The notes below the pieces were generated by a model. That model saw only the letters and a program-made list of their open reading frames with translations, searched no databases and had not been told where the DNA came from. A DNA stretch of 64,000 nucleotides from Streptomyces asiaticus (GTDB lineage: Bacteria; Actinomycetota; Actinomycetes; Streptomycetales; Streptomycetaceae). Shown piece after piece: positions 1-64,000 of the stretch; position 1 is the stretch's first letter, and each line of letters starts with the position of its first letter. The stretch covers positions 248,001 through 312,000 of the forward strand of contig NZ_JAGSHX010000001.1 in NCBI RefSeq assembly GCF_018138715.1, written 5' to 3'. The position numbers and the translations under genes were made by a program.

Positions 1-3000
1 GACACGGACGAGACGGGCTACCGCTCGCTCAGCCTGTACTCCCGCCCGGCCGACGCGCCCTCGGACGAGCCGTGGACGCAGCACGCGGCCGGTGCGCTCG
101 CCCCGGCCGGCCCCGAGCCGTCGTTCGACCTGAGCGCATGGCCCCCGGCGGATGCGGAAGCCCTGGACATCAGCGACTTCTACGAGCGCTTCGCCGCCAC
201 CGGCTTCGCCTATGGCCCGGTGTTCCAGGGCCTGCGGGCCGCCTGGCGCTCCGGCGACGAGGTCTACGTCGAGGTCGGCCTCGGTGAGGAGCACGCGTCG
301 GACGCGGCCGACTTCGGCCTCCACCCGGCGCTGCTGGACGCCGCCGTACAGGCGGTGACCTTCGTCGCCCTGGAGGACGTCGGCCTCTCCCGGCTCCCGT
401 TCTCCTGGAGCGGGGTGTCGCTCCACGCCGGTGGCGCGTCCACCCTGCGGGTGCGGCTCACCCAGCTCGGACCGGATTCCATCTCCCTCGCGGTGGCCGA
501 TGGAACCGGCCGCCCGGTGGCGTCGATCGAATCCCTCGTGCTGCGCCCGGTGTCGGTGGAACACATCGACTCGGCCAGGACGTCGGCGTTCCGCGACTCG
601 CTGTTCACGCTGGACTGGACCGCCGTTCCGGCCGTCGCTCCGGCCGAGGCGGCAACGGCCAAGTGGGCCGTGGTGGGCACCGACCACTACGGACTGGCCG
701 CCGGCGCGATCGCCGGAGCCGAGGTGACCGCCTACGCCGATCTCGACGCGCTGGGCGCCGCGATCGACGGAGGCGCCGCTGCCCCGGAGGCCGTGCTGGT
801 CTCCTACGCACCGGGCCTCGACGACGAGGCGGCTCAGGGCAAGCCCAGGAGCAAGGCGAAGGGCAAGGCCAAGGGCAAGAGCAAGGCCAAGCGGGGACTG
901 GAGCCGGCCGGCGCCATCCACGCGGTGACGCACCACACGCTCGGCATGATCCAGGGCTGGCTCGGCGACCGCCGGTTCGACTCCTCCCGACTGGTCTTCG
1001 TGACGTCGGGCGCCATGGCGACCGAGGACCGCGACGAGACCCCGGACCTGATCCACGCACCCCTGTGGGGCATGGTGCGGTCCGCGCAGTCGGAGAATCC
1101 GAACTGCTTCGTCCTGGTGGACCTGGACCCACAGGAGCCCGCCGAGGCGTCCAAGGCGGCACTGCGCGCGGTGCTCGCCGGCGACGAGCCGCAGGCCGTG
1201 GTCCGCGAGGGCACGGTGCTCGGCCAGCGCATGGCGCGGGTCTCCTCGGGCACCGCGCTGCTGCCCCCCGCGGGCATACGCGAATGGCGCCTGGACATGC
1301 ACGCCAAGGGAACCCTGGAGAACCTGGCGCTGCTGCCCTGCCCCGAGGTCACCGAAGCGCTGGGCGAGAACGAGATCAGGGTCGAGATGCGCGCGGCGGG
1401 GATGAACTTCCGCGATGTGCTCAACGCCCTGGGGATGTACCCCGGAGAGGCCGGGCCGCTCGGTGGTGAGGGCGCCGGCATCGTGACCGAGGTCGGCACC
1501 GGAGTGACGGACCTGACCCCCGGCGACCGGGTGATGGGCATCTTCAGCGGGTCGTTCGGCCCGGTCGCGATCACCGACCGGAGGGTTGTCGCCCGGGTCC
1601 CGGAGGACTGGACGTTCGAGCAGGCGGCCTCCACCCCCATCGTGTTCCTGACGGCCTACTACGCCATGGTGGACCTGGGAGGTCTCCAGCCCGGCCAGTC
1701 GGTGCTGGTGCACTCGGCGGCCGGTGGTGTGGGCATGGCCACGCTCCAGCTGGCGCGGCACCTCGGGGCCGAGGTCTTCGGCACGGCGAGCGAGGGCAAG
1801 TGGGACACCCTGCGGTCGCTGGGTCTGGACGACGAGCACATCGCGTCGTCGCGGACGCTGGACTTCGAAAAGCGCTTCCTCGATGTCACCGGCGGGCGCG
1901 GTATGGACGTGGTGCTCGACTCGCTGGCGCGGGAGTTCGTGGACGCGGGTCTGCGTCTGCTGCCGCGCGGCGGACGGTTCCTGGAGATGGGCAAGACCGA
2001 CATCCGGATCCCGGACGAGGTGGCCGCCGAATACACCGGAGTCTCCTACCGGGCGTTCGACCTCATGGAGGCGGGAGCCGACCGCATCCATGAGATGTGG
2101 AGCGACCTGATCTCCCTGTTCGAGAGCGGGGTACTGCGGCCGCTGCCGGTGCGCACCTGGGATGTCCGCAGGGCACCCGACGCCTTCCGCTTCATCAGCC
2201 AGGCCCGGCACACCGGCAAGGTGGCGCTGACCATCCCGCGGACGCTGGATGGTCCGGGGACGGTGCTGATCACGGGTGGTACGGGTGGTCTGGGTGCGTT
2301 GCTGGCCCGTCATCTGGTGGTGGATCACGGGGTTGAGCGTCTGGTGCTGACGAGTCGTCGTGGCGTGGAGGCGCCGGGTGCGGCGGAGTTGGTGGCGGAG
2401 CTGGCCGGGCTGGGTGCCGAGGCGCGGGTGGTGGCGTGTGATGTCGCCGACCGGGCCGCGGTGGAGAAGCTGCTGGCGGGGATCGGTTCGGAGCATCCGC
2501 TGTCGGCGGTGGTGCATGCGGCGGGTGTGCTGGATGACGGTGTGGTGGAGTCGCTGACGCCGGAGCGGGTGGACAAGGTGCTGCGTCCGAAGGTGGACGC
2601 CGCGCTGCACCTGCACGAGCTCACCCGCGACCTGGACCTCGCCGCCTTCATCCTGTACTCCTCCGTCTCCGGTACGTTCGGCGGCTCGGGCCAGGCCAAC
2701 TACGCGGCGGGCAACGCGTTCATGGACGCCCTGGCCCAGCACCGCAGGGCCGCGGGGCTCCCGGCCGCCTCGCTCGTCTGGGGGCCGTGGACGCAGGACG
2801 GCGGCATGACCACCGAGCTGGCCGACGCCGACGTCAGCCGCATGACCCGGACCGGCATGGTCGCCCTCACCCCCGAGGCCGGGCTCGCGCTGTTCGACGC
2901 GACCCGCGATCTCGACGGTGCCGTCCTGGTGCCCATGACGATGGACATGGCGTCGGTGGGCGAGCCGGTACCCCCGCTGCTGCGCGGACTGGTGCGGGCC

Positions 3001-3603
3001 CCCGCGCGCCGGACCGCCGAGTCGGGCGCCGCGAGCACCACGGCCGACCCGGCCACCGAGCTCAAGCAGCACCTGGCCGGGAAGTCCGAGACGGAGCGCG
3101 AGCGCATCCTGGTGGAGCTGGTGTGCGACCAGGTGGCCGTCGTCCTCGGCTACGCGTCGGGGCAGGCGATCGAACCCGGACACGCCTTCAAGGACCTGGG
3201 CTTCGACTCCCTGTCGGCCGTCGAGCTGCGCAACCGGCTCAACGCGATCACCGGAACGCGGCTGCCGGCGACCCTGGTGTTCGACTACCCGACCCCGGTG
3301 TCACTCGGACGATTCCTGCGGGAAGAGGTCACCCCCGCGGACGGGCCCGCGACCGAGCCCGTCTTCGGAGAACTCGACCGGCTGGAATCCACCCTGTCGG
3401 CGCTCGACTCCGACAGCGAGACGCAACGCCGGGTCATGGAGCGGCTCCAGGGCCTGGTGGCGAAGTGGTCCGCCGGCGGCACCGGGCCGGTGTCCGGCAC
3501 CGCGACGGCGCTGGACGACGACGCGGATGACGACAGCGAGATCGAATCGGCCACCGCCGACGAGATCTTCAAACTCATTGACGACGAATTCGGAATGTCC
3601 TGA
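1..3603 (+). CDS. Type I PKS, C-terminal part: DH(partial)-ER-KR-ACP-docking
   Basis: The gene is open at the left edge and reads in frame from base 1 (1200 residues visible). Domains, in window residues: the C-terminal part of a dehydratase (about 1-185, with GYGPxFQG-like FAYGPVFQG and HPALLDAA); KR structural half (200-415); enoylreductase (428-745, cofactor loop [10 protein letters not shown]); catalytic KR (750-985, GGTGGLG, LDD after HAAGV so B-type, SSVSG and NYAAGN retained); ACP (1030-1108, GFDSL); and a C-terminal docking tail ending [14 protein letters not shown]. This is a fully reducing module. Its KS and AT lie outside the window, so the extender unit is unknown. The docking tail matches the N-terminal helix of the next gene, 45 bp downstream. 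Two oddities: a Lys-rich insert at 841-897 inside the KR structural half, and a 421-bp stretch identical to the KR of the last module of the third PKS gene. Confidence 0.95.
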
Positions 3604-3648
3604 CGTGGCGAGCTGGAACTCACAGAGTGTTTCAAGGGGCTGGGGATA

Positions 3649-6600
3649 GTGGCGGAAGACGAAAAACTCCTTGACTACCTCAAGAAGGTGACGGCTGACC
3701 TGCGTCAGGCTCGTCGGCGACTTCGACAGGTGGAGGAGCGGGACCGGGAGCCCATCGCCATCGTGGCGATGAGCTGCCGGTACCCGGGGGGTGTGAGGAC
3801 TCCGGAGGAGCTGTGGCGGCTCGTCGCCGAGGGCGGCGACGCGATCACCGAGTTCCCGCCCGACCGGGGCTGGGACGTCGATGGCTTCTTCGACCCGGAC
3901 TCGGACCGATCCGGCACCTTCTCCGTCCGTGAGGGCGGGTTCCTGGACGCGCCCGGCGACTTCGACCCCGGCTTCTTCTCCATGAGCCCGCGGGAGGCGC
4001 TCGCCACCGACCCCCAGCAGCGGCTGCTGCTGGAGACCGCCTGGGAGGCGTTCGAGCGCGCCGGAATCGACCCGGCGTCGGTGCGGGGCAGCCAGGCCGG
4101 TGTGTTCGTCGGTGCCTCGCCCTCCGGCTACGGCGCCGGGGTGAGCGAGATGCCCGAAGGCGTGGAGGGGCTGCTGCTCGCGGGCAACGCCACCTCCGTG
4201 GTCTCCGGGCGGGTGGCCTACACCCTGGGCCTCGAGGGGCCCGCCGTGACGGTGGACACCGCGTGTTCGTCGTCGCTGGTCGCCCTGCACTGGGCCTGCC
4301 AGGCGCTCCGTCAGGAGGAGTGCTCGCTGGCCCTGGCGGGTGGCGTCGCCGTCATGTTCACCCCCAGCATGTTCGTCGAGTTCAGCCGGCAGGGCGGGCT
4401 CGCTCCCGACGGCCGGTGCAAGGCGTTCGGCGCGGGCGCCGACGGCACCGGCTGGGCGGAGGGTGCGGGTCTGCTCCTCCTGGAGCGGCTCTCCGACGCC
4501 CGGCGCAACGGCCACCCGGTGCTGGCCGTCGTCCGGGGCTCGGCGATCAACCAGGACGGCGCGTCCAACGGTCTGACGGCCCCCAACGGCCCCTCGCAGC
4601 GGCGGGTGATCCGCCAGGCGCTCCAGAACGCGGGCCTGACCCCCGCCGATGTGGACGCGGTGGAGGCACACGGCACGGGTACGTCGCTGGGCGACCCGAT
4701 CGAGGCGCAGGCGCTGCTCGCCACCTACGGCAAGGAGCGGCCGGAGGACAAGCCGCTGTGGCTGGGCTCGCTGAAGTCCAACATCGGCCACTCCCAGGCC
4801 GCCGCCGGTGTCGGTGGGGTCATCAAGATGGTGATGGCCATGCGGAACGGCGTGCTGCCCAAGACGCTCCACGCGGACGAGCCGTCCACCCAGGTGGACT
4901 GGTCCGAAGGCGACATCCGGCTGCTCAACGAGTCGACCCCCTGGCCCGAGACCGAGCAGCCCCGCCGGGCCGGTGTGTCCTCGTTCGGCATCAGCGGCAC
5001 GAACGCCCACGCGATCCTGGAGGAGGCTCCGGAGCCCGAGGCGGCCGAGGAGGCCGAGGCGGAGGTCGCCGACGGTCCGGTGGCCTGGGTGGTGTCCGGC
5101 CGCAGCGCGGCCGGCCTGCGCGCACAGGCGGGCACGCTGCGGAACTTCCTGGCCGAGCGCCCGGAGCTGAACGCCGCCGACGTGGCGTACTCGCTGGTGG
5201 CGACGCGGTCGGTGTTCGAGCACCGCGGGGTGGTGACGGGGGCCGATCGCGAGGAGCTCCTGGAGCGGCTGGGCGCGTTGGCCGGGGACGAGATTGCCTC
5301 GGGTGTCACGCGTGGCGTGGCGGATGTCCGTGGCCGTTCGGTCTTTGTGTTCCCCGGCCAGGGGGCGCAGTGGGTGGGTATGGCGGTGGACTTGCTGGAG
5401 TCCTCGCCGGTGTTCGCCGAGGCGATCGGCGAGTGTGAGACGGCCTTGTCGGCGTACGTCGACTGGTCGCTGACGGATGTGCTGCGTGGCGCGGAGGGTG
5501 CTCCGGGCTTCGACCGGGTGGATGTGGTCCAGCCGGTGCTCTTCGCGGTGATGGTGTCGCTGGCGAAGCTGTGGCGTTCGGTGGGCGTGGAGCCCGACGC
5601 CGTCATGGGCCACAGCCAGGGCGAGATCGCCGCGGCGTGCGTCGCGGGCGCGCTCTCGCTGGAGGACGCCGCCAAGGTGGTGGCGTTGCGCTCGCAGGCG
5701 ATCGCCGTGGGCCTTGCGGGCCGTGGTGGCATGGTGTCGGTCGGACTGCCGGCGGATCAGGCCAAGGAGCGCATTGCCGCCTGGGACGGCGCGATCTCGG
5801 TCGCCGCGGTCAACGGACCGGGTTCCGTCGTGGTCTCCGGTGACCCGAAGGCGTTGCACGAGATGGTGGCCCAGCTGGAGGGCGAGGAGATCCGCGTCCG
5901 TCGGGTCCCGGTGGACTACGCCTCGCACTCCGCCCACGTGGAAGGCATCCGCGACGAGTTGCTCAAGGTGCTGGCGGACATCGCACCGCGCCCGTCGGAG
6001 GTGCCGTTCTACTCCACGGTGTCCGGCGAACTGGTCGACACGGCCGGTCTGGACGCGGAGTACTGGTACCGCAACCTGCGGCAGACCGTCGAGCTGGAGG
6101 CCACCACCCGCACCCTCCTCAACAGTGGCCATGTCACCTTCATCGAGGTGAGCCCGCACCCGGTTCTCACCCTTCCCGTCCAGCAGACGGTTGAAGCCTC
6201 TGAGGCGCAAGCCGTCGTCGTGGGCACGCTGCGGCGCGACGAGGGCGGTCTGGAGCGTTTCCTGACCTCCGCCGCCGAGGTGTTCGCGCGTGGCACCAAG
6301 GTGGACTGGCTCACCGAGCTGGAGGGCCGTGGCGCCCGTCGTGTCGAGCTGCCGACCTACGCCTTCCAGCGCGAGCGCTACTGGCTCGATGGATTCGGTC
6401 TGCCGCCCGGCGGAAGTGCGGCCGATGGCGCCGGTTCTGTCGATGCGCGGTTCTGGGAGGTGGTGGAGCGCCAGGATCTGGAGTCGCTGGCGGGGACGCT
6501 GGCGGTGGACAGCGAGGCGCCGCTGAGCGCGGTGCTGCCCGCCCTGTCCGCGTACCACCGCAACAACCGCGACCAGTCCACGATCGACGGCTGGCGCTAC

Positions 6601-9600
6601 AAGGTGTCGTGGAAGCCGGTCTCCGACCTGGCCGAAGGGTCGTTGTCGGGGACCTGGCTGGTGGTGGTTCCGGCGTCCCGTGTCGGCGACGAGCTGGTGG
6701 CGGGGGTTGTCGCCGGGCTCGAGCGGCACGGCGCGGGTGTGGTCCCGGTCGCGGTGGACGAGCGGGACCTCGACGCGGACGTGCTGGCGGAGCGGCTGCG
6801 CGAGGCGGCCGCGGAGACGCCCGAGCTGGGTGGTGTGCTGTCCCTGCTCGCCCTGGACGAGGAGCCCTGCCCCGGATATCCGGCGCTGTCGGGCGGCTAT
6901 GCGCTGACCCTGGTGCTGGTGCGGGCCATGGTGCGGGCCGAGATCCCGGCCCGGCTGTGGTGCGGTACGCGGGGCGCGGTGTCGGTGGGGCGTTCGGACC
7001 GGCTCACCAGCCCGACGCAGGCGATGGTCTGGGCGCTGGGCCGGGTCGCCGGTCTTGAGCTCCCCCCGCTGTGGGGCGGTCTGGTCGATCTGCCCGAGTC
7101 GCTGGACGCGCGCGGCGCGGCGCGGCTGGCCGGGGTGCTGTCCGTCGAGGGCGGCGAGGACCAGGTCGCGGTGCGCGGCTCCGGTGTCTTCGTACGTCGT
7201 CTGGTGCGGTCCGCCCCGGCCGCCGGCGAGGAGATCTCGTGGCGGGCGCGTGGCACGGTGCTGGTGACCGGTGGTACGGGCGGGCTCGGTGGCCAGGTGG
7301 CCCGCTGGCTGGTCCGCAGCGGTGCCGAGCACTTGGTGTTGACCAGCCGCCGCGGTCTCGAGGCCGAGGGCGCCGCCGAGTTGAAGGCGGAGCTGGAGGG
7401 CATGGGCGCCGAGGTGACGGTGGCCGCGTGCGACGCGGCGGACCGTGACGCGCTCGCCGCCGTCCTGGACGCCGTACCGGAGCACCAGCCGCTCACCGGG
7501 GTGGTGCACGCGGCGGGTGTCACGATCGCGGCTTCCCTGCTGGAGACGGAGCTCGCGGACGCGGCCCGGGTGGTGTCGGGCAAGGTGGCGGGTGCCGTCA
7601 ATCTGGACGAGCTGCTCGGCGACCGTGAGCTCGACGCGTTCGTGGTCTTCTCGTCCATCTCCGGTGTGTGGGGCGGCGGCAGCCAGGGCGTCTACGGCTC
7701 CGGAAACGCCTTCCTGGACGCGCTGGTTGAGCAGCGCCGGGCGCGGGGTCTCGCGGGTACCGCCGTCTCCTGGGGCCCGTGGGCCGAGGGCGGCATGGCG
7801 ACCCGGGACGACGCGGGGGAGCAGCTGGCGCGGCGTGGTCTGCCCGCGATGGCACCCCAGCTGGCGATCGCCGCTCTGGAGCGCGCGGTGGCCGGTGACG
7901 ACGGTCTGGTGACGGTGGTGGACGTGGACTGGGAGCGGTTCGCGCCCTCGTTCACCGCGGTCCGTCCCAGTCCGTTGCTGAGCGACCTCGACGAGGTCCG
8001 GGCGCTGGAGACGCAGGGCGACGGTGGCGAGAGCGCCGAGGCCGCCGGGGCGCAGCTGCGCGAGCGGCTGAAGCCGCTGACCGAGGGGGAGCGGGACCGG
8101 GCGCTGCTCGATCTGGTGCGCAAGCACGCCGCCGCCGTGCTCGGTTACGCCTCCGCCGAGATGGTCGAGCCGAACCGGGCCTTCCGCGATCTGGGCTTCG
8201 ACTCGCTGACCGCGGTCGACCTGCGCAACCGGCTGGCCGCGGAGACCGGTCTCAGCCTGCCCGCCACGCTGGTCTTCGACTACCCCAGCGCCGGCACGCT
8301 CGCGGCGTATCTGCGGACCGAGGTGCTGGGCACCGCGTCGTCGCCGGCGCTCGTCGCCGGGTCCGGGGCCGTGGCCGGGTCCGGCGCGGACGACGACCCC
8401 ATCGCGATCGTCTCCATGAGCTGCCGCTTCCCCGGCGGGGTGCGCAGCCCGGAGGACCTGTGGCAGCTGGTGGAGAGCGGCGGTGACGCCATCTCCTCCT
8501 TCCCGTCGGACCGCGGCTGGGATCTGTCGGGCATGTATGACCCGGACCCGGACCGGCCCGGCACGTTCTACGCCCGTGAAGGCGGATTCCTGTACGACGC
8601 GGCCGAGTTCGACCCCGGCTTCTTCGGGATCTCGCCGCGTGAGGCGCTGGCGACCGACCCGCAGCAGCGGCTGCTGCTGGAGACCTCGTGGGAGGCGTTC
8701 GAGCGGGCGGGCATCAACCCCGCGTCGGTGCGGGGCAGCCAGGTCGGCGTGTTCGTGGGCTTCTCGGGCTCCGGTTACGGCGCCAATCTGGAGACCGTGC
8801 CCGAGGACGTCGAGGGCCACCTGCTGACCGGCAACGCGGGCAGCGTCGTCTCCGGCCGTCTCGCCTACACCTACGGCCTGCAGGGTCCCGCCGTCACGGT
8901 GGACACCGCCTGCTCGTCGTCGCTGGTGGCCCTGCACCTGGCCTGCCAGTCGCTGCGTCAGGGCGAATGCTCCATGGCGCTGGTCGGCGGTGTGACGGTG
9001 ATGGCCACCCCGATGGCGTTCGTCGAGTTCAGCCGGCAGGGCGGGCTCGCCCCCGACGGGCGCTGCAAGCCGTTCTCGGCCGCGGCGGACGGTACGGGCT
9101 GGAGCGAGGGCGCCGATGTGCTGCTCGTGGAGCGGCTGTCGGACGCCCGGCGCAACGGTCACCAGGTGCTCGGCATCGTGCGGGGCTCCGCCGTCAACCA
9201 GGACGGTGCGTCCAACGGCCTGACGGCCCCCAACGGCCCCTCGCAGCAGCGGGTGATCCGCCAGGCGCTGGCCAGCGCCGGGGTGTCGGCCGCCGAGGTG
9301 GACGCGGTGGAGGCGCACGGCACGGGTACGTCGCTGGGCGACCCGATCGAGGCGCAGGCGCTGCTGGCCACCTACGGCCAGGAGCGGCCGGAGGGCCGCC
9401 CGCTGTGGCTGGGTGCGCTCAAGTCGAACATCGGGCACACCCAGGCCGCGTCCGGACTCGCCGGCGTCATCAAGATGGTCATGGCGATGCGGCACGGCGT
9501 ACTGCCGAAGATGCTGCATGTGGACGAGCCGTCGCCGCAGGTGGACTGGTCGGCGGGCGAGGTGCGGCTGCTGACCGAGGCCACCGCGTGGCCGGAGACG

Positions 9601-12600
9601 GGGCAGCCGCGCCGGGCCGGCGTCTCCGCGTTCGGCGTCAGCGGCACCAATGTGCACACCATCATCGAGCAGGCCCCGTCGGAGGCCGACGAGGAGCGGC
9701 CGGCCGAGGTGACGGCTCCCGACGACCGTGGCGCGGCCCCCTGGGCGCTCTCCGCCCGGAGCGCGGACGGACTGCGCGCCCAGGCGCGGCGGCTGCGGGC
9801 CCATCTGACCGCACAGCCGGAGCTGAGCCTGAAGGACGTGGGCTACTCCCTGGTCGCCACCCGGGCGGTGTTCGAACACCGTGCCGTGCTGACGGGCGCG
9901 GACCGTGCGGAGCTGCTGCGCGGGCTCGAGGCCGTCGCCACCGGCGAGGAGGCCCCCGGGGTCGTGCGCTCGGTCGCCACTCCGACCGGGATCACCGCGT
10001 TCCTGTTCTCCGGCCAGGGCGCCCAGCGCCTCGGCATGGGGCGGGAGTTGTACGACGCCTTCCCGGTGTTCGCCCAGGCGCTGGACGAGGTGTGCGCCCA
10101 CCTGGACGTCACTCTGGACCGCCCGCTCAAGGACGTGATGTTCGCGGCGGAGGGCAGCGCGGACGCCGAGCTGCTGGACCAGACCGCGTTCACCCAGCCC
10201 GCGCTCTTCGCGGTCGAGGTGGCGCTGTTCCGGCTGCTGTCCGCGTGGGGCGTGGCACCGGATGTGGTGATCGGCCACTCCATCGGGGAGATCGCCGCCG
10301 CGCAGGTGGCCGGGGTGTTCTCGCTGGAGGACGCCTGCACCCTGGTGGCCGCCCGTGGCCGTCTGATGCAGGCGCTGCCCGAAGGCGGCGCGATGGTCGC
10401 CATCGAGGCGTCGGAGGAGGAGATCGCGCCGTCGCTCACCGGTCGTGAGGCCGAGGTGAGCATCGCCGCCGTCAACAGCCACTCCTCCGTGGTCATCGCC
10501 GGTGACGAGGCGGCGGCGCTGGAGATCGCCGGACAGTGGGCGGAGCAGGGCCGCAAGACCCGCCGGCTGCGGGTCAGCCACGCCTTCCACTCGCCCCGCA
10601 TGGACGCGATGCTGGACGACTTCCGCAAGGTCGTCGAGGGGCTCTCGTTCGCCCCGCCGGCCATCGCCCTGGTGTCCAACGTGACGGGCAAGCCGGCGGG
10701 CGCCGACGAGGTGTGCTCGCCGGAGTACTGGGTGCGCCACGTCCGCGAGGCGGTGCGCTTCGCGGACGGGATGCGCTCCCTGGAGAACGCGGGAGTGACC
10801 AGGTTCTTCGAGGTGGGCCCCGACGGGGTGCTCTCGGCGATGGCACGCGAGTGCCTGACGGTGGACGAGACTTCGGCCCCCGTCGTCGTGCCCGCGCTGC
10901 GCAAGGACCGCCCGGAGGCCCAGGCGCTGACGACGGCGCTGGCCGAACTCCACGTCCACGGGGTCACCGTCGGCTGGGAGGCCCTGTTCGCGGGCCAGGA
11001 CGTCCGGCGGGTCGAGTTGCCGACGTACGCGTTCCAGCGGCAGCGCTACTGGCTGGACGCCCCCGAGAGCGACACCTCCGCCGCCCCCGCCTCCGCGGAC
11101 GAAGGTGACGCCCGCTTCTGGGACGCGGTCGAGCGTGCGGACCTGGAGGCGCTGACCACCGCGCTGCAGGTGGACGGGAGCGCCTCACTCACCGAGGTGC
11201 TCCCCGCCCTGTCGTCCTACCGCAAGGGCCACCGTGAGCGGTCCACGGTGGACGGCTGGCGCTACCAGATCGCCTGGACCCCGGTGTCCGAGCTCTCGGA
11301 GCGGGCGCTGACCGGGACCTGGATGGTCATGGTCCCCCAGGCGTACGCCGACGACGAACTGGTCACCTCCGCGGCGACCATGCTGGAGCGGCAGGGCGCC
11401 GACGTGGCGCGGATCGTCCTCGACGGCGCCGCGGACATCGACCGCGCGGCGGTCGCCGAGCGGCTGCGCACGGCGGCCGAGGGCGCCCCGGACGGGGCCG
11501 TCGGCGGGGTGCTCTCCCTGCTGGCCCTGGACGAGGACCCCTGCGCCGAGCACACGGTGGTGCCGCGCGGGCTCGCGCTCAACCTCGTCGCGCTCCAGGC
11601 GCTCGTGGACGCCGGTGTCGAGGCCCCGCTGTGGGTGGCGACGCGCGGTGCCGTGTCGGTGACCGGATCCGACACCCTGCGCAGCGCCGCCCAGGCGCAG
11701 ATGTGGGGCCTCGGCCGGGTCGCCGGTCTGGAACACCCCCGGCTCTGGGGCGGTCTGGTCGACCTCCCGGAGACGTTCGACGAGCGGGCCGCGGCCCGGC
11801 TGTCCGGTGTGCTGGGCGGCGGCGCGGGCGAGTTCGAGGACCAGGTGGCGGTGCGTACGTCCGGCGTGTTCACCCGGCGCCTGGTGCGGGCCACCGCGCC
11901 GCGGTCCACGGCCCGGCCGTGGACCGCACGGGGCTCGGTGCTGGTCACCGGCGGCACCGGGGGAGTGGGCGGCCAGGTGGCCCGGTGGCTGGCGAGCGCC
12001 GGTGCCGAGCACCTGGTGCTGACCAGCCGCCGTGGCCCGGAGGCCGACGGTGCCGCCGAACTGCGCGACGAGCTCACCGCGTTGGGCGCCGAGGTGACCA
12101 TCGCGGCATGTGACGCCGCCGATCGGGAGGCCCTGGCCGCCGTACTGGCCGCCATCCCGGAGCGGTACCCGCTGAGCGCCGTCGTGCACGCGGCGGGCGT
12201 CCTGGACGACGGTGTGCTGGACGCGATGTCGGTGGAGCGGGTCGCGGGCGTGCTGCGTCCCAAGGTGGACGGGGCACGCAACCTGCACGAGCTCACCGAG
12301 GGTCTCGACCTCTCGGCCTTCGTGCTGTTCTCCTCGCTGGCCGGAGCCATCGGCGGCGCCGGGCAGGGCAGTTACGCGGCGGCCAACGCCTACCTCGACG
12401 CCCTGGCGCAGCAGCGCCGGGCCCAGGGCCTGGCGGCCACCTCGGTGGCCTGGGGCCCGTGGGCCGAGGGCGGCATGGCGGTCGACGGGGCGCTGGAGGA
12501 CCGGCTGCGGCGCGGCGGCATGGCCGCGATGACCCCGGAGCTGGCGGTCAAGGCCCTCCAGCAGGCCCTTGACCTGCAGGAGACCCACCTGGCCATCGCC

Positions 12601-13269
12601 GACCTCGACTGGGAGCGATTCGTACCCGCCTACACCGCCGTACGGGCCAGCCGGCTGCTGGACGAGGTGCCCGAGGCGCGGCGGATCCTGGAGGCCGCGC
12701 TCGGCGGCGGGACCGCCGCGGTGTTCGAGACCGGTGGCTCGGAGCTGCGCGAGCGGCTCGCCGGAATGTCCGAGGCGGAGCAGGAACGAGCCCTGCTCGA
12801 ACTGGTCACCACGCAGGTGGCGATGGTGCTGGGCTTCCCGTCGGCGGAGTCGGTCGAGTCCCAGCGGGCCTTCCGCGAACTCGGCTTCGACTCGCTGACC
12901 GCTGTCGAACTGCGCAACCGGCTGGACGCGGCGACGGGCCTTCGCCTGCCCGCGACGATCGTCTTCGACCACCCGACGCCCGTGGCGCTGGCCCGCCGAC
13001 TGCGGACCGACGTCGTCCGGGACGGGGTCTCGGCGGCCGCGCCGATCCTCAGCGAGCTGGACCGGATCGAGGCGGCGATGGCCACGATCTCCGCCGAGGA
13101 CGTGGACCGGCCGAGGATCACGACGCGCTTGCAGACGCTGCTTCTGAAGTGGGGAGAAGCGGAACAGGATTCGGGCAACACCGGCAAGAAGGCGGTCGCG
13201 AACAAGATTCAGTCGGCGACATCCGATGAGATCTTCGACTTCATTGACAAGGAGCTCGGGATTTCCTGA
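3649..13269 (+). CDS. Type I PKS, two modules: KS-AT(mm)-KR-ACP, KS-AT(m)-KR-ACP
   Basis: A GTG start at 3649 follows AAGGGG/GGGGA; 3206 residues. The N-terminal docking helix ([14 protein letters not shown]) occupies residues 1-30. First module: KS (34-458, active Cys206 in DTACSSS, then HGTGT and NIGH); AT (564-895, GHSQG with Ser656 and YASH at 757, the methylmalonyl signature); KR (982-1430, no [14 protein letters not shown] so A1-type by the W/Q rule); ACP (1480-1555, GFDSL). Second module: KS (1583-2010); AT (2115-2450, GHSIG and HAFH, the malonyl signature); KR (2530-2995, HAAGVLDD so B-type); ACP (3041-3120). The C-terminal docking tail ends [14 protein letters not shown]. Predicted additions are a 2-methyl-3-hydroxy unit and then a 3-hydroxy unit. 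All catalytic motifs appear intact. The KR-ACP-KS stretch closely resembles the equivalent stretch in the next gene. Confidence 0.97.
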
Positions 13270-13340
13270 GCTGGGTTTTTTGACTGAGCCTCGGTCAATT
13301 CCCGAGGATCGCTCCTTACTACTTACTGGGTGATATCGCA

Positions 13341-16300
13341 ATGAACGAAGAAAAGCTTCTCGACTATCTCAAGCGGGTGACCGCGGACCTCCAGCAGACT
13401 CGCCAGCGCCTTCTCGAGGCCGAGTCAGCCGACCAGGAACCGATCGCGATCGTCGCCATGAGCTGCCGGTTCCCTGGAGGCGTGAGCTCCCCCGAAGATC
13501 TGTGGCGCATGGTGGCGGACGGTACCGACGCCATCTCGGAATTCCCCACGGACCGGGGTTGGGATATCGATGCCCTCTACCACGAGGACCCGGACCGCCC
13601 CGGCACCAGCTACACGACCGCAGGCGGATTCCTGGAGAAGGCCGACCAGTTCGATCCGGCGTTCTTCGGAATCTCGCCGCGTGAGGCGCTGTCGATGGAC
13701 CCGCAGCAGCGATTGCTGTTGGAGACGTCGTGGGAGGCGGTCGAGCGGGCGGGTATCGACCCGATGTCCCTGCGTGGCAGCAGGACCGGCGTCTTCGTCG
13801 GGACCAATGGCCAGGACTACTCCATGCTCATGCTCGGTGCCTCCGAGAGTCTCGACGACGTCGAGGGCCACTCGGGCACCGGCAACGCGGCGAGCATCGT
13901 CTCCGGCCGTATCTCCTACACCATGGGTCTTGAGGGACCCGCGCTTTCGGTGGACACCGCGTGCTCGTCCTCCCTGGTGGCCCTGCATCTGGCCGTTCAG
14001 GCACTGCGTCAGCGCGAATGCACACTCGCGCTGGCCGGTGGCGTCACGGTGATGTCCACTCCGTCGGCGTTCGTCCAGTTCAGCAGGCAGCGCGGCTTGG
14101 CGGCCGACGGCCGGTGCAAGCCGTTCGGGGCCGCGGCCGACGGCACCGGCTGGGGCGAGGGCGTCGGCATGCTGCTCGTGGAGCGGCTGTCCGACGCCCG
14201 GCGCAACGGCCACGAGGTGCTGGCCATCGTCCGGGGTTCGGCGATCAACCAGGACGGCGCGTCCAACGGTCTGACGGCTCCCAACGGCATCTCGCAGCAG
14301 CGGGTCATCCGGCAGGCACTGACCAGCGCCCGGCTGTCGGCCGCCGAGGTGGACGCGGTGGAGGCGCACGGGACGGGCACCACCCTGGGTGACCCGATCG
14401 AGGCGCAGGCGCTGATGGCCACGTACGGGCAGGACCGGCCTGCGGATCAGCCGCTGTGGCTGGGCGGCATCAAGTCGAACATCGGGCACACACAGGCCGC
14501 AGCCGGTGTCGCCGGGGTCATCAAGATGGTGATGGCCATGCGCGAGGGTGTGCTGCCCAAGACGCTCCACGCGGAGGAGCCCTCGCCGCACATCGACTGG
14601 ACCGGCGGCGCCGTGTCCCTGCTGCACGAGTCGACCCCGTGGCCGGACCGGGACCACCCGCGTCGCGCCGCCGTGTCCTCGTTCGGCATGAGCGGCACCA
14701 ACGCGCACACCATCCTGGAGCAGGCCCCGCAGTCCGAGGCGGCTGAGGTCGCCGAGGGCGAGGTCACTGACGGTCCGGTGGCATGGGTCGTGTCGGGCCG
14801 TGGCGCCGAGGGGCTGCGGGCGCAGGCCGGGCAGCTCCGCGCGTTCCTCACCGAGCGCCCGGAGTTGGGCACGGCGGACGTGGCGCTCTCGCTGGCCACC
14901 ACCAGGTCCGCCTTCGAGCACCGTGCCGTGGTGACCGGGACCGGCCGCGAGGAGCTCCTGCAGCGGCTGGAGGCGGTCGCCGAGGACGCCACCACGTCGA
15001 ACGGAGTGGTGCGGGGGAGGACCGGAGACGCCGGCCGTTCGGTGTTCGTGTTCCCCGGTCAGGGGGCGCAGTGGGTGGGTATGGCGGTGGGGCTGCTGGA
15101 GTCCTCGCCGGTGTTCGCCGAGGCGATAGCCGAGTGTGAGTCGGCTCTGTCGGCGTATGTGGACTGGTCGTTGACGGATGTGCTGCGCGAGGCTGAGGGT
15201 GCTCCTGGTTTCGACCGGGTGGATGTCGTTCAGCCGGTGTTGTTCGCGGTGATGGTGTCGCTGGCGAGGCTGTGGCGTTCGGTGGGTGTGGTGCCGGACG
15301 CGGTGATGGGTCACAGTCAGGGTGAGATCGCGGCGGCGTGTGTGGCGGGTGCGCTCTCGCTGGAGGATGCGGCGAAGGTGGTGGCGTTGCGGTCGCAGGC
15401 GATCGCGGCGGGTCTCGCGGGCCGTGGTGGCATGGTGTCGGTCGGGCTGCCGGTCGATCAGGTGCGGGAGCGCATCGCCGCGTGGGACGGCGCGATTTCG
15501 GTGGCGGCGGTCAACGGTCCCGGTTCGGTCGTGGTCTCCGGTGATCCGGGTGCGCTGGATGAGATGGTCGCGCGGCTGGAGGGCGAGGAGATCCGGGTTC
15601 GCCGGGTTCCGGTGGACTATGCCTCGCACTCCGCGCATGTGGAGGCGATTCACGAGGAGCTGCTGGAGGTCCTGGCGGACATCGCGCCGCGTTCCTCGGA
15701 GGTGCCGTTCTACTCGACGGTCTCCGGTGAGCTGGTGGACACCGTCGGCCTGGGCGCGGAGTACTGGTACCGCAACCTGCGGCAGACCGTTGAGCTGGAG
15801 GCCACCACCCGAAAGCTGTTGGATGACGGCCACGGCGTGTTCATCGAGGCCAGCCCGCACCCGGTGCTCACGCTTCCGATTCAGCAGACGGTGGAGGCCG
15901 CTGAGGCCCAGGCCGTGGTCGTGGGCACACTGCGGCGCGACGAGGGCGGCCTGGAGCGGTTCCTGACCTCCGCTGCCGAGGTGTTCGTGCGGGGCGTCGC
16001 GGTGGATTGGCCCGCCCTGCTGGAGGGCCGTGGCGCCCGCCGGGTGGAGCTGCCGACCTACGCCTTCCGGCGCCAGCGGTACTGGCTGGATGTGTCGGCC
16101 GCGGAGATGTCCGCCGCCGACGGTCTGGCCGCGGACGCGGTGGACGCCCGCTTCTGGGAGGCGGTGGAGCGCGAGGATCTGGAGGCGCTGGTCCGCACGC
16201 TGGCGGTGGAGGACGAGGAGCAGCAGTCGTCGTTGATGGCGTTGCTTCCGGCGCTGTCGTCCTGGCGGCGTCAGCGGCGTGAGCAGAACACGGTGGACGG

Positions 16301-19300
16301 TTGGCGTTACAAGGTGGTCTGGAAGCCACTGCCGTCCTCCACCGAGGCGGCCCTCTCGGGCACCTGGCTCGTGGTCCTCCCCGCGTCGCACGCCGACGAT
16401 GCCCTCGTGACCGCCACGGTGAACGGGCTGGGGACAAGCGGTGCCGACGTCGTCCAGGTGGTGCTGGACGGATCGGGCAACGACCGCTGGACCGTGGCGG
16501 AGCGGCTGCGGGCGGCGCTCGACGAGGCCGAGGCGGAGTCTTCGGACGTGGCGGGCGTTTTCTCGCTGCTGGGGCTGGACGAGTCGGGGCACACGACGTT
16601 CGAGGTGGTGCCCGCCGGCCTGGCGGCCACGGTGGCGCTGGTCCAGGGGCTCGGTGACGCGGGTGTGGTGGCTCCGCTGTGGTGCGGCACCCGGGGTGCG
16701 GTGTCGGTGGGGCGGTCCGACCGGCTGGTGAGCCCGGTGCAGGCGATGGTGTGGGGGTTGGGCCGGATCGTGGGGGCGGAGTACCCCCAGCGCTGGGGCG
16801 GCGCGGTCGATCTGCCCGAGACCATGGACGGCCGCGCGGTGGCCCGTCTGGCCGGAGTGCTGGCGGGCACGGACGGCGAGGACCAGGTCGCGGTGCGCGG
16901 CTCCGGTGTGTTCGCCAAGCGCATGGCGCGGGCCTCGGCGGCTGAGGACGTCGAGGGTCGGGGGTCCTGGCAGAGCCGCGGTTCCGTGCTGGTCACCGGC
17001 GGTACGGGTGCGCTGGGCGGTCATGTCGCCCGCTGGCTGGCGCGTACGGGTGCCGAGCATCTGGTGCTGACCAGCCGCAGTGGTATGGAGGCCGAGGGCG
17101 CCGCCGAGCTGAAGGCGGAGCTGGAGGCCATGGGCGCCCGGGTGACGATCGCGGCGTGTGACGCGGCGGACCGTGACGCGCTGGACGCGGTGCTGCAGGC
17201 GATCCCACCGGAGTTCCCGCTGACCGCCGTGGTGCACACGGCCGGTGTGCTGGATGACGGCGTGGTGGACGCCCTCACGGTGCGCCGGGCGGCCGGGGTG
17301 CTGCGCCCGAAGGTGGACGCCACGCGGAACCTCCATGAGCTGACCGCCGGGATGGACCTGTCCGCCTTCGTGCTGTTCTCCTCCGGGGCGGGCACCTTGG
17401 GCGGCCCCGGCCAGGGCAGCTACGCGGCGGGTAACGCCTACCTCGACGCGCTGGCGTTGCAGCGGCGCGCGGACGGGCTACCGGCCACGTCCATCGCCTG
17501 GGGCGCCTGGGCCGGAGGCGGCCTCGGATCCGGCGAGGTCGGCGAGCGGATGGACCGTTCCGGCATGGTCGGAATGGTGCCAGAGCTGGCGATCTCCGGC
17601 ATGCAGCAGGCACTTGAACTGGACGAGACCTTCCTGGTCATCGCCGAGATCGACTGGGATCGCTTCCGGCCGGAGTTCGTCGGTTCACGCCCGAGCGCGC
17701 TGTTCCGTGAGCTGCCCGAGCTGAACCGCCCCGCTGCCGCCACCGGCGCGGACACCGGCGACGGCGACGACGCCATTTCCGTGCTGCGCCGGGAGATGGC
17801 GAAGCTGTCCCCTGCCGAGCAGCCGGGGCTCCTCCTGGAGCTGGTACGCAACCAGGCCGCCGACGTCCTCGGTTACGACAGCGCGGACGCGGTGGATGCC
17901 GACCGTGCCTTCCGCGACCTCGGCTTCGACTCGCTGACCGCCGTCGAGCTGCGCAACCGCCTCGGCGTGGTCACCGGCCTCCGGCTGCCGGTCACCTGTG
18001 TCTTCGACTACCCGACCGCCACGGTTCTGGCCCGGTACCTGTACACCGAGATGTTCGGCGACCAGCCGGTCACGTCGGGCGGCACCGCCGCCGCACCCCA
18101 GCGGCCGGACGACAAGCCCATGGCCACCGATGAGCCCATCGCCATCATCGGCATGAGCTGCCGGTTCCCCGGCGGGGTGCGCAGCCCCGAGGATCTGTGG
18201 AACCTGCTGATGGCCGAAGGGGACGTGATCTCGGCGTTCCCCGAGGACCGCGGCTGGGACATCGACGGTCTCTACGACCCGGACCCCGAGAAGTCCGGCA
18301 CCAGCTACGTCCAGGCGGGCGGCTTCCTCGACGAGGTCGGCCACTTCGACCCGGGCTTCTTCGGGATCTCGCCGCGTGAGGCCATGGCGATCGACCCGCA
18401 GCAGCGGCTGCTGCTGGAGACCTCCTGGGAGGCGTTCGAGCGCGCCGGCATCGACCCCGTGGCGCTGCGCGGAAGCCAGACCGGAGTCTTCGTCGGCTCC
18501 AACTACCACGACTACGGCTCGCGCATCCTGAGCGACACCGAGGGAGTGGAGGGGTACCTCGGACTCGGCAGCGCCCCCAGCGTCTCGTCCGGCCGCATCT
18601 CCTACACCTTCGGCTTCGAGGGGCCGGCCGTCACGGTGGACACCGCGTGCTCCTCGTCGCTGGTCGCCCTGCACCTGGCCTGCCAGTCGTTGCGGCAGGG
18701 CGAGTCCTCCGTGGCGCTGGCCGGCGGTGTGACGATCATGGCCACACCGGGCACGTTCGTCGAGTTCAGCGCCCAGCGCGTGCTGTCCTTCGACGGGCGG
18801 TGCAAGGCGTTCGCCGCATCGGCCGACGGCACCGGCTGGTCCGAGGGCGTGGGCATGCTGCTCGTGGAGCGGCTGTCGGACGCCCAGCGCAACGGCCACA
18901 AGGTGCTGGCCGTCATCCGGGGTTCGGCCATCAACCAGGACGGTGCGTCCAACGGTCTGACGGCGCCGAACGGCCCGTCGCAGCAGCGGCTGATCGAGCA
19001 GACGCTGGCCGGCGCCCGGCTGGTCTCCGCCGACGTGGACGTGGTCGAGGCCCATGGCACCGGCACTCCCCTCGGTGACCCGATCGAGGCGCAGGCGCTG
19101 CTGGCCACCTACGGCCAGGGCCGCCCCGAGGGCCAGCCGCTGCTGCTGGGCGCCATCAAGTCCAACATCGGTCATACGCAGGCCGCCGCCGGTGTCGCCG
19201 GGGTCATCAAGATGGTGATGGCCATGCGCGAAGGCACCCTTCCCAAGACGCTGCACGTGGACGAGGCGTCGCCGCATGTGGACTGGTCGGCGGGCGACGT

Positions 19301-22300
19301 GGAACTGCTGACCGAGGCGGTGCCCTGGCCGGAGCGGGGCCACCCGCGCAGGGCGGCGGTCTCCGCCTTCGGCGTGAGCGGCACCAACGCGCACACCATC
19401 ATCGAGCAGGCGCCGGTTTCCGACGAGCCGGAGGCGCCACGGGCCGAAGAGGCACCGGGCGCCACCGCGGTCCCGGTGCCGTGGATCCTGTCCGGCAGGA
19501 CCGACGCCGCCCTCCGGGATCAGGCCGAGCGGCTGCGGAACCAACTGGCCACGGCCACCGAAGAGTTCATGCCCACCGTGGACATCGGCTATTCCCTCGT
19601 GACGAGCCGGTCTCTCTTCGACCACCGGGCTGCCCTGGTCGGCGAGGATCGCGCGGCCATGCTGCGCGGCCTCGAAGCCCTCGCGAAGGGCGAGACCGCG
19701 CCCGGCGTCGTACGCGGCGTGGCGGGGGCGGCCGGCAAGACGGCGTTCCTGTTCTCGGGCCAGGGTGCGCAGCGCCTCGGGATGGGCCGGGAGCTGTACG
19801 ACGCCTTCCCGGTGTTCGCCGACGCGTGGGACGAGGTGTGCGCCCACCTGGACGGTCTGCTCGACCGCCCGCTGCGGGAGGTGGTGTTCGCGGCGGAGGA
19901 GAGCGCGGACGCCGAGCTGCTGGACCGGACGGCGTTCACCCAGCCCGCGCTGTTCGCCGTCGAGGTGGCGCTGTTCCGGCTGCTGGAGCACTGGGGTGTC
20001 CGCCCGGACGTGCTCATCGGCCACTCCATCGGTGAGATCGCCGCCGCCCACGTGGCCGGGGTGTTCTCGCTGGAGGACGCGTGCGCCCTGGTGGCGGCCC
20101 GTGGCCGGCTGATGCAGGCGCTCCCCGAGGGCGGCGCGATGGTGGCGGTCCAGGCGTCGGAGGAGGAGATCTCCGGATCGCTCACCGGCCGTGAGGCCGA
20201 GGTGAGCATCGCCGCCGTCAACGGCCCGACCTCCGTGGTCATCGCGGGCGACGAGGCACCGGCGCTGGAGATCGCCGCCGAGTGGGAGCGGCAGGGCCGC
20301 AAGACCCGCCGGCTGCGGGTCAGCCACGCCTTCCACTCGCCCCGCATGGACGCGATGCTCGGCGACTTCCGCAAGGTCGTCGAAGAGTTGTCCTTCGCCT
20401 CGCCGAGGATCGCCCTGGTATCCAACGTGACCGGTCAGCCGGCCGCCGCCGATGAGGTGTGCTCCGCGGAGTACTGGGTCCGCCATGTGCGGGAGGCGGT
20501 GCGGTTCGCGGACGGCGTGCGGGCGCTCGAGGAGCAGGGCGTCTCCCGGTTCGTCGAGGTCGGCCCCGATGGAGTGCTGACCGCGATGGCGAGGGAGTGC
20601 CTGACGGCGGAGGAGACTTCGGCTCCCGTCGTGGTGCCGGTGCTGCGCAAGAACCGTCCCGAGACGCGGGCGCTGACGACGGCGCTGGCCGAGCTCCACG
20701 TGAACGGCGTCGGAGTGGACTGGGAACAGGCCTTCGCGGGACGTGGCGCGCGGAAGGTCGACCTGCCCACGTACGCCTTCCAGCGGGAGCGCTACTGGCT
20801 GGAGAGCCTGACGTTCCCCAGCGATTTCACCGCCGCGGGGTTCGCCCCGTCGGTGGATACGCGGTTCTGGGAGGTGGTCGAGCGTGAGGATCTCGAAACG
20901 CTCACCGAGACGCTCGACGTCGATGCCGAGACGCCGCTGAGCGCGGTGCTGCCGGCTCTGTCGGCGTACCACCGCAACAGCCGTGACCGGTCCATTGTCG
21001 ATGGCTGGCGTTATCGGGTGTCGTGGAAGCCGGTCCCCGACGCCGCCGACGGCTCGCTGTCGGGGACGTGGCTGGTGGTCGTTCCGGCGTCCCGCGCGGA
21101 GGACGAGCTGGTCTCGGGGGTTGTCGCCGGGCTCGAGCGGCATGGCGCGGGTGTGGTGCCGGTCGTGGTGGACGAACGGCACCTTGACACGGACGCGTTG
21201 GCGGAGCGGCTGCGCGAGGCGGTCGCGGAGGTGTCCGAGCCGGGTGGTGTGCTGTCGCTGCTCGCCTTGGACGAGGACCCCTGCCCGGCGCACCCGGCGC
21301 TGTCGAACGGCCTCGCCCTGACGCTGTCCCTGGTGCGGGCCATGGTCGAGGCGCGTGTCGAGGCTTTGGTGTGGTCCGGAACGCGTGGCGCCGTGTCGGT
21401 GGGCCGTTCCGAGAAGCTCAGCCATCCGACGCAGGCGATGGTGTGGGCGCTGGGCCGGGTGGCCGCGCTGGAGCTGCCCCAGCTGTGGGGTGGTGTGGTC
21501 GATCTGCCGGAGTCGCTGGATGAGCGTGCGGTGGCGCGGCTGGCGGGTGTGCTGTCCGCCGGGGGCGGCGAGGACCAGGTGGCGGTGCGCGGCTCGGGTG
21601 TGCTCGCGCGTCGTCTGGTGCGGTCGGCCGCGGCTGTCGGTGAGGGGACCTCGTGGCGGGCGCGCGGCACGGTGCTGGTGACCGGTGGTACGGGTGCGCT
21701 GGGTGGTCATGTGGCGCGCTGGCTGGCGCGTAGTGGTGCCGAGCATCTGGTGCTGACCAGCCGTCGGGGTCTTGACGCGCCGGGCGCGTCCGAGCTGCGC
21801 GATGAGTTGGAGGCGCTGGGTGCCCGGGTGACCGTGGCGGCCTGTGATGTGGCCGACCGTGGGCAGCTGGCCGCGGTGCTGGACGCCGTTCCTGCGGAGT
21901 ATCCGCTGACGGCGGTCGTGCACGCGGCGGGCACCAACGGGGTGGCGCCGCTGATGGAGACCGGGTTGGCCGACGTCGCCGACGTGGTCTCCGGCAAGGT
22001 GGCCGGCGCCGTCAACCTGGATGAGCTGCTCGGCGACCGCGAGCTGGACGCGTTCGTGGTCTTCTCGTCGATCGCGGGTGTGTGGGGCAGTGGCGGTCAG
22101 GCCGGGTACAGCGCGGCCAATGCCTATCTGGACGCTCTGGTGGAGGAGCGTCGCGGGCGGGATCTTGCCGGTACCGCCGTGGCCTGGGGCCCCTGGGCCG
22201 AGGGCGGTATGGCGGAGGGCGATGGTGGCGAGCAGTTGGCGCGGCGTGGTCTGCCCGCGATGGCGCCTGACCTGGCGATCGCCGCGTTGCAGGGGGCGGT

Positions 22301-25300
22301 CGCGGGTGATGACGGTGTGGTGGCGGTCGCCGATGTGGACTGGGAGCGGTTCGCCCCCTCGTTCACCATGGGGCGGCCGAGTCCGCTGATCGGTGATCTG
22401 CCCGAGGTCGAGCGGGTGCTGGCGGAGGCCGGGGAGACCGAGGACGCCGGGCTCGGTGCGGGTGCGGCGTTGCGGGAGCGGCTGGCGGGGCTGACCGGGG
22501 CCCAGACCGACCGGGTCCTGCTCGATCTGGTCCGGGACCATGCTGCCGCGGTGTTGGGATTCACCGGCACGGAGGCGGTTGAGCCCGGGCGGGCCTTCAA
22601 GGAGCTGGGTTTCGACTCGCTCACAGCGTTGGAGTTCCGCGACCGGCTGGCCGCGGAGACCGGTCTCAGCCTTCCCGCCACGCTGGTCTTCGACTACCCC
22701 AGCGCCACGGTGCTCGCGGCGTATCTGCGGACCGAGGCGCTGGGGGCGTCGTCCCCGGCGATCGCCGCCGGGTCCGGGGCGCCCGCCGGTTCCGGCGCGG
22801 CCGACGAACCCATCGCGATCGTCTCCATGAGCTGCCGCTTCCCCGGCGGGGTGCGCAGCCCGGAGGGCCTGTGGCAGCTGGTCGAGAGCGGCAGTGACGC
22901 CATCTCCTCCTTCCCGTCGGACCGCGGCTGGGACCTGGGCATGTACGACCCGGACCCGGAGCAGTCGGGCGGGTTCTACGTCCGTGAAGGCGGATTCCTG
23001 TACGACGCGGCCGAGTTCGACCCCGGGTTCTTCGGGATCTCGCCGCGTGAGGCGCTGGCGACCGACCCGCAGCAGCGGCTGCTGCTGGAGACCTCCTGGG
23101 AGGCGTTCGAGCGGGCGGGCATCAACCCCGCGTCGCTGAAGGGCAGCCAGGTCGGCGTGTTCGTCGGCTCCTCGGGCTCCGGTTACGGCGCCAACCTGGA
23201 GACGGTGCCCGAGGACGTCGAGGGCCATCTGCTGACCGGTAACTCCGGCAGTGTCGTCTCCGGCCGTCTCTCCTACACCTACGGTCTGGAGGGCCCCGCC
23301 GTCACGGTGGACACGGCCTGCTCCTCCTCGCTGGTGGCCCTGCATCTGGCCTGTCAGTCGCTGCGTCAGGGCGAGTGCTCCATGGCGCTGGTCGGCGGTG
23401 TGGCCGTGATGGCGACTCCGATGGCGTTCGTCGAGTTCAGCCGGCAGGGCGGGCTCGCCCCCGACGGCCGGTGCAAGCCGTTCTCGGCCGCGGCGGACGG
23501 TACGGGCTGGAGCGAGGGTGTCGATGTGCTGCTCGTGGAGCGGCTCTCGGACGCGGAGCGCAACGGCCACCAGGTGCTTGCGGTGGTGCGGGGCTCGGCG
23601 GTGAACCAGGACGGTGCGTCGAATGGTCTGACCGCGCCGAACGGTCCGTCGCAGCAGCGGGTGATCCGCCAGGCGCTGGCCAACGCTCGTCTCTCGGCCG
23701 CCGAGGTGGACGCGGTGGAGGCGCACGGTACGGGCACCTCGCTGGGTGACCCGATCGAGGCTCAGGCGCTGCTGGCCACCTATGGTCAGGAGCGCGCCGA
23801 GGGGCAGCCGCTGCTGCTGGGCGCGTTGAAGTCGAACATCGGGCACACCCAGGCCGCCTCCGGTGTGGCTGGTGTGATCAAGATGGTCATGGCGATGCGG
23901 GAGGGCAAGCTTCCCAAGACGTTGCATGTGGATGAGGCGTCGCCGCATGTGGATTGGTCGGCGGGTGATGTCGAGCTGCTGACCGAGGCGACGCCCTGGC
24001 CGGAGACGGGCCGTGTGCGCAGGGCGGCAGTGTCCGCGTTCGGGGTGAGTGGCACCAACGCGCATGTGATCATCGAGCAGGCGCCGACCGCTGACGGGCC
24101 CGGTACGGAGCAGGCGGGGGATGTCGCGGGCTCCACCGCGGGCCCGGTTCCTTGGGTCCTGTCCGGTAAGACCGAGGCGGCTCTTCGGGGCCAGGCCGAA
24201 CGGCTGCTCGGTCAGCTGGCCTCGGCTGTCGACGATTCCGCGGTCGTTGTGGATGTCGGCTACTCCCTGGCGGCGACCCGATCGCTCTTCGACCACCGGG
24301 CCGTGTTGGTCGGTGAGGACCATGAGGAGCTCCTGCGCGGCCTTGAGGCCGTCATGCGGGGCGGGACCGCGCCGAGTGTGGTGCGCGGTGTGGCGGGGAG
24401 GGCCGGTAAGACGGTGTTCGTCTTCCCCGGCCAGGGTGCGCAGTGGATGGGCATGGCGGTGGGGCTGTTGGAGTCCTCGCCGGTGTTCGCCGAGGCGATC
24501 GGCGAGTGTGAGACGGCCCTGTCGGCCTACGTGGACTGGTCGCTGACCGAGGTGCTGCGTGGCGCCGACGGCGCTCCCGGATTCGACCGGGTGGATGTGG
24601 TCCAGCCGGTGCTGTTCGCGGTGATGGTGTCGCTGGCGAAGCTGTGGCGTTCGATGGGCGTCGAGCCCGACGCCGTCATGGGTCACAGCCAGGGCGAGAT
24701 CGCGGCGGCCTGTGTGGCGGGTGCGCTTTCGCTCCAGGACGCCGCGAAGGTGGTGACCCTGCGCTCGCAGGCCATCGCCGCGGGTCTGGCCGGCCGTGGT
24801 GGCATGGTGTCCGTCGGACTGCCGGTCGACCAGGTCAAGGACCGTATCGCCGCCTGGGACGGCGCGATCTCGGTCGCCGCGGTCAACGGCCCCGGCTCGG
24901 TGGTCGTCTCCGGTGATCCGGGGGCGCTGGACGAGATGGTCGCGCGGCTTGAGGGTGAGGATGTCCGGGTTCGCCGGGTTCCGGTGGACTACGCCTCGCA
25001 CTCCGCGCATGTGGAGGCGATTCACGAGGAGCTGCTGAAGGTTCTGGCGGACCTCGAGCCGCGTTCCTCGGAGGTGCCGTTCTACTCCACGGTCTCCGGT
25101 GAGCTGATGGACACCGCCGGTCTGGACGCGGAGTACTGGTACCGCAACCTGCGGCAGACCGTTGAGCTGGAGGCCACCACCCGTACCCTGCTCGGCAGCG
25201 GCCACGGTGTGTTCATCGAGGTGAGCCCGCATCCGGTGCTCACCCTTCCCGTTGAGCAGACCGTCGAGGCCGCCGAGGCCCGGGCCGTGGTCGTGGGCAC

Positions 25301-28300
25301 GCTGCGCCGCGACGAGGGCGGTCTGGGACGGTTCCTGACCTCGATCGCCGAGGTTCATGTCAACGGGCCCGACGTCGACTGGCCGAAGGTGTTCGCCGGA
25401 TACGGCGCCCGCCGGATCGACCTGCCGACGTACGCCTTCCAGCGGGATCGCTACTGGCTGGAGGCCCCGACGACGTTCGTCGGCGATGTCACCGCCGTGG
25501 GGCTCACCCCGCCGGTGCACCCGTTGCTGGGCGCTGCCGTCGAACTGCCCGGCACGGACGGCTTCCTGTTCACCGGCCGTCTCTCGCCGCAGACCCATCC
25601 GTGGCTCGTTGACCACATGGTTCAGGGCACGATTCTCCTGCCCGGCACCGCCTTCCTCGAACTGGCGTTGCACGCTGCCGAGAAGGTGGGCTGTGATCGG
25701 GTCGAGGAGCTGACCCTCACGGCGCCCCTCGCGCTGCCCGAACAGGGCGCGGTGCACCTCCAACTCGCGGTGAGCGGGCCGGACGAGAGCGGCGCGCGTG
25801 CGCTGAACGTCTACTCGCGGCTGGAAGACGGCACCGTGACACAGCCGTGGACACAGAACGCCTTCGGTCTGCTGTCGCCGGGCGGCGCACGGCAGGAGAC
25901 CGGGCAGGCCGATCTCACCGTATGGCCCCCGGAGGGCGCGGAGCCGATCGACATCGGGGACGTCTACGGCCGGATGAACGAGGGCGGCTTCGGTTACGGT
26001 CCGATCTTCCAAGGGCTGCGGTCCGTGTGGGGCCGTGGTGACGAGGTCTTCGCCGAGGTCCGTCTGCCCAAGGAGAACGCCGCGGACGCCGAGGAGTTCG
26101 GGCTGCACCCGGCTCTGCTGGATGCGGCGCTTCACGCCGTCATGTTCGTACCGCGGGAGGAGCCGATGCCCGCGAGGCTTCCGTTCTCCTGGACCGGTGT
26201 CTCGCTGCGGGCCGTGGGCGCCCCGGAGTTGAGGGTGCGCCTCAGCTCGCTCGGGCCTGACTCGATCCGCCTCCAGGTCGCCGACGGAACCGGCCGTCAC
26301 GTGGCCTCCGTCGACTCCCTGGCGCTGCGACTGGTGGCGGACGGGCAGATCCAGGCGCCCGGTTCCACGACGGCCGTGCATAACTCGCTCTTCCGTCTGG
26401 AGTGGACCCCCGTTCCCGTCGCCGCGCCGGCTCCCGCGTCCGAAGGGACGTGGGCCGTGCTGGGCACGGACGGTCTGGGGGTGCGCTCCGGCTTGGAGAC
26501 GGCGGGTGCCGACGTGGAGGCATACGCGGATCTGACCGCGATGCGCGAGGCGATCGAGTCCGGCGCCGCCGTACCGGACGTCGTCATGGTCACGGGCACC
26601 GCGGAGGCGGTTGGCATCGATGACGACGACGACCTGGCGGGGCGGGTGCGTGGCGTCGCCTATCGGGCGTTGGACCTGGTGCGGTCGTGGGTCACCGATG
26701 AGCGGTTCGCCGACTCCTACCTGGTGTTCGTGACCCGCGGCGCGATGGGTGTCCGACCCTCCGACCACGTGCGCACCCCTGCCGAGGCAGCCGTGTGGGG
26801 TCTGCTGCGCTCCGCGCAGAGCGAGCATCCCGGGAAGTTCCTCCTGGTCGACCTCGACCCGGAGGAGCACGGGGACGTGTCCTCGGCGCTACGGTCGGCG
26901 CTCGCCTCCGAGGAGCCGCAGGTCGCGGTCCGCGAGGGAACGGTGCTCGGTCTGCGCTTGGCGCGGGTCTCCTCGGGCGGCGACGCCCCGCGGACGCTGG
27001 ATGGTCCGGGGACGGTGCTGATCACGGGTGGTACGGGTGGTCTGGGTGCGTTGCTGGCCCGTCATCTGGTGGTGGATCACGGGGTTGAGCGTCTGGTGCT
27101 GACGAGTCGTCGTGGCGTGGAGGCGCCGGGTGCGGCGGAGTTGGTGGCGGAGCTGGCCGGGCTGGGTGCCGAGGCGCGGGTGGTGGCGTGTGATGTCGCC
27201 GACCGGGCCGCGGTGGAGAAGCTGCTGGCGGGGATCGGTTCGGAGCATCCGCTGTCGGCGGTGGTGCATGCGGCGGGTGTGCTGGATGACGGTGTGGTGG
27301 AGTCGCTGACGCCGGAGCGGGTGGACAAGGTGCTGCGTCCGAAGGTGGACGCCGCGCTGCACCTGCACGAGCTCACCCGCGACCTGGACCTCGCCGCCTT
27401 CATCCTGTTCTCTTCCGCCTCCGGTACGTTCGGCAGCGCCGGCCAGGCCAACTACGCGGCGGCCAACGCGTTCATGGACGCCCTGGCCCAGCACCGCAGG
27501 GCCGCGGGGCTCCCGGCCACCTCGCTCGCATGGGGGCCGTGGACGCAGGACGGCGGCATGACCACCGAACTGGCCGACAGCGATATCACCCGGATGACCA
27601 GGAACGGCATGGTCGCCCTCACCCCCGAGGCCGGACTCGCGCTGTTCGACGCGACCCGCTATCTCGACGACGCCGTCCTGGTGCCCATCACCATGGACAT
27701 GTCCTCGATGGGCGAGCCGGTACACGCGCTGCTGCGCGGACTGGTGCGCGCACGCGCGCGGAGGGCCGTGGAGCCGGTCGCCGATCCGGCCGCCGCGCTC
27801 AAGCAGCACCTGGCCGGGAAGTCCGAAGCGGAGCGCGAGCGCGTCCTCATGGACCTGGTGTGCGACCAGACGGCCGTTGTCCTCGGCTACCCGTCGGGAG
27901 AGGCGATCGAGCCGGAACACGCGTTCAAGGACATGGGATTCGACTCCCTGACCACGGTGGAACTGCGGAACCGTCTCAACGCGGAGACCGGGCTGCGGCT
28001 GCCGGCGACCCTGGTGTTCGACTACCCGAACCCGACGGCGCTCGCACGGGTTCTGCTCGAGGAGGTCACCCCCGCCGACGGGCCCGTGACCGAGCCCGTC
28101 TTCGGAGAACTCGACCGACTGGAGTCCACCCTGTCGGCGCTCGGCTCCGAGGGTGAGGTACGGGCGAAGGTGGCCGAACGGCTGAGGGAGTTCCTGAACA
28201 AGCTGGATGACGCCCCCGAGAGCGTCGACGCCACCGCGGATGTGGCCGAACGGATCGGATCGTCCTCCAACGACGAGCTGTTCGACTTCATCGACCAGGA

Positions 28301-28316
28301 ACTCGGCCTTTCCTGA
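13341..28316 (+). CDS. Type I PKS, three modules: AT(mm)-KR, AT(m)-KR, AT(mm)-DH-KR
   Basis: ATG start at 13341, 71 bp after the previous gene; 4991 residues. The docking helix [15 protein letters not shown] opens the protein. Module A: KS (33-460), AT (567-900, GHSQG/YASH, methylmalonyl), KR (985-1445, HTAGVLDD, B-type), ACP (1493-1570). Module B: KS (1598-2025), AT (2132-2465, GHSIG/HAFH, malonyl), KR (2553-3010, HAAGTNG and [12 protein letters not shown]1-type), ACP (3057-3130). Module C: KS (3154-3580), AT (3690-4025, GHSQG/YASH, methylmalonyl), DH (4056-4335, [10 protein letters not shown] and [10 protein letters not shown]), KR (4350-4785, LDD, B-type), ACP (4833-4905). The docking tail ends [14 protein letters not shown]. 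Expected products are 2-methyl-3-hydroxy, 3-hydroxy and 2-methyl-enoyl units. The 71-bp gap upstream holds only a run of T and a weak inverted repeat. Two tracts of near-identical DNA shared with other PKS genes indicate recombination. Confidence 0.97.
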
Positions 28317-28369
28317 ATCCTGCCCAAGACCTCGTGAACTTGTGACTGCGAAGAAAGTAGCGGCAAACA

Positions 28370-31300
28370 ATGAGTGAGACAAAGCTCCGCGACTACCTGA
28401 ACAGGGTGACGACTGATCTGCACCGCACCCGTCAGCGCCTTCGGGATGTGGAGGCGAAGCAGCGGGAGCCGATCGCGATCGTCGCGATGAGCTGCCGTTT
28501 TCCTGGTGGGGTCACCTCGCCGGAGGAGCTGTGGCGCATCGTCGCCGACGAGATCGACGTGCTCTCACCGTTCCCGAAGGACCGGGGCTGGCACGAGGAG
28601 CTGTTCAATCCCGACCCGGACAGCCAGGGGACCAGCTATGTGAACGAGGGCGGGTTCCTGTACGACGCCGCGCTCTTCGACCCCGTGTTCTTCGGGATCT
28701 CCCCGCGTGAGGCGCTGGCGATGGACCCCCAGCAGCGGCTGCTGCTGGAGACGTCCTGGGAGGTCGTGGAGCGGGCGGGCATCGACCCGCTGTCTGTCAA
28801 GGGCGCCGCGGGCGGCGTGTTCATAGGCGGTGCCAACACGGGGTACGGCGCGGCCGGGGCGATGGAGGCCGAAGAGGTCGAAGGCCATCTGCTCACAGGG
28901 CAGCACCCTGCCGTCACCTCCGGCCGGATCTCCTATGTGCTCGGCCTCGAAGGCCCCGCGGTGACGGTGGACACGGCGTGTTCATCGTCTCTGGTCGCCC
29001 TGCACATGGCCGTGCAGGCGCTGCGTCAGGGCGAGTGTGACTTCGCTCTGGCCGGGGGCGTCGCCGTGATGGCCCTCCCGGGAGGGTTCACCGAGTTCAG
29101 CCGCCAACGAGGACTCGCGACCGACGGCCGCTGCAAACCCTTCGCGGCGGCCGCCGACGGCACCAACTGGTCCGAGGGCGTCGGCGTGCTGTTCGTGGAG
29201 CGGCTGTCGGACGCCCGTCGCAACGGCCACCCGGTGCTGGCCGTCATCCGAGGTTCGGCAATCAACCAGGACGGCACCAGCAATGGTCTGACGGCTCCCA
29301 ATGGCCCCTCGCAGCGCAGGGTGATCCGCCAGGCGCTGAAGAACGCCGACCTGACGCCCGCTGATGTGGATGCGGTGGAGGCGCACGGCACGGGTACGTC
29401 GCTGGGCGACCCGATCGAGGCGCAGGCGCTGCTCGCCACCTACGGCAAGGAGCGGCCGGAGGACAAGCCGCTGTGGCTGGGCGCCCTCAAGTCCAACATC
29501 GGCCATACGCAGTGGACGTCGGGTGTGGCCGGGGTCATCAAGATGGTGATGGCCATGCGGAACGGTATCCTGCCGAAGACACTCCACGTGGACGAGCCGA
29601 CACCCCATGTGGACTGGTCGGCGGGGGCCGTGGAGCTGCTCACCGAGGCTCGGCCCTGGCCGGAGACAGGCCGGCCCCGTCGGGCGGGGATCTCGGCCTT
29701 CGGAATCGGCGGAACCAACGCGCACACCATCATCGAGCAGGCCCCCGAAGCCGAGGAGCCGGAGCCGGCCGATCCGCAGGCCGGTGCTGGGGGTGAGCCT
29801 GCGCCTGCCGCCTCCTCCGTTGTGCCATGGCTGGTCTCCGGCAAGGGCGAGGCCGCGCTGCGGGCACAGGCCGAGCGGCTGCACGCGAGTCTGACGGCCC
29901 AGGGTGCTTCTCAGGACAACGATCTCGCGCTCGCGTCGGTGGCGGACATCGGTTACTCCCTGGCAGTGTCCCGGTCGGCGCTCGAACACCGTGCCGTGGT
30001 GATCGGCGAGGACCGCGACAGCCTCCTGCGCGGTCTCCAGGCCGTGGCTCAGGGCGAGATCGCTCCGGGCGTGGTCAAGGGACAGACGGTGAAGCGGCCC
30101 AGGACCGTCTTCGTGTTCCCGGGGCAGGGGGCGCAGTGGGCGGGGATGGCGGTGGACTTGCTGGAGTCCTCGCCGGTGTTCGCCGAGGCGATCGGCGAGT
30201 GTGAGAAGGCTCTGTCGGCGTATGTGGACTGGTCGTTGACGGATGTGCTGCGCGAGGCTGAGGGTGCTCCTGGTTTCGACCGGGTGGATGTCGTTCAGCC
30301 GGTGTTGTTCGCGGTGATGGTCTCGTTGGCGAGGCTGTGGCGTTCGGTGGGTGTGGTGCCGGACGCGGTGATGGGTCACAGCCAGGGTGAGATCGCGGCG
30401 GCGTGTGTGGCGGGTGCGCTCTCGCTGGAGGATGCGGCGAAGGTGGTGGCGCTGCGGTCGCAGGCGATCGCGGCGAGTCTTGCCGGTCGTGGTGGCATGG
30501 TGTCGGTCGGGCTGCCGGTCGACCAGGTCAAGGAGCGCATCGTCTCCTGGGATGGTGCGATCTCGGTGGCGGCGGTCAACGGCCCCGGTTCGGTCGTGGT
30601 CTCCGGTGATCCGGGGGCGCTGGATGAGATGGTGGCCGAGCTGGAGGGCGAGGAGGTGCGGGTTCGCCGGGTTCCGGTGGACTACGCCTCGCACTCCGCC
30701 CACGTGGAGGCGATCCGCGAGGAGCTGCTGAAGGTTCTGGCGGACCTTCAGCCGCGTTCGTCGGAGGTGCCGTTCTACTCGACGGTCTCCGGTGCGCAGG
30801 TCGATACGGCAGGTCTGGACGCGGAGTACTGGTACCGGAACCTGCGGCAGACCGTTGAGCTGGAGTCCACGACGCGCACGTTGCTGGATGACGGTCATAC
30901 GGCCTTCGCCGAGGTGAGCCCGCACCCCGTCCTCACGCTTCCCGTTCAGCAGACGGTGGAGGCCGCTGAGAAGAAGGCGGTGGTCGTGGGCACGCTGCGG
31001 CGGGATGAGGGCGGCCTGGAGCGGTTCCTGACCTCCGCCGCCGAGCTGCACGTCAGTGGCGTCGGCGTGGACTGGCGGACGGTGTACGAGGGCCGTGGTG
31101 CCCGCCGGGTCGATTTGCCGACCTACGCCTTCCAGCGTCAGCGCTACTGGCTGAACTCGGTGGCGGCCGTCGGCGACGTGGGATCGGTGGGCCTCGGGGC
31201 GGTGTGGCATCCCCTGCTGGGCGCCGCGGTCTCGCTTGCGGGCGGCGGCGGAGTGGTGCTCAGCGGGCGGCTGTCGATGGCCACGCACGCCTGGCTCGCC

Positions 31301-34300
31301 GACCACGCGGTGCAAGGGGTGCCGCTCGTGCCCGGGACCGCCTTCGCGGAGATGGTCGCGCAGGCGGGGGACCAGGTCGGGTGCGGCCGGGTCGATGAGC
31401 TGGTGCTGCTGGCGCCCTTGGCGGTGCCCGAGCGCGGAGGGGTGCAAATCCAGGTCGAGGTGGGGGAGGCCGACGCCTCGGGCCATCGCGAGGTGAGCGT
31501 GTACTCACGGATGGAGCCGGCCGACGACAAGGCCGACCTCGAGGAGCCGTGGGTGCGGCACGCTCACGGCGTGCTCACGCCGCCCGGTCCCGCGGCCTCC
31601 TTCGACTTCGCGAAGTGGCCGCCCTCCGGGGCCAAGCCTGTCGATATCTCCGGCGGCTACGAGCACGCCGAGGAGCACGGGCTGCACTACGGCCCCGCGT
31701 ACCGGGGGTTGCGGCGCGCCTGGAAGCGCGGCGATGCGGTGTTCGCCGAAGTCGAGCTGCCTGAGGACCAGCGCGGCATCGCGAAGTACTTCGGTCTGCA
31801 CCCGGCCCTGTTCGACGCGGCCATCCAGGCGATGGGCGCGAACAACGCGTTGCGCGGCGGCGACGACGCGCCGAGCGCGGGCAGTCTGATGCCGTTCTCG
31901 TGGCGGGGATTCTCCCTGGAAGCAGTCGGTGCCCAAGCGCTTCGCGTCCGGATCATCCCGGACGGACGGCAGGCCGTGTCGCTGGCCATGGCCGACACCT
32001 CGGGCCGCCCGGTGGCTTCCGTCGATTCCCTCCTCTTCCGGCCCATGCAGGCCGCCACGTTGCAGAACACGGGCCGGACGGCCGGTGACGCGTTGTTGCG
32101 CATGGAGTGGACAGCGGGCGCGGTGAAGCCCGCCGAGGGCGTGGCACCCGGCTGGTGGGCGGTGCTGGTCGACGACTGCCTTGGCGTGGGCGCCGCTCTG
32201 GAGGCGGCGGGCACCTACCCCGCCGATGTGTACCCGGACCCCGCGGCGCTGAGTGACACCGTGGCGGCGGGCACGAGCATGCCCGGAATGGTGGTACTGC
32301 CGGTGGCTTCGAACGGCCCCGCTGTGGTGGACGAGGTCCACACACGGGTCGGTGAGGTGCTGGAGACCGTTCAGTCATGGGTGGCGGACGACCGGTTCGT
32401 GGGCACCCCGCTGGTGGTGCTGACACAGGGGGCCGTTGACACTGGCGACGGTGTGCGGGATCTGGCGGCTGCGGCGGCATGGGGTTTGGTGCGGTCGGCG
32501 CAGTCGGAGCACCCGGGACGGGTCGTGCTGGTCGACACGGATGATGTCGAGCGTGCGGTGAAACTGCTCGCGGGCGTGGTAACCGCTCGTGAGGAGCAGG
32601 TGGTGGTGCGTTCGGGCGAGGTCCGCGTGCCACGTCTGGCCCGCTCGCTGCCCGCGGGCAACGCTCCCGAGCCGGAGGTGTTCGGTTCCGGCGCCGTGCT
32701 GGTGACGGAGGGCACGGGAGCTCTGGGCGGTTTGGTGGCCCGGCATCTGGTGGCCCGGCACGGTGTCAGGAAGCTGGTGCTGCTGTCCCGCCGTGGTGCG
32801 GAGACGGACGGCGCGGTCGAGTTGCGGGCCGATTTGGAGGCCGCGGACGCCGAGGTGGTGGTCGCGGCTTGTGACGCCGCGGACCGTGAAGCGCTTGCCG
32901 CGGTGTTGGCAGGACTGTCCGAGGAGTTCGCGTTGAGCGCCGTAGTGCATGCGGACGAGGTGCTCGATGACGGGCTGTTCGCATCGCTGACACGCGAGCG
33001 GGCGAGCGCGGTGCTGCGGGCGAAGGTGGACGCGGCCTGGAACCTGCATGAGCTGACCGCGGGCATGGACCTGTCGGCGTTCGTGCTGTTCTCATCGACC
33101 GCGGGTCTGCTCGGCGCGGCCGGGCAGAGCAACTACGCCGCGGCCAATGTGTTCCTGGACGGCCTCGCGTCATGGCGTCGTGCTCAGGGACTGCCGGGTG
33201 TCTCGCTGGCGTGGGGCCGGTGGGCCCAGGACAGCGGAGTGACACAGCAGGAGGAGATCGACAACTGGCGCTACCAGGTGTCGTGGAAGCCGGTCCCGGA
33301 CGTGGCCGGGGGCTCGCTGTCAGGGACCTGGCCGGTGGTGGTTCCGGCGTCCCGGGCGGGGGACGAGCTGGTCTCGGGCGTTGTCGCCGGGCTCGAGCGG
33401 CATGGTGCGGATGTGGTCTCGGTCGTGGTGGACGAGCGGGACCTGGACGCGAACGTGCTGGCGGAGCGGTTGCGCGAGGTCGCCGAGCAGGCGCCCGAGC
33501 TAGGCGGTGTCCTGTCGCTGCTGGCCCTGGACGAGGAGCCCTGCCCGGGGCACCCGGCCCTGCCGGGCGGCTACGCGCTGAGCCTGGCGCTGGTGCGGGC
33601 CATGGTCGAGGCGAAGATTCCGGCTCGGCTGTGGAGCGGTACGCGAGGGGCCGTCTCGGTGGGCGGTTCGGACCGGCTCACCAACCCGGTGCAGGCGATG
33701 GTGTCGGCGTTGGGCCGGGTGACCGCGCTGGAGCTGCCGCCGCTGTGGGGCGGTGTGGTCGATCTGCCCGAGTCGCTGGATGAGCGCGGTGCGGCGCGGC
33801 TGGCCGGCGTGCTGTCCGTCGAGGGCGGCGAGGACCAGGTCGCGGTGCGTGGTTCCGGTGTCTTCGTACGCCGTCTGGTGCGGTCGGCCGCGACCACCGG
33901 TAAGGCGACGTGGCGGGCGCGGGGCACCGTGCTGGTGACCGGTGGCACGGGCGGGCTGGGCGCTCATACGGCCCGCTGGCTGGCGCGTAGCGGTGCCGAA
34001 CATCTGGTGCTGACCAGCCGTCGTGGTCCTGACGCGCCGGGCGCGTCCGAACTGCGCGAGGAGCTGGAGGCGCTGGGAGCCCGGGTGACGGTGGCGGCCT
34101 GCGATGTGGCCGACCGTGAGCAGCTGGCCGCGGTGCTGGACGCGGTGGAGCGGGAGCATCCGCTGACGGCGGTCGTGCACGTGGCGGGGGCCACCGGGGT
34201 GGTGCCACTGATGGAGACCGGGTTGGCCGATGCCGCCGCCCTGGTAGCGGGCAAGGTGGCGGGCGCCAGCAACCTGGACGAGCTGCTGGGCGACCGGGAG

Positions 34301-36127
34301 CTTGACGCGTTCGTGCTCTTCTCGTCGGTCTCCGGTATGTGGGGCAGCGGTGGCCAGGCCGCCTACAGCGCGGCCAACGCCTATCTGGACGCGCTGGTGG
34401 AGGAGCGTCGTGGACGGGGTCTCGTCGGCACGTCCGTGGTCTGGGGCCCCTGGGCCGAGAGCGGCATGGCGGCGGGGGACGTCTCCGGGGAGCAGCTGGC
34501 GCGACGTGGGCTGCCCCGGATGGCGCCGGAGCCGGCGATCGCCGGTCTGGAACGCGCGGTAGCGGGCGGCGACGGCGTGGTGACGGTCGTGGACGTGGAC
34601 TGGGAGCGGTTCGCGCCTTCGTTCACCTCGGTCCGGCCCAGCCGGTTCCTGAGCGATCTCTACGAGGTCCAGCGGCTGGACACGGCATGGAACGATGTGG
34701 CGCGCACCGGTCTGGTGCCCCTCTCCTCCGAGGAGGGCCTGGAGCTCTTCGACGCGGGCGTCGTCTCCGACACGGCCGTGGTGGTTCCCGCCCGGCTGGA
34801 CATCGGTGTGCTGCGCGCCCAGGGCGCCGCGATGCCCGCCGTGTTCCGTTCCGTCGTCCCGGACGCCCCCGTCCGCCGTGCGGCTCGGGCGGCGGAGTCC
34901 GAGGTGGACCAGCCCACCCAGCTGCGGCAGCGGCTGGCCGGGCTGTCGGAGGCCGAGACGGACGAGGTGCTTCTCGAACTGGTGCGTACCGTCGCCGCCG
35001 CGGTGCTCGGGTTCGCATCGCACAATGACATCGACACGAGCCACGAGTTCATGGAGATGGGCTTCAACTCCCTTACCGCGGTGGAATTCCGTAACCAGCT
35101 CGCTGCCCTTACCGGCCTCCGGCTGAACACCACGGTCGTCTTCGACTACCCGAGCCCGGGCGAGATGGTGGCCCATCTGCGGCCCCGGCTCGCGGCCGAG
35201 GTCCCGTCCAGCCCCGTCAACCGCCAGGTCCAGGAGCGGACCGCCCCGGCCGCTCCGGTCGCCGCGCCCGCGCCCGTGACCGAGCCCGCTCCCGCGGCGC
35301 CGCAGGCGGACGACACCCTCGGCTCTCTCTACCGGCAGGCGGCGCAGCAGGGTAAGCACAAGGTCGGCATGGATCTGCTGGTGAACGCGGCAAGGCTCCG
35401 TCCGACCTTCGAGGACCCCGCCGACTTCGAGGGGACCATCAGGCCCGCGCGGCTCTCCCGGGGCCCTGGACGTCCCCGGCTGGTGTGTTTCTCCTCCCAC
35501 GTCGCCCTGGGCGGCGTCCACCAGTACGCGCGGTTCGCCGCGCCGTTCCGTGGCAACCGGGACGTGGCGGCCCTCGGCACTGTGGGGTCCGTCCCGGGTG
35601 AGAGCCTTCCGGCCACCCTGGACGCGCTGTTCCGCTTGCAGGCGCGGCTCGTTGCCGAGTATGCCCAGGGCGACCCGGTCGTCCTGTGCGGCTCCTCGGC
35701 CGGTGGAATGTTCGCCCACTCGGTGGCCGCCGCCATGGAGGGCCAGGGCACACCGGCCGCGGGAGTCGTCCTGATGGACACCTACCTTCCGTACACCACG
35801 AAGCTCGGCCAGTTCGAGGACGCCTGGACGAACGAAATGTACGAGCGGGAGGAACTCGTCTCCATGGACGGTGTCCGGATGTCCGCCATGGGCTGGTACG
35901 TGCATCTGCTCGAGGGGTGGAAGCCGCCGCAGATCTCGGTTCCCAGCCTCCAGGTTCGTGCGACGGAGCGGGTGCTGGCGGCGGCTCCGGACGCGGATGC
36001 GCAGAGCTGGCAGGCGGACTGGCCCGCCGACTCCGCCATCGACGTGCCCGGAGATCACTTCACCATGATGGAGAAGCACGCGGACACCACCGCCCAAGCC
36101 GTCGAGGACTGGGTGGCCAACCTTTAG
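28370..36127 (+). CDS. Terminal type I PKS: KS-AT(mm)-DH-KR(degenerate, split)-KR-ACP-TE
   Basis: ATG start at 28370, 53 bp after the previous gene; 2585 residues. Order: docking helix (1-30), KS (33-455, DTACSSS), AT (578-915, GHSQG and YASH, methylmalonyl), DH (945-1230, [10 protein letters not shown] and HPALFDAA). The first KR has its structural half at 1240-1436 and catalytic half at 1440-1622, and it is damaged: the cofactor loop reads TEGTGALG (Glu1447 replaces Gly) and HAAG reads HADE (1527-1530), although LDD, FSS and NYAAAN remain. A second complete KR follows (1630-2090, [23 protein letters not shown]1-type). After it, the C-terminal part of the first KR resumes (2102-2164). ACP (2198-2274) has GFNSL, with Asn2233 in place of Asp before Ser2234. 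The TE (2357-2580) has GSSAG (Ser2443), an MDTY acid and GDHF. This gene releases the finished chain, presumably by cyclisation. A terminator hairpin follows. Confidence 0.96.
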
Positions 36128-36134
36128 CGGCCAC

Positions 36135-36170
36135 GCGCCCGCCCGGCACCGATGAATGGCGGGCGGGCGC
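36135..36170 (+). terminator. Hairpin terminator after the TE-containing PKS gene
   Basis: Perfect 11-bp inverted repeat: GCGCCCGCCCG at 36135-36145 and its complement at 36160-36170, around a 14-nt loop. It starts 8 bases after the stop codon. There is no T tract, as is usual for Streptomyces. It separates the TE gene from the ACP-led PKS gene. Confidence 0.7.
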
Positions 36171-36239
36171 CCCACGCCGAAGCCGCGTTCAGCGCGGCAC
36201 ACAGCTTTGACGCAAGGTCTTCCACGAAGCAGGAGTTAG

Positions 36240-39200
36240 GTGAGCAGCATGTTGCGCGGGTCCAGCGACTCAGACGAGTCCGGAATCCAGGCTGGGCCGG
36301 ATCACGGCGAGGGCCCAGGCGAACTTCCATCACTCGCACCGGACTTCCGAGAACTGCTGGACCACGAGCAGCGAAGGGTCCTGTTCGACCTGGTGCGCGC
36401 ACATGTTGCCGCGGCGCTGCGGTCCGAGTCGCCGCGTACGCTCGACGCGGAGAGCTCGTTCCTCGACCTGGGTCTTGACTCGCTGGCGGCGGTCAATCTG
36501 CACCGCGGACTGGTGGCGGCCACCGGCCTCACGCTGGAGGTGTCGCTCGCCTACGACTACCCGACGCCCAGCGAGCTGGTGGACCACCTCCACCGGCAGA
36601 TCTTCCCCGTGGCCACGGACGACACCGCCCCCGCGCGTGCTGTCGTGGGCTCGGACGACCCCATCGCGATCGTCGGGATGAGCTGCCGCTTCCCCGGCGG
36701 TGTCAACAGCCCCGAGGACCTGTGGAAGGTCGTCTCCGAGGGCGTGGACGCCATCACCCCGTTCCCCACCGACCGGGGCTGGGACCTGGAGGCGCTCTAC
36801 AGCCCGGACCCGGACCAGCCCGGCACCAGCTACGCGACCGAGGGCGGGTTCATCCACGACGCGCCCGAGTTCGACGCGGAGTTCTTCGGCATATCGCCGC
36901 GTGAGGCGCTCGCCATGGACCCGCAGCAGCGGCTGCTGCTGGAGACCAGCTGGGAGGTCTTCGAGCGGGCCGGCATCGACGTGACCAAGCTGCGGGGGAG
37001 CAGGACCGCCGTCTTCACCGGCGCGGAGCACCACGACTACGGGCCCCACCTGCAAAGCACCAAGAGCGGCCTCGAAGGCTATGCGCTGACCGGAACCGCG
37101 GGCAGCCTCGCCGCCGGGCGCATCGCCTACACCTTCGGCTTCGAGGGCCCGGCGTGGACCGTGGACACGTCGTGCTCCTCGTCGCTGGTCTCCCTGCACC
37201 AGGCGGCGCAGTCGCTGCGCCAGGGGGAGTGCGATCTGGCGCTCGCCACCGGTGTCGCCACGATGCCCACCCCGGGTGACTTCATCCTCTTCAGCCGCCA
37301 GCGCGGGCTCTCCTCCAACGGGCGCTGCAAGGCGTTCGGCGCCGAGGCCGACGGCACCTCGTGGGCCGAGGGCGTCGGCGTCCTCCTGGTGGAGCGGCTC
37401 TCGGACGCCCGGCGCAACGGCCACGAGGTGCTGGCGATCGTGCGTGGCTCCGCCGTCAACCAGGACGGCGCCAGCAACGGTCTGACGGCCCCCAACGGCC
37501 GTTCCCAGCAGCGTGTCATCCGGCAGGCGCTGGCCAACGCCGAGCTGACCGCGGACCAGATCGACGTGATCGAGGCGCACGGCACCGGAACCTCGCTCGG
37601 CGACCCCATCGAGGCGCAGGCGCTGATCGCCACCTACGGAGAGAGCCGACCGGAGGGACAGCCGGTGTGGCTGGGGTCCCTCAAGTCGAACATCGGCCAC
37701 ACCCAGGCGGCGGCCGGTGTGGGTGCCGTCATCAAGATGGTGATGGCCATGCGCCACGGCATCCTGCCCAAGACGCTGCACGTGGAGGTGCCGACCCCGC
37801 ACGTGGACTGGTCGTCGGGCGGCGTGGCGCTGCTCGCCGAGCAGCGCTCCTGGCCGGAGACCGGGCAGCCACGCCGTGCCGGTATCTCCTCGTTCGGCAT
37901 GAGCGGCACCAACGCACACGCCATCATCGAGCAGGCACCGCCGGTGGAGCCCGCCCCCGCGACGGACGACGCCGACGAGGACACGGCGTCCCAGCCCGTG
38001 TCGTGGCTGGTGTCCGCCAGGAGCGAGGAGGCGCTGCGGGCGCAGGCCGCGCGGCTGCGCGAGCACGTGGTGCACCACCCCGACGCGCGGCCGGTCGACA
38101 TCGGATGGTCGTCCGCCGTGACACGTGCCGCACTCAAGCACCGGGGCGTGGTGGTGGCCTCCGACCGCGAGGGGCTGCTGCGCGGCCTCGCCGCCCTCGC
38201 CGAGGACACCGACGCGCCGGGCCTGGTGCTGGGCAGGTCCACCGCGCAGCGGATGGCGTTCCTGTTCACCGGACAGGGCGCCCAGCGGCTGGGCATGGGC
38301 CGCGAGCTCTACGAGACCTACCCGCTCTTCGCCGACGTGTTCGACGAGGCGTGCGACTATCTGGAGGTGCGCCTGGGCACCTCGGTGCTCGACGTGGTCT
38401 TCGGCCCCGAGGACGACGACGCGGCCGCCGCCACCGGTGACGAGCTCAACCAGACGATGTTCGCCCAGGCCGGGCTGTTCGCCTTCGAGGTGGCCCTGTT
38501 CCGCCTGCTGGAGTCCTGGGGCGTGCGCCCCGACTTCCTGATGGGGCACTCGGTGGGCGAGATCGCCGCGGCCCACGTCGCCGGGGTGCTGTCCCTGGAG
38601 GACGCGTGCGCCCTGGTGGCGGCCCGCGGGCGGCTGATGCAGGAACTGCCCGAGGGCGGCGCGATGGTGGCCGTCCAGGCGTCGGAGGAGGAGGTGGCCG
38701 GAAGCCTGACGGGCCGCGAGGACCAGGTGTCGCTGGCGGCGCTGAACGGCCCCACCTCGGTGGTGCTCTCCGGCGACGAGGACGCGGTCCTCGAACTCGC
38801 CGGCCACTGGGAGGCCCAGGGCCGCAAGACCAAGCGGCTGCGGGTGAGCCACGCGTTCCACTCCCCCCGGATGGACGCCATGCTGGAGGAGTTCGGCCAG
38901 ATCGCCGCCTGCCTGGCGTACTCGGCCCCGGCGATCCCGGTCATCTCCAACGTCACCGGCGATGTCGCGGGCGCCGAACTGGCCACCCCGGAGTACTGGG
39001 TCCGCCACGTTCGGGAGGCGGTCCGCTTCGACGATGGCATGCGCCGCCTCGCCGACCAGGGCGTGACGACCTGTGTGGAGCTCGGCCCCGACGCCGTGCT
39101 GACCGCGATGGGCCAGGACTGCCTGGACGCCGTCGGCGCCGACGCGGCCTTCGTGCCCCTGGCCCGCTCCGGGCGCGCCGAGGCCCAGACGCTGGCGGAG

Positions 39201-42200
39201 GCGGTCGCCACCCTGTACGCGAACGGCGTGGGCGTGGACTGGGACGCGGTGTACTCCGGGCGCGGCGCCCGCCGGGTCGCCCTGCCGACCTACGCCTTCC
39301 AGCACAAGCGGTACTGGCTCGAGTCGGGCGGCGCCGGGACCGGCGACGCCCGGAGCGTCGGCCTCGGCAGGGTGGACCACCCGCTGCTCGGCGGGATCAC
39401 CGAACTGGCCGAGGGCGACCGCACGGTGCTGACCGGGCGCCTGTCGCTGCAGACCCACCCGTGGCTCGCCGACCACGCCGTGGCCGGCGGAGTGCTCTTC
39501 CCCGGCACCGGTTTCGTCGAACTGGGCCTGCTCGCCGGCACCGAGACCGGTGCCGGACGGCTCGGGGAACTCACCCTCGAGACCCCGCTCCTCCTGCCGG
39601 AGCAGGGCGGCGTCCGCGTCCAGCTCGTGGTCGGCCCCGCCGACGAGTCCGGCGTAAGGTCCCTCGGCGTGTACTCCCGCTCCGACAGCGACGAGCCGGG
39701 GGAGGAGTGGGTGCGGCACGCCCAGGGCGTCCTCGAGGCCGACAGCGGCGCCGCGGTCACCGACAGCCTGCTGCGGTGGCCCGTCCCGGGCGCCGAGCGG
39801 GTGCCGATGGAGGGCTTCTACGAGGGCCTGGCCCAGGTCGGTTACGGATACGGGCCGGTCTTCCAGGGGCTGGAGTCGGTCTGGCGGCTGGACGGCGACG
39901 TCTACGCCGAGGTGGCGCTACCGGACTCGGCCGCCCAGGAAGCCGGACGGTTCGGCCTGCACCCCGCCCTGCTCGACGCCGCCCTGCACGCCATGGAGAT
40001 GGGCGACTTCGGCGGCGAGAGCGGGCGCGTGACCCTGCCGTTCTCCTTCACCGGGGTGACCCTGTACGCGGCGGGCGCCGGACGGGTGCGGGTGCGGCTG
40101 CGCCCGCAGGGCAAGGACACGGTCGCGCTGCTGGTGACGGACGCCACGGGCGCTCCCGTCGCCTCGGTGGAGTCGCTGGTGATGCGCGAGGTGGCGGCCG
40201 AGCGGTTCGCCTCCGGGCCGCGCGCCGCCGGCAGCGACGGAACGCTGCTCCGGGCCAACTGGGACGAGTTCGCCGCCGCGCGGGACGGCGAGCGGACCGT
40301 GGACGGCACGTCCACGGCGGTGATCGGCGCCGACCGGGCGCGGGTGGCCGGGCTGCTCACCGCCTCCGCCGTCGAGTACGCCGAGTACACCGGGGTGGAC
40401 GCGCTCGTCGCCGCCGTCGACGAGGGTGCCGCGGTGCCGGATGTGGTCTGGGCCTGGTGCGGCGGCGAGCTCGCCGGGCCGGACGCCGGGAACCTCGCCG
40501 ACGCCGCTCGGAAGGCGACCCACCGGGCGCTGGCCCTGGTGCAGTCCTGGCTGGCGGAGGACCGGTTCGACGGGTCCCGGCTGGTCGTGGTGACCAGCGA
40601 CGCGGTCGCGACGGGCCCGGGTGAGGGCGTCGCCGGACTGTCCAACGCCGCGGTCTGGGGACTGCTGCGTTCGGCGGCCACGGAGAACCCGGGCCGGATC
40701 CAGCTGGTGGACATCGACCGCCACGCCGAGTCGGCCGTCGCGGCCGTCGGCGTGGTGACGGCCGCGTTCGCGGCGGGCGAGCGCGAGGTGGCGCTCCGCG
40801 TGGGCCGGGGGCTGATTCCCCGGCTCGCCAGGGACGCCGCCGGGCGGGTGCTCGAGGCCCCCGCCGGCACCTCGGCATGGAAGCTCGGCACCACGGGTGG
40901 CGGCACCCTGGACAGCCTCTCGCTGCTGCCCGATCCGGCGGCGGAGGAGCCGCTGGCACCCGGATACGTGCGGATCGCGGTGCGCGCCGCCGGTCTGAAC
41001 TTCCGTGACGCGCTGATCGCCATCGGCATGTACCCCGACGACCACGCCACGATGGGTGGCGAGGGCGCCGGTGTGGTCCTGGAGGTCGGCCCGGGAGTCA
41101 CCGACCTGGCACCCGGTGACCGGGTCATGGGCATGATCGACGCATCGTTCGGGCCCGTCGCGGTCACCGACCGGCGGCGGATCGTCCCCATGCCGAGCGG
41201 CTGGACGTTCGCGCAGGCGGCGACGGTGCCGCTGGTCTTCCTGACGGCTTACATGGGCCTGGTGGAACTCGGCGAGCTCCAGGAGGGCGAGACCATCCTG
41301 GTGCACGCCGCCACCGGTGGTGTGGGCATGGCGGCCGTGCAACTCGCACGCCACCTCGGCGCCGAGGTGTACGCCACGGCCAGCCCCGGGAAGTGGGACA
41401 CCCTGCGGGCGATGGGATTCGACGAGAAGCACATCGCCTCGACGCGTGACCTGGAGTTCGAGCGGCGCTTCACGGAGGCCACCGACGGCCGGGGCATGGA
41501 CATGGTGCTGGACTCGCTCGCCCGCGAGTTCGTCGACGCCTCCCTGCGGTTGCTGCCCAGGGGCGGGCGGTTCCTGGAGATGGGCAAGATCGACGTGCGG
41601 GACCGCGAGGTCGTCGCGCGGGACCACCCCGGGGTGAAGTACAGCGCGTACGACCTGGACGTGGCCGACTACGACTGGGTCCAGCGGATGCTGGCCGACC
41701 TGGTCGATCTCTTCGACCGTGGCGCACTGCACCCCCTCCCGGTGACGGCGTGGGACGTGCGCCGGGCACCGGACGCGGTGCGGTACATCAGCCAGGCCCG
41801 GCACATCGGCAAGAACGTGTTCACCATGCCCAGCGCCCTGGACCCCGAGGGTTCGGTGCTGATCACCGGTGGCACCGGCGGCCTGGGCAGCCAGGTGGCG
41901 CGCCACCTGGTGGCCGAGCGCGGAGTGCGCAACCTGGTCCTGGTCTCCCGGCGCGGGCCGGACGCGGAGGGCGCCGCCGACCTCAAGGCCGAACTGGCCG
42001 AGGCGGGCGCGTCGGTGACGCTGGCGGCCTGCGATGTGGCCGACCGCGCCTCGCTGGAGCGGGTGCTGTCCGGCATACCCGCCGAGCACCCGCTGACCGC
42101 GGTCGTGCACGCGGCGGGCGTACTCGACGACGGTGTCATCGACACTCTGTCGCCGAAGCGGATCGACACGGTTTTCGAGCCGAAGGTCGACGCGGCGTGG

Positions 42201-43151
42201 AACCTGCACGAGCTGACCCGCCATCTGGACCTGGCGGAGTTCGTGATGTTCTCGTCCGCCGCCGGTGTGTTCGGCAGCCCGGGACAGGGCAACTACGCCG
42301 CGGCCAACTCGTTCCTGGACGCGCTCGCCGCACATCGGCGCGCGCTCGGCCTCCCCGCCGTATCGCTGGCCTGGGGACCGTGGGAGCAGGCCGGCGGCAT
42401 GACCGGCACGCTCAGCCACGCGGACATGGTGCGCATGGCGCGCGAGGGCATGGCGGCCCTGTCCATGGCGGGCGGTCTGCGTCTGCTGGACGCCGGCCGG
42501 ACCAGTGAGGACGCCCTGCTCGTGCCGATGCGGCTGGAGACTTCGGCGTTCAGCGGCCAGACCGACATCCCCACCCTGCTGCGGGGTGCGGTCCGGGTGC
42601 GGAGCAGGGCGGCGGCCGACGGGAAGGCGACCGCTGCCGAGTCGGCAAAGGAGCAGCTGGCCGGTCTCTCCGGAGCCGAACTCGACCATGCGCTGCTCGC
42701 CCTGGTGTGTGGCAGCGCGGCGATGGTGCTGGGCCACAGCGGCGCCCAGTCCATCAAGCCCGACCGCTCCTTCCAGAGCCTCGGTTTCGACTCGCTGGCG
42801 GGCGTGGAGTTCCGTAACCGGCTGAACTCGGCCACCGGGCTCCGCCTTCCCTCCACGCTGATCTTCGACAACCCCACGCCCGCCGCGCTCGCCGAGTATC
42901 TGCGCGGCCGGGTGGCGACGGACAGCCCGGCCGAGTCGGACATGGATCCGGAAGAGGCCAGGATCCGTGCCCTTCTGACGTCGATTCCGCTGGGACGCCT
43001 GCGCCGCTCCGGTCTGCTGGACGCGCTCACCGAGCTGGCGAGCGGCAAGGACCAGGCCGAGACAGACACCGAGGAGAAGGAGACGGACTCCATCGACGCG
43101 ATGGACGACGACGACCTGATCGACATGATGCTCGAGGATCTCGACAACTGA
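36240..43151 (+). CDS. Initiating type I PKS: ACP-KS-AT(m)-DH-ER-KR-ACP-docking
   Basis: A GTG start at 36240 sits 4 bases after AGGAG; ATG at 36249 is an alternative. 2303 residues. There is no N-terminal docking helix. Instead the protein opens with an ACP (about 50-120, LGLDSL with Ser81). Then come KS (138-563, DTSCSSS instead of the DTACSSS of the other KS domains), AT (670-1005, GHSVG and HAFH, malonyl), DH (1043-1320, [20 protein letters not shown]), KR structural half (1333-1533), ER (1550-1863, [10 protein letters not shown]), catalytic KR (1870-2115, HAAGVLDD, B-type), ACP (2150-2225, GFDSL) and a class-1 docking tail containing [15 protein letters not shown]. Architecture and the deviating KS fit a loading protein that accepts a starter on the first ACP and adds one fully reduced acetate unit. 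It lies last among the PKS genes but should act first. The tail differs from the FxFIDxELG tails of the other genes, so its partner is probably outside the window. Confidence 0.95.
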
Positions 43152-43158
43152 CGACGGC

Positions 43159-43190
43159 CGAGTCCCCCCGGAGACCTCCGGGGGGACTCG
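43159..43190 (+). terminator. Strong hairpin between the last PKS gene and the loading genes
   Basis: Perfect 15-bp inverted repeat (CGAGTCCCCCCGGAG at 43159-43173, complement at 43176-43190) with only 2 bases between the arms, so the innermost pairs must open. It starts 8 bases after the PKS stop codon. It would end or attenuate transcription before the ligase gene. Confidence 0.8.
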
Positions 43191-43281
43191 CACTCCAGGG
43201 CCACGTCTCGAAGGGCCCCGGCGGCGCGGGTGTTTCTCACCCCAAGAGACTTCAAGAAGAAGAAAGGCACAGTGAAACCCG

Positions 43282-44718
43282 ATGACCGCAAAGGTCTTTG
43301 CGACGGAAGCGGTGTATTCGCTTCCCGAGTTCGAACAGAGGGCCCTGGCCATCGCCGAAGCGCTCCGCGAGCGCGGAGTCAGCGACGGCACCCGGGTCAT
43401 GCTGAAGGCGGGCAACTCCGCCGGCTATGTCGGGGCCCTCCTCGCCCTGATGCACACCGGCGCGTCGATCGTCATGGTCGACCACCAGGAGCGGGCGGAG
43501 GCCACCCAGCGCATCTGCGACCAGGCCGGGGTCAAGATCTGCGTGGTCGACGACGACACCCCCATGCCCGAGAGCGGCCCGGTCCGGGTCACCATCTACG
43601 AGCTGCTCGTGGCGTCCATGGAGCAGACCCCCGCCGAGCGGCGGCTGTCCCTCGACACCTGGCGCGAGCTGCCCGACGGCCTGATCATGTGGTCCTCCGG
43701 ATCCACCGGGGAGCCCAAGGGCGTCGTCAAGACCGGGGCGAAGTTCCTCAAGAACCTGGAGCGCAACGCCCAGCAGGTGGGCCACCGCCCCGATGACGTC
43801 CTGCTGCCGCTGCTGCCCTTCTCCCACCAGTACGGGCTGTCCATGGTGCTCATCGCCTGGCTGGTCAAGTGCTCGCTGGTCATCGCGCCCTACCGGCGGC
43901 TGGACCGGGCGATGACCATGGCGGGCACCTGCGGGGCCACGGTGGTCGACGCCACCCCGGCCAGCTACCGCAGCATGCTCAACATGATCGGCCGCAAGCC
44001 CGCCCTGGCGGACGAGCTGTCCGGCGTCCGCATGTTCTGCAGCGGGGCGGCCCCGCTGGACCCCGGTCTGGTCGCCGACTACGTCAAGCGGTTCGGACTG
44101 CCCCTGCTGGACAGCTACGGCAGCACCGAGGCCGGGAACGTGGCCTTCGCGACCGAGGACAACGTGGTCGCCTGTGGGCGGGCCGTCGAGGGCCTGAAGC
44201 TGCGGATCGTCGACGACGAGGGCGCCGTGCTCGCCTCCGGCGAGGTCGGGGAGATCCAGGTCCACTCGCCCGACCTGATGGAGGGCTATCTCGCGGAGGA
44301 CGGCACGGTCGCCCCCGTCGACCCGGCCAAGACCGACTGGTACCCCACCGGCGACTTCGGCTATCTGGACGGCGGGGACAACCTCTTCGTCCTCGGCCGG
44401 AAGGCCGCGGTGCACCGCAACGGCCACACGCTCTACCCCGAGATCATCGAGCACAAGCTGGCCGCGGGCGGCTGCCTCGTCAAGGTGGTCCCCGTCCCCG
44501 ACGAACAGCGCGGCTGCCAGCTCCTCTTCTTCGTCGAGGACGAGCAGCAGCGCGAGCCGCGGTACTGGCGGGAGCCGATCACCTCCCTGCTGCCCGACTT
44601 CGAGCACCCCAACCGCATTCACGTCCTGGAGCGATTCCCCCTGAACCGCAACGGCAAGCCCGACAAACGACAGCTCGAGCAGCTGGCCCTCGACCTGGCG
44701 CCGGGAGCGAAGGCATGA
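43282..44718 (+). CDS. Acyl-AMP ligase for the PKS starter unit
   Basis: 478 residues, short for the ANL adenylate-forming superfamily. Visible motifs: SSGSTGEPKG (P-loop-like A3), SYGSTEAG (A5), YPTGDFGYLD (A7), LGRKAAVHRNGHTLYP (hinge region, with Ala-Ala where Asp is usual after GRK) and NRNGKP with the C-terminal catalytic Lys (A10). It should activate a carboxylic acid as its adenylate and pass it to CoA or an ACP. The ATG at 43282 has AGAAAGG about 15 bases upstream. Its stop overlaps the start of the acyltransferase gene (ATGA), so the two are translationally coupled. Position beside the ACP-led PKS suggests it supplies the starter acid; the acid cannot be read from the sequence. An aryl, cycloalkyl, guanidino- or amino-acyl starter is possible. 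Confidence 0.88.
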   Translation: MTAKVFATEAVYSLPEFEQRALAIAEALRERGVSDGTRVMLKAGNSAGYVGALLALMHTGASIVMVDHQERAEATQRICDQAGVKICVVDDDTPMPESGPVRVTIYELLVASMEQTPAERRLSLDTWRELPDGLIMWSSGSTGEPKGVVKTGAKFLKNLERNAQQVGHRPDDVLLPLLPFSHQYGLSMVLIAWLVKCSLVIAPYRRLDRAMTMAGTCGATVVDATPASYRSMLNMIGRKPALADELSGVRMFCSGAAPLDPGLVADYVKRFGLPLLDSYGSTEAGNVAFATEDNVVACGRAVEGLKLRIVDDEGAVLASGEVGEIQVHSPDLMEGYLAEDGTVAPVDPAKTDWYPTGDFGYLDGGDNLFVLGRKAAVHRNGHTLYPEIIEHKLAAGGCLVKVVPVPDEQRGCQLLFFVEDEQQREPRYWREPITSLLPDFEHPNRIHVLERFPLNRNGKPDKRQLEQLALDLAPGAKA

Positions 44719-45719
44719 CGGAGCAGCAGACCACCGAGCCGCAGGCGACAGAGCCGCAGACCGGCCGTACGGCGATGGTCTTCCCTGGGATGGGGCCCTT
44801 CCGCTTCACCGACGTGGGCGAGTTCCTGCTGACCAACCCCCATGCCCGGCGCCGGCTCGCGATCGCCGACGAGGTGGTGGGGTACTCCGTGTTCGACCGG
44901 TACCGCCAGTCGGACGCCGACGAGGAGGCGCAGTACGCCGCGCACACCCAGATCGCCTTCCTGACGGTGTGTCTCTCCCTCGCCGACTGGGCGGAGGAGA
45001 CGCTGGGGGAGCGGCCCGAGCTGTGCGCCGGCCCGAGCTTCGGCCAGCGTGCCGCGGTGACCTACGCGGGGGCCCTGCCGTTCGAGGAGACCGTGCGGCT
45101 CACCGCCGAACTGGCGCGCTGCGAGGAGGAGTACTTCCGGCAGGAGCACCGTGAGGCGGTCACCCACTGCGTGATCCACACTCCCGAGGAGCGGCTTCGG
45201 GAGGCGCTGGCCGAACTGGACGCCGAGGGGGAGTGGCACGACGTCTCCGGCTACATCGACCAGGGCTTCTACCTCGTGTCCCTGCGCGAGCCGGTGCTCG
45301 ACCGGTTCAAGAAGCGGATCGGCGAGCTCGGCGGCTACAACATGTACACGATGTGGCCGCCCGTGCACGCCCCGGCGTTCGGCGCCCTGCGTCGCAAGGC
45401 GGAGGAGGAGGTCCTCGGCACCTTCGAGGTGGCCGACCCCAAGCTCCCGGTCGTCGCGGACCAGAACGGCGCGCTGCTGACCGACGCGGAGGGGGTGCGC
45501 ACCATGCTGCTCGACACCTTCAACTGCCCCATCCGCTGGCCGGACATGGTGGAGACGATGCAGGGGCAGGGCATCACCAAGGTCTGCATCTCGGGTCCGG
45601 ACAACCTCTTCGGCCGGGTGAACCGCACCGTGGACAACTTCGAGGTCGTGGCCATCGACGCCCGCAAGGCGATGCGCCCGCGGGTCCGGCAGAGGAGTGC
45701 CCGCCGGGCGAGGCGGTGA
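44715..45719 (+). CDS. Discrete acyltransferase, FabD/VinK-like
   Basis: 334 residues of the ACP acyltransferase fold. It opens with MVFPGMGP (compare FPGQG in FabD). The nucleophile elbow is GPSFGQ with Ser108, in place of GHSxGE, and the likely catalytic His218 lies in PPVHAPAF, where ATs have AFHS. It overlaps the ligase gene by ATGA and is the last gene that clearly belongs to the PKS cluster. By analogy with VinK of vicenistatin biosynthesis (established for that enzyme, inferred here) it would move the activated starter onto the N-terminal ACP of the upstream PKS. An Arg is present near the position that binds malonyl carboxylate in FabD (LARCEEE), so a malonyl-type substrate cannot be excluded. 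The C-terminus is very basic. Confidence 0.82.
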   Translation: MTEQQTTEPQATEPQTGRTAMVFPGMGPFRFTDVGEFLLTNPHARRRLAIADEVVGYSVFDRYRQSDADEEAQYAAHTQIAFLTVCLSLADWAEETLGERPELCAGPSFGQRAAVTYAGALPFEETVRLTAELARCEEEYFRQEHREAVTHCVIHTPEERLREALAELDAEGEWHDVSGYIDQGFYLVSLREPVLDRFKKRIGELGGYNMYTMWPPVHAPAFGALRRKAEEEVLGTFEVADPKLPVVADQNGALLTDAEGVRTMLLDTFNCPIRWPDMVETMQGQGITKVCISGPDNLFGRVNRTVDNFEVVAIDARKAMRPRVRQRSARRARR

Positions 45720-45760
45720 CGGAGGCGCTGCCCCCGGGCAGCGCCCTCTGGGTCATCGAC

Positions 45761-45770
45761 TGATCGATCA
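45761..45770. promoter_or_regulatory. Palindrome upstream of the TetR remnant
   Basis: TGATCGATCA is a perfect 10-bp palindrome ending 19 bases before the start of the TetR remnant. It is a candidate operator for that regulator, which is itself broken, so the site may no longer be used. Confidence 0.35.
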
Positions 45771-45789
45771 AAAGGGTTAGCGTGCCGGT

Positions 45790-46130
45790 ATGGCACGGAG
45801 GAAGGAATTCGATCCGGAGGTCGCGCTGGACGCCGCGATGCGGCTGTTCTGGCGCAATGGCTACGAGGGGACGTCCACCAGCGACCTGGTGGACGAGCTG
45901 GGCATCGCGCGGGCAAGTCTGTACGGGACCTTCGGGTCCAAGCGCGGACTGTATCTGGCCGCGCTCTACGGTGCGCTGCTGCGGGCCCGCGCGGAGGGCG
46001 AGCTGGCCCCCGGCGTCGATCCGAGGTCCGCGGCCACCATGCTGGCCTCGCCCAACAGTGGCCTGAAAGTGCTGTCATGCGCGGGCGCGGACCAGCGCGA
46101 CCGCAGCACCTCGAATTTCCGACCATCGAG
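45790..46130 (+). pseudogene. TetR-family regulator, internally deleted remnant
   Basis: ATG at 45790 opens a clear TetR DNA-binding domain (residues about 8-55, with GYEGTSTSDLVDELGIARASLYGTFGSKRGLY). After LYLAALYGA the reading frame jumps to what looks like the far end of a TetR ligand domain (RARAEGELAPGVDPRSAATML, then GLKVL). About 80-100 central residues expected for the family are missing. The frame then runs without a stop through the following hydrolase remnant in the wrong frame, giving a meaningless 353-residue chimera. The boundary at 46130 is approximate. Confidence 0.75.
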
Positions 46131-46139
46131 GAGTACCTG

Positions 46140-46877
46140 TCCGCACCGGCCGCGCCGCCGTCAACGGGACGAAGCTGCACTACCGAACGGCCGGCTCCGG
46201 CCCGGTGGTGGTACTGCTGCACGGCGTGCCCAAGACCGGCTATCACTGGCGGCACCTGGTCCCGAAGCTGACGACGCGGCACACCGTCGTCGTACCGGAC
46301 CTCCGTGGTCTGGGCGACTCCGCCCGCCCCGCGGACGGCTTCGACTGCGCCACGATGAGCGACGACATCGCCGCGCTGATGGCCCACCTCGGGCACGACA
46401 CCTACACCGTGATGGGCGAGGACTGAGGAGCGGTGGTCGGCTATCAGCTCGCCGCCTGGCACCGCGATCACGTCGAGGCCCTGGTGTTCGCCGAGGCGTT
46501 GCTGCCCGGATTCGGCTTCGAGGACCACACCGCCCTGACCCGCGAGAACGTCTCGGGCGGGATGTTCCTGTGGCATCTGGGCTTCTACTTCCAGCCGCTA
46601 CTCCATGCCCGGCGGCATCCGCTCGATGCTGGCGGTCCGTCGGGCGATGCTCGTCGACGCCGAACAGAACCGCGAGGCGGCGCGGACCAAGCTGGACATC
46701 CCGGTGCTGGCGCTCGGTGGCGACGCGTTCATCGGCGACCGGAACGAGGCCCAGATGCGGCTCCTCGCCCACGACGTCACCGGCCATGTCTTCGAGGCCG
46801 GACACGACCTCGCCGAGGAGGTGCCGGACGAGGTGGCCGACGTACTGCTGACGTTCCTGAACGACCGGCTCACCTGA
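46140..46877 (+). pseudogene. Alpha/beta hydrolase (epoxide hydrolase-like), decayed
   Basis: Three conserved pieces lie in two frames. The first piece (to 46426) contains GSGPVVVLLHGVPKTGYHW and VVPDLRGLGDSARP. It ends in TGA at 46424-46426 exactly where the family has the Trp of GxDWG, a TGG-to-TGA nonsense change. The same frame continues (GAVVGYQLAAWHRDHVEAL) to about 46600. Then the frame shifts by +1 and most of the cap domain is missing, and the last piece (MPGGIRSML...DIPVLALGGDAFIGDR, with GHDLAEEVP near the catalytic His) runs to the stop at 46877. One nonsense mutation plus one deletion with frameshift make function very unlikely. Confidence 0.85.
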
Positions 46878-46899
46878 CCCGAGTCGGCTCCCCGGGTCT

Positions 46900-46941
46900 G
46901 CGCTCTCTTGTGGTGACTCGGGAGCTGTAGGAGAGTGACCT
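46900..46941 (+). promoter_or_regulatory. Copy 1 of a repeated 42-bp element, upstream of the HxlR gene
   Basis: This 42-bp segment ends immediately before the HxlR ATG and includes its ribosome-binding site (GTAGGAGAG). It matches 47861-47902, upstream of RidA, at 36 of 42 positions, and contains CTCTC and GAGAG arms. It is a candidate HxlR operator for autoregulation. Confidence 0.5.
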
Positions 46942-46942
46942 T

Positions 46943-47323
46943 ATGGGGACCAAGCAGTACACGGGCTCGCCCGAGGACGCCGATCTGATGCGCGCGGACT
47001 CGTTGGCGCGGGAGATCTTCGCGGATGTCGCCAACAAGTGGGCGTTCCTGATCATCGAGTTCCTCGGTGAACGCACCCTGCGCTTCAGCGAGTTGCGGAA
47101 CGAGGTCGAGGGCATCAGCCACAAGATGCTCACCCAGAACCTGCGCATGCTGGAGCGCAACGGCCTGGTCGGGCGGAAGGTGCACCCCACCGTGCCGCCA
47201 CGGGTCGAATACACCCTGACCGAAGCGGGCCGGGCCCTGCGTGCGACGGTCGACGGGATGTGCGGCTGGACGCATACGTACCTCGGTCATATCGAGGAGT
47301 CCCGCCGCCGCTTCGACGCCTGA
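46943..47323 (+). CDS. HxlR-family transcriptional regulator
   Basis: 126 residues, the usual size for HxlR-type winged-helix dimers. Diagnostic stretch: ANKWAFLIIEFL, then RFSELRNEVEGISHKMLTQNLRMLERNGLVGRK and PPRVEYTLTEAGRAL. The ATG at 46943 follows GGAG at 46930-46933. It converges with the RidA gene across a shared terminator. A 42-bp element overlapping its leader is repeated upstream of RidA, so it probably controls both genes. HxlR proteins often respond to electrophiles or aldehydes, but the signal here is unknown. Confidence 0.9.
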   Translation: MGTKQYTGSPEDADLMRADSLAREIFADVANKWAFLIIEFLGERTLRFSELRNEVEGISHKMLTQNLRMLERNGLVGRKVHPTVPPRVEYTLTEAGRALRATVDGMCGWTHTYLGHIEESRRRFDA

Positions 47324-47349
47324 ACGAGCGGAGCACTCACCCGAGCCGC

Positions 47350-47380
47350 GCGGTGGCCCCACGAGTGGTGGGGCCACCGC
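47350..47380. terminator. Bidirectional terminator between HxlR and RidA genes
   Basis: Perfect 13-bp inverted repeat (GCGGTGGCCCCAC at 47350-47362, complement at 47368-47380) with a 5-nt loop, placed between two convergent stop codons. Confidence 0.85.
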
Positions 47381-47390
47381 ACGGCCACGC

Positions 47391-47798
47391 TCAGTCGAGG
47401 ACCGCGGTGGCCTCGATCTCGACCAGGTGCTCGGGTACGTCCAGCGCCGCGACGCCCAGCAGCGTGCCCGGCGGGACCGGGGTGGCCCCCAGCTTCGCGG
47501 CCGCCCGAGCGGCGCCCTGCAGGAACTGGGGCATCTTGTCGGGGGTCCAGTCGACGACGTAGACGGTCAGCTTCGCCACGTCGTCGAAGGAGCCACCGAC
47601 CTCGGCCAGGGCGGTGGCGATGTTGAGGTAGCACCGCTCGACCTGAGCGGCGAGATCGCCTTCGCCGACCGTGACCCCATCGGCGTCCCAGGCCACCTGC
47701 CCGGCGATGTGGATCAGCCTCGACCCGGTCGCGATCGACACCTGTCGGTACGCGTCGATCTCCGGCAATCCGCTGGGGTTTACCAGGGTGATGGCCAT
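47391..47798 (-). CDS. RidA/YjgF-family enamine/imine deaminase-like protein
   Basis: 135 residues of the RidA fold. Seen: HIAGQVAWDADGVTVGEGDLAAQ, NIATALAEVGGSFDDVAKLTVYVVD and a C-terminal GVAALDVPEHLVEIEATAVLD. Family members hydrolyse reactive enamine/imine intermediates, and the conserved Glu near the C-terminus (IEATA) fits. The ATG complement is at 47796-47798. An upstream extension in the same frame has no family similarity and was not used. A copy of the element found before the HxlR gene lies 63 bases upstream of the start, suggesting control by HxlR. The true substrate is unknown. Confidence 0.9.
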   Translation of the reverse strand: MAITLVNPSGLPEIDAYRQVSIATGSRLIHIAGQVAWDADGVTVGEGDLAAQVERCYLNIATALAEVGGSFDDVAKLTVYVVDWTPDKMPQFLQGAARAAAKLGATPVPPGTLLGVAALDVPEHLVEIEATAVLD

Positions 47799-47860
47799 GC
47801 TGCCTGCCTTCTCGTGATGGGGCCCACGGGCTCGCTCGCTGTCACGGAACCCAAGAGCCC

Positions 47861-47902
47861 GCGCTCTCTCGTGGTTACTCGGAAACCGTAGGAGAGTGGC
47901 CT
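47861..47902 (+). promoter_or_regulatory. Copy 2 of the repeated 42-bp element, upstream of RidA
   Basis: It matches 46900-46941 at 36 of 42 positions in the same orientation, although the neighbouring gene (RidA) runs the other way. Both copies keep GTAGGAGAGTG and the CTCTC arm. In the rest of the 318-bp gap between RidA and the Cip1-like gene I see only the CebR-type operator described below. Confidence 0.5.
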
Positions 47903-48037
47903 CTGGCAGGGAAGAACGCACTTTTCGGTGACTGAGGAACCTTTTGGTGACCGACGGGCGAAGCGGCTGGGGTGCCGGTCGCGCGGACATCCGGCCTTCC
48001 GGGCTTGTCATGTACGGGCTACAGTGCGAGAGATATA

Positions 48038-48051
48038 TGGGAGCGCTCCCA
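48038..48051. promoter_or_regulatory. CebR-type operator
   Basis: TGGGAGCGCTCCCA is a perfect 14-bp palindrome and is identical to the established operator of CebR, the LacI-family cellobiose/cellotriose repressor of Streptomyces. It lies 65 bases before the Cip1-like start. An AT-rich AGATATAT abuts it, with TTGTCA at 48005-48010 as a possible -35, so the operator would overlap or follow the promoter. Confidence 0.85.
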
Positions 48052-48116
48052 AGCTCTCGCGCTCCCAAGCTCGCTCCAAGTGCTCCCGATCCTCCCGACC
48101 AGCCGAAGGATCTCCC

Positions 48117-48905
48117 ATGACCTCCACACCACACCGCGCCCTGGCCGTCGCCGCGGTGGCCGTGGCGGTGGCGCTGGCCGCCCCGGCCGCGCCACGGGCC
48201 TCGGCACGACCGGCGGCCTGTGCCGCCAACGGCTTCTGCGAGGACTTCGAGTCCCAGACCGGGACCACTCCCGCGGGCCGCTGGACCACGGCCGTCGCCA
48301 ACTGCTCGGGCACCGGCACCGCCACCGTGGACACCACAATGGCTCACGGCGGCACCAAGTCGGTGCGGATCACCGGCAAGGCGGGGTACTGCAACCACGC
48401 CTTCGCCGGCACCTCGCTGTCCGGTGTGCCGTCCGGCGGCGATCTCTACGCCCGCTTCTGGGTCCGCCACACCACCGCGCTGCCCGCCCAGCACGTCACG
48501 TTCGGCGCGCTGCGCGACGCCAACGACAACGGCAAGGACCTGCGCATGGGCGGCCAGAACAAGGCGCTCCAGTGGAACCGCGAGTCGGACGACGCCACCC
48601 TCCCCGCCCAGAGCCCGGCGGGCGTCGCGCTCAGTACCCCTCTGCCCGTCAACACCTGGACCTGTCTGGAGTTCCGCCTCGACCGCACCGCGGGCCGCCT
48701 GGACACCTGGGTGAACGGCGGGCTCGTCACCGGCCTGGTGGTCGACGGCACCCCGACCCAGGACGTCGACCAGCAGTGGCTGAACCGGGGCGGGTGGCGG
48801 CCCGCCCCGGCCGATCTGCGGCTGGGCTGGGAGAGCTACGGCGAGGGCGAAGACACCCTCTGGTACGACGACGTGGCCGTGGGCACCACGCGGATCGGCT
48901 GCTGA
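48117..48905 (+). CDS. Secreted Cip1-like polysaccharide-active protein
   Basis: 262 residues. An Ala-rich signal peptide (about 1-32, cleavage near ASA) is followed by a single beta-rich domain: CAANGFCEDFESQTGTTPAGRW, VRITGKAGYCNHAF, DLYARFWVRH, WTCLEFRLDR and a final LWYDDVAVGTTRIGC. This pattern fits Cip1-like proteins (concanavalin-like fold, related to polysaccharide lyases), which accompany secreted cellulases. The ATG at 48117 has AAGGA upstream. A perfect CebR-type operator in its leader links it to the cellulose-utilisation regulon, which supports the assignment. No carbohydrate-binding module is present. Catalytic activity is unproven for much of this family. Confidence 0.75.
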   Translation: MTSTPHRALAVAAVAVAVALAAPAAPRASARPAACAANGFCEDFESQTGTTPAGRWTTAVANCSGTGTATVDTTMAHGGTKSVRITGKAGYCNHAFAGTSLSGVPSGGDLYARFWVRHTTALPAQHVTFGALRDANDNGKDLRMGGQNKALQWNRESDDATLPAQSPAGVALSTPLPVNTWTCLEFRLDRTAGRLDTWVNGGLVTGLVVDGTPTQDVDQQWLNRGGWRPAPADLRLGWESYGEGEDTLWYDDVAVGTTRIGC

Positions 48906-48936
48906 AGAGCCGTCAGGGGGGCGGGGGCTCCCGGTC

Positions 48937-48968
48937 GGCTCAGGGGCTCAGGGGTTCAGGGGTTCAGG
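48937..48968. repeat. Four tandem 8-bp repeats at the 3' end of the DUF3616 gene
   Basis: Units GGCTCAGG, GGCTCAGG, GGTTCAGG and GGTTCAGG follow each other without gaps. The DUF3616 stop codon (48956-48958) lies inside the array, so a change in copy number would alter its C-terminus. Confidence 0.7.
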
Positions 48969-50386
48969 GGGAAGCTGACCGACCGGGACTTCTTCCACTC
49001 GTCGTGCTCCAGATCCTTGGCCTCGGTGCCGTCCCCGTACAGGTCGGCCGAGCCCCCGTCGGTGATGACCTGGGCGCGGGCGCCGGGCGCCGCGAGGTCG
49101 GGCACGTCCACCACGATCTCCCAGCCGCCCGGGTCGGCCGTCGGCAGGTCGAGCCGCTTGACCGGCTGGTGCCCGGGGACGCCGTCCCAGGAGTAGAGCG
49201 CGTACGGGGCGCTGTTGTCCTCGGCCGCCCAGGAACCGGCCACGATCAGGTACTGGCCCTTGTCGTCGCGGCGGATGTCGCGGACGCTCAGGCCCCCGAG
49301 GTCGAGGGTGATCGGGTCGCCGAAGGTGGCGTGGGTGTCCTTGTCGCCGACGGACCGGGCCAGCTCGTCGGCGTTGGTGACCGGGACCAGCAGCGCCTTG
49401 CCGCCGTCGGCGGGCGGCACCAGCGGGGCCCGGAAGCCGATGTACGCGGTGGATCCGGAGCCGGGCGCGAACTCCAGGCCCTCGACGTTGAATCCGTCGA
49501 TCTGCTTGGGCACCTGGCCGTCCGCGGTGCCCTTGGCGAAGCCGAGCCGGTCGCCGTTGGCCTTGTCCCAGTCCACCAGGTCGTCGCGCAGACCCTGGTA
49601 CGAGCCGTCGACCTCGAGGTCCGTGTCGGCGCCCGAACCGGAGACGGTGGTGGTGAAGAGGGTGAAGCGGTCCTCCTTCGGCTCACCGTCCTTGTTGTTG
49701 CCCAGTGAGCCGGTCCAGTAGATGGTGCCGCCGACGCGGGCCGCGCCCTCGATGTCGATCTCCTTGCCGACGTCCAGGTCGGAGCCGACGTCCCAGGTGC
49801 GCACCGGCGCGCCGGACGCGTCGCGCCGGTACAGGCGCAGGACGTTGGACTCGTCGTCGGCGACGACCATATAGCCGCCGCCGACGTCCACGGCGGCGGA
49901 GGAGTCGCTGGAGCCGGTCAGGTAGCGGGTGTCGGCGGCGTTCCGCACGGCGCCGGAGGCCGCGTAGTGCAGGGTGGTGGTGGCGCTCTTGCCGCCGAGG
50001 CCGGTCACCTTGAGGGTGAGGTCGGTGTAGCCCTTGCCGCGCGCCCGTACGGCCACCTCGCGGGTGGCGCCGGTGCCGCTCACCGTGACGTCCCCGGCCC
50101 GGGCGACCGAGCCGTGGGTGGTGGCGGTGGCGGACACGGTGAGCGCGCCCGTGTCGGCACCGCTCTGACCGACCCTCACGGTCACCGTCGGGTCGCCGGT
50201 GGCGCCGACGGCGCCGGACAGGTACGAGGCGGCGAGCTTGATGGTCGGCGTGCCGTAGCCCGCGCTCCCGGCCACCGCGGAGCCCGGGAGCGCGGACAGC
50301 GTCACGGCACCGGCCGCGAGCGCCAGCGCGGCGGCGGGGAGGACCCGGCGGGTGCGGCGCGGGGGAGCGGCATGGGACGGGACCAT
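48956..50386 (-). CDS. Secreted DUF3616-family protein
   Basis: 476 residues from an ATG at 50386 preceded by GAAGGG. Residues 1-40 form a signal peptide (Arg-rich start, hydrophobic core, cleavage near AVAG). Residues about 45-140 resemble a bacterial Ig-like/adhesion fold (repeated Thr/Val strands). The rest carries DUF3616 landmarks: DTRYLTGSSDSSAAVDVGGGYMVVADDESNVLRLYRR, EIDIEGAARVGGTIYWTGSLGNNKDGE and GFNVEGLEFAPGS. These suggest a beta-propeller-like extracellular protein of unknown role. It converges with the Cip1-like gene. Confidence 0.8.
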   Translation of the reverse strand: MVPSHAAPPRRTRRVLPAAALALAAGAVTLSALPGSAVAGSAGYGTPTIKLAASYLSGAVGATGDPTVTVRVGQSGADTGALTVSATATTHGSVARAGDVTVSGTGATREVAVRARGKGYTDLTLKVTGLGGKSATTTLHYAASGAVRNAADTRYLTGSSDSSAAVDVGGGYMVVADDESNVLRLYRRDASGAPVRTWDVGSDLDVGKEIDIEGAARVGGTIYWTGSLGNNKDGEPKEDRFTLFTTTVSGSGADTDLEVDGSYQGLRDDLVDWDKANGDRLGFAKGTADGQVPKQIDGFNVEGLEFAPGSGSTAYIGFRAPLVPPADGGKALLVPVTNADELARSVGDKDTHATFGDPITLDLGGLSVRDIRRDDKGQYLIVAGSWAAEDNSAPYALYSWDGVPGHQPVKRLDLPTADPGGWEIVVDVPDLAAPGARAQVITDGGSADLYGDGTEAKDLEHDEWKKSRSVSFPLNP

Positions 50387-50540
50387 CGTGAGTACCCTTC
50401 GTCGGCTGCGGGGCCGGTCGGCGGACCGGCGCACCGCCCTGACGATGGATCATCTATATGGCGTGAGCATGAACGATCACCGAACATGTACCGCTCACGG
50501 CCCGTGGACTCCCTCGCCTCCCGCCCACCGGTCGCCGCCG

Positions 50541-51821
50541 TCAGCAGACGCCGTCGCCCGGCTTCGGGTTCCCGAGTCCGAAGAGCGGCCGCAGCTTCAG
50601 CCCGGCCCAGGTGCCGAGGAGGGCGAAGGCGCCCCAGACCCAGCCGTGCAGGCTGCCGGAGGCGATGCCCGCGAGGTAGGCGCCGATGTTGCAGCCGCCC
50701 GCGAACCGGGCACCGATGCCCATCAGCACCCCGCCGAGCACCGCCGCGGTCGCCGTGCGCCACGGCACCCCGCGGTGCAGGGTCCAGGTGCCGCCGAGCG
50801 CCGCGGCGACCGCCGCGCCGATCATGATGCCGATGTCGGTGAGGCTGGTCTTGTCGGCGAGCACGGGCCCCGCGAGCATCTCCTTGTTCCCGGGCTGCTG
50901 CCACCAGCTCCAGCTCTCCGGATGGCCGCCGAGCGCGCGCACCAGCTCCGCGCCCCACAGGCTGAAGGCGCTGGTGACGCCCCACGCGCCACCGGAGACC
51001 AGCAGCACACCGGCGCCCAGCACGGCCAGCGCCAGCGCGCCGACCGCCAGCGGCCAGGAGCCGCGCAGCACACGCGCGGCGGCACCGCGCGCGGAGGGCA
51101 CCGGACCGATCGGCGGCGGGTTGCGGCGGGCCTGGACGCGCCGGCTGACCAGGACGATGGCGACGAGCACGAGGATGGTCACCGCCCACGAGCCGAACCA
51201 GCCGATGTGGTCCGCCATGACCACCGGCTCCAGCGAGGGCAGGTCCTTCCACAGGTCGAACTGCCAGGCGGCCAGGGTGGCGCCGGCGATGAAGCCGCCC
51301 AGTGTGAGCACGATCGACGTCTGCCCCGAGCCGACCGCGAAGAGGGTGCCGGAGGCGCAGGCCCCACCGAGCTGCATGCCGACGGCGAAGAGGAACGAGC
51401 CGATCAGCAGCCCGAGCCCCAGCGGTCCGCCCGAGGGCGCCGGCACGGAGCCGAACAGTCCGGTCTTCGTCCCGATGAGCAGGGCGAACAGCGTGGCCGT
51501 CGTGCCCAGTAGCAGGGCGTGGGCGCGCAGCCCGGTGCCGTTGCCGACGGCCACCAGCTGCCGCCAGGCGGAGGTGAAGCCGAAGCGGGAGTGGAAGAGG
51601 GCGACGCCCAGGGCGAGGCCGAGCAGCAGCAGGACGCCGGGCTTGGCCCCGTGGGCGGACCATACGTACGCGGTCAGCGCCGCGGCGAGCAGTCCGGACA
51701 CGGCGAGCGGCACCGGCCGCACCGGTGGCGCGGCGGGTGCCTCCGGCCGCGGCACGGAGGTGGGGGAGGGGGACAGCAGTGCGGCGGTCTTCGCCGCATC
51801 GGCGGGCGGGGCGGTGGTCAC
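50541..51821 (-). CDS. YeeE/YedE (TsuA-like) sulfur-compound transporter
   Basis: 426 residues, GTG start at 51821 with GGAG upstream. After a Pro/Ala-rich N-terminal stretch there are about ten hydrophobic segments in two related halves. Conserved Cys motifs GGACASGT and FAGGCNIGA are those of the YeeE/YedE family, in which TsuA imports thiosulfate through Cys relays (established for TsuA). There is no adjacent TusA-like gene. A 27-codon Cys-containing leader ORF ends 111 bases upstream in the same direction, and sulfur-responsive attenuation is likely. Confidence 0.85.
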   Translation of the reverse strand: MTTAPPADAAKTAALLSPSPTSVPRPEAPAAPPVRPVPLAVSGLLAAALTAYVWSAHGAKPGVLLLLGLALGVALFHSRFGFTSAWRQLVAVGNGTGLRAHALLLGTTATLFALLIGTKTGLFGSVPAPSGGPLGLGLLIGSFLFAVGMQLGGACASGTLFAVGSGQTSIVLTLGGFIAGATLAAWQFDLWKDLPSLEPVVMADHIGWFGSWAVTILVLVAIVLVSRRVQARRNPPPIGPVPSARGAAARVLRGSWPLAVGALALAVLGAGVLLVSGGAWGVTSAFSLWGAELVRALGGHPESWSWWQQPGNKEMLAGPVLADKTSLTDIGIMIGAAVAAALGGTWTLHRGVPWRTATAAVLGGVLMGIGARFAGGCNIGAYLAGIASGSLHGWVWGAFALLGTWAGLKLRPLFGLGNPKPGDGVC

Positions 51822-51932
51822 GTGCGGACTCCGGAGATGAGGAGAGAGGGATGACGCTGGGCGGGAGGGCCCGGCCGGACGGCGCGGCGCCGAGGCGGCG
51901 GCGCGCGGTGGGGGAAACCGGCCGGTTCCGGC

Positions 51933-52016
51933 TCAGCGGCGACAGAGGCCGTCGTCGACGCACCACGCCGAGCTCGCGAACAGCGCGAGACTGAGCAGAC
52001 GGGCGGGTGCGGACAT
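51933..52016 (-). CDS. Small Cys-containing leader peptide upstream of the sulfur transporter
   Basis: An ATG at 52016 has GGAG three bases before it (short spacing). It encodes 27 residues, MSAPARLLSLALFASSAWC then VDDGLCRR, and stops at 51933-51935. Its two Cys codons near the end, its size and its position in front of a YeeE/YedE gene match the small leader ORFs seen before sulfur-metabolism genes in actinomycetes. The 111 bases between its stop and the transporter start are very GC-rich (CCGGCCGG, GGCGCGGCGCC) and could form alternative hairpins. I see nothing else in the 298-bp gap. Confidence 0.6.
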   Translation of the reverse strand: MSAPARLLSLALFASSAWCVDDGLCRR

Positions 52017-52119
52017 GCACTCCAGGATATGGTCCGGGTTTCAGGAATTGGACCCCGGTCTCACCATGTGATCTGTGGAGTCAGCCACAGATTCGGCCAC
52101 GGACACCGATGGCCTCGGG

Positions 52120-52881
52120 TCAGCCGTCCTCGCCCCGCTCGGCGGTGTCCGCGAGGCCGACGTACATCGAGTGGTGCAGCTCCGCCACATGGTCCCGGAG
52201 GAGGGCGGCCGCCGAGGCGGCGTCCCGCGCGGCGAGGGCGGCCCTGATGGCCTTGTGCTGCTCGTTGCTGCGGCGGAGGTAGTCCAGCGGATACGGCAGG
52301 AAGTACGCGTACAGCTCTCCGGTGACCCGCTCGTACATCCCCAGCGCGGAGGGCAGCCCGGCGCCCTCGGCCAGGGCCAGGTGGAACCGCCTGTCGCCGG
52401 CGTGGAACTCGGCCCAGCTCTCGGCCGCGTCCATCTCCCGGATGCACTCGTCCAGCCGGTCGAGCCCCGGCCGGCCGATGCGCTCGGCGGCCAGCTGCGC
52501 GAAACCGGCCTCCAGCACGATGCGCTCGTCGATCAGCCGGTGCACCCGATCGCTGTCCTCCCGGTACGCGGCGACCTGCGCCACGGTGCGGCGGCGGGGC
52601 CGCTCCACGATGAAGGTGCCGCCCGTACGCCCCGGGCGCCGCTGGACGACTCCCTCGCGCTCCAGGGCGCCGAGGGCCCGGCGGACGGTGATCTCGCCGA
52701 CCCCGAGCGCCGCGGCCGTGGCCTGCACGTTGGGCAGCCGCTCGCCGGGCGCCAGCAGGCCCAGGTCCACCGCCAGCGAGATCCGGGCCCGTACGGTGTC
52801 GACGGCGCTGGTGCGGCGGATCGCGGCGAGGGCGCTGCTGGTCAGGGCGCTCGGTGCGCCGGACGGTTCCTGGGTCGCCAT
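52120..52881 (-). CDS. GntR/FadR-family transcriptional regulator
   Basis: 253 residues. Winged helix at about 28-95 (DTVRARISLAVDLGLLAPGERLPNVQATAAALGVGEITVRRALGALEREGVV), followed by an all-helical FCD ligand domain with IDERIVLEAGFAQLAAERI, FHAGDRRFHLALAE and EQHKAIRAALAARDAASAAALLRDHV. The Asp and His residues of the FCD metal site are present. The ATG complement is at 52879-52881. It diverges from the nitrilase-permease pair across 159 bases and is probably their regulator. That gap contains CATGttttCATG near 52990, a weak operator candidate. Confidence 0.9.
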   Translation of the reverse strand: MATQEPSGAPSALTSSALAAIRRTSAVDTVRARISLAVDLGLLAPGERLPNVQATAAALGVGEITVRRALGALEREGVVQRRPGRTGGTFIVERPRRRTVAQVAAYREDSDRVHRLIDERIVLEAGFAQLAAERIGRPGLDRLDECIREMDAAESWAEFHAGDRRFHLALAEGAGLPSALGMYERVTGELYAYFLPYPLDYLRRSNEQHKAIRAALAARDAASAAALLRDHVAELHHSMYVGLADTAERGEDG

Positions 52882-53040
52882 TCCCTCAGCGTAGGCATCC
52901 TGCCCAAGGGCCCTCCCCACGGTCCTCGTACGGAGCCCGGCGCTTTGCGGAACCGTGACCTCCGGGGGTTTACCTGATCAAAGTGAGCATGTTTTCATGG
53001 CTCGAATTCACCCCCAGGACACCCACTGTCGAAGGCACTG

Positions 53041-53844
53041 ATGAAGATCTCCGGACTCCAGACGGCGGGAACGCCCGGCGATGTCGCCGCCAACCTCCGC
53101 GAACTGGACGCGGCGTGCCGCCGGGCCCGTGCCGAAGGCGCCGAACTCCTGATCACCACCGAGCTGTTCATCACCGGCTACGACATCGGCGACGCCGTTC
53201 GGGACCTGGCCCGCACCGATCTGCTCTCCCCGGCCCAGGAGATCGCCGCCGCCCACGGCATCGCGCTCGTCCTCGGAGCCCCCGAGCACGACGACGGCGC
53301 CTGCTACAACAGCGCCTTCTTCATCGACCCGGCCGGAGCGATCCTCGGCCGCCACCGCAAGACCCATCTCTTCGGCGATCTCGACCGCAGGTGCTTCACA
53401 CCGGGCGACCGGACCGCTCCCGTCATCGACTACGCGGGCGTCCGGATCGCGATGCTGATCTGCTACGACGTGGAGTTCCCCGAGAACGTACGGGCCGCCG
53501 CCCTCGCCGGCGCGGACCTCGTCGCGGTCCCGACCGCCCAGATGCAACCGTACGAGTTCATCGCCGAGCACCTGCTGAGGGTGCGCGCCTGGGAAAACCA
53601 GATCTACATCGCCTACGTCAATCATGACGGCGACGAGGGTTCACTGCGCTACGTCGGCCGCAGCTCCATCGTGAGCCCGTCGGCGACCGTGCTGGACAGC
53701 GTCGAACACGGCAACCGGCTGCTCTTCGCCACCGTGGAACCGCACACGGTCCGGAAAGCGCGCAAGGCCAATCCGTATCTGGCCGACCTCCGGCCAGACC
53801 TCTTCACCCCGTCCGCCCGCGCCACCAAGGACCCGTCATGCTGA
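53041..53844 (+). CDS. Carbon-nitrogen hydrolase (nitrilase superfamily amidase)
   Basis: 267 residues, a single nitrilase-superfamily domain. The catalytic triad is visible: Glu in TTELF, Lys in HRKTHLFGDLD and Cys in LICYDVEFPE. The superfamily hydrolyses C-N bonds of amides, nitriles or carbamoyl groups; ICYDVEFPE is typical of aliphatic-amide or omega-amidase-like members rather than true nitrilases. Its last codons overlap the start of the permease gene by 7 bases, so uptake and hydrolysis of one nitrogen compound are probably coupled. The divergent GntR gene would regulate the pair. Confidence 0.9.
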   Translation: MKISGLQTAGTPGDVAANLRELDAACRRARAEGAELLITTELFITGYDIGDAVRDLARTDLLSPAQEIAAAHGIALVLGAPEHDDGACYNSAFFIDPAGAILGRHRKTHLFGDLDRRCFTPGDRTAPVIDYAGVRIAMLICYDVEFPENVRAAALAGADLVAVPTAQMQPYEFIAEHLLRVRAWENQIYIAYVNHDGDEGSLRYVGRSSIVSPSATVLDSVEHGNRLLFATVEPHTVRKARKANPYLADLRPDLFTPSARATKDPSC

Positions 53845-55274
53845 CCGACCCCGAAGTGCACGCATCCACCCCGCAACAGACCACGACGAATCTCTCGGGG
53901 CGGCTCGGCACCGGTGCCATCGTCTTCATGGTGATCGCCGCCGCCGCGCCCCTCACGGTGGTCGGTGGCAACGTCCCGCTCGCCATCGCCGGCGGCCCCG
54001 GCGCCGGAGCCCCCGTCGGCTTCGCCCTCGCCTCGCTGATCCTGCTGGTGTTCGCGGTCGGCTTCGTCACCATGACGCCCCACGTTCCGCAGGCCGGGGC
54101 CTTCTACGCGTACGCCACCCGCGGCCTGGGGGACCGGGTCGGAGTGGGCACGGCCGCCGTCGCGCTCGTCGCGTACACGGCGATCCAGGTCGGCGTCTAC
54201 GGCTATCTGGGATGGGCCGTGAACGATGTCCTCCACACCTTCGGCGGGCCGTCCCTGCCCTGGTGGGTGTGGGCGCTGGCGGCGCTCGGCATCGTGGCCC
54301 TCCTCGGCTACCGCCATATCGACCTCAGCTCCAAGGTCCTCGGTGTGGCACTCGTCCTGGAGATCGCGGTGGTGCTCGTCCTGGACGCCGGGATCTTCAC
54401 CCGGGGCGGCGCCCACCGTGTCAACGCCGAGTCGTTCACCCCGCACGCGGCCCTCTCCGGACCGCTGGGCGTGGCCGTGCTCTTCGCCATCACCGGATTC
54501 ATCGGCTTCGAGGCCACCGCCGTCTTCCGGGACGAGGCCCGCGACCCGGAGCGGACCATCCCCCGGGCCACCTACCTCGCCGTCCTGATCATCGGTGGGT
54601 TCTACACGCTGTCCTGCTGGGCGCTGGTCCTGGCGGCGGGCACCGATGACGCCCCGGCCGTGGCCCAGAAGACCCTGGACGGGCAGGGCAACATGCTCAT
54701 GGACACCGCCCAGGCCTACGTCGGCACCGCGCTGCGGGACGTGATGCAGGTGCTGCTGCTCAGCAGCCTCTTCGCCTGTGTGCTCTCCTTCCACAACGTC
54801 ATCGCCCGCTACACCTTCACCCTCGCCCGCAAGGACCTCCTCCCCGCGCGGCTGGGCGTCGTCCATCCGCGCCACCACTCGCCGTCGGTCTCCTCGGTCG
54901 TCCAGACCGTCACCGCGCTGGTCCTGGTCGTGTGCTGCGCGGTCGCCGGACTGGATCCGCTGGTGGGCGTCTTCGGCTCCATGGCGGGGGTGGCGACGGT
55001 CGGCATGATCCTGCTCATGCTCATCACGTCCATCGCCGTGGTCGCCTTCTTCGCGCGCGACCCCCGGCTCGCCGCGGGCAGGGCCTGGCAGACCCGGATC
55101 GCGCCGGTGCTGGCCGTCGCCGGACTGCTGACCGCGCTGTGGCTGGTGTTCTCCAACTTCACCCTCGTCACCGGCGTCGGTGTGGGCGCGAGCGTCGTCC
55201 TCGGTGTCATTCCCCTCCTCGCGCTCGTCGCGGGCCTGGTCCGAGGGGACCGCGGCGCGCGGGAGCGCATGTGA
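53838..55274 (+). CDS. APC-superfamily amino acid/amine permease
   Basis: 478 residues with about 12 hydrophobic segments. The first carries GTGAIVFMVIAAAAPLTVVGGNVPLAIAGGPGAG and a later one FAITGFIGFEATAVFRDEARDPERTIPRATY, both typical of APC-family exchangers and uptake proteins. It starts inside the end of the nitrilase gene (7-bp overlap) and probably imports the compound which that enzyme hydrolyses, or its amine product. The substrate is unknown. It ends before a bidirectional terminator. Confidence 0.9.
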   Translation: MLTDPEVHASTPQQTTTNLSGRLGTGAIVFMVIAAAAPLTVVGGNVPLAIAGGPGAGAPVGFALASLILLVFAVGFVTMTPHVPQAGAFYAYATRGLGDRVGVGTAAVALVAYTAIQVGVYGYLGWAVNDVLHTFGGPSLPWWVWALAALGIVALLGYRHIDLSSKVLGVALVLEIAVVLVLDAGIFTRGGAHRVNAESFTPHAALSGPLGVAVLFAITGFIGFEATAVFRDEARDPERTIPRATYLAVLIIGGFYTLSCWALVLAAGTDDAPAVAQKTLDGQGNMLMDTAQAYVGTALRDVMQVLLLSSLFACVLSFHNVIARYTFTLARKDLLPARLGVVHPRHHSPSVSSVVQTVTALVLVVCCAVAGLDPLVGVFGSMAGVATVGMILLMLITSIAVVAFFARDPRLAAGRAWQTRIAPVLAVAGLLTALWLVFSNFTLVTGVGVGASVVLGVIPLLALVAGLVRGDRGARERM

Positions 55275-55282
55275 GGCCCCCT

Positions 55283-55319
55283 GGTCCGGCCGCCCGGGCG
55301 AGGCACGGGCGGCCGGACC
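55283..55319. terminator. Bidirectional terminator between permease and AraC genes
   Basis: Perfect 14-bp inverted repeat (GGTCCGGCCGCCCG at 55283-55296, complement at 55306-55319) with a 9-nt loop, between convergent stop codons. Confidence 0.85.
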
Positions 55320-55337
55320 GGACCACGGTACGGTCCG

Positions 55338-56204
55338 TCAGACCGCGGTCCGCTCCACGGGGATCCACAGCTCCGCGTCCGCCCGCGCCCCGTCCTGCGA
55401 CAGCCGGGTGCGCAGGATCTCCGGACCCGGCCTGCTCTGGTACGGGTTGGACGGGAACCACTGCGTGAAGACGTCCCGCCACAGGTACTGGAGCGCCTGC
55501 GGGAACGGCCCGGAGTTCTCGAAGACGGCCCATGCCCCCGCCGGGACGGTGAGCGCGTCCAGGTCCTCCGGGGCGGCGGCCCCGGTCACCACCCCGTGGT
55601 AGTAGTCGAGTTCGGTTCCCTCGGCCCGGCTCGGGTCGAGGTTGTCGCTCACCCCCAGAATCCCCTCCGGCTCCTGATCGGACAGAGCGGCGATCCGCCG
55701 TATCGTCTCCTGGCCGAGCCCCCGGATGAACTCCGCGATCGCCGGATTCACCCCCTCGTGCACGAGCGGAACACGGACCTTCTTGCCGACCACCTGGAAC
55801 CGCTCCTTCTCCACGACCCGGTATCGCATACTGCTGCTCCCTTCGACGATGAGGCGGAAGGACATCCGCGGCTGGGAGCTCAGCGAGGCACCCGCCCGCC
55901 GGGCCTCACCCGGGCCCACCCCGTGCATGGCCCGGAACGCCCGTGCGAACGCCTCCCCCGAGCCGTAGCCGTAGCGCACCGCGATCTCCAGGAGCGTCCG
56001 TTCCCCGGCGAGCACCTCGGCCCCCGCGAGGGTGAGCCGTCTGCGCCGGATGTACTCCGACAGCGAGATCCCCGCCAGCGCGGAGAACAGCCGCCGGAAG
56101 TGGTACTCCGACGTCATCGCGATCCGCGCCAGCTCGGACACCTGGATCCGCTGGTCCAGCCGCGAATCGATGTGGTCCAGGGCCTCGTTCAGCCGCTCCA
56201 GCAC
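55338..56204 (-). CDS. AraC-family regulator with GyrI-like effector domain
   Basis: 288 residues, GTG start at 56204 with AAGGAG six bases upstream. N-terminal double helix-turn-helix of AraC type (residues about 5-105: DQRIQVSELARIAMTSEYHFRRLFSALAGISLSEYIRRRRL and TLLEIAVRYGYGSGEAFARAFRAMHGVGPGEAR). The C-terminal half (about 125-285) is a GyrI-like small-molecule-binding domain (VVGKKVRVPLVHEG, PAGAWAVFENSGPFPQALQYLW, ELWIPV). This is the SoxS/Rob-type arrangement with the effector domain at the C-terminus, as in Rob, often linked to drug or amphipathic-compound response. It diverges from a small lipoprotein gene across 252 bases in which I see no clear site. Confidence 0.9.
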   Translation of the reverse strand: MLERLNEALDHIDSRLDQRIQVSELARIAMTSEYHFRRLFSALAGISLSEYIRRRRLTLAGAEVLAGERTLLEIAVRYGYGSGEAFARAFRAMHGVGPGEARRAGASLSSQPRMSFRLIVEGSSSMRYRVVEKERFQVVGKKVRVPLVHEGVNPAIAEFIRGLGQETIRRIAALSDQEPEGILGVSDNLDPSRAEGTELDYYHGVVTGAAAPEDLDALTVPAGAWAVFENSGPFPQALQYLWRDVFTQWFPSNPYQSRPGPEILRTRLSQDGARADAELWIPVERTAV

Positions 56205-56456
56205 CTCGGTCTCCTTCCTTGACGCTGATCACGTTAGGAAGCCGGCGCCCTGCCGGACCCGACATCCTGTGCCCGGTCCGGTCGGGTATGGCGGTCCGTC
56301 ACCGACCGTGCCGGCCATCGCTTTGCCCGGGATCCGGCTGGGGTTCATCCGTAGGTCCGTTCGGTCACCGTTTCATCACAACGCATACACGACTCTCCCA
56401 CTTCGCCGCCGCCACGCCGCATGATGCACCCCACCATCCACGCACCTGGGAGAAAC

Positions 56457-56801
56457 ATGGGCACCCGCACCGTCCAAGCCGCGGCAGTCATCGCCATCAC
56501 CCTGCTCCTGACCGGCTGTTCCACCGGCGGTGACGTGCGTGACAAGAGCACCCCGAGCGGCACCCCGGCCGCCGCCGAGAAGGCCGAGACCACCCGGGCC
56601 TGTGTCGATGCCATCGCCGACCGGGCCGCCGCCCACAAGGGCGGAGCCGTCCGCTCCCACCCCGCCCCCGCACCCTGCGCCCGGCTGTCGGACGCCGACT
56701 ATCTGGACGCCTATATGAAGGGCCTCGAGCAGGCGCACAGCGCCGCCCGGAAGACCTCTCAGGGGGAGACCGGCAAGGCGGCCGACGGCGGGGGAAGCTG
56801 A
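56457..56801 (+). CDS. Small lipoprotein of unknown function
   Basis: 114 residues, ATG at 56457 with GGGAG upstream. The lipobox LLTGC (Cys21) follows a hydrophobic helix, so the protein should be lipid-anchored on the outer face of the membrane. The mature part is Ala/Lys-rich with two further Cys (TRACVDAIAD and APCARLSDADYLDAY) that could pair. No family was recognised. Its last 43 bases overlap, tail to tail, the end of the pentapeptide-repeat gene. Confidence 0.75.
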   Translation: MGTRTVQAAAVIAITLLLTGCSTGGDVRDKSTPSGTPAAAEKAETTRACVDAIADRAAAHKGGAVRSHPAPAPCARLSDADYLDAYMKGLEQAHSAARKTSQGETGKAADGGGS

Positions 56802-57466
56802 CCCGAGGCCCGGTCCGCCGCCCGGTCCAGATGGTCGGCGCAGGAGACCCGTGCGCTCGACCGGGAGCCGTCCGGGCAGAGGACGTTCTCCCAACTCGTG
56901 GTCGAGATATCGGCATCCCGCAGCCGCGCGCCGCGGAGATCGGAGTCGGACACCGTGGCTCCGGCCAGATCGGCGCTGCTCAGATCCGCTCCGTTGAGGC
57001 CGACATGGGTGAGGGAGGCCGCCCGCAGATACACGTCGTCCAGCCGTGCGCCCTCGAAGCTGACATCGGTGAGCAGACCCCTGCCGAGCCTGGCGCCGCG
57101 CAGATCGGCGCCGCGCAGATCGACCTGCGAGAGGGTGGCGGAGGTGAGGTCCGCCCGCCGGAGGTCGGCGCCGCGCAGATCGACGTTCTCCAGCGACACC
57201 GCGGCCAGCCGTGCCGCGTAGAGATTGCCGCGCCGCAGATTGGCCTCGGACACCAGTCCGGTCAGCGTGGACCGTTCGAGATTCACGCACCGCAGCTTCT
57301 TCTGCCACAGGTCGCCACCGGCCACGGTGCGACTGGAGAGATCCCTGCCCGTGCGGCCGGAACAGCTCCGGCCATGGGCGTCGTCCTTCCCGCACCCGGC
57401 GAGCAGGGCCGAGGACAGGGCGGTCACGAGGAGGCAGGAGAGCGAGCGGGGCCACCGCGTGGTCAT
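56759..57466 (-). CDS. Pentapeptide-repeat lipoprotein
   Basis: About 235 residues from the ATG at 57466; ATG 57478 and GTG 57481 are possible alternatives and no clear ribosome-binding site decides. Signal peptide with lipobox LLAGC (Cys25). From about residue 50 to 190 there is a run of pentapeptide repeats of the A(D/N)LxxA type (LRGADLRRADLTSATL, DLRGADLRGARL), which form a right-handed beta helix. The tail has WENVLCPDGSRS and two Cys. It starts only about 20 bases after the ferritin-like gene and is probably co-transcribed with it. Its function is unknown; an exported structural or protein-binding role is likely. Confidence 0.85.
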   Translation of the reverse strand: MTTRWPRSLSCLLVTALSSALLAGCGKDDAHGRSCSGRTGRDLSSRTVAGGDLWQKKLRCVNLERSTLTGLVSEANLRRGNLYAARLAAVSLENVDLRGADLRRADLTSATLSQVDLRGADLRGARLGRGLLTDVSFEGARLDDVYLRAASLTHVGLNGADLSSADLAGATVSDSDLRGARLRDADISTTSWENVLCPDGSRSSARVSCADHLDRAADRASGQLPPPSAALPVSP

Positions 57467-57486
57467 GGGCCGACCCATCACGGATG

Positions 57487-58020
57487 TCAGACGCCGATCA
57501 GATCCACCAGATCGTCGGCGTGCTCCTCCTCTTCCTCCAGGATCGACTCCATCAGCCGGCGGGTGGTCGGGTCGTGTTCGCCCAGCCAGCGGATGATCTC
57601 CTGATAGCTGATGATCACGATGCGCTCGGCGAGCAGATTGTGCTCCAGCATCGCCTTGAGGTCATTGTCGGCCGGGGTGGTGTAGTCGGTGTGGGCGCGC
57701 TGGGTCAGCGAGGCGGGGTCGAAGTCGGGGTCGCCGCCGAGCTGCGAGACGCGTTCCGCGGCGCGCAGCGCGTGCTGCATCTCCTCCTTCGCGTGCTCGG
57801 TGAACTCCGAGGACACTTGGGCGCGGTCGATGCCGCTGGCCGAGATGGCGTGGCGGGTGTAGCGCAGCCAGCACACCACCTCGGTCGCGATGACGTCGTT
57901 GAGGATGCCGATGACCCGGTTCTTGTCCAGACCGTAGGCGTCCGTCACCGGGCCCGCCGCCATCTTCCGGCGGGCGTCGTCGCGGATCCTGGTCACGTCC
58001 AGTACGAAGTCGTCGCTCAT
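57487..58020 (-). CDS. Ferritin-like (bacterioferritin-type) protein
   Basis: 177 residues, a four-helix ferritin-like domain. Likely diiron ligands: Glu in ATEVVCWLRY, EHAKEEMQHA (ExxH), Glu in LLAERIVI and EEEEHADDL (ExxH). The family stores or detoxifies iron, or acts as a Dps-like protectant. The ATG complement ends at 58020, with GAGAGG upstream. It leads a probable two-gene unit with the pentapeptide-repeat lipoprotein. The 159 bases upstream, to the nuclease gene, show nothing I can name. Confidence 0.85.
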   Translation of the reverse strand: MSDDFVLDVTRIRDDARRKMAAGPVTDAYGLDKNRVIGILNDVIATEVVCWLRYTRHAISASGIDRAQVSSEFTEHAKEEMQHALRAAERVSQLGGDPDFDPASLTQRAHTDYTTPADNDLKAMLEHNLLAERIVIISYQEIIRWLGEHDPTTRRLMESILEEEEEHADDLVDLIGV

Positions 58021-58179
58021 CGGTGCCCTCTCTGCTCTCCTCGGCTTTGGGCGAGTGGTTCCCCGCCGGGGCCCGGAGGGGAGCGGGCGGAACGGGAAGA
58101 TGACTGGATCGCCGCACAGCGCCAGCCGATCGGCGGTATCCGGTGCCGGTGCGGCGTCAGACGCGTTTGGCGGACGAGG

Positions 58180-59064
58180 TCATGCGGCGTCCACGGTGAT
58201 GTCGTCGTAGGACTCCAGGCGGGTCCAGCGGGGTGCGGCGCGCCTTCCGGCGGTCAGCCGGTCGGCCGCCGGGAGCGGGCCCAGGTCCAGGGCGGTGAGG
58301 CGGGCGATGTCGGAGACCGGCACCTGGAAGGTGCGGAACGCCCCGAGCGGGGGAGGGTCTCCGGCCCGCGCGGCCTCCGCCATGACCCGGGCGGCGGCGT
58401 CCCGGCTGAGGTCGGGGCTCTGGTCGAGCACATAGGCGGTGGACGCCAGCTCCCCGTCCTGGAGGAACGCGGCGACCTTCCAGAACCGGAGCGGCACCTG
58501 GATGCCCCGGTAGGGCGGATCGGAGTTCTCGAGCACGGGCCCGGTGAACACCGTCAGCTTCCTGTGGAACTCCTCGGCGTGGTCCAGCAGGAAGTTCTCC
58601 AGCCCCTGCCAGAGCTGCTTGCCCTGGTTGAAGACGTTCATCTGGGGAGCGGCGTTGGTGTAGTGGAAGGTGTCGTCGTTCGCCATGGACGCGTTCGGAC
58701 CCCATACGGGATCGAGGCGGCGGACCAGATGTCCCTTGTCCAGCGGGTTGTCCCGGTAGACGGGGGCACCGGCCTGCTGGGCCTCGGGCAGGCGGGGGTC
58801 GAAGCGCCATTCGTCCTTGCGCTCCACATCGACCAGGTGCGCGCCGTCGATCGTGACGGCCGTCGCCGCGGCCAGCCGGCGGTCCGGGCGGAAGACGACG
58901 CTGAAGTTGGTGTAGGGCAGGACGGTCGTCTCGGTATCGGGGCCGGTCGGCCGGGGCAGCGGCAGGGAGGGGCCCAGGAAGCGCTCGTCGTAGCCCTTGC
59001 GGTCCACCAGGGACGCCGGGCTCGCGGTCTCCGCGTTCTGCGGGGGATCGGGGGGAGTGGCCAT
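58180..59064 (-). CDS. DNA/RNA non-specific endonuclease (NUC1 family)
   Basis: 294 residues. The active-site motif appears as NPLDKGHLVRR (DRGH-type, His general base), followed by the metal-binding Asn region TNAAPQMNVFNQGKQLWQGLEN, both diagnostic for the Serratia-nuclease/EndoG superfamily. NFSVVFRPDRRLAAATAV and LTVFTGPVL also fit. The ATG at 59064 was chosen because it is the nearest start to the conserved part; GTG at 59094 is an alternative, and neither has a strong ribosome-binding site. No signal peptide is evident, which is unusual for this mostly secreted family. No immunity gene is adjacent. Confidence 0.85.
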   Translation of the reverse strand: MATPPDPPQNAETASPASLVDRKGYDERFLGPSLPLPRPTGPDTETTVLPYTNFSVVFRPDRRLAAATAVTIDGAHLVDVERKDEWRFDPRLPEAQQAGAPVYRDNPLDKGHLVRRLDPVWGPNASMANDDTFHYTNAAPQMNVFNQGKQLWQGLENFLLDHAEEFHRKLTVFTGPVLENSDPPYRGIQVPLRFWKVAAFLQDGELASTAYVLDQSPDLSRDAAARVMAEAARAGDPPPLGAFRTFQVPVSDIARLTALDLGPLPAADRLTAGRRAAPRWTRLESYDDITVDAA

Positions 59065-59215
59065 GCCGTTGTCGGTACCGTGCCGCCCGATCACATAATC
59101 GGACTGGACCTCTCATCCCGCCCGTATGGTCGAGCGGACTCGCTCCACCAGGCCGCATCACGGCGGCAGGACCGCGCCCCTGCCAAGGCGCGGCCGAACA
59201 GCGCCCCTACGAGCT

Positions 59216-59250
59216 CGGCGCCGGCCAGGTGGGAAACCTGGCCGACGCCG
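59216..59250 (-). terminator. Terminator of the molybdenum hydroxylase operon
   Basis: 15-bp arms at 59216-59230 and 59236-59250 with one mismatch and a 5-nt loop; the inner 8 bp (GGCCAGGT/ACCTGGCC) are perfect. It lies 20 bases beyond the operon's last stop codon, on its transcribed side. The rest of the 206-bp gap shows nothing else. Confidence 0.7.
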
Positions 59251-59270
59251 AGCACTCGACGGTGAGAGGG

Positions 59271-61421
59271 TCAGCCCGCGTGGCCGGGCTCCGGCGCGTT
59301 CGTCCCCGCCGACAGGACCCGGTCCGGGCGGATCGGCAGGTTGTGGTGGCGGACGCCGGTGGCGTGCCACACCGCGTTGGAGATCGCCGCCGCGGCCCCC
59401 ACGATGCCGACCTCGCCGACGCCCTTGATGCCGACCGGGTCGTCCGGGTCCGGGTCGTCCACCCAGTCCGCCTCGACGACCGGCACATCGGCGTTGGCGG
59501 CGAAGTGATAGCCCGCGAGGTCGGGGGAGACGAGGCCGCCCGAGGCCCGGTCCCTGACCGCCTCCTCGTGCAGCGCCATGGAAATGCCCCAGATCATTCC
59601 GCCGACGAGCTGGTTGCGCGCGGTCAGCGGGTTGACGATCCGGCCTGCCGCGAAGATGCCGAGCATCCGCCGCACCCGGACCTCTCCGCTGGTGACGTCC
59701 ACGGCCACCTCGGCGAACTGCGCTCCGAAGGAGTGCCGTTCCTTCTGGGCCAGGGCGCCGATGGCCTCGGTGGTGTCGGACCGCGCGGTGATCCCCTCGG
59801 GCGGGATGTCGCCGCCCAGGGCCAGCCGCTCGCGCAGTTCGCTCACCGCGATCGCCACCGCCCACGCCCAGGAGCGCGTGCCCATCGAGCCACCGGCGAG
59901 CATCGCCGGGCCGAGGTCACTGTCCGCCATGACCACCCGGACCCGCTCCGGATCCACCGCCAGCGCGTCCGCGGCGACCAGGTTGATGGCGGTCCGGGCG
60001 CCGGTGCCGATGTCCGCCGCGTTGATGCGCACGGTGAAGGTGCCGTCCGCCTCCGCCGTCACGGCCGCCGTGGACGGTCCGGCGCCGGAGTGGAAGCTGG
60101 CCGCCGCCATACCGGTCCCGAGCAGCCACCGCCCCTCGCGGCGCACCCCCGGACGGGGGTCTCGGTCGGCCCAGCCGAACCTGCGGGCGCCCTCCTCGTA
60201 GCAGGCGACCAGATTGCGGCTGCTGAACGGCAGGCCCGAGACCGGGCCCCGGTCGGGCTCGTTGCGGACGCGCAGCTCGATCGGGTCGATGCCGGTCTTC
60301 TCGGCGAGCTCGTCCATGGCGCACTCCAGCGCGAACGAGCCCGGTGCCTCGCCGGGCGCGCGCATGAAGGTCGGGCTCGGCACATCGAGCCGTACGACGC
60401 GGTCGCTGGTGTAGTGCGCGTCGGCGTCGTACATCACGCGGGCCACCGTGGCGCTCCGCTCGATGAACTCGTGGACGGTCGACGTGACGCACTCGGACCG
60501 GTGGTCCAGCACCCGCAGCCGCCCCGACTCATCGGCGCCGAGCCTGACCCGCTGCGCGGTGGGGCTGCGGTAGCCGATCGTCGAGAACATCTGGCGGCGG
60601 GTCATGACGACGCGCACCGGGCGCTGGAGAACGGTCGCGGCCATGGCGGCGGCCACCTGGTGCGGGCGGGTGGTCTTGGAGCCGAAGCCGCCGCCGACGT
60701 GCTCGGACCGCACCCGCACCGACTCCGCGTCGAGGGAGAAGATCTGCGCGAGCTCGGCGGCCACCATCGTGCTGCCCTGGTTGGAGTCGAAGACCTCCAG
60801 CCGGCCGCCGTCCCAGTGGGCCGTCGCCGCGTGCGGCTCCATGGGGTTGTGGTGCTCTTCCGGGGTGGTGTACTCGGAGTCCACGACGAAGGCGGACGCG
60901 GCCAGTTCGGCCTCGACGTCCCCCTTCGACGTCACCGCCGGCCCGAAGGGCGAATCCGCAGGGGTGTACATGTCCGGGTGTCCGGCGGCGAAGCCGATGT
61001 CGTGCGGCTCCTGCTCGTACCGGACGACCAGCGCTTCCGCGGCCTCCCTGGCCTGCTCGGGCCGCTCGGCGAGGACCAGCGCCACCGGCCAGCCCATGAA
61101 GGGGACACGGTCGTGCTGGAAGACCCCGAGGATCGGGTCGGGCTTCCCGATCATGCCCATGTAGTCCAGGTTGACCCGCGGGGCGTTTTCGTGGTGGATG
61201 ACCGCGAGGACACCGGGCATGGCGAGCACCGGCTCGGACTCGACCGCGCTGACGCGGCCGCGGGCCACGGTGGACAGCACCATCCAGCCGTGGGCGAGGT
61301 CGGGCAGGGGGATGTCGCCCGCGTAGCGGGCCGCTCCGGTGACCTTCTCCCGGCCCTCCACGCGGGTGCGCGCGGTGCCGAAGGCGCCCGTCGTCGTGGT
61401 GGTTCCGGTCGTCGTGGTCAT
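59271..61421 (-). CDS. Molybdenum hydroxylase, molybdopterin-binding subunit
   Basis: 716 residues, xanthine dehydrogenase/aldehyde oxidase large-subunit family. Seen: RVEGREKVTGAARYAGDI at the start; HHNPMEPHAATAHW; GGGFGSKTTRPH (molybdopterin loop); FMRAPGEAPGSFALECAMDELA; and the catalytic Glu region IKGVGEVGIVGAAAAISNAV. It is the third gene of a three-gene operon, overlapping the FAD-subunit gene by ATGA. With its partners it resembles PaoABC (YagTSR)-type aldehyde oxidases; the substrate is probably an aldehyde or N-heterocycle. No XdhC/PaoD-like maturation factor is visible in the window. Confidence 0.93.
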   Translation of the reverse strand: MTTTTGTTTTTGAFGTARTRVEGREKVTGAARYAGDIPLPDLAHGWMVLSTVARGRVSAVESEPVLAMPGVLAVIHHENAPRVNLDYMGMIGKPDPILGVFQHDRVPFMGWPVALVLAERPEQAREAAEALVVRYEQEPHDIGFAAGHPDMYTPADSPFGPAVTSKGDVEAELAASAFVVDSEYTTPEEHHNPMEPHAATAHWDGGRLEVFDSNQGSTMVAAELAQIFSLDAESVRVRSEHVGGGFGSKTTRPHQVAAAMAATVLQRPVRVVMTRRQMFSTIGYRSPTAQRVRLGADESGRLRVLDHRSECVTSTVHEFIERSATVARVMYDADAHYTSDRVVRLDVPSPTFMRAPGEAPGSFALECAMDELAEKTGIDPIELRVRNEPDRGPVSGLPFSSRNLVACYEEGARRFGWADRDPRPGVRREGRWLLGTGMAAASFHSGAGPSTAAVTAEADGTFTVRINAADIGTGARTAINLVAADALAVDPERVRVVMADSDLGPAMLAGGSMGTRSWAWAVAIAVSELRERLALGGDIPPEGITARSDTTEAIGALAQKERHSFGAQFAEVAVDVTSGEVRVRRMLGIFAAGRIVNPLTARNQLVGGMIWGISMALHEEAVRDRASGGLVSPDLAGYHFAANADVPVVEADWVDDPDPDDPVGIKGVGEVGIVGAAAAISNAVWHATGVRHHNLPIRPDRVLSAGTNAPEPGHAG

Positions 61422-62410
61422 CGGGCGGCCTCCTCGGTGAGTTCGGTCAGCAGGGCCACGACGAGGTTGCGCATCAGCGGCACCTTGTATCCGTTGTGGG
61501 GCAGTGGATCGGCGGCGGCCAGCTCCGCGTCCGCGGCGGCGGCGAACGCCTCGGCGGTCGCCGGGCCCCCGGTCAGCGCCCGCTCGGCCGCCAGCGCCCG
61601 CCACGGCCGGGAGGCGACCGCCCCGAAGGCGAGGCGGACCTCCTGGACGATCCCGTCCCGGACCTCGAGGGCGGCGGCGATCGAACCGATCGCGAAGGCG
61701 TAGGACGCGCGCTCGCGGACCTTGCGGTAGCGGGAGTGGGCGGCCACCGGGGCCGGGGGCAGGGTGATACCGGTGATCAGCGCGCCGGACGGCAGCGCGG
61801 TCTCCAGGTGTGGGGTGTCGCCCACGGGCAGATAGAAGTCCGCGAGCGGCAACTCGCCCGGCCCGTCGGCGGTTTCGTACCGTACGACGGCGTCGAAGGC
61901 GGCGAGCGCGACCCCCATGTCCGAGGGGTGGGTGGCCACGCAGTGCTCGGAGGCGCCGAGGATCGCGTGGTTGTGGTGCTCGCCCTCGATGGCCGGGCAG
62001 CCGCTGCCGGGGAGGCGCTTGTTGCAGGGCCCGGCCACATCGGTGAAGTAGCCGCAGCGGGTGCGCTGGAGGAGGTTGCCGCCGACGGTGGCCATGTTCC
62101 GCAGCTGCCCGGACGCACCGGCCAGGACGGCCTGGGCGAGGGCCGGGTAGCGGCGCCGCACCTCGGGGTGGGCGGCGAGATCGCTGTTGGTGACGGTGGC
62201 CCCGATGCGCACGTCCCCGTCCGGCGTCACCTCGACGTGGTCCAGGGGCAGTTCGCGCACGTCGACCAGGCGTCCCGGCCGCTCGACGCCGGTCTTCATC
62301 AGATCGACCAGATTGGTGCCGCCGCCGAGGAAACGCGCGTCGGGGTCGGCGCCGAGCACGGAGACCGCCTCGGAGACCTCGAGGACCCGCTGGTAGCCGA
62401 ACTCCTTCAT
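61418..62410 (-). CDS. Molybdenum hydroxylase, FAD-binding subunit (YagS/PaoB-like)
   Basis: 330 residues of the CO dehydrogenase flavoprotein family. FAD-contacting stretches ARFLGGGTNLVDLMK and MATVGGNLLQRTRC are present. Between them and the C-terminal domain is the Cys-rich segment TRCGYFTDVAGPCNKRLPGSGC. In PaoB (YagS) the corresponding insertion holds an extra [4Fe-4S] cluster, which is established for E. coli PaoABC and inferred here. It overlaps its neighbours on both sides by ATGA, so the three subunits are translationally coupled. Confidence 0.92.
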   Translation of the reverse strand: MKEFGYQRVLEVSEAVSVLGADPDARFLGGGTNLVDLMKTGVERPGRLVDVRELPLDHVEVTPDGDVRIGATVTNSDLAAHPEVRRRYPALAQAVLAGASGQLRNMATVGGNLLQRTRCGYFTDVAGPCNKRLPGSGCPAIEGEHHNHAILGASEHCVATHPSDMGVALAAFDAVVRYETADGPGELPLADFYLPVGDTPHLETALPSGALITGITLPPAPVAAHSRYRKVRERASYAFAIGSIAAALEVRDGIVQEVRLAFGAVASRPWRALAAERALTGGPATAEAFAAAADAELAAADPLPHNGYKVPLMRNLVVALLTELTEEAAR

Positions 62411-62964
62411 GCGAGGGCCTCCTCGGTCCCGGCCGTGCGCGCCTCGGCCGCCCGCGCGACCGCCTGGACGATCGACACATAGGCGCCGCAGCGGCACAGG
62501 TTGCCGCTCATCCGCTCCCGGATCTCGTCCGGGGTGAGGGGCGGGGGCCCCGCTTCGGGGCGGACGTCGGCGGTGGCGGCGCTCGGCCAGCCCGCCGCGT
62601 GCTCCTCGATCACGGCGAGGGCGGAACAGATCTGCCCCGGGGTGCAGTAACCGCACTGGTAGCCGTCGAGGTCGAGGAACGCCTGCTGCACCGGGTGCAG
62701 CTCGTCGCCCTCGGCCACGCCCTCGATCGTGGTGACCTCACGGCCCTCGGCCGCCACCGCGAGCTGGAGACAGGAGACGGCCCGGCGGCCGTCCATCAGC
62801 ACGGTGCAGGCACCGCACTGGCCCTGGTCGCAGCCCTTCTTGGTGCCGGTGAGGTCGAGCTGCTCCCGCAGGGCGTCGAGCAGGGTGGTGCGGTGGTCGA
62901 CGGGCAGCGTGTGTTTCTCGCCGTTGATGGTCAGCGTGATGACGCTGGACGTCGATGGGGCCAT
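62407..62964 (-). CDS. Molybdenum hydroxylase, 2Fe-2S subunit
   Basis: 185 residues. The plant-type [2Fe-2S] site is GCDQGQCGACTVL plus the Cys of AVSCLQL; the second [2Fe-2S] site is QCGYCTPGQI plus LCRCG. It passes electrons from the molybdenum centre to FAD. The ATG at 62964 follows GAAGG. There is no Tat signal, in contrast to periplasmic PaoA, so the complex is probably cytoplasmic. It is the first gene of the operon and diverges from a TetR gene across 251 bases that carry two palindromic operators. Confidence 0.93.
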   Translation of the reverse strand: MAPSTSSVITLTINGEKHTLPVDHRTTLLDALREQLDLTGTKKGCDQGQCGACTVLMDGRRAVSCLQLAVAAEGREVTTIEGVAEGDELHPVQQAFLDLDGYQCGYCTPGQICSALAVIEEHAAGWPSAATADVRPEAGPPPLTPDEIRERMSGNLCRCGAYVSIVQAVARAAEARTAGTEEALA

Positions 62965-63126
62965 GATCAGCCTTCTTTCGCGGGTGTGGTGCGCGCTGAA
63001 GTCGTCCGATGGAGGGGGCCCGGGGCCTAGGGAGGGAGTCCCGAGGATATGGGATGCGGGACAATGCCGGTCGGCGCTCGGTTTCGGCCATCCACACCGG
63101 CCGTTTCAGCCGGTAAGGTGGACCTA

Positions 63127-63144
63127 AGCGGACAAGTGTCCGCT
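63127..63144. promoter_or_regulatory. TetR operator, distal copy
   Basis: AGCGGACAAGTGTCCGCT has perfect 8-bp arms (AGCGGACA/TGTCCGCT) around two bases. It lies between the divergent hydroxylase operon and the TetR gene, and its half-sites are shared with the second copy 31 bp away. Confidence 0.75.
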
Positions 63145-63157
63145 GGGTAAGAAACTT

Positions 63158-63175
63158 AGCGGACAGCTGTCCGGT
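63158..63175. promoter_or_regulatory. TetR operator, proximal copy
   Basis: AGCGGACAGCTGTCCGGT contains a perfect 14-bp palindrome (CGGACAGCTGTCCG). Centre-to-centre distance to the first copy is 31 bp, about three helical turns. It overlaps the possible GTG at 63174, which argues that translation starts later. Confidence 0.75.
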
Positions 63176-63215
63176 GAGCAAGGTTGGGGCTACGGCGGGG
63201 TCCGGAGGAGGGCGA

Positions 63216-63818
63216 GTGCGGGCAGAGAGGGACGCGCGTCTGCGCTCGGACGCGGCTGCGAACCGCGAGCGCATCCTGGAAGTGGCGCTGGCGGAGCTGA
63301 CGCGCTCGGCGGAGGTCCCGCTGAGCACCATCGCGAAGAAGGCGGGCGTCGGGCAGGGCACGCTGTACCGCCACTTCCCCAGCCGCGAGGCCCTCGTCCT
63401 GGAGATCTACCGCCATGAGATGCGGCAGGTGGCCGACACCGCGGCCGAGCTGCTGCGCACCCGAGCGCCGGATCAGGCGCTGCGGGAGTGGATGGGGCAC
63501 CTGGCCCGGTTCGCCATGGCCAAGGCCGGTCTCGCCGACGCGCTGCACAAGGCCATCAGCGCGTCCTGCGGCCAGGAGAAACCGGGGCACGGCCAGATGA
63601 CCGAGGCAGTGGCGCTCCTGCTGCGGGCCAACGAGGAGGTCGGCACCATCCGCCCGGGCGTCACCACCGACGACTTCCTGCTCGCCATCGCCGGCCTGTG
63701 GCAGATCGGCCCCGGCGAGAACGGGCAGGCACGCGCCAGACGGCTGCTGGACCTCGTCATGGACGGGCTGCGCACGGGCGCGCCCGGGGCGGAGGCGGCA
63801 GCCGACGGGGCGAGCTGA
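63216..63818 (+). CDS. TetR-family transcriptional regulator
   Basis: 200 residues from a GTG at 63216, chosen because GGAGGAGGG lies just before it; an in-frame GTG at 63174 falls inside an operator. The TetR helix-turn-helix covers residues about 10-60 (DAAANRERILEVALAELTRSAEVPLSTIAKKAGVGQGTLYRHFPSREALVLEIY), and the ligand domain shows RFAMAKAGLADALHKAIS and DDFLLAIAGLWQI. It probably represses itself and the divergent molybdenum hydroxylase operon through the twin sites at 63127-63175, responding to that enzyme's substrate. Confidence 0.92.
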   Translation: MRAERDARLRSDAAANRERILEVALAELTRSAEVPLSTIAKKAGVGQGTLYRHFPSREALVLEIYRHEMRQVADTAAELLRTRAPDQALREWMGHLARFAMAKAGLADALHKAISASCGQEKPGHGQMTEAVALLLRANEEVGTIRPGVTTDDFLLAIAGLWQIGPGENGQARARRLLDLVMDGLRTGAPGAEAAADGAS

Positions 63819-63825
63819 GCCCGGC

Positions 63826-63880
63826 CGGAGGCCCCCGCCCGGCGGCAGGGGTCCCGCCCGGCGGCGGGCGGGGGCCTCCG
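63826..63880. terminator. Bidirectional terminator between TetR and oxidoreductase genes
   Basis: 15-bp perfect arms (CGGAGGCCCCCGCCC at 63826-63840, complement at 63866-63880) separated by 25 GC-rich bases, between convergent stop codons. Confidence 0.75.
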
Positions 63881-63901
63881 TGGCGCGGGCTGTCCCGCGG
63901 A

Positions 63902-64000
63902 TCAGCCCGGGACCGGGAGCGCGGTGCGCGGCCGGGGCGGGAACCCGGCGGCGCGGTAGCACGCGTCGATCAGGGACATGGTGGTCAGCGCGTCCTCCGC
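63902..64000 (-). CDS. Gfo/Idh/MocA-type oxidoreductase, C-terminal end only
   Basis: Thirty-two residues are visible before the right edge, ending with a TGA at 63902-63904. The sequence AEDALTTMSLIDACYRAAGFPPRPR matches the usual C-terminal helix of Gfo/Idh/MocA-family NAD(P)-dependent dehydrogenases (xxDALxTMxLIDAxYRAA). The rest lies outside the window, so the family call rests on this short motif. Confidence 0.6.
   Translation of the reverse strand, partial: AEDALTTMSLIDACYRAAGFPPRPRTALPVPG

Follow-up and report, generated by a model that had tools for sequence, protein, structure and literature searches.

Organization of the terminal polyketide synthase module

The polyketide synthase (PKS) encoded in the window (the whole 64,000-nucleotide stretch of Streptomyces asiaticus DNA that was analysed) is a 22-module marginolactone PKS, of which the terminal gene, the domains of its last module and the related features elsewhere in the window are as follows.

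28370-36127, + strand: terminal PKS gene, 2585 aa, docking-KS-AT-DH-KR1(N)-KR2-KR1(C)-ACP-TE
31202-32065, + strand: DH, residues 945-1232, with both His979 of HxxxGxxxxP and Asp1149
32087-32680, + strand: KR1 structural half, residues 1240-1437
32687-33244, + strand: KR1 catalytic half as far as the cut in the lid loop, residues 1440-1625, with B-type LDD, Glu1447 and HADE (1527-1530), without lid helix
33245-34693, + strand: inserted unit, 483 aa, an entire A-type KR with short linkers
33263-33913, + strand: KR2 structural half, residues 1632-1848
33923-34669, + strand: KR2 catalytic half, residues 1852-2100, with GGTGGLG, Lys1962, Ser1986, Trp1991, Tyr1999, Asn2003 and the lid motifs GM and xLxR
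34694-34864, + strand: restarted KR1 C-terminal tail, residues 2109-2165
34979-35179, + strand: ACP, residues 2204-2270
35477-36112, + strand: thioesterase, residues 2370-2581
36240-43151, + strand: loading and first-extension gene, ACP-KS-AT-DH-ER-KR-ACP, laid out like AzlA (loading ACP and extension module 1) of azalomycin
21006-22418, + strand: second-module A-type KR of the gene at 13341-28316 (DNA identity with the insert 83.3%)
6583-8013, + strand: first-module A-type KR of the gene at 3649-13269 (DNA identity with the insert 82.3%)

KR2 is a whole A-type ketoreductase domain set into the lid loop of KR1, a B-type ketoreductase, and the nesting is real. The two catalytic domains share one reading frame, uninterrupted by any KS, AT or ACP. 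The domain order DH, KR1, KR2, ACP, TE given by the first-pass annotation was found again in the open reading frame, as was its description of KR1, in which LDD, FSS and NYAAAN stand beside an altered cofactor loop (TEGTGALG, with Glu1447) and HADE. A position for the insert between the structural and catalytic halves of KR1, as in the ER-in-KR arrangement, was considered and rejected, the guest lying past the KR1 catalytic core.

Marks of a marginolactone (guanidino-polyol macrolide) cluster include the starter gene (ACP-KS-AT-DH-ER-KR-ACP) and nearby genes for AMP-binding (ligase-type) and C-N hydrolase proteins, which presumably act in marginolactone assembly. Module counting places the ketone at C19 and the lactone oxygen at C39, so that n = 40, in agreement with the rule that marginolactones carry a ketone at position (n-2)/2 of the n-membered ring (PMC6864768); the predicted product is a 40-membered, malolactomycin-like ring. 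Orthologous terminal KS-AT-DH-KR-ACP-TE modules occur in the azalomycin F PKS of Streptomyces sp. 211726 (P0127, a published azalomycin producer) and of S. buecherae AC541 (G031), whose 19-module azalomycin-type cluster matches that of S. asiaticus in the docking start and in the starter gene that lies downstream of the terminal gene. Unlike the terminal KR of S. asiaticus, those of the azalomycin-type orthologs are single, uninterrupted B-type domains with a lid helix and no KR2.

Borders and source of the insert

The insertion had been placed at 33241-34674 (about 478 residues); it stands, with its limits shifted to 33245-34693. Nucleotides 33265-34678 align to the A-type KR at 21005-22418 (83.3% identity), and nucleotides 33256-34684 to the one at 6582-8013 (82.3%). 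The likeness to the second-module KR of the third PKS gene that had been proposed is thus borne out, although not as a single closest relative, the first KR of the gene at 3649-13269 being about equally similar. KR2 clusters with the A-type KRs of its own gene cluster, and the insert is a copy of one of them, cut near the domain boundaries and in frame.

That the KR1 C-terminus resumes past KR2, as had been noted, was upheld when the residues that follow the insert, beginning with a stretch of 23, were compared with the tail of the uninterrupted B-type ortholog (score 217; 200 shuffles, z 37) and with A-type KR tails (score 48, z 2.8). Residues 2102-2164 are thereby excluded as a normal KR2 C-terminus. 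PKS repeats can be misassembled, and one such case is suspected in an earlier ebelactone sequence (excerpt of PMC5082578), but the reading of KR2 as an assembly artefact of repeated modules, or of the module as a plain tandem KR-KR, has practically no probability: KR2 is 82-83% identical to its paralogs, not 100%, the tail comparison (z 37) favours the B-type C-terminus, and the same sort of junction recurs in G079, G188 and G407, whose contigs measure 10.4-12.0 Mb. Because independent genomes share the nesting, which is present in nine sequences, three of them on contigs longer than 10 Mb, while azalomycin-type orthologs have an uninterrupted KR, an artefact is refuted. Matches in G088, G383 and G096 that seemed to cross the junction turned out to be ordinary modules.

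State of the guest and host ketoreductases

The Gly motif, Lys, Ser, Tyr, Asn, Trp, GM and xLxR of KR2 are retained in all nine nested sequences, in keeping with the intact GGTGGLG and A1 type first ascribed to it. Residue 1996, which we take to be the position of the A2-type His, is Gln or Leu; Trp is invariant (9/9), and KR2 has no LDD. The LDD/Trp rule for typing, the existence of an A2 His motif and the use of GM and xLxR as lid motifs of A-type KRs follow the excerpted text of PMC11228615. Thus KR2 has the sequence features of A1-type reductases (GGTGxxG with Lys, Ser, Tyr and Asn; Trp without LDD; GM with xLxR). Its closest solved relatives are the KRs of AmphI and AmphB; it aligns at full length (E about 1e-111) with the A1-type KR of amphotericin module 2 (AmphB; 3mjc, 5xwv), which also has Trp and no LDD, but is an ordinary domain rather than a guest inside another KR. 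Both the A1 type of the guest and its intra-cluster origin are supported.

KR1 presents a different picture. It has LDD but lacks the intact cofactor Gly motif, HAAG, GM and the lid helix of an active B-type KR. Glu1447 and HADE are found in 9/9 nested rows and GM in 0/9, the lid helix being gone with KR2 in its place; according to the excerpt of PMC11228615, GM ahead of the lid helix is highly conserved in reductase-competent KR types except A2. Lys, Ser, Tyr and Asn are all retained in seven of the nine rows, and further changes comprise Arg within the Gly loop (3/9), Ser to Ala (1/9) and Tyr to Cys with Asn to His (1/9). Of 548 KRs, 11 have an acid in place of the first cofactor-motif Gly, 9 belonging to the nested clade, and 11 have HxDE, 10 belonging to the clade; the three KRs outside the clade with either change each miss at least one standard catalytic residue and look dead. 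The sequence evidence supports KR1 as a degenerate host.

Weaker constraint on KR1 than on KR2 had been anticipated, but the nested genes do not show it (catalytic-half dN/dS 0.28 for KR1 versus 0.34 for KR2); KR1 is therefore not visibly freer, and only its tail is (0.64 in nested versus 0.16 in intact genes). The intact group comprises three genomes, not four, as L059 and L165 encode an identical protein; single pairs (L059, L060, L064) would put the tail at about 0.15 and the KR1 core at about 0.26, leaving the outcome unchanged. An AlphaFold2 model of 935 residues from 14 rows (pLDDT 61.6, pTM 0.35) contained stretches of pLDDT 75-91 in the KR1 and KR2 cores and about 26-50 in the KR1 tail, and a Foldseek search with it matched KRs (TMq about 0.24, rmsd about 20); this model is judged too weak to show how the KR1 tail pairs across the insert.

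Distribution and probable gain and loss of the guest

The nested terminal module is present in several Streptomyces marginolactone clusters. S. violaceusniger NBRC 13459 is one of the nested strains, with an apparent frame break in its TE, whereas S. sp. DSM 40750 has no KR2. Nine related rows lack KR2; all of these have HADE and seven have the acidic residue. One of them, P0121, retains a VQRLDT tail derived from KR2; its VQRLDTAW resembles A-type KR tails and otherwise occurs only behind KR2 among the rows examined. Two others, L056 and L062, share the left flank of the nested L158, matching it at the DNA level up to the junction. The junctions in these close relatives are best read as scars of in-frame deletion; a single gain of the guest and two or more later losses are therefore probable. 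For all three data sets analysed, the best tree leaves the nested rows paraphyletic, and AU tests did not reject their monophyly (p 0.16, 0.32 and 0.075).

Alternatively, KR1 could have decayed beforehand to a short-lidded form like that of P0122-P0126, with KR2 arriving later as a rescue and the relatives without it being primitive. The substitutions that those relatives share with the nested rows and the AU tests are consistent with this order of events, which we nevertheless consider improbable given the A-type-like tail of P0121, the DNA match of L056 and L062 to L158 up to the junction and the paraphyly of nested rows in the best trees.

The last ketoreduction and the predicted product

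Most likely, KR2 would perform the last ketoreduction and the DH would leave its product alone, so that a C3 hydroxyl stays where azalomycin has a 2,4-dienoate. KR1 would no longer reduce and would persist between DH and ACP as a folded scaffold; KR2, as an A1-type reductase of the last beta-ketone, would yield an alcohol of a configuration that the adjacent DH refuses, and the C3 hydroxyl would therefore survive. The ring would then close as a 2-methyl-3-hydroxy-4-ene ester, and some descendants would later have deleted the guest in frame, leaving scars. Taken whole, from the nested copy of an own A-type KR to the later deletions, this explanation is on balance probable. One quoted statement was counted against it; the feature that it names is present in KR2. 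Also weighing against it are the dN/dS values, the KR1 catalytic set and the DH residues kept in most nested rows, the AU tests, the weak structure model and the relatives that possess KR1 alone. The switch from B- to A-type reduction, suggested by the first-pass annotation along with the nesting, the degenerate host and the A1-type guest of intra-cluster origin, is plausible, and those other parts hold.

It is unlikely that KR1 is still a working reductase, or that both KRs work, with KR2 a tolerated passenger. The Lys-Ser-Tyr-Asn set in 7/9 nested rows, the purifying selection on KR1 (omega 0.28) and the retention of KR1 by relatives without KR2 would suit such a reading; the uniform presence of Glu1447 and HADE and loss of GM and lid helix, the loss of one or more KR1 catalytic residues in 2/9 rows in which KR2 stays intact, and the dead look of three other KRs with such substitutions argue against it. 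That the DH dehydrates the A-type alcohol of an active KR2, giving a C2=C3 alkene of cis (Z) form so that the insertion would have altered alkene geometry, is a minority possibility. The DH looks intact (His979 in 8/9 and Asp1149 in 9/9 nested rows), and the excerpt of PMC11228615 cites fostriecin KR2 as an A1-clade KR that, paired with a DH, yields a cis alkene; yet nested P0005 has lost the DH His and kept KR2, and a Tyr in place of the Phe in YGPxF is confined to this clade (9 of 233 DH domains; 6/9 nested rows). For niphimycins the excerpt of PMC10483227 gives an [M+H]+ of 1142. By formulas that we assume, this fits one water above a dienoate form, but niphimycins are 36-membered relatives and not the product of the S. 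asiaticus strain. The 269-nm absorption of azalomycins, a dienoate band, is given in the excerpt of PMC3705372. Retention of the alcohol looks likelier than a changed alkene geometry.

Arg for Gln in YGPAFQG was dropped as a sign of a dead DH, being frequent (78 of 233 DH domains). Product formula modelling reproduced the carbons of azalomycin and fell 2 H short; only the 18-Da difference between hydroxy and ene forms was used from it. Relatives without KR2 possess KR1 alone, and they include S. melanosporofaciens, of which one strain has a cluster reported as niphimycin-like (excerpt of PMC13047742); C3 may therefore be reduced there by KR1 or by a separate KR.

Nesting elsewhere and its significance

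The split-KR1 modules that the first-pass annotation had proposed seeking elsewhere proved common to several strains, and a comparable KR-in-KR terminal module, which seems to have arisen independently, was found in two genomes of another actinomycete family (G043, G046). A possible B-in-A nest in G043, with a B-type guest and an A-type host, is uncertain: its tail gave z 1.9 against 11 A-type tails, with at least one shuffle scoring higher, and z 5.1 against 29 other tails, with the best shuffle equal.

In delta modules (cf. 3slk), an ER sits between the structural and catalytic halves of a KR that stays active; there too a whole catalytic domain is lodged within a KR, whereas the S. asiaticus guest occupies the lid loop and its host looks dead. 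Interrupted adenylation domains of NRPSs likewise hold a catalytic domain in a loop of another assembly-line domain, with the difference that guest and host catalyse different reactions. Two-KR modules are called unconventional and were excluded from the data set of PMC11228615, the excerpt of which gives no topology for them and does not describe nesting.

Swapping KRs without breaking the module is difficult in PKS engineering. A whole KR naturally lodged in the lid loop of another makes this loop an acceptor site used in nature for grafting reductases, and the DNA scars point to both gain and probable loss of a domain in the nested module, which a bare domain list would misread as a simple KR-KR. 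Tentatively, and just short of what we would call probable, lid-loop nesting would be a recurrent and reversible replacement of stereochemistry that spares the rest of the module, with the host a dead scaffold and the guest losable, and with separate origins in Streptomyces marginolactone clusters and in G043 and G046, perhaps also a third (B-in-A). The KR-in-KR arrangement may tie the architecture of the terminal module to the chemistry of its product, dienoate (azalomycin-like) or beta-hydroxy ester (niphimycin- or malolactomycin-like).

Architecture of the terminal module

The terminal module is encoded by a single gene:
28370-36127, + strand: terminal PKS gene, a stop-free ORF of 2585 aa encoding one module with a thioesterase at its end

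This ORF contains two ketoreductase (KR) catalytic domains, between which lies only the structural half of the second, KR2. KR1 (residues 1240-1625) is B-type from its LDD motif, and KR2, in which Trp is present and LDD absent, is A-type by the typing rule of PMC11228615. At the DNA level the insert is 83.3% and 82.3% identical to two A-type KRs of its own cluster, and these matches stop at 34678 and 34684, respectively. The sequence past residue 2108 matches the uninterrupted orthologous KR at its C-terminus (z 37) and not A-type tails (z 2.8); therefore the first-pass annotation was right to propose that KR2 is nested within KR1.

The genome of S. buecherae AC541 (G031) encodes the same type of cluster, with 19 modules counted; 19 modules have also been published for azalomycin F (PMC5518293). 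The terminal protein of this cluster has the order KS-AT-DH-KR-ACP-TE, with identities to the window protein of 85% (KS) and 82% (KR1 core). The lid sequence is SGMTGHLGQGDLRRVSRSGL in S. buecherae and SGVT-[KR2]-DVARTGL in the window protein. P0127, from the azalomycin producer described in the literature, likewise has an uninterrupted KR. The azalomycin-type terminal module has a single KR with an unbroken lid, whereas the lid of the window module is split by KR2.

Distribution and conservation

A model of the junction matched at full length in 5 of 392 congeneric genomes (the window's included) among the matches listed, and nothing at E 1e-36 in the other 395 genomes of a phylum-wide sample, the best seven candidate places per genome being scored, so that nested modules may have been missed. 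Neighbouring KRs were found in 4 of 236 retrieved proteins (554 KR domains), all of the nested-KR family, and one KR pair was present among 139 KR domains of a set of loci, in L063 of S. violaceusniger NBRC 13459. This locus has a frame break in its TE, which may be a genuine mutation or may stem from a sequencing error. In genome G188 (loci L158 and L166), the nested terminal module adjoins a two-module preceding gene of the 36-membered type, and nesting therefore seems not to be tied to ring size. No KR nested in a KR is described in the titles and abstract beginnings of the open-access papers retrieved on two-KR, tandem-KR or inserted-KR modules, and in the passages of PMC11228615 that were covered two-KR modules are mentioned only as excluded.

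Residues were tallied across an alignment of 25 terminal modules: 11 with an intact KR, 5 nested, and 9 in which KR1 is decayed and KR2 absent (8 if P0125 and L062, which represent one strain, are counted once). Four further nested genes from the genome search with the junction model (G079, G188, G173 and G407) bring the nested rows to nine, from about four lineages; P0003 and L158 are 97% identical, and P0004, L159 and L160 mutually 96-97%. KR2 retains GGTGGLG, Lys, Ser, Tyr, Asn, Trp and the GM and xLxR lid motifs in all nine. KR1 of these rows invariably carries Glu1447 and HADE and never GM (0 of 9); in two rows a catalytic residue is missing from it as well. P0123 is the sole row of the nine without KR2 that still has GM. 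The first Gly of the cofactor motif is replaced by an acidic residue in 11 of 548 KR domains, and HxDE is equally frequent (11 of 548); of the three KRs outside the nested and decayed clade that have either change, none has the full standard catalytic set.

Probable gain and loss of KR2

A decayed KR1, no KR2 and junctions resembling in-frame deletion scars were observed in loci L164 (genome G277), L056, L057 and L062 and in proteins P0121-P0126. From their sequence, the junctions of relatives without KR2 are best read as deletion scars. In P0121 (S. sp. DSM 40750; DNA locus L164), ACACAGCAG, the left flank of the window insert, runs into GTCCAGCGGCTGGACACGG, a KR2-derived tail (VQRLDT) similar to donor tails (EVRALET). 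In L056 and L062 the flank is ACACCGCCCGGGCGGGAC, as in nested L158, and sequence picks up again at GATGCGGCG or GATGTGGCG. Because different scars sit on different flanks, loss of KR2 at least twice is suggested; L062 groups with nested P0003 and L158 in the ACP-TE tree (76/94). The whole-module tree points the other way: there, the rows lacking KR2 are monophyletic (100/99), consistent with a single loss provided that recombination has not mixed the rows. For each of three data sets the best tree shows the nested rows as paraphyletic, although monophyly of these rows is not rejected by AU tests (p 0.16, 0.32 and 0.075). The apparent direction from gain to loss therefore rests mainly on the scars.

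A similar module in another family

Two KR-KR arrangements were found in genomes G043 and G046, of another family in the same order:
L051, G043:C30:32503 onward: terminal KR-KR module
L053, G046: terminal KR-KR module
L052:13827-16700, G043:C30 about 23.8-26.7 kb: decayed A-type KR and intact B-type KR
L168, G046: decayed A-type KR and intact B-type KR

The PKS gene ends KS-AT-KR-KR-ACP-TE, with no DH detected in the terminal module. The outer KR falls on the B-side of the tree and the inner KR, with Trp present, on the A-side; the B-type tail resumes after the inner KR (z 8.3, tested in G043). Neither KR has the catalytic Tyr, and with no DH detected either, this suggests a beta-keto terminus. 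The G043 KRs do not group with those of the window (in a 54-row tree by a quick method, with long branches), which suggests a separate origin of this nest. In the second arrangement, found in 2 of 391 genomes and belonging to the same cluster, an intact B-type KR comes after a decayed A-type KR; this module may be a B-in-A nest, though that is uncertain.

Predicted product

The module order of the window cluster predicts 22 modules, and the predicted product is a 40-membered ring with the lactone oxygen at C39 and a ketone at C19, which obeys the rule that the ketone sits at (n-2)/2 of the ring (PMC6864768). Among the compounds in this review, those with 40-membered rings are malolactomycins A-D and RP 63834, the latter reported as 41-membered, which the review doubts. 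The gene preceding the terminal gene (13341-28316) encodes three modules, versus two in G031, and the extra KS-AT-KR module may account partly for a 40- rather than 36-membered ring. AMP-binding and C-N hydrolase genes lie near the PKS genes. Downstream, on the opposite strand (47391-50434, -), an endoribonuclease L-PSP domain is present in one ORF and a weak DUF3616 match in a second. By the AT motif rule for methylmalonyl specificity, the terminal AT is methylmalonyl-type, so the product should end in a 2-methyl group with C3-OH or C2=C3. Niphimycin (C59H103N3O18) exceeds azalomycin F4a (C56H95N3O17) by C3H8O, as expected if the C3 hydroxyl is kept. Azalomycin analogs show a dienoate band at 269 nm, azalomycin F5a being C57H97N3O17 (PMC3705372), and m/z 1142 is given for niphimycins A and C (PMC10483227).

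Function of the two ketoreductases

In KR types able to reduce, A2 excepted, the GM motif ahead of the lid helix is strongly conserved, and C0/C1-type KRs that keep Tyr carry NADPH-site mutations instead (PMC11228615). In its sequence KR2 has the features of a functional A1 KR, and KR1 lacks a lid; KR2 would thus be the predicted reductase of the module, and the DH would leave its product alone. Counted against reduction by KR2 is S. melanosporofaciens, which is among the rows without KR2 (P0124, 11 member sequences) and in which a niphimycin-like cluster has been reported (strain STM-2; PMC13047742). Also counted against the proposed division of roles is dN/dS, which over 10 pairs of nested genes has values of 0.28 in the KR1 core and 0.34 in the KR2 core, so the KR1 core is not free to drift, a constraint that a putative scaffold role of KR1 would explain. 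The KR1 tail has values of 0.64 in nested genes, 1.04 in those without KR2 (6 pairs) and 0.16 in intact ones (6 pairs, two rows being the same protein); within KR1, only the tail is free to drift.

In the nested protein P0005 the DH histidine has been lost, leaving the sole Gln among 233 DH domains, a hint that the KR2 product is not a substrate of the DH. KR2 of P0005 groups in the tree with the KR of another module type and could have been replaced by gene conversion within the cluster which, if true, would suit a guest KR that is in use.
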